Origin: Bacteroidota bacterium
GTDB lineage: Bacteria; Bacteroidota; Bacteroidia; Bacteroidales; GCA-2748055
DNA: 36,855 bases
Direction of reading: 5' to 3'
NCBI GenBank assembly: GCA_030637895.1
Contig: DAOWFP010000074.1
Location: 1-36,855 of the forward strand
The notes under the pieces are model-generated. The model made no database searches. It saw only the letters and a program-made list of their open reading frames with translations, and was not told the DNA's origin. Every line of letters starts with the position of its first letter. The stretch's first letter is position 1. A program made the position numbers and the translations under genes. Shown piece after piece: positions 1 to 36,855 of this stretch.

Positions 1-13
1 AAAACAAGCTAAG

Positions 14-757
14 ATGCGTCAGTTCGGACTGATCGGATATCCATTAGGGCACAGTTTTTCAGCCTCCTTCTTCAATAAGAAGTTCAAAGCGGAGAAGATA
101 GACGCAGAATACAGAAATTTTCCCCTGGAAAATATCGAAGAATTTAAAACCCTGGTGAAAAGGGAGAAGACCCTGGTGGGATTGAACGTGACCGTACCCC
201 ATAAGCAGGAGATTATTCCCTTCCTCACTTCCTTGAGCGCAACTGCAGAGGCGATCCAGGCAGTGAACACCATCTCCTTTAAAAGGATTGATGATAAGCT
301 GGTTCTTGAAGGCAACAATACCGATGTAATAGGCTTCAGGCGCTCCCTGGAGCAATTTCTTAAACCCCACCACACTTCAGCACTGGTGCTGGGAACGGGA
401 GGATCATCTAAAGCGGTACTCCATGTACTTGAACAGCTGGGAATCACTTACACCAGGGTGAGCCGCACTACCGGAGACAAGCGAATCACTTACAGTGAAC
501 TTGATGGCAAATTGGTGGGTGATACATCATTGATAATAAATACAACACCACTGGGTATGCACCCAGAGCAGGAGACATTCCCGCCTCTTCCCTATGAAGC
601 ACTACATGCCGAGCATCTGCTATTTGATCTGGTCTATAATCCTGCAAAAACAGCTTTTCTGACCAGGGGAGAGAAGTATGGGGCACAAATAGTGAACGGT
701 CATGATATGCTTATTTATCAGGCAGAGGCGTCGTGGGAGATCTGGAATCAAGGTTAA
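14..757 (+). CDS. aroE: Shikimate dehydrogenase
   Basis: N-terminus MRQFGLIGYPLGHSFSASFFN, NVTVPHK motif, GNNTDVIGF and LGTGGSSKAV nucleotide-binding motif. Confidence 0.95.
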   Translation: MRQFGLIGYPLGHSFSASFFNKKFKAEKIDAEYRNFPLENIEEFKTLVKREKTLVGLNVTVPHKQEIIPFLTSLSATAEAIQAVNTISFKRIDDKLVLEGNNTDVIGFRRSLEQFLKPHHTSALVLGTGGSSKAVLHVLEQLGITYTRVSRTTGDKRITYSELDGKLVGDTSLIINTTPLGMHPEQETFPPLPYEALHAEHLLFDLVYNPAKTAFLTRGEKYGAQIVNGHDMLIYQAEASWEIWNQG

Positions 758-779
758 TGGTTAATAGTTGATGGTTAAG
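752..779. repeat. Tandem heptanucleotide repeat (GGTTAAT GGTTAAT AGTTGAT GGTTAAG) over the aroE stop
   Basis: Four adjacent 7-mers read directly; the first contains the aroE TAA stop. Confidence 0.75.
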
Positions 780-1520
780 ATGGCAAATATTTTCAACAAG
801 GAGTTTACAATCTCATCCTATGATCTGAATCCAAAGGGGAGGGCAAGATTGACTACCATGGCCAATTTTTTCCAGGAAGTGGCGTACCACCACGCCAGTG
901 AGCTGGGCCTGGGCTACCATGATATGAAGAGCAGGAAGACCACCTGGGTACTTTCCAGGATGAGAATTCATATGAAGCGATATCCGGCATGGAACGAACG
1001 GATCAAACTGGAGACCTGGCCCAGTGGCGCAGAAAGACTCTTTGCACTCAGAGATTTCAGGGTCATGGATAGCAAAGGTGAGGTAATTGGAATGGCCAGT
1101 ACCGCCTGGCTGATTCTCGATATAGATACCCATCGCCTGATCCGTCCTAAAGAGATGATTGAACAATTTAAGATGATTGTTCATAATGAACAGATGTTTG
1201 AAGCACCCCTGGATAAGATTGCAGTTCCCCAGGAAGCCAGGCTAATGAACCAACATGTAGTAGTATATTCGGATCTGGATATCGTTGGTCATGTGAACAA
1301 TGTGAAGTATATGGAGTGGTGCATTGATGCTAGTAGTTCACATGAAAACGCAGAAAAGGAGATTTGCCAGTTGGAGATCAACTTCAATCATGAAGCACTG
1401 ATTGACGACCGCATCAATATTTCCGCTTATGAATCCGATGATGGTGAGACATTATTTCTAGCCACACGTGAGGGAGATGGGAAGGAGATTATCCGCGCAA
1501 GCTTGAAACGGGAAAATTAG
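780..1520 (+). CDS. Acyl-ACP thioesterase (FatA/FatB-like hot-dog protein)
   Basis: Hot-dog features: SDLDIVGHVNNVKYMEWC and SGAERLFALRDFRV; likely start MANIFNKEF at 780 (ORF track starts at TTG 768). Confidence 0.85.
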   Translation: MANIFNKEFTISSYDLNPKGRARLTTMANFFQEVAYHHASELGLGYHDMKSRKTTWVLSRMRIHMKRYPAWNERIKLETWPSGAERLFALRDFRVMDSKGEVIGMASTAWLILDIDTHRLIRPKEMIEQFKMIVHNEQMFEAPLDKIAVPQEARLMNQHVVVYSDLDIVGHVNNVKYMEWCIDASSSHENAEKEICQLEINFNHEALIDDRINISAYESDDGETLFLATREGDGKEIIRASLKREN

Positions 1521-2262
1521 GATATCCTATTTCAACCAGGAAGAGACCTTTTGCAGGAGCAGATGAACCCGCTTGCGAACGGTCTTTCGCCTCCACAATC
1601 TTCTTAAATCCTCCAAGATCCAATTTTCCGCGACCCACATTCAGAAGGGTGCCTGTCAATGATCGTACCATATTCCGAAGGAAACGATCGGCTGTTATTT
1701 CAAAAAGATATCCCTGGTCCACATGTTTCCACCGGGCATGTGTAACCCTGCAATTATTGGTAAGGACATCGGTATGCAGTTTGGCAAAACTTGTGAAATC
1801 GGTGGTCTTAATGATCACTTTGCAGCACTTATTAATAGCCTCCGTGTCGAGTTCTCCATAAACATGGTGGCAGTATTCGCGCTTGTAGAGCGGTTTGATG
1901 GAGGAAATATGATAATGATAAGTTCTGTATGTGGCAGAAAAGCGGGCATGCAGGTCTTCCGGAACCGGGGTGATTTTATAAACCACTATATCGGGAGGCA
2001 GGAAGCGGTTCAACTTGAAAAGGAACTGATCGGTAGACGGAAGATAATCGTGAGAGGTGCTTTCCAGGTCAAAATGTGCTATATAGTGAGAAGCGTGTAC
2101 GCCTGTATCGGTACGTCCTGCCCCCGTTACAGGAATCTCCCGTTTCAGTAGGGTGGATAGGGCATGTGCAATAACCTGCTGGACGGTAGGCTCATTTGGC
2201 TGAATCTGCCAGCCACAATAATCGCTGCCATCGTAGGCCATATGAATAAAAAACCTGCTCAT
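1489..2262 (-). CDS. truA: tRNA pseudouridine(38-40) synthase
   Basis: MAYDGSDYCGWQIQPNEPTVQ and catalytic GAGRTDTGVHA motif. Confidence 0.95.
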   Translation of the reverse strand: MSRFFIHMAYDGSDYCGWQIQPNEPTVQQVIAHALSTLLKREIPVTGAGRTDTGVHASHYIAHFDLESTSHDYLPSTDQFLFKLNRFLPPDIVVYKITPVPEDLHARFSATYRTYHYHISSIKPLYKREYCHHVYGELDTEAINKCCKVIIKTTDFTSFAKLHTDVLTNNCRVTHARWKHVDQGYLFEITADRFLRNMVRSLTGTLLNVGRGKLDLGGFKKIVEAKDRSQAGSSAPAKGLFLVEIGYPNFPVSSLRG

Positions 2263-2280
2263 TTCATTCTAAAAAGTAAA

Positions 2281-2288
2281 CAAATTTA
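2281..2288 (-). promoter_or_regulatory. Bacteroidota -7 box TAAATTTG upstream of truA
   Basis: Matches TAnnTTTG on the minus strand, about 19 bp upstream of the truA ATG. Confidence 0.5.
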
Positions 2289-2344
2289 CCCTTTTCTTAA
2301 CATTTTTTAACCCCCCAATCCTTTCTAATGGTGAATTTCGCTGC

Positions 2345-2352
2345 TATTTTTG
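2345..2352 (+). promoter_or_regulatory. Bacteroidota -7 box TATTTTTG upstream of the moxR/bat operon
   Basis: Matches TAnnTTTG; the only long non-coding gap before the operon. Confidence 0.5.
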
Positions 2353-2410
2353 TTCTGCCTTACTGAAGAGTGATTAACAAGATGATTATTAACATAAAAG
2401 AATCCATCAT

Positions 2411-3406
2411 ATGAGTCAGGAAGTAAATATCAAAGAGCTCAACGAAAGGATCAAGCAGGAGAGTGAGTTTGTGGATCTGATCACCCTGGAGATTCGAAAG
2501 GTGATTGTGGGACAGAAAGGATTGGTAGACAGGTTGCTTATTGGCTTATTGTCGGACGGACATATTTTGCTTGAAGGGGTTCCCGGATTGGCCAAGACCC
2601 TGGCCATTAGTACGCTTTCACAAACCATTGACGCTGCGTTCAGCAGGATTCAGTTTACCCCCGATCTTCTGCCAGCTGACCTTCTGGGTACCATGATTTA
2701 CAGCCAGAAGAAGGAAGAGTTTATTGTGAAAAAGGGGCCCGTTTTCGCCAACCTGATCCTTGCAGATGAGATCAACCGATCTCCCGCAAAGGTACAGAGC
2801 GCCCTGCTGGAGGCCATGCAGGAGAAACAGGTAACCATTGGTTCGACTACCTATAAACTGGAACGTCCTTTTCTTGTGATGGCTACTCAGAATCCCATTG
2901 AACAGGAAGGTACGTATCCACTGCCCGAGGCTCAGGTGGACCGCTTTATGATGAAGGTGGTGGTAAACTATCCCGGCAGGGAAGAGGAAAGACTTATTGT
3001 CAGGGAGAATCTTGCAGACGAGTTCCCTGTGGCCAACAGTATTTTAAAACCCGCAGATATAATGAAGGCGCGTGCTGTTGTAAAGGAGGTATACCTGGAT
3101 GAAAAGATTGAAAACTATATCCTGGATATCGTTTTTGCCACACGTGATCCAGCGAAGGCAGGACTGGCACAGTTTGTGCCTCTGATACAGTATGGAGGAT
3201 CGCCGCGCGCAAGCATCAACCTGGCAAGGGCAGCCAAAGCATATGCCTTTATTAAGCGTAGGGGATATGTGGTTCCCGAAGATATCAGGGCCATCTGTCA
3301 CGATGTAATGCGCCACCGGATCGGATTAACTTATGAGGCCGAGGCAGAAAATATTACCACGGAGAATATTATCTCTGAGATCCTCAATCATGTGGAGGTA
3401 CCTTAA
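2411..3406 (+). CDS. MoxR-family AAA+ ATPase
   Basis: Walker A GVPGLAKT, Walker B LILADEINRSPAKVQSALLEAMQE, TQNPIEQEGTYPLPEAQ. Confidence 0.95.
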   Translation: MSQEVNIKELNERIKQESEFVDLITLEIRKVIVGQKGLVDRLLIGLLSDGHILLEGVPGLAKTLAISTLSQTIDAAFSRIQFTPDLLPADLLGTMIYSQKKEEFIVKKGPVFANLILADEINRSPAKVQSALLEAMQEKQVTIGSTTYKLERPFLVMATQNPIEQEGTYPLPEAQVDRFMMKVVVNYPGREEERLIVRENLADEFPVANSILKPADIMKARAVVKEVYLDEKIENYILDIVFATRDPAKAGLAQFVPLIQYGGSPRASINLARAAKAYAFIKRRGYVVPEDIRAICHDVMRHRIGLTYEAEAENITTENIISEILNHVEVP

Positions 3407-3812
3407 AATATATGCTTTAGCAGCAATATTGCTATTGCTTGCTGACTTAACTCTGAAGGGACAGTCGATGATCGATCTGACCAAAGAGGAAGTACGCGTG
3501 ATAGTGAAAGATAAACATAAGGAGTTCAGGCGAGACAAAGCGGTGGTGAATCAGCGATTTAACTACCTGAAGTATGTGAACGGACTCCGGACACGCACAT
3601 GGATAATATACTTTACAGATGAGGATATCTGCAGAAGTACGAAGTTGGTTTGTGATTACGGCGAATATGATAAGATACTGGAAGATTTAAACGAAAGTTA
3701 TAAAAAAGTTGGTGAATCGGAGTGGAGCTATCAGTTGAATCACGATTCGATTCATGTTGTCCTGGCCAGGCAAGAATGGTATTTTACGGTGAGAGAAGCA
3801 AGAAATAAGTAA
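3390..3812 (+). CDS. Small secreted hypothetical protein within the bat operon
   Basis: MWRYLKIYALAAILLLLADLTLKGQ signal peptide; start overlaps the moxR end by 17 bp; abuts the DUF58 gene. Confidence 0.7.
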   Translation: MWRYLKIYALAAILLLLADLTLKGQSMIDLTKEEVRVIVKDKHKEFRRDKAVVNQRFNYLKYVNGLRTRTWIIYFTDEDICRSTKLVCDYGEYDKILEDLNESYKKVGESEWSYQLNHDSIHVVLARQEWYFTVREARNK

Positions 3813-4676
3813 GTGGAAACAAAAGATCTCCTTAAAAAGGTACGTAAAATAGAGATTAAGACCCGTGGGCTCTCCAGGCAAATCTTTGCTGGTGAGTACC
3901 ACAGTGCTTTCAAAGGCAGGGGTATGACTTTCTCAGAGGTGAGAGAGTACCAGTATGGTGATGATATAAGGAACATCGACTGGAATGTGACAGCACGCTT
4001 TAACCACCCCTATGTGAAAGTATTTGAAGAGGAGCGGGAACTCACCGTTATGCTGCTGATCGATGTGAGCGGATCGGGCGATTTTGGTACCCAGGTGCAG
4101 ATGAAACAGACCCTGATTACAGAGATTGCAGCCGTACTCTCCTTTTCAGCCATTGAAAATAATGATAAGATCGGCGTGATCCTGTTCAGTGACCGCATTG
4201 AAAAGTTCATTCCGCCAAAGAAGGGACGGAAACATATACTTAGAATCATCAGAGAATTACTGGAGTGTAACCCGCAGGGTAAAGGTACCGATATATCGGA
4301 AAGTCTGAGGTTCTTAACCAATGCCATTAAAAAGCGGTGTACTGCTTTTCTTATATCTGATTTCAGGGACAAAGGATATGCACGTTCACTGCAGATTGCA
4401 AACAACAAACATGATGTGGCAGCGCTGCATGTTTTCGACAGACGCGAAACTTCGCTGCCCCCAGTAGGCCTTTTAAGGGTACTTGATGCCGAAACTGGTA
4501 TGGAACGCTGGATCGATACATCAAAAAACCGGATCAGGGAGAATTATGCCATGAAGTGGGACAGTCACCTGGAGATCATGAAGGAAATCTTTTCAAGGGC
4601 CGGGGTGGATAGTGTTTCGATTCACACAGGTGAAGACTATGTAAAACCTCTCATCAGGCTTTTCAAGCAAAGGTAG
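3813..4676 (+). CDS. DUF58 domain protein (VWA-like), GTG start
   Basis: RKIEIKTRGLSRQIFAGEYHSAFKGRGMTFSEVREYQYGDDIRNIDWNVTARFNHPYVKVFEEERELTVMLLIDVSGSG. Confidence 0.93.
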   Translation: METKDLLKKVRKIEIKTRGLSRQIFAGEYHSAFKGRGMTFSEVREYQYGDDIRNIDWNVTARFNHPYVKVFEEERELTVMLLIDVSGSGDFGTQVQMKQTLITEIAAVLSFSAIENNDKIGVILFSDRIEKFIPPKKGRKHILRIIRELLECNPQGKGTDISESLRFLTNAIKKRCTAFLISDFRDKGYARSLQIANNKHDVAALHVFDRRETSLPPVGLLRVLDAETGMERWIDTSKNRIRENYAMKWDSHLEIMKEIFSRAGVDSVSIHTGEDYVKPLIRLFKQR

Positions 4677-4677
4677 C

Positions 4678-5661
4678 ATGGACATCTCTAGCGACATACG
4701 GGGTGTAAAGGGGCTGTTTTTGACTGCCCTGTTTCTGCTACTGCTTACGCCGGCAAAGGGACAGCTGATCAGTGTGCAGTCACTTCTTAGTCGCGATTCC
4801 CTTATGATAGGAGAGCAAATCAACTATACACTCCGGGTGGAAGCAGCTACTGAGCTTGAATTTATACTACCGTCAATCCAGGATACCTTAAGCAGCACCC
4901 TGGAGGTTATCTCCCATCTCTCCACCGATACCACTTTAAGAGATGGCAGAAGGGTGGTGGAACAGCATTATAACATAACTGGATTTGAATCGGGATCCCA
5001 TATTGTACCCTCACAGGAAGTGATCTACAGGAGAGGAGGAACAGTCGACACAGCAAGAAGCATGCCTCTGATTATCAATCTGTATGATCCGATCGTTGAT
5101 ACTACTCAACTAATAAAACCAATAAAACCACCCATCAATACTCCCTTATCTTTTAAAGAAGTGCTTCCATGGGCTGCGGCTGGATTGGGAGGATTGATAA
5201 TTGCAGGTGCAGTGATCTGGTTGATTAGGAGGTATCTGAAACGAAAGCGAGATCCGGAGGGATTCTCACAAAAGCCTCTGGAACCAGCACATGTGATTGC
5301 CTTCAGGGAACTGGACAAACTTAAAGGGGAGAAGATCTGGACCAAAGGAGAGGTGAAGCAGTACTATACTCGTCTGACCGAAATAACAAGGCATTATATT
5401 GAACGGCAATATGAAATACCAGCCATGGAGAGCACGACAGAGGAGATCATCCATGCATTCAAAAGGGCCAACCCGGAAGATATACTGCTCGATGAGATAC
5501 TGAAGGATTTGCTTGAATTGGCCGACCTGGTAAAATTTGCTCGGGAAGATCCCCTGCCGGTCGATAATCAGACCAACCTGAACAACGCCTATATATTTGT
5601 GCAGAAGACTTATCCTCAGTTTTATGCTTTGGATGAGAAAAAAGAAGCAAGTGATGAGTAA
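4678..5661 (+). CDS. Bat-operon membrane protein (secreted beta-rich domain plus TM helix)
   Basis: Signal peptide, BatD-like N-terminal domain, TM segment VLPWAAAGLGGLIIAGAVIWLIRRYL; between the DUF58 gene and batA. Confidence 0.7.
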   Translation: MDISSDIRGVKGLFLTALFLLLLTPAKGQLISVQSLLSRDSLMIGEQINYTLRVEAATELEFILPSIQDTLSSTLEVISHLSTDTTLRDGRRVVEQHYNITGFESGSHIVPSQEVIYRRGGTVDTARSMPLIINLYDPIVDTTQLIKPIKPPINTPLSFKEVLPWAAAGLGGLIIAGAVIWLIRRYLKRKRDPEGFSQKPLEPAHVIAFRELDKLKGEKIWTKGEVKQYYTRLTEITRHYIERQYEIPAMESTTEEIIHAFKRANPEDILLDEILKDLLELADLVKFAREDPLPVDNQTNLNNAYIFVQKTYPQFYALDEKKEASDE

Positions 5662-6649
5662 CATTGAATTTACATATCCGGCTTTCTTTTATGCCCTGGC
5701 TCTGATTCCCATGATGGCTGCATGGTATCTATGGAAGGGAAGAAAAGGGACTGCTCCCCTGAAGCTGTCTGGATTTGAAAACCTGGATGAACACAAAGGA
5801 TCTACCAGGGTCTGGCTGCGTCATCTTTTGGCTCTGCTCAGAATGGCTGTGGTAAGCCTGATCATCGTGGTGCTTGCCAGGCCACAATCGTCCAACCAGT
5901 GGGAACAGGTAACTACTGAGGGTATAGATATAGTACTCTGTATGGATGTGTCTGGTAGTATGGGTGCTATGGATTTCAAGCCCAACAGGCTGGAGGCTTC
6001 AAAAAATGTGGGTATTGAATTTGTGCATGCCCGTGAGGACGATCGCTTTGGACTGGTAGTGTTTGCCGGTGAGAGTTTTACTCAGTGTCCCATGACCACC
6101 GACAGGGCTGTGGTGGTTAATTTTCTTAAGGAGGTCGATTTTGGCGTAATTGAAGATGGCACTGCCATAGGAATGGGACTGGCTACGGCGGTTAACCGCA
6201 TCAAAGAGAGCAAAGCCAAAAGCAAGGTGATTATTCTACTTACCGACGGGGTAAACAACAGGGGAGATGTGGGACCGGTAACCGCTGCCGAAATAGCAGC
6301 AGGTTATGAGATCAGGGTCTATACCATTGGTGTGGGTTCCAAAGGAAATGCACCCATTAAGGTGCAGGATATGTTTGGAAGGACCGTCATCAGGGACATG
6401 CCCGTTGAAATAGACGAAGATGTATTGAAACGAATTGCAGAGACTACCGGGGGAACATATTTCAGGGCCACCGATAACAACAAACTTAGAGAAATATACC
6501 AGGAGATTGATCAACTTGAGAAAACAAGACTCGATGTCAAACAATTTAGCAAGAAAAAAGAAGAGTACTTTCCTTTCCTGCTGGCGGCCATGTTAATTTT
6601 ATTACTTGAGATACTCCTCAGATACACCATTTTCAGAACAATTCCTTAA
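5654..6649 (+). CDS. batA: VWA-domain membrane protein BatA
   Basis: TM segments and VWA MIDAS DVSGSMGAMDFKPNRLEASK; start MSNIEFTYP overlaps the previous gene by 8 bp. Confidence 0.9.
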   Translation: MSNIEFTYPAFFYALALIPMMAAWYLWKGRKGTAPLKLSGFENLDEHKGSTRVWLRHLLALLRMAVVSLIIVVLARPQSSNQWEQVTTEGIDIVLCMDVSGSMGAMDFKPNRLEASKNVGIEFVHAREDDRFGLVVFAGESFTQCPMTTDRAVVVNFLKEVDFGVIEDGTAIGMGLATAVNRIKESKAKSKVIILLTDGVNNRGDVGPVTAAEIAAGYEIRVYTIGVGSKGNAPIKVQDMFGRTVIRDMPVEIDEDVLKRIAETTGGTYFRATDNNKLREIYQEIDQLEKTRLDVKQFSKKKEEYFPFLLAAMLILLLEILLRYTIFRTIP

Positions 6650-6651
6650 GC

Positions 6652-7695
6652 ATGATCCAATTCGCACATAAGGATATATTATGGTTCTTGCTGGCCGCGG
6701 GATTAATGATCGTCGGATACATGCTCTATTGGAGTCACCGTAGGCGTTCACTGGTCTTACTGGGTGATAGTGCCTTGCTTGAAGAGCTGATGCCGGAGGC
6801 CTCCGGTGGAGCTCTGCACTGGAAATTTTTTCTACTGTTTACGGGTACAGTACTTCTGATTATTGCTGCATCCGGACCTAGAATTGGATCCAGATTGCAG
6901 GAGGTAGAGCGTAAGGGAAGGGAGATCATCATAGCACTTGATGTTTCTAACAGTATGTTGGCTGAAGATATTAAACCATCCAGGCTTGAGCGGTCCAAAC
7001 AGATGATCAATCGGATGGTCGACCGGATGTCAAATGATAAGATTGGCTTGATTGTCTTTGCGGGGGACGCTTACACGCAGATTCCTATTACAGATGATTA
7101 CCCCAGCGTCAAGATGTTTCTTTCCGGAGCTGGGCCTGATATGGTATCAAAACAGGGCACTGCCATTGGTTCAGCCATTCATCTTGCAGTCCGTTCATTT
7201 TCTACTGATGAAGGGGGCCGCATGGCAGGAGAGCGTGTTCCCAGCCAGGCAATTGTTGTGATTACTGATGGGGAGAATCATGAGGATGATGCAGTGGGCG
7301 AAGCTACACGTGCTGCAGAAAAAGGCATTAGGGTATATACGGTTGGATTGGGAGATCCCAATGGTGTACCGATACCTCTCTCCCCAGGCAGCAGTGCCAC
7401 ACGGCGGGATCGTGACGGGAATGTTGTGGTCAGTAAACTGAATGAAAAATTACTAAAGGAAGTGGCAACAGAGGGCCGGGGTGCCTACATTCCGGGCGAC
7501 CGGATCAACAGTCTGATTGATGAATTGGATAAGCTGGAAAGAGCCGAACTGAAAACCCGTGTATTTGCCGAGTTTGCGGAGCGCTTCCAGTACTTTGCCG
7601 GTTTTGCACTTTTCTTTCTCTTGCTTGAATTTTTTATTCGCTCAAGGAAGAACCGCTTTTTACTTCGCCTGAACCTGTTTAAAACGAATAAATAA
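6652..7695 (+). CDS. batB: VWA-domain membrane protein BatB
   Basis: MIDAS DVSNSMLAEDIKPSRLERSK, FAGDAYTQIPITDDY, VITDGENHEDDA. Confidence 0.9.
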   Translation: MIQFAHKDILWFLLAAGLMIVGYMLYWSHRRRSLVLLGDSALLEELMPEASGGALHWKFFLLFTGTVLLIIAASGPRIGSRLQEVERKGREIIIALDVSNSMLAEDIKPSRLERSKQMINRMVDRMSNDKIGLIVFAGDAYTQIPITDDYPSVKMFLSGAGPDMVSKQGTAIGSAIHLAVRSFSTDEGGRMAGERVPSQAIVVITDGENHEDDAVGEATRAAEKGIRVYTVGLGDPNGVPIPLSPGSSATRRDRDGNVVVSKLNEKLLKEVATEGRGAYIPGDRINSLIDELDKLERAELKTRVFAEFAERFQYFAGFALFFLLLEFFIRSRKNRFLLRLNLFKTNK

Positions 7696-7701
7696 GAGCA
7701 T

Positions 7702-8454
7702 ATGAATAAGAGATCATGTCTGATATTGATGGTGCTGATGGTGGTCATCTCCGCTTATGGTCAAAATGAGCGAAAGGTGATTCGGGATGGTGTCAGGGCA
7801 TATGAAGAAGGGGAGTATGCTAAGGCCGAGGTTCAGTTTCGTAAGGCAGAGAATATAAATCAGGAGTCCTTTGAAGCAGATTTCAATACAGGGGCTGCTC
7901 TGTACGGTCAAGAGAAATATGAAGAGACTGTAAAACAGTACGAATCACTGCTGGCTCAGGCCGATGATGCAGAAAAGGCAGCCCAGATATGGCACAATAT
8001 TGGGAACAGCCTTCTGGAAGCTCAGCAGTATGAGCCTAGCATTGAGGCGTATAAGAATAGCCTGCGGAAAAATCCCGCTGACGAAGATACCAGATACAAC
8101 CTGGCGTATGCAAAACAGAAGCTGAGGGAGCAACAACAGCAACAACAAGACCAGGATCAGGATAAGGATCAGGATCAAGACCAGGATCAGGATCAGGATC
8201 AAAACCAGGATAAAAATCAAGATCAGCAAGAGCAAGAGCAGGAACAGGATAAGAGTGAGGATCAGCAAGAGCAAGAGCAGGAACAGGATAAGAATGAGGA
8301 TCAGCAGGACCAACAGCCTGCGCCCAGGGAGATATCCAAAGAAGATGCGGAGCGTATGCTGAATGCCATTCAGCAGCAAGAAAAGGATGTGAAAGAGAAA
8401 GTTGATAAGAAAAAAGCAGCAGCAGCCAAGGTTAAAACAGAAAAGGATTGGTAA
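7702..8454 (+). CDS. batC: TPR protein BatC with Gln/Asp/Glu-rich low-complexity segment
   Basis: Signal peptide, TPRs, then QDQDKDQ/QEQEQ tract; position in the bat operon. Confidence 0.85.
   Translation: MNKRSCLILMVLMVVISAYGQNERKVIRDGVRAYEEGEYAKAEVQFRKAENINQESFEADFNTGAALYGQEKYEETVKQYESLLAQADDAEKAAQIWHNIGNSLLEAQQYEPSIEAYKNSLRKNPADEDTRYNLAYAKQKLREQQQQQQDQDQDKDQDQDQDQDQDQNQDKNQDQQEQEQEQDKSEDQQEQEQEQDKNEDQQDQQPAPREISKEDAERMLNAIQQQEKDVKEKVDKKKAAAAKVKTEKDW
8221..8298 (+). repeat. Two 39-bp in-frame tandem repeats inside batC (DQQEQEQEQDK[S/N]E)
   Basis: 8221-8259 and 8260-8298 differ by one base; a partial third copy follows; preceded by hexamer CAGGAT-type repeats. Confidence 0.9.
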
Positions 8455-8463
8455 TTTCAGACC

Positions 8464-10284
8464 ATGGGTAAAAAGATACTCATATCGCTTACAGGACTAA
8501 TTGTATTAGGTGTACTGCTGAACGCTCAGGATGGTTTTACAGCTTCGGCACCCCCTGTGGTCAGAGTTGGTGATCAGTTCCATTATGTGGTGGAGGGCTC
8601 GGAACGTGGCGATGTAAGAGTTCCTGCCATGGACAATTTTCAATTGCTGGGCGGACCCTACTCCTCTTTCTCGTCCCATTCACAATGGATCAACGGGAAG
8701 ATGACCCAGAAAACCCTGGTAGCCTACACCTATGTTTTCAGTGCTGTTTCCGAAGGTAATTTTGCCATTCCGGCAAGCACAATTAGGGTAGGAAGGAAGG
8801 AATACAGAACCAATGTAGTTGAGATAGTTGTAAATGCGGCAGGTACCGGAAGAGCTGAGCAGGGAGCTAATGAGGCTGGGACTGTGGTAAGCTCCTCTGA
8901 AGATGATCCGGTTTTCCTAAGGGTGATCCCTTCCAAAAAGGAGGTCTACGTGGGAGAGCAGTTTGTGTCCGAATTAAAAGTCTATACCAGGGTAAATACC
9001 CGGCCAGGTTCATCGGCCAGTGATTTACCCTATGAAGGATTTTACAAAAATAATCTCGATCCTGATGCCACAGCACAACAACAGGAGATCGACGGTCAGG
9101 TTTTTGTGACCCAGGTAATTAAGCGACATATATTGATTCCGCAGAAGAAGGGTAAGCTGGAGATTGCTCCTTACAAATCCGAATGGATGGTGCAGCAAAG
9201 GGTGCAGCGGCAGAGAAGCAACAATCCCATTGATAACTTCTTTGATGATCCATTCTTCAACAGTCTCCAGGAGGTGCCGGTCACCCTATCTACACTTCCG
9301 GTGACCATCCATGTGAAGCCATTGCCTTCAGGAGAGCCAGTGGGTTTTACCGGAGCAGTTGGCGATTTCCAGATGAAAGCGGCGCTCTCATCCACTGAAA
9401 TTGGAGTGAATGAAGCTCTCAGCCTGAAAATCACCATTAGCGGAACAGGCAATCTTCCCTTGTTGAGTGAACCCGAGGTAAACCTGCCACCCGACCATGA
9501 CCTTTATGATGTAACACGCTCTGTTCAAACCAGCACATCCGGGAATCGGATTTCAGGCTCTGTTACTTTTGAATATCCTATTATCGCCAGACATGCTGGA
9601 CGTTTTAGAATTGCGCCAGTGCAGTTTGCGTGGTTTGATCCGAAAGTGGGTGTCTACCTTACATCGCTTACGGACGAATTCAACTTCACAGTGGTAAAAG
9701 GAGAAAATGATGATATATCAGGTGATGTCTATGTACCGGGTGTGGTACATGAGAGTGTCAGGGACCTTGGAACTGATATCCGGGACATAAGCCGTGAATC
9801 TCCGGTTTTCACTTCTGTAAAAAGATCCCTGTTTGGAAACCGGTGGTACAGGTTATTCTACCCCTTCGCTCTTCTTCTTACGCTTATACTGATTGTTTTT
9901 ATCAGTGTCGTTGCCAGGAGAAATGCAGATCTGACACTTGTAAGAAATCGCTTGGCTGGAAGATCGGCTCGTGCCAGGTTGAAGAAAGCCGATCGCTTTA
10001 GAAAATCTGGTGATCCGGATAAATTTTACGAGGAGATTGGGAAAGCCATATGGGGATACCTCTCCCATAAGTTGAATATCGAAACCTCCGGGCTTTCACG
10101 GGAGGTGATTCTGGAACATCTGGAGAAACGAAATGTTCCCCGGGAGCAGCGAAGCGAGCTGCTTAGAATCCTCGAAGAGAGCGAGTTTTCCAGGTTCGCA
10201 CCTAGCTCTGAGAGAAGCGATATGAACATCCTATACAGCGAAGCTGCACAACTAATCAGAAACCTAGAAAACAATCTGAAATGA
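8464..10284 (+). CDS. batD: BatD family protein
   Basis: Signal peptide, repeated beta-rich domains (VGEQFVSELKVYTRVN), C-terminal TM and cytosolic helical tail; bat operon position. Confidence 0.9.
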   Translation: MGKKILISLTGLIVLGVLLNAQDGFTASAPPVVRVGDQFHYVVEGSERGDVRVPAMDNFQLLGGPYSSFSSHSQWINGKMTQKTLVAYTYVFSAVSEGNFAIPASTIRVGRKEYRTNVVEIVVNAAGTGRAEQGANEAGTVVSSSEDDPVFLRVIPSKKEVYVGEQFVSELKVYTRVNTRPGSSASDLPYEGFYKNNLDPDATAQQQEIDGQVFVTQVIKRHILIPQKKGKLEIAPYKSEWMVQQRVQRQRSNNPIDNFFDDPFFNSLQEVPVTLSTLPVTIHVKPLPSGEPVGFTGAVGDFQMKAALSSTEIGVNEALSLKITISGTGNLPLLSEPEVNLPPDHDLYDVTRSVQTSTSGNRISGSVTFEYPIIARHAGRFRIAPVQFAWFDPKVGVYLTSLTDEFNFTVVKGENDDISGDVYVPGVVHESVRDLGTDIRDISRESPVFTSVKRSLFGNRWYRLFYPFALLLTLILIVFISVVARRNADLTLVRNRLAGRSARARLKKADRFRKSGDPDKFYEEIGKAIWGYLSHKLNIETSGLSREVILEHLEKRNVPREQRSELLRILEESEFSRFAPSSERSDMNILYSEAAQLIRNLENNLK

Positions 10285-11108
10285 AACGAGCAGCCATATT
10301 CCTGATCATATTTTTTACTTGCATGTCACTGTTACCGGGGTCAGAAAAAGAAGTTGAGCTAAAGAATGTTTTGCTTGAAACAGCTTCACCACAAATAAAT
10401 CTTGATCATGCAAATATTGATTCCCTGTATCTTATTGCTAACACTTTGTACCAGCAGGGTCAGTTTGAGCCGGCATTGGAGAAGTACAACACCGTAATTC
10501 TCAGTGGAAAGGAGTCCGCAGATCTCTATTACAATATGGGCAATGCGGCATACCGTTCCAATAGCATAGGTCATGCAATTCTCTATTATGAGAAAGCTCT
10601 TAAACTGGAGCCCACTCACGATGATGCCGTACATAACCTGGACTTCGTTTCACGATATCGGCTCGATACTTTTGAAGAAGTGCCGGTACTGTTCCTTGGC
10701 GCCTGGATCACTGGATTTGTTCAGCTGTTTCCTGAACAAACTTGGAGCATTCTGGCACTGATCTTTTTTATAATCATCCTTGTTGGACTCATGATCTATT
10801 TATTTTCCAGACATCTGACCATGAAGAAATTGGGTTTTATAAGTGGCCTGGCCGCCCTGTTGCTGTTTGTGATCACACTCTCTTCAACTATTTCCAGGCA
10901 CAGGGATATTATAAATCCGGATTCAGGTATTATACTTGCCCCGTCGGTAGTGGTTCGCAGTTCACCCAGTGAAAGTGGAACAGAGCTATTTATCTTACAT
11001 GAAGGAAGCAAAATCAAGGTGAATGAAGAAGTAAGCGGCTGGCAAAACATCAGGCTTATTGATGGACGAGAAGGGTGGATAATAGCAGACGATTTTGAAT
11101 CAATTTGA
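10281..11108 (+). CDS. batE: BatE-like TPR/SH3 membrane protein
   Basis: TPR (ADLYYNMGNAAYRSNSIGHAILYYEKALKLEP), two TM helices, C-terminal SH3b-like (VVVRSSPSESGTELFILHEGSKIKV...GWQNIRLIDGREGWI); ATGA overlap with batD. Confidence 0.85.
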   Translation: MKRAAIFLIIFFTCMSLLPGSEKEVELKNVLLETASPQINLDHANIDSLYLIANTLYQQGQFEPALEKYNTVILSGKESADLYYNMGNAAYRSNSIGHAILYYEKALKLEPTHDDAVHNLDFVSRYRLDTFEEVPVLFLGAWITGFVQLFPEQTWSILALIFFIIILVGLMIYLFSRHLTMKKLGFISGLAALLLFVITLSSTISRHRDIINPDSGIILAPSVVVRSSPSESGTELFILHEGSKIKVNEEVSGWQNIRLIDGREGWIIADDFESI

Positions 11109-11113
11109 AAGGG

Positions 11114-11138
11114 AAAGCTGCCCGCCCTTAGCAGCTTT
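11114..11138. terminator. Bidirectional hairpin candidate between batE and acylphosphatase
   Basis: Perfect 8-bp inverted repeat AAAGCTGC-N9-GCAGCTTT in a 34-bp convergent gap. Confidence 0.6.
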
Positions 11139-11142
11139 AAGT

Positions 11143-11415
11143 CTAATAAATAATCTCAAAGGGATTCAGGTGTTCCGGTTTCATTTCCTTAATGTCAACT
11201 CGTTCAACCCAGCTATATCCGCTTCCCTCTCTGCACCACTTGATAAAATGGGCACAGTGCTCCGAATCTCCGCTGACCACTGCTCTCACTGATCCATTAG
11301 CCAGGTTCTCTACCCAGCCTTTCAGCCGCAGGGATCTGGCCTGCCTTCTTGCAGCTGCTCTGAATCCAACTCCCTGGACCCTTCCGGATACTTTGATTTC
11401 GAACTGACTGAGCAT
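11143..11415 (-). CDS. acyP: Acylphosphatase
   Basis: KVSGRVQGVGFRAAARRQARSLRLKGWVENLANGSVRAVVSGD signature; start MLSQFEIKV at 11415. Confidence 0.92.
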   Translation of the reverse strand: MLSQFEIKVSGRVQGVGFRAAARRQARSLRLKGWVENLANGSVRAVVSGDSEHCAHFIKWCREGSGYSWVERVDIKEMKPEHLNPFEIIY

Positions 11416-11425
11416 ATATAAGTGT

Positions 11426-13681
11426 CTACAGAATAATAAGTGTGTAGAGCAATTCGTCAACAAGGTCGGTGCTGATCAACATAAGGCTTGCCTGTTCGGT
11501 CTGCCTGCCAGGTACTGCAAGTTCCTGTCCCTTAAAGATTCCTTTGTTTTTGGACCTGGCCGGATTGATAAATCCGGAGATTACCTCCGAAGTGTTTTCA
11601 GCCGGAAAGAGTTTCTCCACACGACTTCCAAGGACCTCCTTTTGCTTCATTTTCCACCGCTTTTCGGCATGCCTGTTAAAGAAGAGCACAAATCCCAGGT
11701 TGTTTATGGTAATGACGCTGTAGGGCAGTTCTTCCAACACATGGATATACTGTCTGAGCTCCTTTCCAAACTTCTCGATTTCTTGCTTCCTTAATTGCAC
11801 TGTTTCTTCCAGCTTCTTCTTCAGGTCAAGTGTTGCAAGGCGCTGATCCTCCTCTTTTCTGATCAGTTTGTCATGCTGTTTCCTGGAGACAAGTTCCATC
11901 TCTTTCTCCTTGGTCATTTCACTGGCCAGAAAGATCACCTTTTCCACCTCACCATACATGTCATTTACAGAGAGAAAAGTGGCTCTGAACCACAGCTCCT
12001 CCTCAAATTTAGACTGCATTTTCAGCTGCCCCTGGAAGGCCTCACCGCGGATCACCTTTTCCCAGATTTCAGTGAATCGCTCCTGTTCAGCAGTCCCGAA
12101 AAAATCAAAAACATTCATTTGGACCTGTTCCAGTTCGGTATATTTCATTGCGCTTCCAAACAGGGTGTTGCTAAGTTGAAGTTTTCCATCGAGTGAGAAG
12201 ATCGCCTTGGCATTGAGACGGTCAATAGCTTCAATCTGCCCCTCATAGTCAATACTTTGTTTCTTCTGCTCTGTGGAATCAATGGCCAGAAAGAGGATCT
12301 TCTCCACACTGCCATCGTCATGCCTTACGCAGGTGTAAGTAGCCATGGTCCAGAGATCCTGACCCATCTTTGTCTCATGCTTCATATAACCTTCAAAGTG
12401 CCTTCCGCCCTTTGAAAGCTGCTCCCAGAGAGAATTAAACCATGCGTGGTCCTTTTCATTGATAAACATAGAGATATGTTTTCCTTCAATCTCCCTGTTT
12501 CCCGAATAACCCAGTTTCTTCAGAAACCTTGTATTTGCATAGATCAAATTCCCGTCCGTATTATAATCTGCACGCATGAGAGTGTGGTTAACCGTATTGG
12601 TAAAACTGATAAAAATCTCTGCCTGCTTGGCACGCTCATCCTGGGCCAGTTTCAGGGCTTCCATATTCTGTCTGACTTGCTCTTCCTGGACCAGTAGTTG
12701 ATCTGCCTGTGCCCTGGTCTCCTTCAGGAGCTGTTCTGTGCGCAGATTACTATCCATGGTAGAGATGGTGGTGGCTATGTTCTCAGCCACACGCTGCACA
12801 AACTGGATCTTGTAGTCTTCCATCCGGTTGAAGGTGGCAATTTCAATGATGCCGAATACCTGGTCATTCCACACCAGGGGCTCAATTAAAAGATATCTGG
12901 GATTAGCTTTGCCCAGGCCCGATGTAATGGTCAGGTAGCCGTCGCTGATTTTATCTGTATAGTATCCTTTTCTCTCCACCGCAGCAGCCCCGATCAGTCC
13001 ATCGCCCCATGCCACCCGCTTGCCCGGAAATTTCTTTCGGTCATAAGCATAGCAGGCCACCATCTCCAGGTAACGGTCGCTTTCATCCTCACGCACAAGA
13101 AACAGAGCTCCCTGGTTAGCTTCAAGATATCTGATCAATCCTGAGATCACTGCATAGGTCATGGTCTCCATCTCCAGCGAGTTCTTTCGCAGGATATCCC
13201 CGAACTCAGCCAGACCTTCTGAGGTCCAGTTTCTCTGGCGTTCATCGAGACGGCGTTGCCGCTCCATCTTCCTGTTTCGTGAGAGTGAATCTTTCAATTC
13301 ATTCAGGGTTTCAGAAAGGGATTGATCAATAAGAGTCAACTCCACAGAATTATGTAGTTCCCCTGCGATCAGGGAGTGGATAAATCCTTTGATCTCCTCG
13401 TTTTTATCTGTCTCCTGACCAATCTTTTCGGAAAGTGTATGGAGCTGTTTAAAACGCCAGTTGGCAATCCACGCACCGAACAGAAGAGCGGGAAAGGCAA
13501 GCGAATCGAGAAGGAACAGAATGGGGAGATCGCCATGCAGTTGTGCAATTGCTCTAAATGAGAAGGGTGTTTCCAGGACATGGAGGAGCAGGGCGTATTG
13601 TGTGATCGTTAGAACCATTCCCAGTACAAAGCCAATTGCACTGTAACGGATGATCATCTCCTTTTTATTCAGTTCTTGCAT
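11426..13681 (-). CDS. Membrane PAS/GAF sensory protein without recognisable output domain
   Basis: Two N-terminal TM helices, coiled coil, GAF-like domain, two similar PAS units followed by a third PAS; no H-box, HATPase, GGDEF or PP2C motif seen to the C-terminus. Confidence 0.8.
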   Translation of the reverse strand: MQELNKKEMIIRYSAIGFVLGMVLTITQYALLLHVLETPFSFRAIAQLHGDLPILFLLDSLAFPALLFGAWIANWRFKQLHTLSEKIGQETDKNEEIKGFIHSLIAGELHNSVELTLIDQSLSETLNELKDSLSRNRKMERQRRLDERQRNWTSEGLAEFGDILRKNSLEMETMTYAVISGLIRYLEANQGALFLVREDESDRYLEMVACYAYDRKKFPGKRVAWGDGLIGAAAVERKGYYTDKISDGYLTITSGLGKANPRYLLIEPLVWNDQVFGIIEIATFNRMEDYKIQFVQRVAENIATTISTMDSNLRTEQLLKETRAQADQLLVQEEQVRQNMEALKLAQDERAKQAEIFISFTNTVNHTLMRADYNTDGNLIYANTRFLKKLGYSGNREIEGKHISMFINEKDHAWFNSLWEQLSKGGRHFEGYMKHETKMGQDLWTMATYTCVRHDDGSVEKILFLAIDSTEQKKQSIDYEGQIEAIDRLNAKAIFSLDGKLQLSNTLFGSAMKYTELEQVQMNVFDFFGTAEQERFTEIWEKVIRGEAFQGQLKMQSKFEEELWFRATFLSVNDMYGEVEKVIFLASEMTKEKEMELVSRKQHDKLIRKEEDQRLATLDLKKKLEETVQLRKQEIEKFGKELRQYIHVLEELPYSVITINNLGFVLFFNRHAEKRWKMKQKEVLGSRVEKLFPAENTSEVISGFINPARSKNKGIFKGQELAVPGRQTEQASLMLISTDLVDELLYTLIIL

Positions 13682-13753
13682 CCACTCCTTCTGTGAGCAC
13701 TAAATTTAGTTAATATTTTCTATTTTTATCACCTGGAATAAAATGTACACGGC

Positions 13754-14122
13754 ATGCTGAGGATCCTTGTTGTAGATGATATATATACCAATCGCTACCT
13801 GCTTTGCGAGTTAATCAAATTAACAGGACACGAGGCTATCTCTGCTGAAAACGGGGAACAGGCCATTGAAATCCTGAAGGATCAGGAGATTCATATGGTA
13901 TTTATGGATATTGAGATGCCGGTGATGAATGGTATTGAAACAACCCAGTATATCCGTAATGAGATGGATGCACCACTGAATGCCATTCCGATTATCGCAC
14001 TTACCGCTCATAACCCGGAACTTTTTTTCGAGGATTATTCAGATGTTGGATTTGATGAACTGGTTACCAAACCCTATTCGGTAGAGAAGATAAGGGCCAA
14101 AATAAGTGAGCTGGCTGCATAG
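13754..14122 (+). CDS. Single-domain response regulator receiver protein
   Basis: ILVVDD acidic pair, FMDIEMPVMNG phosphoacceptor, IALTAH, TKPY. Confidence 0.92.
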   Translation: MLRILVVDDIYTNRYLLCELIKLTGHEAISAENGEQAIEILKDQEIHMVFMDIEMPVMNGIETTQYIRNEMDAPLNAIPIIALTAHNPELFFEDYSDVGFDELVTKPYSVEKIRAKISELAA

Positions 14123-14132
14123 AACCTCTTAC

Positions 14133-14600
14133 TTAGAACTTCTTATATATCAATTCCAGAATCTCTGTCAAGGCAAGACTATCCACCTCGCTAAATGAAT
14201 CAAGGTGATCAGAATCAACATCAAAGATGGCCACAATCTCCCCGTTTGAATTATAAACTGGTAGTGTAATCTCGGATTTAGACCTGGAATCACAGCTTAC
14301 ATGTCCGGGGAAGGCATGGACATCGGGCACAACAACAGGTGCCCCCTCATTCAGAGCTGCCCAGCAAACTCCCTTGTCTTTTTCAAGTTCCTGACAGGCT
14401 ACGGGACCCTGGTAGGGACCCACCACTAATTTCCCCGATTTAGACAGGTAGAATCCTGTCCAGAAAAAGTGATCCATTTTATGGTGCAGCACCGCACAAA
14501 TACTTGCCATCCTGGCAAGTGGATCCTCAGTTTTCACAAGGAGTGATTCCAACTGCTTGTGTATTCTGGCGTAACGTCCTTCCTTTTTACTCTCCTCCAT
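14133..14600 (-). CDS. msrC: Free methionine-(R)-sulfoxide reductase (GAF-type fRMsr)
   Basis: GPYQGPVACQEL...GVCWAALNEG...DVHAFPGHVSCDSRSKSEI, with all three characteristic cysteines. Confidence 0.88.
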   Translation of the reverse strand: MEESKKEGRYARIHKQLESLLVKTEDPLARMASICAVLHHKMDHFFWTGFYLSKSGKLVVGPYQGPVACQELEKDKGVCWAALNEGAPVVVPDVHAFPGHVSCDSRSKSEITLPVYNSNGEIVAIFDVDSDHLDSFSEVDSLALTEILELIYKKF

Positions 14601-14624
14601 ATATATTTCAATTTAATGGGCTCC

Positions 14625-14632
14625 CAAAAATA
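14625..14632 (-). promoter_or_regulatory. -7 box TATTTTTG for msrC
   Basis: TAnnTTTG on the minus strand in the 64-bp divergent gap. Confidence 0.5.
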
Positions 14633-14640
14633 GGAATTAT

Positions 14641-14648
14641 TATCTTTG
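14641..14648 (+). promoter_or_regulatory. -7 box TATCTTTG for prfC
   Basis: TAnnTTTG followed by a short leader to ATG at 14665. Confidence 0.55.
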
Positions 14649-14664
14649 CCGCTCATTTTCAAGG

Positions 14665-16242
14665 ATGAAGTTAAAAGAAGAAATAGAGAGGCGGAGAACT
14701 TTTGCCATTGTCAGTCACCCCGATGCAGGTAAAACCACACTGACCGAGAAATTTTTACTTTTCGGGGGAGCCATCAATGTGGCCGGCGCTGTCAAGTCCA
14801 ATAAGATCAAAAAGACTGCCACTTCCGATTTCATGGAAATTGAGAAGCAGCGGGGGATTTCTGTGGCGACCTCTGTTATGGGCTTCGAATACGGCGGAAA
14901 GAAAATCAACATCCTGGATACACCAGGTCACCAGGACTTTGCTGAAGATACCTTCAGGACACTTACGGCGGCCGATAGTGTCATTATTGTGATCGATGGT
15001 GCCAAGGGGGTGGAGGCCCAGACCAGAAAACTTATGAATGTCTGCCGGATGCGAAAAACACCGGTGATGGTATTTGTTAACAAGCTGGACCGTCCGGCAC
15101 TGGACCCATTCGAGCTCATGGACGAGATCGAACAAGAACTGGAGATTCATGTACACCCTTTAAGCTGGCCCGTTAGTATGGGACCCGATTTCAGGGGAGT
15201 CTACAACCGCTTCGAAGGTAAATTTCGTTCCTTCAGCAGTAACAGCAAGCAGACTATTGGTGAAACGGTGGAATTCAATGACCTGGAAGACCCGGAATTT
15301 CAAAAGTGTATTGCACCACATTCCCAAGTTCTAAAAGAGGATCTTGAACTCATTGGAGGGGTCTATCCTGAATTTAACCGGGAAGACTACCTGGCTGGAA
15401 GCACGGCTCCGCTTTTTTTTGGAAGTGCCCTGAATAATTTTGGGGTCCAGGATATTCTGGATTGTTTTATCCAGATTGCCCCTTCACCCGGCATTATCGA
15501 GACTGAACAGCGAATGGTCGAGCCCTATGAAGATAAGTTTTCAGGTTTTGTTTTTAAGATCCATGCCAATATGGATCCCAATCACCGCGACCGGATTGCG
15601 TTCATTAAGATCGTTTCCGGCAAGTTTGAACGAAACAAAACCTATGTGCATGTAAGGAGTGGCAGAAAGATGAAGTTTTCAAGTCCCACCTCTTTTATGG
15701 CAGAGAAGAAATCCGTAATTGATGAGGCCTGTCCGGGCGATATCGTAGGAGTACATGATACGGGTAACTTTAAGATCGGCGATGCGGTTACGGAAGGGGA
15801 GAAGCTGCAGTTCCAGGGAATGCCCAGTTTTTCGCCTGAGATGTTTCGTTATGTGGAAAATAACGATCCCATGAAATTTAAGCAGCTGGCCAAAGGACTG
15901 GAGCAATTGATGGATGAGGGAGTTGCACAGCTTTTTATAAGTGTGGCCAACGGCCGGAAAATTATTGGTACAGTGGGCGCACTACAGTTTGATGTGATCC
16001 AGTACAGGCTTGAGCACGAATATGGAGCAAAATGCAGATATGAGCAACTCCCCATGCACAAGGCCTGCTGGATTGAAACAGATCACTTAGTGAAGCTGAA
16101 AGATTTCAGACTCAGGAAGTACCAGCAACTGGCTACCGATAAAGAAGGTCGCGAGGTCTATATGGCCGAATCGCCCTATGCCCTGCAAATGGCCCGTGAT
16201 AATTTCCCGGAGATCAACTTTCACTTCACATCAGAATTCTGA
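14665..16242 (+). CDS. prfC: Peptide chain release factor 3
   Basis: RRRTFAIVSHPDAGKTTLTEKFLLFGGAI, EKQRGISVATSVM, DTPGHQDF, NKLDR. Confidence 0.96.
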   Translation: MKLKEEIERRRTFAIVSHPDAGKTTLTEKFLLFGGAINVAGAVKSNKIKKTATSDFMEIEKQRGISVATSVMGFEYGGKKINILDTPGHQDFAEDTFRTLTAADSVIIVIDGAKGVEAQTRKLMNVCRMRKTPVMVFVNKLDRPALDPFELMDEIEQELEIHVHPLSWPVSMGPDFRGVYNRFEGKFRSFSSNSKQTIGETVEFNDLEDPEFQKCIAPHSQVLKEDLELIGGVYPEFNREDYLAGSTAPLFFGSALNNFGVQDILDCFIQIAPSPGIIETEQRMVEPYEDKFSGFVFKIHANMDPNHRDRIAFIKIVSGKFERNKTYVHVRSGRKMKFSSPTSFMAEKKSVIDEACPGDIVGVHDTGNFKIGDAVTEGEKLQFQGMPSFSPEMFRYVENNDPMKFKQLAKGLEQLMDEGVAQLFISVANGRKIIGTVGALQFDVIQYRLEHEYGAKCRYEQLPMHKACWIETDHLVKLKDFRLRKYQQLATDKEGREVYMAESPYALQMARDNFPEINFHFTSEF

Positions 16243-16264
16243 TCCGCTTCATAACGCTGCGGAA

Positions 16265-17800
16265 TCAATCAAAAACCAGGTCAAGATATTCAAGCCGACC
16301 TTGGGTCCACTGAGTGAAGTAAAGGAGTTCGTAATCCATATCGATATCCACGCTCTCCCATCTAAGGTTTTCTCGTTCAATGGCCCCGCTCCTTTTCAGA
16401 AGATCGGTATAAAACCGGGCAGGTGCCAGCAGTGCGTCCAGTTTAAAGATCGATTCCCTGTAACGCTCCCATCCGTCTTCAAGCAAATCGTTGAACTCCT
16501 CCACATCCTGCTCCATAAGCCGCTTATAGAGATTGTTTTCAAGCATGCCACTGGAAGTGCTTTCTTCTCCATGCCACATGATTCCCCAGGAAGCCTCCAG
16601 GTCCCAGGGAAGCATCAGGAAATGGGATTCATCCGCATACCTGGCCAGGAAGTAATTCTTAATGATATTATCATGTGCTAAAATCAGGTTGGTAAAAAGG
16701 TAGTAGTCGGCTGCAGCGGACAGATTTAGCAGAGTGTCAATACGCTCTGAAAAAACTTCATCCTCCGCAAAGACCACAGTTTTTCTAAGTTCAGCTAGGG
16801 GTTCCCAACAAAAGAGATGATCCGGATAGACCTGTTCCCAGCCCTCCCATATTATGGACGTATCTGGTTCACTGTTGTAAGTTTGAAAAGCGGTGGCGCC
16901 TCCGGCCCATGTAATGGCTTTGTACAGGACTCCCTCCGATCCGGGCTGACCCTGAGAAAGCTTGATCAATTTTTCATCCAACTTTTCTGAGAGGCAATAG
17001 AGCCCCATATATCTCTGATTGATAAACAGTTCTATGTATTTGCACTGAATACCGGGCTTCAGTGTTCTAAATGGTGTTTCGCTCTTACTGTCCCACATCT
17101 TCTCCCAAATTTCAAAGGAGAGCTTATTACGCATACGGAGGCGATCCACATACATGGCATCCAGGATCCAGTCTTCCCCATACCTCATACCAAGCAAAGG
17201 CGCTTCATGATCATTCCCATACCTGTCCGCCCATAGCTCCAGGCCGTAGGACTTCTTTTCATGTGCGGCAGAGGTCCTGCCACGGATCTCAATTCCGGCG
17301 TAGCTTGTATATAGTCGCGTTTCAGCTGCTCCGTCTTTCTCATTGGCATACGCTAACTCCACCCAGGAAAGGACCTTGGGTTCATCCGGAATTTTTGTTT
17401 CTGTATTAATTTGAAGCAGGGGAAGGTTTGTGAAATAGAGTTGAAATGTATGAGTCCCTTCACTGTTACGGGCAACAACAGTATAGGGACGATTCACCAC
17501 TACCTCCCCAAGATCATTTTCCTCATCCGCTTTCAGTTTGATGCCATCAATCTCCACGTCGTGATAAGAGCCAAAGCCAACATGGGGCGTAAATGAATTA
17601 AGAGTATCTGAAGGCAGGGGATAAAGTAAGAGCTTGGATTTCAGATCGGCAAAGGCAAATACCTGGTCAAATTCAAGTACCTCTTCGGATACGACCTGCA
17701 CTTCAGGCTCATCGATTTCCTGCTCCATATAACAAGCCCTGAGGAGTCCAATACTTAAAATTCCCAGGGCAAGAAGCTGATTATGAGAAGCGATTGCCAT
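16265..17800 (-). CDS. CotH-family (atypical protein kinase-like) lipoprotein
   Basis: Lipobox-like LLRAC; GRTSAAHEKKSYGLELW, NYFLFTN-type YYLFTNLILAHDNIIKNYFLARY and LMLPWDLEASWG motifs. ATG at 17800 (ORF track starts at TTG 17803); TGATG coupling with the upstream gene. Confidence 0.85.
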   Translation of the reverse strand: MAIASHNQLLALGILSIGLLRACYMEQEIDEPEVQVVSEEVLEFDQVFAFADLKSKLLLYPLPSDTLNSFTPHVGFGSYHDVEIDGIKLKADEENDLGEVVVNRPYTVVARNSEGTHTFQLYFTNLPLLQINTETKIPDEPKVLSWVELAYANEKDGAAETRLYTSYAGIEIRGRTSAAHEKKSYGLELWADRYGNDHEAPLLGMRYGEDWILDAMYVDRLRMRNKLSFEIWEKMWDSKSETPFRTLKPGIQCKYIELFINQRYMGLYCLSEKLDEKLIKLSQGQPGSEGVLYKAITWAGGATAFQTYNSEPDTSIIWEGWEQVYPDHLFCWEPLAELRKTVVFAEDEVFSERIDTLLNLSAAADYYLFTNLILAHDNIIKNYFLARYADESHFLMLPWDLEASWGIMWHGEESTSSGMLENNLYKRLMEQDVEEFNDLLEDGWERYRESIFKLDALLAPARFYTDLLKRSGAIERENLRWESVDIDMDYELLYFTQWTQGRLEYLDLVFD

Positions 17801-18513
17801 CAAAACTTATAGGTGTAATTGGCTCTTAACATGTAGATCATGGCTGGTTCTACTTCGTTTATTTCTCTGTTGAATCCAAGGGCAAAGCCAAAAACTCCAA
17901 ATTTTCCCGGCTCGTATTTGACGCCTCCCTGAATACGGAAATACTCGAATTCAGGGGTTTGATTGGGTGAGAACAGCTGGAAAATCTCCGCTGAAACATA
18001 GGGTTTGAACTTCTTAAAATCGTCATATCTGATCCGGATACGGTTCCGCACATACTTCTCATAATCCACCCCCTGATCAAGGAGATTAAAACCCTCCACC
18101 TCTTTCTGATACCTCAGTCGGTAGTGGATACTAATATAATCCAATTGCCCCTTGTACCTCAGATCAAGGTTGTAACGGGTCAGTGTTTCATAGGTGCCGT
18201 CAGATTTCCTATCCCTGGTATACCTGTATCCAGCCTCCAGTGCAAAATTTTTATTGATTCTGTACCGGACTCCGGCATCGGTAAAATAGTTATTAATTTC
18301 GCTGATATCCTTCTTGAATCTGATCTCCTCAGCAAGAGAAAAGGTCCAGTCCTTTCCCACTTTCTTTTCCAGAGCAACACCTGTCCAGAGTTGCAGGTCA
18401 CGCACCACCTTAGTTTCCTGACCGGCCAGTGGCAGGACGGAAAGCAGGATGATGGTTAATATCAGGAGTCTGACACCTGAGTTTTCATATTTCATTGCAG
18501 TGCTAATTTTCAT
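17800..18513 (-). CDS. DUF2490-like outer-membrane beta-barrel protein
   Basis: Signal peptide; LQLWTGVALEKKVGKDWTFSLAEEIRFKKDI...YFTDAGVRYRINKNFALEAGYRY; C-terminal Phe (ANYTYKF). Alternative start at 18495. Confidence 0.8.
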   Translation of the reverse strand: MKISTAMKYENSGVRLLILTIILLSVLPLAGQETKVVRDLQLWTGVALEKKVGKDWTFSLAEEIRFKKDISEINNYFTDAGVRYRINKNFALEAGYRYTRDRKSDGTYETLTRYNLDLRYKGQLDYISIHYRLRYQKEVEGFNLLDQGVDYEKYVRNRIRIRYDDFKKFKPYVSAEIFQLFSPNQTPEFEYFRIQGGVKYEPGKFGVFGFALGFNREINEVEPAMIYMLRANYTYKF

Positions 18514-20188
18514 AAAGGAGCAATTCGGGATATAGCGGATTTGGGATGCTAACCCTTACATTCTCAAAGGACATTTGTATGATATCAGCGGCCCAGTGTT
18601 CCCTGTTCATGTTCCAGACATCATACACATGGTTGTCCAGGCTTTCTGAGTTGGCAACATGGATGAAACCATGATGCGGGAAATCGTAACAGTCACCGTA
18701 CCTGATTCCAATTCCGTTCCCGATAAACCTGCACGATTCCACTTCCACCAGGTGGTTTGGACTGCTGTAGCCCAATTCAAGTCCCTGACCATTGTTGGTG
18801 AAGAGTGAATTGCTTATCTGGTGCAGTTTTATCACGGAATGGCCGCTGGAAAGGGCTGCTCCCTCGTGAAAGTTCGCTTCAAACCTGCAGTTGTTAATAC
18901 GCACTTCCCCACCTCCGCTGGCCCCGCTGTCCAATCCATCATCCTTGGCATACATAAAAACACAGTTGTTTATGGATGCATTGCATTCACTCAGGTAGAG
19001 TCCATCGTTGTCCTCATCCCTGTAATCGTAGCTATCATCTGGAAAATCAGTAAAGACACAGCGATTCATAACAAGTTCCGATTGGTTCATCTGCCCCCCG
19101 GTTTTGGCCCTCTGTACCAGACAATCACTCAGTTCAAGAGTACATGAAACAGGATAAAAAACCTGTCCGATATGATCGTTTATATAACAGTGGTCCAGCG
19201 CCAGTTCTCCGTTTTCGCTATAAAAGAGCGCTTGTCTTCCGGCATGACCATAGTTGTATCCATCACCGCTATGGTAACCGCTCCTGCTAAAGATGGTATA
19301 GCTTGCTTCCACACGGTTTCCTGCTGAGCTTCCAATAAAGCCGCCCCAATAGTTCTCCTCATCGCTGCAGGTGACTGTAAGTGGGGCGTCGGCTGATCCG
19401 TCCAGGATTAGCAGGCCATTATTGATGATATTGACTTCCGGGTCGATGGTAATAAAGGATCCGCTGCCTATACTTAAAGTGATGCCTTCCGGAATGCTTA
19501 ATTGCGAAGGGACATGTATATAACTTCCCGGGGGAATATATGTATCGCCTTCAAGTTCGCCGCTCAGCAACAGGGGAGGTGTCTCAATGGGGCTGATATT
19601 CACAAAAAAGTTCCTGTGATCGATTATCAGTGCTGTTTCACTATTGCTTCCCGGTATCTGAAGTGAACCCACGCCTCGCTTGATCCTGAACTTGAGGGAG
19701 CCAAATTCAGCATCCAGGTTGCTATCCGAATGGGTGAGTTCTTCACCAAGCAGAACAATCAGTGGAACAGCAACTCCCTGGGGAGCTGCAGCCGTATAAA
19801 TTAGTTTAACCGTCTGATCCCCGATTTCTCCGGCTACAGGCTCCAGCGGAGTCCAGGGTGGTAGTCCCCATTCTGTGTTTCCCCGTTCCGGATCCAGAAT
19901 TACCAAACGTATCACCTCCGGTGTGTTTTGACCAGAACGCTTCAGGTAGATCTCTAAATGGTAGTATCCTGCTGTTTTGAGTTCAAGCAGATTCAGGTTG
20001 TGGACTTCCGAACCATTCACCACAAGCCGATCCACCTTTTTTCCCTTATATGATAAACAATTCACAAGCATACCGCTGGTATAGTCCTTTTTGTCGCTTA
20101 GATCATCCAGGGATAGTCCCAGGGGACCTGTCTCACATGAAAAAAGGAAAACAAAAAGGGCTAATACGTTCAATCTCCAATCCCTCAT
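18503..20188 (-). CDS. Right-handed parallel beta-helix lipoprotein
   Basis: Lipobox LFSC; repeated helix rungs (LSECNASINNCVFMYAKDDGLDSGASGGGEVRINNCRFEAN); ATGA overlap with the upstream CotH gene. Confidence 0.8.
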   Translation of the reverse strand: MRDWRLNVLALFVFLFSCETGPLGLSLDDLSDKKDYTSGMLVNCLSYKGKKVDRLVVNGSEVHNLNLLELKTAGYYHLEIYLKRSGQNTPEVIRLVILDPERGNTEWGLPPWTPLEPVAGEIGDQTVKLIYTAAAPQGVAVPLIVLLGEELTHSDSNLDAEFGSLKFRIKRGVGSLQIPGSNSETALIIDHRNFFVNISPIETPPLLLSGELEGDTYIPPGSYIHVPSQLSIPEGITLSIGSGSFITIDPEVNIINNGLLILDGSADAPLTVTCSDEENYWGGFIGSSAGNRVEASYTIFSRSGYHSGDGYNYGHAGRQALFYSENGELALDHCYINDHIGQVFYPVSCTLELSDCLVQRAKTGGQMNQSELVMNRCVFTDFPDDSYDYRDEDNDGLYLSECNASINNCVFMYAKDDGLDSGASGGGEVRINNCRFEANFHEGAALSSGHSVIKLHQISNSLFTNNGQGLELGYSSPNHLVEVESCRFIGNGIGIRYGDCYDFPHHGFIHVANSESLDNHVYDVWNMNREHWAADIIQMSFENVRVSIPNPLYPELLLYEN

Positions 20189-21432
20189 GGTTGAATATCT
20201 TCAAGTTGTTCTTTCATGGCAGAAAGCCGCTCTTTAAGCATAGCCTTTTTTTCTGCCATGTTTTCTTCCCAGAGTTTGAAGCTCGTTTCATGCTGATCAA
20301 ACTGTGATTGAAAAATCACTTCCTTATTATAATAAAAGGGGGTCAGTTCATTTTTTACCTGCTCAAATATCTGATCAATATCTCCTGCGCTCATCTTTTC
20401 CAGCATGACCGCCACGCTGCTTTCATAGCGGCCATACATATAGGGATCCATAGCGATGGCATAGTCCAGGTCGTCTTCAATGGAAAAGATCAATTTGTTC
20501 CCAATCTCATTCAGAATATCCTGGTGGGAACCATAATAGCGATCTCCAAAGAGATGGCCTGATCCCCAGGTGAGGCCCACTTCATGAGGATAGCTCCGGA
20601 AGAGGTCATCGTAATCCCAGGGAATGATGCTGAACCTGATCTGATCCTGCTGGACCAGGGCATAGAAAAAGACCTCATCTGTATAATCGCCATTTTGCAG
20701 AAGGTAATCAATAGCCATCTTCCTGAAATATTGGTCCATATCCATTCTTAGATTCAGTGCATTGTACAGTTCTTCTCCCTGGAGAAGGGGTAGCTTACTG
20801 TATATCTCCCTGAATCTTGTTTCATAATTTTCTCTTGGAATGGAATGGTAGGAGGGTTCATATTCAGCATCTGCAATGCTGTTGTAGTATCCCCGGCGAA
20901 GAATATATTCTGAACCATGCTCCTTGTAGTATTTTTCAGGATCTTCAACCAGCAGATAGACTCCCTGGCTGATTCCATTGATTTTCAATTCCACATACCT
21001 GTAAAACAGTGGCATGATCTCCTGCTTCTCCAGGATTCCATATCCTATCCTGTTCTCTATGTAGGTATAATCCATGGCCATGGCAATCAACTTGAATCTA
21101 CTGAGCTTTTTTATCTCGGATCCGTTTATTGCGGTCAGAGCCACAGCCTGGTTTAAGTTCACCATATAACTTTTCCGCTGAAACCGCAGGGCACTTTTAC
21201 CTCGGGTTCTGATTTCCTTCAGGTCCAGTGGCCAGTTATCCAATGAAAATGTCATTTGCGGCTCATAAATGGTGTAGCTTGTATCCCTGCTGTCATAGAT
21301 GAATTCCTGCATCTCCGGACTGACCGACAGCTCAAACACAGCACCACTGTATAGGGGTACTTCCACCTCTTTATAGCATGAGCTAATCCAAATAAGAAAT
21401 ATAGCTGGTATAATGAATCTGAAATATCTCAA
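20185..21432 (-). CDS. CotH-family (atypical protein kinase-like) lipoprotein
   Basis: Lipobox WISSC; TRGKSALRFQRKSYMVNL, YVELKINGISQGVYLLVEDPEKYY, NGDYTDEVFFY and IPWDYDDLF. Confidence 0.85.
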   Translation of the reverse strand: MRYFRFIIPAIFLIWISSCYKEVEVPLYSGAVFELSVSPEMQEFIYDSRDTSYTIYEPQMTFSLDNWPLDLKEIRTRGKSALRFQRKSYMVNLNQAVALTAINGSEIKKLSRFKLIAMAMDYTYIENRIGYGILEKQEIMPLFYRYVELKINGISQGVYLLVEDPEKYYKEHGSEYILRRGYYNSIADAEYEPSYHSIPRENYETRFREIYSKLPLLQGEELYNALNLRMDMDQYFRKMAIDYLLQNGDYTDEVFFYALVQQDQIRFSIIPWDYDDLFRSYPHEVGLTWGSGHLFGDRYYGSHQDILNEIGNKLIFSIEDDLDYAIAMDPYMYGRYESSVAVMLEKMSAGDIDQIFEQVKNELTPFYYNKEVIFQSQFDQHETSFKLWEENMAEKKAMLKERLSAMKEQLEDIQP

Positions 21433-21540
21433 TTTTCCTCTTTGAATTTATGACAGCAAAGAAAGTAAAAATGGTGCATATGGAACTGTTCTATTAGCGG
21501 ATATGACTATATTCGTAACTCTCATTTATAACAAATATTG

Positions 21541-23131
21541 CATGAAATATCGTTCACTTTTCTCAGTTTCATTCTTAATGTTTTCCGTGCTACTCTCGGC
21601 TCAGCGAGCAGATTGGGTTGCAGGGTATGCAGACGGATGCACCTCCATCACCGTAGGAAAAGCAGCAACCATCGATGGATCGGTAATTACTTCACATACC
21701 GACGACAGTCACCGTACCCGCTCATGGATGGATGTTGTTCCGGCACGTACGCACGAAAGCAATGCTACGAGCACCATGTATAAAAGGGTAGCCTCTGATT
21801 CATTTGCCATGCCCACATACAGTCACCTCCCCATTGGGGAAATTCCTCAGGTAGAAGAGACCTACCAATTTCTCAATACAGCCTATCCATCCATGAACCA
21901 GTATCAGCTGGGTATTGGAGAATCCACATTTGGAGGGAGGGAGGAGCTACAATCAGATGCCGGTCTGATCGACTGTCAGCGGCTCTGCCGCCTTATGCTT
22001 GAACGTTGTAAAACAGCCCGGGAAGCCATCGAACTGGCCGGAGAGCTGACGGGCAAATATGGCTGGAACGATTATGGTGAGGTGCTGACCATTGCAGATA
22101 AGAAAGAGGTCTGGCACCTGGAAATTCTGGGTCCCGGAAAAGGAAAGACCGGTTCCGTATGGGTGGCCCAGCGAGTCCCTGACGATCATGTTGCAGTGAA
22201 TGCGAATGCCAGTACCATCAAGGAGATTAACCTGGAGGACCGGGACCACTTTATGGCCAGTGAGAATATATATAGTTTGGCTGAAGAAGCAGGCTGGTGG
22301 ACCAAAGGGGAACCCTTTCTCTTCTGTTATGCTTATGCCCCCAACAGCCGAACCTCCCTGGCAGCCAGGAGAAGAGAATGGCGGGTTTTTGATCTGCTGG
22401 CTCCTTCACTGAAACTGGATCCAAATGCTGAGAACCACCCTTTTTCTGTGAAACCAGACAACCTGGTCTCACTGGCAGATCTTCGCATGATTTTCTCGGA
22501 CTATTACGAGGGTACTCCCTTCGATATGACCAAAGATTTGCTGGTAAGTGATGAGCAGGGAAAGAGCATGATTTCTCCATTGGCCAATCCACACCTTCCC
22601 TACGATATGAATAAACTTCTCCGCATTAATGGGGGATGGGGATGGCGTGGTGAAAGAACCATCGCCCGATGGTACACCATGTATGCCACAATTATACAGT
22701 GCAGGGATTGGCTGCCAGATGAAATAGGGGGCGTGGTCTGGCTGGCCCAGGATAATGTGGCCACTTCCATTTATGTACCGGTCTACTGTTCGGGCACTGA
22801 TCTGCCCTCATCTTATAAAACTCCTGGGCGTCCCAATGGATATACCCATGAGTCAGCCTGGTGGGCTTTTAACAGACTGGGGACGCTTACAGCCCAACGC
22901 TGGGGCGATATGCGTTACGATGTGAACAAGGTTTGGGACAGCTGGCAGGAAGAACTCTTCCTCGGACAGGCTGAATTTGAAGAGCAGGCCCTTGATCTTT
23001 ATAAAAGGGGCAAGAAAGAGGAGCTTGTCTCTTACCTGACAGGGCATACCCTGGAGTGGGGCGACAAAGTGGTAGACCAAGCGTGGAAGCTGGGAGATAT
23101 GCTTTGGACCAGGTATGATGAAAAATTTTAA
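21541..23131 (+). CDS. C69-family (Ntn) dipeptidase, secreted
   Basis: Signal peptide then GCTSITVGKAATIDGSVITSHTDD with the Ntn nucleophile Cys; start MKYRSLFS. Confidence 0.88.
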
Positions 23132-23134
23132 ACT

Positions 23135-24172
23135 ATGAGCACTTCCCCAAATCGTCGTGGATTTGCAAGCGACAACAATGCAGGTGTACACCCCAATATC
23201 CTGAGGGCATTAGCAGAGGTAAATGATGGCCATGTGATCGCCTACGGTGACGATCCCTATACGGAAAAGGCAAATACTAAACTCAGGGAGATCTTTGGAC
23301 AGGAGGTTGAACCATTTTTTGTATTTATCGGCACAGCAGCCAATGTATTGGGTCTCTCAACCATTACCCAGCCATATCATGCCGTCATCTGTCCCGAAAC
23401 AGCTCATATCAATGTGGATGAGTGTGGTGCTCCGGAAAAGTTCACGGGCTGTAAATTACTGAGCTGCAGCACACCCGACGGGAAGTTGACTGTTGATATG
23501 ATCGCTACTCATATGCATGGGATCGGTTTTGAACATCATGTACAACCCAGGGTGGTATCCATTACCCAGGCAACAGAACTGGGTACTGTATATACAATCG
23601 ATGAGATCAGGGAGATTGCCAGCTACACACACAAGCATGGCATGCTGCTCCATATGGATGGAGCCAGGATCAGTAATGCTGCTGTTTCACTTGGGTGTGG
23701 ATTTTATGAGATGACCGGTGGGGCAGGAGTGGATGTGCTTTCCTTCGGGGGGACCAAAAATGGGATGATCTATGGTGAAGCGATTATTTTTTTCAACCAG
23801 GCCCTCTGTGAAGATTTCAAATACAGACGGAAGCAGGGGATGCAGCTGGCCTCAAAAATGAGATACATTGCTGCCCAATTCAGTGCCTTCCTGGAAAATG
23901 ATCTCTGGAAAAACAACGCCAGTAATGCAAACAGGATGGCACAGAAACTATATGAAGCTGTGAAGGATATTCCTGGCGTAGAAGTGACCCGCCTGGTGGA
24001 GTCCAATGCGGTTTTCGCAAAGGTTCCTCCGCACATTGTACCAACATTACAGGAGGAATTCTTCTTCTATGTATGGGATGAGGAGAGTTCGGAGGTAAGA
24101 TGGATGTGCTCCTTTGATACAAGTGAAGAGGATATAGAATCTTTCGCTTCCCTGCTCAGGTCCCTGCTTTAA
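23135..24172 (+). CDS. ltaE: Low-specificity threonine aldolase / beta-eliminating lyase (PLP)
   Basis: FASDNNAGVHPNILRAL, HMDGARISNAA, PLP Lys motif SFGGTKNG. Confidence 0.88.
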   Translation: MSTSPNRRGFASDNNAGVHPNILRALAEVNDGHVIAYGDDPYTEKANTKLREIFGQEVEPFFVFIGTAANVLGLSTITQPYHAVICPETAHINVDECGAPEKFTGCKLLSCSTPDGKLTVDMIATHMHGIGFEHHVQPRVVSITQATELGTVYTIDEIREIASYTHKHGMLLHMDGARISNAAVSLGCGFYEMTGGAGVDVLSFGGTKNGMIYGEAIIFFNQALCEDFKYRRKQGMQLASKMRYIAAQFSAFLENDLWKNNASNANRMAQKLYEAVKDIPGVEVTRLVESNAVFAKVPPHIVPTLQEEFFFYVWDEESSEVRWMCSFDTSEEDIESFASLLRSLL

Positions 24173-24179
24173 TCAGGGA
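24161..24179. terminator. Hairpin candidate spanning the abutting ltaE and queA stops
   Basis: TCCCTG-CTTTAAT-CAGGGA perfect 6-bp stem; loop and stem contain both stop codons. Confidence 0.4.
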
Positions 24180-25387
24180 ATCAGAAGAGAACTGTCCCCG
24201 TAACTCAGGAAGCGGAATCCCTCCCCGAGCGCATAGTCATAGACTTTTTTCCAGTCTTCTCCTATCCACGCTGCAATCAAAAGCAGCAGGGTGCTTCCCG
24301 GCATATGGAAATTGGTAAGCAGACCACTGATGGTTCTGAAGCGATATCCCGGTACAATCATCAGCTGGGTGGAAAAGTGCAAATACTCCAGTTCGTGCTG
24401 TTCACAATATTCCAACAGGGCTTCGATACTCTCAGACAAAGGGATTTCCTGCGGTAAATTCTCATTGTCCCATTGCAGGATGGACAGTGTTGATGGGGCG
24501 GCCGGAGCCTGCTCCTTTATTTTTATACCCAGCCAGTAGAGCGATTCCAGACTGCGGGTACTTGTGGTGCCCACAGCAATCAATCCATCGCTTCTTTTCA
24601 ACCATTGCTCCAGAAAACTCCTGGTCACCACCACCAGTTCCGAATGCATGGAGTGGTCCCTGGCATTCTTCTCCTTTACAGGAACAAACGTGCCGGCACC
24701 CACATGGAGCGTTACATGGGCCAATGGGATTTTCTCCTGCTCCAGCTGCTGCATCATCTCACCTGTAAAGTGCAAACCTGCTGTGGGTGCAGCTACCGAG
24801 CCATTATTCAAACTGTATATGGTCTGGTAACGCTCCCTGTCGCTTTCCTCAGCTTTCCTGTTCAGATAGGGTGGGATCGGAGTGCTTCCCGACTGTTCAA
24901 TGATCTCTCCAAACGTCACTCCGCTTTGCTGCCAGCGAAACTCAACCTTGAATCCTTCACCGCTTCTTTCAATGAGATAGGCCTGCAACTTTAGCGCTGC
25001 ACCATTGATAGTGGTGTGCAAAGAGACCGGACCACTCTTCCATTTTTTTGCATTTCCAACCAGGCAAAGCCAGGTGGCTGTGGTTTCGGCCTGGAAGGAC
25101 AATTCATAGTCAGCAGGATTGATGGGCTCCAGGCAGAAAATCTCAATGCGTGCCCCTGTTTCTTTTTTAAAGTTGAGACGGGCCTGGATGACCCTGGTAT
25201 TGTTAAAGACCAACCATGCTCCTGAGGGCAAGTGTTCCGGCAAAGTGCTAAATCGGTCCTGTGAGATGTCCCCCTTCTCATAAAGCAATAATTTGGATGC
25301 TGATCTGTCGGCCAGAGGATACCTGGCAATGCTGGATTCGGGCAGCCTATACTTGAAGTTCTCAATATGGGTGCTTGGCTCAGGCAT
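24173..25387 (-). CDS. queA: S-adenosylmethionine:tRNA ribosyltransferase-isomerase
   Basis: YRLPESSIARYPLADRSASKLL, NNTRVIQARL, PTAGLHFT, HVGAGTFVPV, NFHMPGSTLLLL. Confidence 0.95.
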   Translation of the reverse strand: MPEPSTHIENFKYRLPESSIARYPLADRSASKLLLYEKGDISQDRFSTLPEHLPSGAWLVFNNTRVIQARLNFKKETGARIEIFCLEPINPADYELSFQAETTATWLCLVGNAKKWKSGPVSLHTTINGAALKLQAYLIERSGEGFKVEFRWQQSGVTFGEIIEQSGSTPIPPYLNRKAEESDRERYQTIYSLNNGSVAAPTAGLHFTGEMMQQLEQEKIPLAHVTLHVGAGTFVPVKEKNARDHSMHSELVVVTRSFLEQWLKRSDGLIAVGTTSTRSLESLYWLGIKIKEQAPAAPSTLSILQWDNENLPQEIPLSESIEALLEYCEQHELEYLHFSTQLMIVPGYRFRTISGLLTNFHMPGSTLLLLIAAWIGEDWKKVYDYALGEGFRFLSYGDSSLLIP

Positions 25388-25406
25388 GTTTTATGAATGA
25401 TGTCGG

Positions 25407-25414
25407 CAAAATTA
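25407..25414 (-). promoter_or_regulatory. -7 box TAATTTTG for queA
   Basis: TAnnTTTG on the minus strand, about 20 bp upstream of the queA ATG. Confidence 0.5.
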
Positions 25415-25416
25415 AC

Positions 25417-25424
25417 TAATTTTG
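25417..25424 (+). promoter_or_regulatory. -7 box TAATTTTG for rnpB
   Basis: TAnnTTTG 18 bp upstream of the first P1 base of RNase P RNA. Confidence 0.6.
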
Positions 25425-25442
25425 CATAGTTCTTTAAAATTT

Positions 25443-25770
25443 TGCAGTAGTTGATCCTGTCGCTGCAGGCTTCGGCCTGTGGAGGAAAGTCCGGGCAGCT
25501 AAGGGTACCGCACTGTTGAAAAACAGATGTCTGTGAGGGCATGGGTGCAAAGAAGAAAATAACCGCCTCCTCACGGAGGTAAGGGTGAGAAGGTGGGGTA
25601 AGAGCCTACCAGTGTGGCGGGTGATCGTTACAGCTGTTTGTCCTGCGGGCTGAAAGGCCATGTATACCGGCATTATAAAAGCTACCCGCTTCTGCCGGGG
25701 GGTAGGCCGCTTAGAAAAATGACAGGGATCCTTTAAACAGGATACAGAACCTGGCTTAACAACTACTGCA
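25443..25770 (+). ncRNA. rnpB: RNase P RNA (bacterial type A)
   Basis: 11-bp P1 pairing TGCAGTAGTTG(25443-25453)/CAACTACTGCA(25760-25770); GGAGGAAAGTCCGGGC; AAGGGTGAGAAGGTGGGGTAAGAGCCTACC; GGCCGCTTAGAAAAATGACAG; ACAGAACCTGGCTTA; T7 tract follows. Confidence 0.97.
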
Positions 25771-25775
25771 TTTTT

Positions 25776-26495
25776 TTATTCTACAGCAGGTTTCCCAAAA
25801 AGAGCGGAATCCAGTGCTTTATTGAATTCAATGGATTCGAAGGTAATAGTACTGAAAAGCTGTCCACTCATTTTCGATCCCATATAGTGAGCCACAGGTA
25901 CACCCTTTATGGTTTTATAGTCTTTCATCTCCATTTCAATCTCAGTATCCATCCCGTTAACTGACTGACGTGTAATAACTTTAGACAACAGGGAGCTTTC
26001 CTTGGAGATAAAGATGACCATCTCATCCCCTTCAGCTTTGGTAAGTTTAATCTTATATGCAGATCCGTCTTCGCTGGTTCCTAGCAATTCAAGATTATTT
26101 CCCATTTCCTTATAGTTCAAGAGAGGACTGTCCATATTGGCCTGATCGAGGACAACTTTAATTTCATTAATTCCCATTTCCTTGGGTTCGGTAACCCCCA
26201 TGGCCGGGGCATAGGTCCAGCCTGTGGTGCCATTGTAAGTTGTGACCATCTGAGATCCCATTAAGGCCATTTCCATCCTGAAATTGCTGGGTCTGGCATG
26301 ATACATGGTCATCTCTGTCTCCATTCCCATAGCAACTATGTTTAGCTTACCTTTCATTACGGTGGAGGTGATATTTGACATTTTATCCTGGGCCGAAGCT
26401 TTGAAATGATCGTTTAGTATTTTATCCAGGTCCTGTGCTGCCAGGGAGCTAAGTGCAAAAGCTGCAAGAACGAGAGAAATAGTAAGTCTGCGCAT
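25776..26495 (-). CDS. LolA-like outer-membrane lipoprotein-sorting family protein
   Basis: Signal peptide MRRLTISLVLAAFALSSLAAQDLDKILNDHFKA; MEMALMGSQMVTTYNGTTGWTYAP; lipocarrier-like fold pattern. Confidence 0.7.
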   Translation of the reverse strand: MRRLTISLVLAAFALSSLAAQDLDKILNDHFKASAQDKMSNITSTVMKGKLNIVAMGMETEMTMYHARPSNFRMEMALMGSQMVTTYNGTTGWTYAPAMGVTEPKEMGINEIKVVLDQANMDSPLLNYKEMGNNLELLGTSEDGSAYKIKLTKAEGDEMVIFISKESSLLSKVITRQSVNGMDTEIEMEMKDYKTIKGVPVAHYMGSKMSGQLFSTITFESIEFNKALDSALFGKPAVE

Positions 26496-26519
26496 GGTAA
26501 TAAAGTTTTAAGTTGAAAT

Positions 26520-26527
26520 CAAAATTA
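26520..26527 (-). promoter_or_regulatory. -7 box TAATTTTG using the kdsA stop codon
   Basis: TAnnTTTG on the minus strand; its TAA is the kdsA stop. Confidence 0.4.
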
Positions 26528-27361
26528 CATATTAATTACGACATCTCGAAGTCGCTTCAGTTTTCTTAATAGTTCGTCCAGGAGTGCCATCCGGAGCATA
26601 TTTGCCCCATCCGATTTGGCCTTCGAAGGATCGGGATGGGTCTCCAGGAAAATACCATCTGCACCAACCGCTATTCCCGCTTTAGCCAGGTTTTCGATTA
26701 GTTCTGGTTTGCCCCCTGTTATACCACTGGCCTGATTGGGTTGCTGCAGGGAATGGGTTACATCCAGAATGACCGGATAACCAAAGAGTTGCATCTCCGG
26801 GATTCCCCTGAAATCAACCACCAGGTCCTGGTATCCAAAGGTGGTGCCACGCTCGGTGATCAATACCCTGTTATTGCCCGATTCGACTATTTTATCCGCA
26901 GCAAACTTCATGGAGCCGGGCGACAGAAACTGCCCCTTTTTAACAGATACAGCACGTCCTGTTCGGGCACATGCAACAAGAAGATCGGTCTGCCGGCACA
27001 GAAAGGCAGGAATCTGCAGAACATCAACATATTCAGCTGCTCTTTCTGCCTCTTCAGGACTATGTACATCTGTGATTACGGGCAATGAAAATTGCTCTCC
27101 TACCTCCTTCAGTATTTTCAGGGCTTTGTCATCACCGATCCCCGTAAATGAATCAATGCGGGAACGGTTGGCCTTTCTGTATGAGGCCTTAAAAACAAAT
27201 GGAAGCTGATATTTTTCGCTCAGTCCATTGATATGTTCAGCAATATTCATGACCATATCCCTGTCTTCCACAACACATGGTCCGGCTATCAACAGGAACC
27301 CGTCTCCATCGCCATATCGAATGGAAGGAATCACATCTCTAAAATCCTTACTTTTTACCAT
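26525..27361 (-). CDS. kdsA: 3-deoxy-8-phosphooctulonate synthase
   Basis: FLLIAGPCVVEDRD, FKASYRKANRSRIDSFTG, VLQIPAFLCRQTDLL, DVTHSLQQP. Confidence 0.94.
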   Translation of the reverse strand: MVKSKDFRDVIPSIRYGDGDGFLLIAGPCVVEDRDMVMNIAEHINGLSEKYQLPFVFKASYRKANRSRIDSFTGIGDDKALKILKEVGEQFSLPVITDVHSPEEAERAAEYVDVLQIPAFLCRQTDLLVACARTGRAVSVKKGQFLSPGSMKFAADKIVESGNNRVLITERGTTFGYQDLVVDFRGIPEMQLFGYPVILDVTHSLQQPNQASGITGGKPELIENLAKAGIAVGADGIFLETHPDPSKAKSDGANMLRMALLDELLRKLKRLRDVVINM

Positions 27362-28673
27362 AATTTTTCATCTCTTTCCACATCTTGTCCAGTCGTGCTC
27401 GCATCTCCTCTTCGCGGGGATTCTCTCCCGGCTGGTAAAATTGTGGTGTTTCCAGATTCTCCGGAATGTAGTTTTCCCGGACAAAATGATCTTTGTAATT
27501 GTGAGCGTACTGATAATTCTCTCCATAACCAAGGTCCTTCATCAACGACGTTGGTGCATTCCTTAGATGGAGTGGTACCGCCAGATTCCCTGTCTTCTGT
27601 ACCGTTTGCAGTGCCTCGTTGATGGCTGCATAGGCTGAATTGCTTTTGGGTGAAGCGGCCAGGTAGATCGTTGTTTCCGAGAGTATGATCCTGGACTCAG
27701 GCATTCCGATCATATTAACCGCCTGGAAACAGTTGGTGGCCATTAACAGGGCATTTGGATTGGCCAGGCCTATATCTTCCGATGCAAGGATAACAAGGCG
27801 GCGGGCAATAAACTTTATATCTTCACCTCCGGCAAGCATTCTGGCCAGCCAATAAACTGCCGCATCGGGATCGCTCCCTCGCACCGACTTAATAAAAGCG
27901 GAGATAATGTCATAATGCATCTCACCATTTTTATCATAAATGGCCATATTCTCCTGTAGCCGGTCAGTGACCATGGCATCGGTGATTTCAATGACCTGCT
28001 CCAGGCTAAAATTCTCATCGGAACTTTCCGATTTAACAACCACCTCCAGGGTATTCAATAACTTCCTGGCATCGCCACCTGAGTATTGAAGCATGGCCTT
28101 ATTCTCCAGGATAGAGATCTTCAGCTTTTTCAGGTAGGGGTCCTTTTCCAGAGCACGCAGGAGAAGCGATTCAAGGTCCTCCTTCGATAAGGAATTCAGG
28201 ATATAGACCTGGCAACGTGAGAGCAGGGGGGATATCACCTCAAAAGATGGATTCTCGGTGGTGGCCCCTATCAATGTTACAATGCCCTGTTCAACTGCTC
28301 CCAGCAAAGAATCTTGTTGGGATTTTGAGAAACGGTGAATCTCATCGATAAAAAGAACAGGATTGGGCTGGTTGAAAAACTGGTTTTTTTTTGCCTTCTC
28401 AATAGTCTCCCGAACATCCTTAACGCCTGACTGAATAGCACTTAAACCATAAAAGGGACGGTCGAGCTGTTTTGAGATAATAGCGGCCAGGGTGGTTTTG
28501 CCCACACCAGGGGGTCCCCATAGAATAAATGAGCTAAGGGAACCCGAGAGTACCATTTTACGTATAACCGCATTGGGACCCACAAGATGCTCCTGTCCGA
28601 TATAGTCCTCCAGGGTCACTGGACGCATACGATCGGCAAGAGGTTGATTGGGGAACTGAAATGCGGGAGACAT
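27348..28673 (-). CDS. rarA: Replication-associated recombination protein A (RarA/MgsA AAA+ ATPase)
   Basis: PLADRMRPVTLEDYIGQEHLVG, WGPPGVGKTTLA, FIDEIHRFSKSQQD, GATTENPSFEV; start MSPAFQFPNQ at 28673. Confidence 0.94.
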   Translation of the reverse strand: MSPAFQFPNQPLADRMRPVTLEDYIGQEHLVGPNAVIRKMVLSGSLSSFILWGPPGVGKTTLAAIISKQLDRPFYGLSAIQSGVKDVRETIEKAKKNQFFNQPNPVLFIDEIHRFSKSQQDSLLGAVEQGIVTLIGATTENPSFEVISPLLSRCQVYILNSLSKEDLESLLLRALEKDPYLKKLKISILENKAMLQYSGGDARKLLNTLEVVVKSESSDENFSLEQVIEITDAMVTDRLQENMAIYDKNGEMHYDIISAFIKSVRGSDPDAAVYWLARMLAGGEDIKFIARRLVILASEDIGLANPNALLMATNCFQAVNMIGMPESRIILSETTIYLAASPKSNSAYAAINEALQTVQKTGNLAVPLHLRNAPTSLMKDLGYGENYQYAHNYKDHFVRENYIPENLETPQFYQPGENPREEEMRARLDKMWKEMKNYGKK

Positions 28674-28678
28674 GCTAG

Positions 28679-28686
28679 CAAATTTA
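28679..28686 (-). promoter_or_regulatory. -7 box TAAATTTG for rarA
   Basis: TAnnTTTG on the minus strand, 5 bp upstream of the rarA ATG. Confidence 0.5.
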
Positions 28687-28721
28687 GGTTTTTTTTCTTT
28701 GTCGCGAATGTAAACCATATT

Positions 28722-29828
28722 ATGATGAAACGAATTTATATAAGGGCCAGGTTGATTTTATCAATCGTAGCAGGAGGACTATTGAGTCCCTTGCTATCCC
28801 AGGCACCCTCGGCGGAGTTTATTTCAGGAGGTGTAGAAGATTCGGAGACGATTTTGCAGGAGTATCTGAAACCTTATGCCAATATACTGGGTTCGGACTT
28901 GAATGCCGGCTGGTACAATACAGCCAAGCCACATGAGCTTGGCGGATTGGATGTAACAGCCACAGTTAGTTGGGCCACAGCCCCGGCATCAGCACTCTCT
29001 TATGATCTGGCTACATTGGACATCAATGGTAGCATTGAACCAAATCCTGGTACTGTTGCACCTACTATTGCCGGAGAACAGGAACCTCGCCCCGGCCTCT
29101 CTTATTCAACTTTGGTCGACATGGGAGGGGGGAACATGCAGGAAGTGGTCTACTCCAGCATTACTGTACCCGATGGGACAGGGGTCGACTTATTCCCGCT
29201 TCCCATGGCCCAGCTAACGGTTGGGCTGCCCGTCGGAACTGATGTATCTGTCCGCTTCATCCCAACGGTAGGATACAAAGATTATGGAGAAATCGGACTT
29301 TGGGGTGTAGGGGGGAAGCACTCTATTTCTCAATGGCTGCCCTTTCTTAAAGAGATGGAATTTCTCGATATAAGCGTACAAGGAGGATATACAAAGGTCT
29401 CTTCATCGGTTCATGTAGTGGTTGAACCCCAAGCCCTGGTGGAAGTGGATAACTATCCCGATTATGACTGGGTCGACCAGAATATTACACAGAAGGTGGA
29501 GGGGTGGACTCTCAACCTGATTGCTTCTCAAACCTTTCCGGTGATCACTTTCTATGAAGGGCTAGGCTATGCCAGTTCCATGGTGGAGTTGCTCCTGGAG
29601 GGTCACTATCCCATTAATTATGTGATCCTGGATGAGACCAGCGACGATTTCGGAAAGGTCAGCTACGAAATAGAGGAGAACCCCATAGAATTGAAATACA
29701 ATAACTTTAACAACCTGCGTGTGAATGTGGGGGCAAGGATCAAGCTTGGAGTTCTGACCCTCCATTACGACTTTACCCATACACTTTATTCCACCCATTC
29801 GGTGGGCATTGGGATAAGCTTCAGGTAA
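28722..29828 (+). CDS. DUF6588-like secreted/outer-membrane protein
   Basis: Signal peptide MMKRIYIRARLILSIVAGGLLSPLLSQ; LFPLPMAQLTVGLPVGTDVSVRFIPTVGYKDYGEIGLWGVGGKHSISQWLPF; start from the ATGATG at 28722. Confidence 0.75.
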   Translation: MMKRIYIRARLILSIVAGGLLSPLLSQAPSAEFISGGVEDSETILQEYLKPYANILGSDLNAGWYNTAKPHELGGLDVTATVSWATAPASALSYDLATLDINGSIEPNPGTVAPTIAGEQEPRPGLSYSTLVDMGGGNMQEVVYSSITVPDGTGVDLFPLPMAQLTVGLPVGTDVSVRFIPTVGYKDYGEIGLWGVGGKHSISQWLPFLKEMEFLDISVQGGYTKVSSSVHVVVEPQALVEVDNYPDYDWVDQNITQKVEGWTLNLIASQTFPVITFYEGLGYASSMVELLLEGHYPINYVILDETSDDFGKVSYEIEENPIELKYNNFNNLRVNVGARIKLGVLTLHYDFTHTLYSTHSVGIGISFR

Positions 29829-29846
29829 GAGGTGTACTACAGGAAA

Positions 29847-31448
29847 TTAAAAACCATTCAGACTCATCGTTACAGTTGGGATCAAAAGGAGCCATCCCAG
29901 GAAGATTAAAATGGCCATGAATGGCAAAACCCACTTTAACCACTTTTCATAAGGTATTTTAGCAACACCCAGTACACCTATTAGCACAGGGGAGGTGGGT
30001 GTGATCATATTGGTAAATCCATCACCCAATTGAAAAGCCATCACAGTGGCCTGCCTCGATACACCAATGAGATCGGAGAACTGTGACATGATTGGCATGG
30101 TAAGTGCCGCCTTTGCCGAACCGCTGGGAATTACAATATTGATAAAGGTCTGGATCATATACATCATGCTTACCGAGGCCAGCTTGCCGAACTCCTGCAT
30201 CGATTGGGCAATACTGTACAACATAGAGTCGATGACCTTTCCATCCTCCAGGATCACAAGGATTCCTCCTGCGAGTCCAACCACCACAGCAGCCGAGAGA
30301 ATGTCCCGCATCCCCTCAATAAAAAGCTTTGTGATCTGATTAGCACTCCTGTTCATGGCCATTCCTGAAAAAATTCCCATTACCAGGAACAGGGTGGCAA
30401 TCTCTTTGACGAACCAGCCATATCCCATAACCCCTACGATCAGATATATAATGGTGAAAACCAAGATATTCAAAATAAAGAAATGAACCGATTTGCGAAG
30501 CGAAACAACTCCCGATATGGCAAATAACCCGGCTATGACCGGTAAAAAGCTGAAGGTATATTCGTTGTTTCCAATGCGAAGGGTAGATATGGGCTCCAGG
30601 ATAGCAAAAACAGTCATTCCCGCCAATAGGATAGCGAATGTGATCCATGCCATCACAGGTGTCCTGTGCTCCAGGTGATCCAGATCAATCCCCTCTTTAC
30701 CCCTCCAGTAGCTGTCCGATTCATACACGGGGGAAGCCTTGGGATCCTTTCGGATACGTGCTGCATAACGAAGCACCCAGGCAATTCCAACAAGGTTTAC
30801 AACTACCCATACGAAGAGTCTGTATTCTATTCCTGAAAAAAGTGGCAGGCTGGAAAGTCCCTGGGCAATGCCAATGGTGAACGGATTCAGCAGCGCCCCG
30901 GCAAATCCCAAACCGGCACCAACAAAACACATACTTAGTCCGACAATGGAGTCATAGCCCATGGAGATGGCAAGAGGAACAAAAATGATGATAAATGCAA
31001 TGGTCTCTTCACTCATCCCAAAAGTTGCTCCAAACATGCTGAATACCAGCATGATCATTGTGATTATCATATTGTCTACACCCAAAAATCTGAAAAAGCG
31101 GTAACGCTCCAGCTTCCTGACCTGCGCCAGGAATGACTGGATCCCCACATCGATTGCTTTGCTGTCATTCATGATCCAGAAGGCACCACCTATGATCAGG
31201 ATGAAAACGATGATATCGGCCTTGCTGGCAAATCCGTCAAACAGGGCGCTGAATAATTGCCATGTTTGGGGATGTTTCTCAGCGTCATGAAAAGATCCTT
31301 CTACTATGACCTCCCGCATAGTCCCATTCACATCCACAAGCTCTCTGTCAAACTCCCCTCCTGGAAGTATCCATGTAAGTACCACCGCTGCTGCGATAAA
31401 GAAAAAGATGATTACATAGGTATGCGGGATAGCAATTTTTTTGGCCAT
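29847..31448 (-). CDS. YfcC-family (basic amino acid/C4-dicarboxylate-type) membrane transporter
   Basis: IPHTYVIIFFFIAAAVVLTWILPGGEFDR; many TM helices; INIVIPSGSAKAALTMPIM; GDGFTNMITPTSPVLIGVLGVAKIPYEKWLKW. Confidence 0.85.
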   Translation of the reverse strand: MAKKIAIPHTYVIIFFFIAAAVVLTWILPGGEFDRELVDVNGTMREVIVEGSFHDAEKHPQTWQLFSALFDGFASKADIIVFILIIGGAFWIMNDSKAIDVGIQSFLAQVRKLERYRFFRFLGVDNMIITMIMLVFSMFGATFGMSEETIAFIIIFVPLAISMGYDSIVGLSMCFVGAGLGFAGALLNPFTIGIAQGLSSLPLFSGIEYRLFVWVVVNLVGIAWVLRYAARIRKDPKASPVYESDSYWRGKEGIDLDHLEHRTPVMAWITFAILLAGMTVFAILEPISTLRIGNNEYTFSFLPVIAGLFAISGVVSLRKSVHFFILNILVFTIIYLIVGVMGYGWFVKEIATLFLVMGIFSGMAMNRSANQITKLFIEGMRDILSAAVVVGLAGGILVILEDGKVIDSMLYSIAQSMQEFGKLASVSMMYMIQTFINIVIPSGSAKAALTMPIMSQFSDLIGVSRQATVMAFQLGDGFTNMITPTSPVLIGVLGVAKIPYEKWLKWVLPFMAILIFLGWLLLIPTVTMSLNGF

Positions 31449-31478
31449 AGTTATGCTTATTCAAGAATACAAATATGA

Positions 31479-33812
31479 ATGAAAATTTTAAAGGGAATAA
31501 AATTTCTTAAATTTATCCCCTCTAAACAGCCTCCTATGTTGTTGCTCCGTACGCTCTGCACCTATGCCCTGGTTCTTCTTTCCTTTCATTTACCTGCAAT
31601 AGATCAAACCAGAGTTGATAGTCTGAAGGCCCAGATTGAGGGGAATGTTCCAGACTCGACCCGTTCCCGCTTGCTCTTTGACCTGGCAGAAGAGCTGGGG
31701 GCCTCAGATACACTCCTGGCATTCTCCAGCCTGGAAAGAGGGAAGGAGATTGTGGAGAGTCTCAACGATATTGAGGGACTGGGACGGTACTACAAAGTGC
31801 TTGGTAAGATTGAATCCCGTTGTGGACTCTATGATCAGGCGATCCTGCACTATGACCGTGCTATGGCCTATTTCAATGAAGCAGATGATCAGCTGAGTTT
31901 CTATGAAACGGTCAAGGAGAAAGGAAATGTTCATCTCCGCAGGTCAGAATATCCCCAGGCCATGAACCACTACGAGTCAGCCCTGGACTATTACAGGAGA
32001 AGTAACAATTTGATCGGTGTCAGCCGTTGCCTGAACAATATGGGTATTATTTATAAAAATAAGGGTGATTACGTGGAAGCACTGTCTGCCTACCAGGAAT
32101 CTGTAGTCTACCTGGACAGTATCCGGGATGCATATGATATTTCACAGGCCTATATAAATATGGGCAATCTGTTCGTCCTGCATGGGATCTACGAGAGAGC
32201 ACTTGAGTATTATGGCAGGGCTCTTGAGATTGCAGAAAGAAATAATTACCAGAATAATATATCACTCTTACTCTCCAATTCAGGCGTGATACAGAATAAA
32301 ATAGGAAACTATGACGAAGCGCTCAACCTGTACCAGCATTCCCTCAGGGTCAGCCGATCACTTAATGACCCTGTACAGATAGCCAACTGCCTGATCAATA
32401 TTGGTACCAATTATGCTGATATGGGTGAGCCAGAAAAGGGGCTTGAATATGTGCAGGAGGGCATGGATATAAAAATAGAACTGGGAGATGACAGGACCAT
32501 TTCCAACTGTTACATCCACCTTGCGGATATCTATTCTATTATGGAGGAGCATGAGAAAGCAATTGAGCTTTTAAACAGGGCCATTCCCATAAAGGAGCAG
32601 CTGGATGAACCTGACGGGCTTATCAGGTGCTACCTGGGGCTGGGTTCCATTGCGCTTGAACAGGGACGTTCTTCTGAGGCAGTCCGGATGGCAGATATGG
32701 CGCTGGAGATTGCCCGGGAGATTCGAGCCATGGAGTATATTGCTGAGGGCTACCTGATTAAAAAAGAGATTGCGCTTATACAGGGTAATTATCGTTCGGC
32801 CTACCAGTTTGAAATACAGCATCAGCTCTATCGTGATAGCCTGATGGATGAAGCTACCGCCAAAGCTGCCATGGAGATGGAGTTCAGGATGCGTTCAAGG
32901 ACGCTTCAGCAGGAAAATGAAAATCTGAAGATTCAATCCAACCTGGACCAGTTGCTGATGCGAAAAAGAACCATGGTATTTCACTCCAGCCTGGTGATTG
33001 TCTCTGTGCTGATACTAGCTTTGATCCTGGTGCTTTACTTCATGCGCCGTCATAAAAATACCTCCCTTAAACTGGAAGAGAAGAACCTGGTAATCACCAA
33101 ACAGAACCTGGAGCTGGACCAGGTGAATAAAACCAAAGACCGGATGATGTCAATTATTGCCCATGATCTGAGGGGGACCATTGGCAACCAGTTAACTGCC
33201 GTGGAGGTATTGAACAGGATAGAAGGAGATGACAAGGTTGAGATAGACCGAAAAAGGCTGCTGGGCAACCTCAAGAATTCTGCTTCCTATTCTCTGGAAT
33301 TACTGGAGAACCTGCTGCACTGGTCACGTCTTGAGGAGGGAGCATCCAACTACCACCCGGAAGAGGTGAAGCTAAATACACTGGTTAGCAACTGTCTGTC
33401 ACTATACAGCGAAAGCGCTAAAAATAAGCAGCTTACTTTTGTCAAGGAAATCGAAGACACCTTCATCTGCTTTTCCGATAAAATTATGATGGAGACCATC
33501 TACAGGAACCTGATCTCCAATGCCATCAAGTTTTCAAATCCAGGTGGGACCATCACCATCAGACTTCGAAAGGTGGAGGGGATGATCCATTTTAGTGTGG
33601 TGGATCAAGGGATCGGCATGAGCAAAGAGGAAGCACATAAAGTGGCACAAAACGGTGGCATTACACGAAGGGGGACCGCCAATGAAAAGGGAGCGGGAAT
33701 GGGATTGACCCTGATCAAGGAGTTTACAAAAATTCATAATGGGGAGCTTTCCATCACGAGCGAAGCAAACAAAGGCTCCACCTTTGAAGTTATAATTCCC
33801 TGCATAAATTAA
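31479..33812 (+). CDS. TPR-containing sensor histidine kinase
   Basis: Multiple TPRs, one TM helix, H-box IIAHDLRGTIGNQL, N-box NLISNAIKFSNPGG, VVDQGIGMS, GAGMGLTL. ATG at 31536 is a plausible alternative start. Confidence 0.9.
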   Translation: MKILKGIKFLKFIPSKQPPMLLLRTLCTYALVLLSFHLPAIDQTRVDSLKAQIEGNVPDSTRSRLLFDLAEELGASDTLLAFSSLERGKEIVESLNDIEGLGRYYKVLGKIESRCGLYDQAILHYDRAMAYFNEADDQLSFYETVKEKGNVHLRRSEYPQAMNHYESALDYYRRSNNLIGVSRCLNNMGIIYKNKGDYVEALSAYQESVVYLDSIRDAYDISQAYINMGNLFVLHGIYERALEYYGRALEIAERNNYQNNISLLLSNSGVIQNKIGNYDEALNLYQHSLRVSRSLNDPVQIANCLINIGTNYADMGEPEKGLEYVQEGMDIKIELGDDRTISNCYIHLADIYSIMEEHEKAIELLNRAIPIKEQLDEPDGLIRCYLGLGSIALEQGRSSEAVRMADMALEIAREIRAMEYIAEGYLIKKEIALIQGNYRSAYQFEIQHQLYRDSLMDEATAKAAMEMEFRMRSRTLQQENENLKIQSNLDQLLMRKRTMVFHSSLVIVSVLILALILVLYFMRRHKNTSLKLEEKNLVITKQNLELDQVNKTKDRMMSIIAHDLRGTIGNQLTAVEVLNRIEGDDKVEIDRKRLLGNLKNSASYSLELLENLLHWSRLEEGASNYHPEEVKLNTLVSNCLSLYSESAKNKQLTFVKEIEDTFICFSDKIMMETIYRNLISNAIKFSNPGGTITIRLRKVEGMIHFSVVDQGIGMSKEEAHKVAQNGGITRRGTANEKGAGMGLTLIKEFTKIHNGELSITSEANKGSTFEVIIPCIN

Positions 33813-33813
33813 T

Positions 33814-33821
33814 TACTTTTG
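33814..33821 (+). promoter_or_regulatory. -7 box TACTTTTG for the RSH gene
   Basis: TAnnTTTG immediately after the histidine kinase stop. Confidence 0.45.
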
Positions 33822-33839
33822 CCATGCAAAGCAACCTGC

Positions 33840-36047
33840 ATGGATATCATTAAAAAATATTCCCCAGCCCTGCAGAAGGAGATTCTTGTTCACTTCAAGG
33901 AACTCATGCGCATTTGCGTCGATGAGTACGATAAACGATCCCTGGCTCTGGTGAAGAAGTCTTTTGGATTCCTTATGGAGCATACGGAGGAGGCACAGGA
34001 GTTTAATGGCATTCATCTGGTGAAATTTTCGGCAGGATTAGCGCAGATGGCGGTGAAGGAACTTGGCATGGATGCCATCGGAGTCTCTGCCGCACTCTTA
34101 TTACACTGCGCAGAGCTAAATCAAATTCCGATTAAAGATATTGAATCGGATGTGGGGGAGCGAACCGCCACTGCTATTGAGGAGTTCTTAAAGATCAGTA
34201 AGCTGGATACCACCATTAATCAGGGACAGGCAGAGAACATGAGGAACCTGATTCTGACACTGGCAACCGACTTTCGTGTGATCCTGGTGAAAATAGCAGA
34301 GAGGCTCTACCTGATGAGACAAATGGAGCTCCACAATGAACAAGAGCGAATCGAGCTCTCTTGCGAATCGAGATTTATCTATTCTCCACTGGCCCACAGG
34401 CTTGGATTATACAATGTAATGTCAGAAATGGAGGATATCTCCATGAGTGTTCTGGAAGAGGAGGAGTATAAGTCCATTGCAGAAAAGCTTAAGGCTTCCA
34501 CCCAACGAAGAAACCGGTTTATCAAGGAGTTTATTCAACCTCTTCAGGAGGACCTGGATAAGGAAAGGTTCCGGGCAGAAATCAAGGGAAGGCCCAAAGC
34601 GATCTCTTCTATCTGGAGGAAAATGAAGAAACAGAAGGTGGAGTTTGAAGAGGTCTATGACAAATTTGCCATCCGGATTATTATCGACACCCCTTTTAAA
34701 AAAGAGAAAGCTGACTGCTGGAAAGTATACAGCCTGATTACAGACCATTACCAACCCAATCCTGAACGCCTGCGTGACTGGATTTCAGCACCCAAGTCCA
34801 ATGGTTATGAATCTTTGCATACAACTGTAGTAGTTCCCGGAGGTGAGTGGGTAGAGGTGCAGATCAGAACTGCCCGTATGAATGAGATTGCAGAAAAGGG
34901 ACTGGCTGCACATTGGAAATATAAAGGGATCAAGGGACAGGCTGGTATTGATAAGTGGATCGAGCGGGTAAGGGAGACGCTTGAAAACTCTGAAATGGAC
35001 GCTTCAAACCTTATGGAGGACCTGAAACTGAGCCAGTTCAGCAAAGAGATATTTGTATTCACTCCCAATGGCGATCTGAAAAAGTTTCCTGAGAATGCTA
35101 CGGTGCTGGACTTTGCATTTGATATTCACACAGACGTTGGAGCCTCCTGTGCAGGAGCACGGGTCAACAATAAAAATGTCCCCATCCGTTACCGCCTGCA
35201 GAACGGCGATAAAGTGGAGATTCTGCGATCTAAGATGCAGAAACCCAAAATGGACTGGCTTAACGTGGTGGTCACTTCCAAAGCCAAGGGGAAAATCAAG
35301 CTGGCGCTGAAAGAGGCCAAGTTGAAGGAGGCTGAAAATGGCAAGGAGATCTTAAAAAGAAGGTTCAAGAACTGGAAGGTTGAATTTGACGACAGCAGTA
35401 TCCGTAAGGTGATCCAGCACTTTAAATACAGGGATGCCATCGACCTCTATTTCGATGTGGCCACCGAGAAGGTAGAATTACTCCAGATCAAAGAGTTGCT
35501 TACCAGCAGCGAGAAAGCGCTTGAAGTTAAACCTGAAAGGATTGAAGAGACTACGGTTGACAGACTTGTGAAAACTGCCTCCAGGCAGTCGGGCGATTTC
35601 CTGGTCATTGATGAGAAACTGGCCAACGTTGAATACAAGCTGTCCCCATGCTGCAATCCCATCCTGGGCGATGCCATTTTTGGATTTGTGACCATTAGCT
35701 CAGGTATCTCCATACACCGGACCAACTGTCCCAATGCCCAGCAAATGCTCTCCCGTTACGGCTACAGGGTTGTGAAAGCACGCTGGAGCAGCAATGATAA
35801 AGATGTTTTTTTCCCTGTTACCCTGCTAATAACCGGGATGGATGACCTGGGGATCGTTAGCAATATTTCGGATGTGATTTCCAAGGACCTGCAGGTCAAT
35901 ATGCGATCCATATCCATTGAATCCATTGACGGGATGTTCGAGGGTAGCATAACGCTTTTTGTTAAGGATACCCAGCATCTTGAAGCGCTTACCCGTAAAC
36001 TGAAGAAGGTAAAGGGGGTTTTGAATATCAAAAGGCTGGATACTTAG
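33840..36047 (+). CDS. relA: RelA/SpoT homolog, long RSH, RelA-like (synthetase)
   Basis: Synthetase GRPKAISSIWRKMKKQKVEFEEVYDKFAIRI, PKSNGYESLHTTVVVPGGEWVEVQIRT, AEKGLAAHWKYKG; TGS and ACT domains; N-terminal HD domain degenerate. Start ATG 33840 rather than TTG 33819. Confidence 0.92.
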   Translation: MDIIKKYSPALQKEILVHFKELMRICVDEYDKRSLALVKKSFGFLMEHTEEAQEFNGIHLVKFSAGLAQMAVKELGMDAIGVSAALLLHCAELNQIPIKDIESDVGERTATAIEEFLKISKLDTTINQGQAENMRNLILTLATDFRVILVKIAERLYLMRQMELHNEQERIELSCESRFIYSPLAHRLGLYNVMSEMEDISMSVLEEEEYKSIAEKLKASTQRRNRFIKEFIQPLQEDLDKERFRAEIKGRPKAISSIWRKMKKQKVEFEEVYDKFAIRIIIDTPFKKEKADCWKVYSLITDHYQPNPERLRDWISAPKSNGYESLHTTVVVPGGEWVEVQIRTARMNEIAEKGLAAHWKYKGIKGQAGIDKWIERVRETLENSEMDASNLMEDLKLSQFSKEIFVFTPNGDLKKFPENATVLDFAFDIHTDVGASCAGARVNNKNVPIRYRLQNGDKVEILRSKMQKPKMDWLNVVVTSKAKGKIKLALKEAKLKEAENGKEILKRRFKNWKVEFDDSSIRKVIQHFKYRDAIDLYFDVATEKVELLQIKELLTSSEKALEVKPERIEETTVDRLVKTASRQSGDFLVIDEKLANVEYKLSPCCNPILGDAIFGFVTISSGISIHRTNCPNAQQMLSRYGYRVVKARWSSNDKDVFFPVTLLITGMDDLGIVSNISDVISKDLQVNMRSISIESIDGMFEGSITLFVKDTQHLEALTRKLKKVKGVLNIKRLDT

Positions 36048-36855
36048 TAGCGGGGATCGGGCCTGTAAGGGAGCCTGGCCATCTTCTCCACCGTCATCCC
36101 CGGAAATCCAAACTCTTCGGTAATTTTGCCATAAAGCAGGTAGATGCCATTTCCCCTATAGGGGTGACGCTTCAGTGAATCTGGAAAGTTGACCACATCA
36201 AAGAATTCGCCCTCCACATCCAGGAAGGTACCAAAATTCATCCACTGTTTTTGCTTGGTCCGCACATGTTTGACGGTAACAAGATTGCCAAGCATACGTA
36301 CTTTTTTACCCAGGTGCTCCATCATCTGTCGGGAGAGGATCTCCCCCCGGAAAGTGGTCTTTAGCAGCTCAAAAGTGGGAATGGTCACTGCAAAACCAAG
36401 GATCTCCAGCTCATCATAGCTGTTTTCAAGAGAGGTCTGTTCAAGTTCGGGCAGGATGAATTCCCGTTTCTGTACTGGAAACAGCTCCCTTATGGGATCC
36501 CTCTTTTTGCGGTTCCCCAGTATCAGGTGGGCATCCCATAAAAGCTCCTTCTTGCTCTTCCCGGTAAAGCGGAACGCAGAGATACGGATCAGGATAATCA
36601 GCTGATCAAGCCCAAGGGGCACGCGCTCGAGGAAATCCTCCAGGCTGCTGAATAGCCCGTTTTGTTCCCGCTCCCCCTTAATCATTCCCGCAACCTGCTG
36701 TTCCATATTCTGAATATGGATGAAGCCAATAAAAATATCTTTACCACTTATGGAAGTAAGATGATCACTCCGGTTCACGCAGGGAAGGTGGATGATGCCC
36801 CCCCAGCGGCGTGCTTCGTTAAAATAGACCCAGGTGCGGTAATATCCCCCGAAAT
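36044..36855 (-). CDS. dnaE: DNA polymerase III alpha subunit, C-terminal part (5' end outside window)
   Basis: Frame stays open past the ORF-track start to the window edge (FGGYYRTWVYFNEARRWGGIIHLPCVNRSDHLTS); FIGFIHIQNMEQQ...; C-terminal OB-fold-like segment VRMLGNLVTVKHVRTKQKQWMNFGTFLDVEGEF. Confidence 0.8.
   Translation of the reverse strand, partial: FGGYYRTWVYFNEARRWGGIIHLPCVNRSDHLTSISGKDIFIGFIHIQNMEQQVAGMIKGEREQNGLFSSLEDFLERVPLGLDQLIILIRISAFRFTGKSKKELLWDAHLILGNRKKRDPIRELFPVQKREFILPELEQTSLENSYDELEILGFAVTIPTFELLKTTFRGEILSRQMMEHLGKKVRMLGNLVTVKHVRTKQKQWMNFGTFLDVEGEFFDVVNFPDSLKRHPYRGNGIYLLYGKITEEFGFPGMTVEKMARLPYRPDPRY

Follow-up and report, generated by a model that had tools for sequence, protein, structure and literature searches.

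CotH of Bacillus subtilis, a spore-coat kinase, requires two aspartates, D228 and D251 (PMC7821199). CotH domains are also common outside spore formers, where their role is unsettled. In Streptococcus intermedius, deletion of SIR_1594, the CotH gene of the Pel locus, lowers both Pel and aggregation (PMC12345266). Among the secretory kinases of animals, Fam20A is a pseudokinase that activates Fam20C (PMC5865150). DUF2490 is a porin-like family of unestablished function (PMC4827864), and a DUF4956-DUF2490 pair is present in Bacteroides thetaiotaomicron as BT3498-99 (PMC10434189). We found no account of CotH together with Bacteroidetes lipoproteins, a lamin tail or a beta-helix in the openly licensed literature, an absence that is not proof of novelty, and DUF2490 is mentioned there only in passing. 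The cassette described here links DUF2490 to CotH. Small and inherited as a block, it brings an apparently intact CotH and a divergent one together with a beta-helix partner and a barrel, so that all four can be tested jointly.

The cassette lies in a window of 36,855 nucleotides, the whole stretch of DNA that was analyzed, from an uncultured marine Bacteroidales bacterium whose assembly is 58.75% complete and consists of 210 contigs. Four minus-strand genes occupy positions 16265–21432 and are transcribed in the order cotH1, beta-helix, DUF2490, cotH2; the Pfam matches of all four proteins exceed the gathering cut-offs. In that order, the genes and two of their junctions are:

20185–21432, minus strand: cotH1, a CotH-family lipoprotein (Pfam CotH 3.2e-26, 93.1 bits against a cut-off of 23.8; matches B. 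cereus CotH 5jd9 by sequence)
20185–20188, minus strand: cotH1/beta-helix gene junction, a 4-bp ATGA overlap (−4 also in L030, L031, L032, L036 and L037)
18503–20188, minus strand: beta-helix lipoprotein gene (Pfam Beta_helix 7.5e-10; AlphaFold2, Foldseek and alignment)
17800–18513, minus strand: DUF2490 outer-membrane beta-barrel gene (Pfam DUF2490 1.2e-21; structural model and Foldseek)
17798–17803, minus strand: DUF2490/cotH2 junction, TTGATG (−4, −1 or 0 in orthologs sharing the gene order)
16265–17803, minus strand: cotH2, a CotH-family lipoprotein (TTG start; ATG at 17800 within TGATG; Pfam CotH 2.7e-42, 145.9 bits against a cut-off of 23.8)

The remaining junction, between the beta-helix gene and DUF2490 (18503–18513), is an 11-bp overlap, or a 7-nt gap if an inner ATG is used. 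Most orthologs of the same gene order have junctions of −4/−11/−4 or −4/−8/0, and the ATGA overlap makes translational coupling of cotH1 and the beta-helix gene likely. An earlier reading of the sequence alone had proposed four coupled genes, three of them encoding lipobox-type products and the fourth a barrel with a signal peptide and C-terminal Phe. The coordinates and all junctions hold as it described them, the lipobox cysteine is present in CotH1 (SSC|YKEVE), CotH2 (RAC|YMEQE) and the beta-helix protein (FSC|E), and every ortholog of the barrel begins with a signal peptide and ends in an aromatic residue or Leu. The flanks are ordinary, with prfC convergent 22 bp past cotH2 and a C69 peptidase gene divergent from cotH1. 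A promoter and terminator scan returned 12 sigma-70-like sites against 9.6 expected and one terminator-like site against 4.4 expected, counts near or below expectation that render the scan uninformative. An anti-phage defense system was rejected, as the four proteins gave zero PADLOC matches.

Of 28 genomes from the genus and family, 13 retain the cassette as a block, so the neighborhood conservation on which the sequence-only reading depended is borne out. Orthologs of the beta-helix gene, full or truncated by a contig end, occur in 12 of the 28 family genomes and cotH1 likewise in 12, with both in 11; the two mismatches are G017, whose contig ends inside cotH1, and G023, whose contig starts inside the beta-helix gene (Fisher's exact p = 6e-6, with genome relatedness ignored). 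At least three genomic sites are occupied. Six relatives in the genus have an empty prfC-C69 junction from which the cassette is cleanly absent, and it sits in other surroundings in G013 and in G023, G026 and G027. The genomes are draft metagenome assemblies in which an absence may be a contig gap, but the six empty junctions are direct evidence. G012 has a rearranged order (cotH1-cotH2-beta-helix-DUF2490) with all members retained, and in G013 and G014 the lipoprotein cotH2 is replaced by a convergent CotH gene whose product carries a type IX secretion (T9SS) tail. The four cassette genes are thus gained and lost together. That they are unrelated neighbors overlapping by chance is extremely improbable, given that the block has been gained and lost at three sites, that G012 has a reordered yet complete cassette, and that fusions and operon pairings recur in other families.

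Alignment to the 5jd9 chain places the lysine, the catalytic-loop Asp and the PWD motif in both CotH1 and CotH2. In the lipoprotein orthologs of CotH2, the ATP-site Lys, the catalytic Asp, the Asn at +5 and PWD are all kept, although two of them differ at the second Lys of KKSY. CotH1 keeps the ATP-site Lys (RKS[YF]), the catalytic-loop Asp and PWDYDD; its loop, however, reads NGD[YN]TDE[VIL] (here NGDYTDEV), so that V, I or L replaces the metal-binding Asn at +5 in 10 of 10 orthologs. CotH proteins of the VTC locus discussed below have Ser at this position, and CotH1 could therefore still be active. Judged from these residues, CotH2 is an apparently intact kinase and CotH1 an altered, divergent one. 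The sequence-only reading drew no distinction between the two, but with the altered loop of CotH1 they are not equivalent.

The beta-helix protein appears to be a right-handed parallel beta-helix, and its AlphaFold2 model has a mean pLDDT of 80 with a confident core. The alignment reveals an invariant acidic cluster, D-x-DND...KDDG[LI]D, which may resemble a PL9-like calcium site (DxDND...DDxxD). The nearest Foldseek matches are PL6 alginate lyases, AlgG/AlgE epimerases and NosD (E about 1e-4), with top query-normalized TM-scores of 0.17–0.33. As these scores are low and beta-helix folds widely resemble one another, the matches indicate a fold class rather than a function and lend weak support to carbohydrate binding. 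The protein has no significant sequence match in the PDB, and Pfam returns only the generic Beta_helix family; a PL6 or other polysaccharide lyase is not supported as an identity, there being no match to a lyase sequence family in Pfam or the PDB.

Profile searches containing no CotH sequence found relatives of the beta-helix in 18 genomes outside the family, from other Bacteroidota families. Twelve of these have a CotH domain either fused to the beta-helix or encoded by the neighboring gene: 10 carry it within the same ORF (L102, L150–L152, L167–L170, L172, L174 and L175, where L168 and L170 come from one genome), and two carry it in a gene that overlaps or abuts the beta-helix gene (L100, arranged CotH / beta-helix / CotH, and L166). 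In the other six, no CotH lies near the beta-helix relative. With a background of 15 CotH genes in 3,500, a rough binomial estimate is 4e-19, a value that is only indicative because the search profile included beta-helices from fusions. The host genome itself encodes, on contig C20, a 1322-aa protein with Beta_helix, CotH and LTD domains. G235 has an overlapping CotH / beta-helix / CotH operon whose products are all T9SS cargo, and in G492 (L151) a CotH-beta-helix fusion stands beside VTC and DUF4956. A close kinship of CotH1 with the distant G235-operon CotH was considered and dropped, its support of 1.0 in a small tree falling to 0.44–0.53 in a larger one.

From the pairing in 12 of 18 genomes, the beta-helix is probably a standing partner of CotH, not simply its substrate. 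The sequence-only reading had offered substrate or scaffold. In the substrate version, the beta-helix lipoprotein would itself be the target of both CotH kinases, as CotB and CotG are targets of CotH in spores; the genes are indeed adjacent and co-inherited, and cotB, cotG and cotH are clustered in B. subtilis (PMC7821199). We nevertheless consider this version improbable, as the protein lacks a Ser/Lys/Arg-rich repeat of the CotB/CotG kind (S+K+R at most 11 in any 40 residues), its most conserved residues are the Asp/Asn cluster rather than Ser/Thr tracts, and many relatives have it fused in cis to CotH, an arrangement more in keeping with a partner or recognition domain.

The catalytic state of these paired CotH domains varies. 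Five fusions have S or T at the catalytic Asp, in three the residue is unrecognizable, and Ser replaces it in L100b and L166, where CotH lies beside the beta-helix. The statement that all beta-helix-fused CotH domains had lost the catalytic Asp was true for the first five but was broken by four fusions of one other family (L167–L170) with an intact DWPxNN-type loop, two of which adjoin a degenerate CotH-like gene; only the weaker pattern of pairing therefore holds. Across the survey, intact and divergent CotH occur together in three lineages. The missing Asp in many fusions also fits a structural or adhesive complex, in which CotH folds would serve as surface binding proteins and catalysis would be irrelevant, as proposed for the fungal CotH invasins. 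The LTD and CHB_HEX domains and the T9SS tails are suggestive of matrix-like proteins outside the cell, and Mucorales CotH is reported to be an invasin (PMC12211043). Still, K, D, N and PWD are retained in CotH2 and K, D and PWDYDD in CotH1, a degree of conservation that would not be expected with unused catalysis, and we regard an adhesin as unlikely, if worth weighing.

The DUF2490 protein has a signal peptide, about 11–12 strands and a C-terminal Phe. Its model (pLDDT 75) matches almost exclusively outer-membrane barrels in Foldseek, with a best E of 9e-4; it has no sequence relative with a solved structure, and the fold gives the broad class only. The sequence-only reading had remarked that no VTC or DUF4956 gene accompanies the cassette. 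This is true locally, as neither was found in the cassette or among the window genes checked. Both are, however, on contig C179 of the same genome, and family genomes have a separate locus in which VTC, DUF4956 and DUF2490 are adjacent, with a T9SS-tailed CotH alongside in all four scanned (G008, G011, G012 and G020). CotH2 forms the sister clade of these VTC-locus CotH proteins (support 0.989 in a small tree and 0.906 in a larger one), and the replacement CotH of G013 and G014 belongs to the VTC-locus clade itself; the trees come from a single method, FastTree, applied to a divergent domain. Given this placement of CotH2, and with DUF2490 a regular component of the VTC locus, the cassette is related to the VTC system rather than independent of it. 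The barrel does occur outside the cassette, but in the loci scanned it is still beside CotH. Most simply, the cassette can be read as the union of a CotH and beta-helix unit and a DUF2490 and CotH unit.

This relationship also speaks for a rival reading in which the cassette handles phosphate, processing polyphosphate or a phosphorylated polymer from the separate VTC-DUF4956 locus with DUF2490 as the exit pore. VTC, DUF4956 and DUF2490 adjoin at the loci of several relatives, and the four loci that were scanned also have CotH next to this group. The CotH found there is the sister of CotH2, and the G492 fusion adjoins VTC and DUF4956. Against this, VTC and DUF4956 are absent from the cassette, which sits elsewhere in the genome, and the VTC locus is retained in genomes that lack the cassette; we judge such a role to be quite unlikely.

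Several features bear on where the proteins reside. The mature N-terminus reads C-Y-x-E in 10 of 10 CotH1 and 8 of 8 lipoprotein CotH2 sequences and in none of 20 other lipobox-like ORFs, a calibration drawn with a loose lipobox pattern from the examined loci only. The published optimum for the Bacteroidota surface-lipoprotein export signal is C-X-K-(D/E)2 (PMC5080379), and the match of the CotH signal, C-Y-[KREM]-E with mostly one rather than two adjacent acids, is therefore partial. The exchange of CotH2 for T9SS cargo and the T9SS fusion partners also point to the surface, and the cassette CotH lipoproteins are probably surface-exposed; the beta-helix protein, which carries no such signal, could face either side of the membrane. 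The central claim of the sequence-only reading, an envelope CotH cassette with a DUF2490 outer-membrane barrel, thus stands as a conserved unit with kinase residues kept in CotH2, probably at the outer surface.

We hypothesize that the four products form a phosphorylation complex at the outer membrane, probably exposed on the surface, a reading that we hold tentatively and at slightly less than an even chance. CotH2 would be the likely active kinase, phosphorylating a surface or matrix component. CotH1, the divergent lipoprotein, would probably be an activating or substrate-positioning partner, by analogy with the pseudokinase Fam20A and Fam20C. The beta-helix lipoprotein, with a fold seen in carbohydrate-acting proteins, may be the recognition or scaffold part, and the DUF2490 barrel may anchor the complex or act as a conduit through the outer membrane. 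That the proteins sit at the surface, form a complex, have kinase activity and target a glycan or glycoprotein of the surface or matrix is in each case inferred. ATP is not expected outside the cell, which counts against phosphorylation at the surface. The loss of Pel and aggregation on deletion of SIR_1594 is, by analogy, the nearest experimental support. A more specific version would make the CotH and beta-helix proteins an extracellular Bacteroidota system of kinase and divergent kinase that phosphorylates surface polysaccharide, a glycan kinase like Fam20B for xylose, with the beta-helix binding the glycan and DUF2490/VTC supplying polyphosphate or exporting the product; we think this very unlikely. 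If the phosphorylation complex is real, phosphorylation would be taking place on the outside of a Gram-negative cell, and one would have to ask which phosphate donor serves there.

Compared with known systems, the cassette shares with the Bacillus CotH spore-coat kinase (PF08757; PDB 5jd9) a kinase-like domain with an ATP-site Lys, a catalytic Asp (D228) and a metal Asp (D251, in PWD), and CotH2 retains both aspartates, spaced 23 residues apart. It differs in that its CotH proteins are lipoproteins (or secreted) in a non-spore-forming Gram-negative host, that no Ser/Lys/Arg-repeat substrate is encoded nearby, and that it has a pair of CotH genes, of which one encodes an altered loop. The Fam20A/Fam20C secretory kinases (PMC5865150) offer a resemblance only, in how an intact and a divergent kinase of CotH-related fold may work together outside the cytoplasm, and they are animal proteins. 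With PL6 alginate lyases and AlgG-type proteins the beta-helix has the fold class in common (Foldseek E about 1e-4), whereas at the sequence level it has no significant PDB match. The T9SS proteins that combine CotH, beta-helix and LTD (L150–L152, L167–L170, L172, L174 and L175) join the same beta-helix family to CotH, in place of which the cassette has separate lipoprotein genes, a second CotH and a barrel. Finally, the VTC-DUF4956-DUF2490-CotH loci, which include Gram-positive Pel operons (PMC7112168, PMC12345266), resemble the cassette in their DUF2490 barrel and in a CotH of the CotH2 clade; the cassette differs in dispensing with VTC and DUF4956, in having CotH2 as a lipoprotein rather than T9SS cargo, and in adding CotH1 and the beta-helix protein.

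Within the window, a 183-aa ORF lies opposite the RNase P RNA gene:
24991–25542, minus strand, 183-aa ORF
25444–25773, plus strand, RNase P RNA gene (Rfam RF00010, 186.5 bits)
The strong apparent conservation of the ORF resides in its initial ~40 codons, which look conserved because the RNA gene occupies the opposite strand, and the ORF is probably not a protein gene.

At the alternative cassette site of genomes G023, G026 and G027, a gene for a convergent protein comes next after the cassette; a domain scan of this protein at locus L036 finds LTD domains:
L036, 11864–14200
L037, 11838–14435
L040, 2417–4996

The separate VTC-DUF4956-DUF2490 locus is regularly preceded in the family by two genes, an arrangement that none of the papers retrieved describes and which has equivalents at L104, L105, L107, L108 and L114:
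L103 (G008), 6517–12053, transthyretin/SdrD-like lipoprotein and ~140-aa exported protein ahead of VTC-DUF4956-DUF2490

The window's own genome also encodes giant CotH proteins with LTD and T9SS-tail features, the larger of which additionally contains a beta-helix:
L041 (G000:C20), 6366–13689, convergent pair, 1112 and 1322 aa

Outside the family, intact CotH-beta-helix fusions immediately adjoin degenerate CotH-like proteins (loop HHHAT) at two loci, and at a third both CotH systems adjoin each other:
L169, 5590–7758, degenerate CotH-like protein
L170, 3936–5951, degenerate CotH-like protein
L151 (G492:C16), 3190–10336, CotH-beta-helix-LTD fusion, then HlyD-like protein, VTC, DUF4956 and lipoprotein-like ORF
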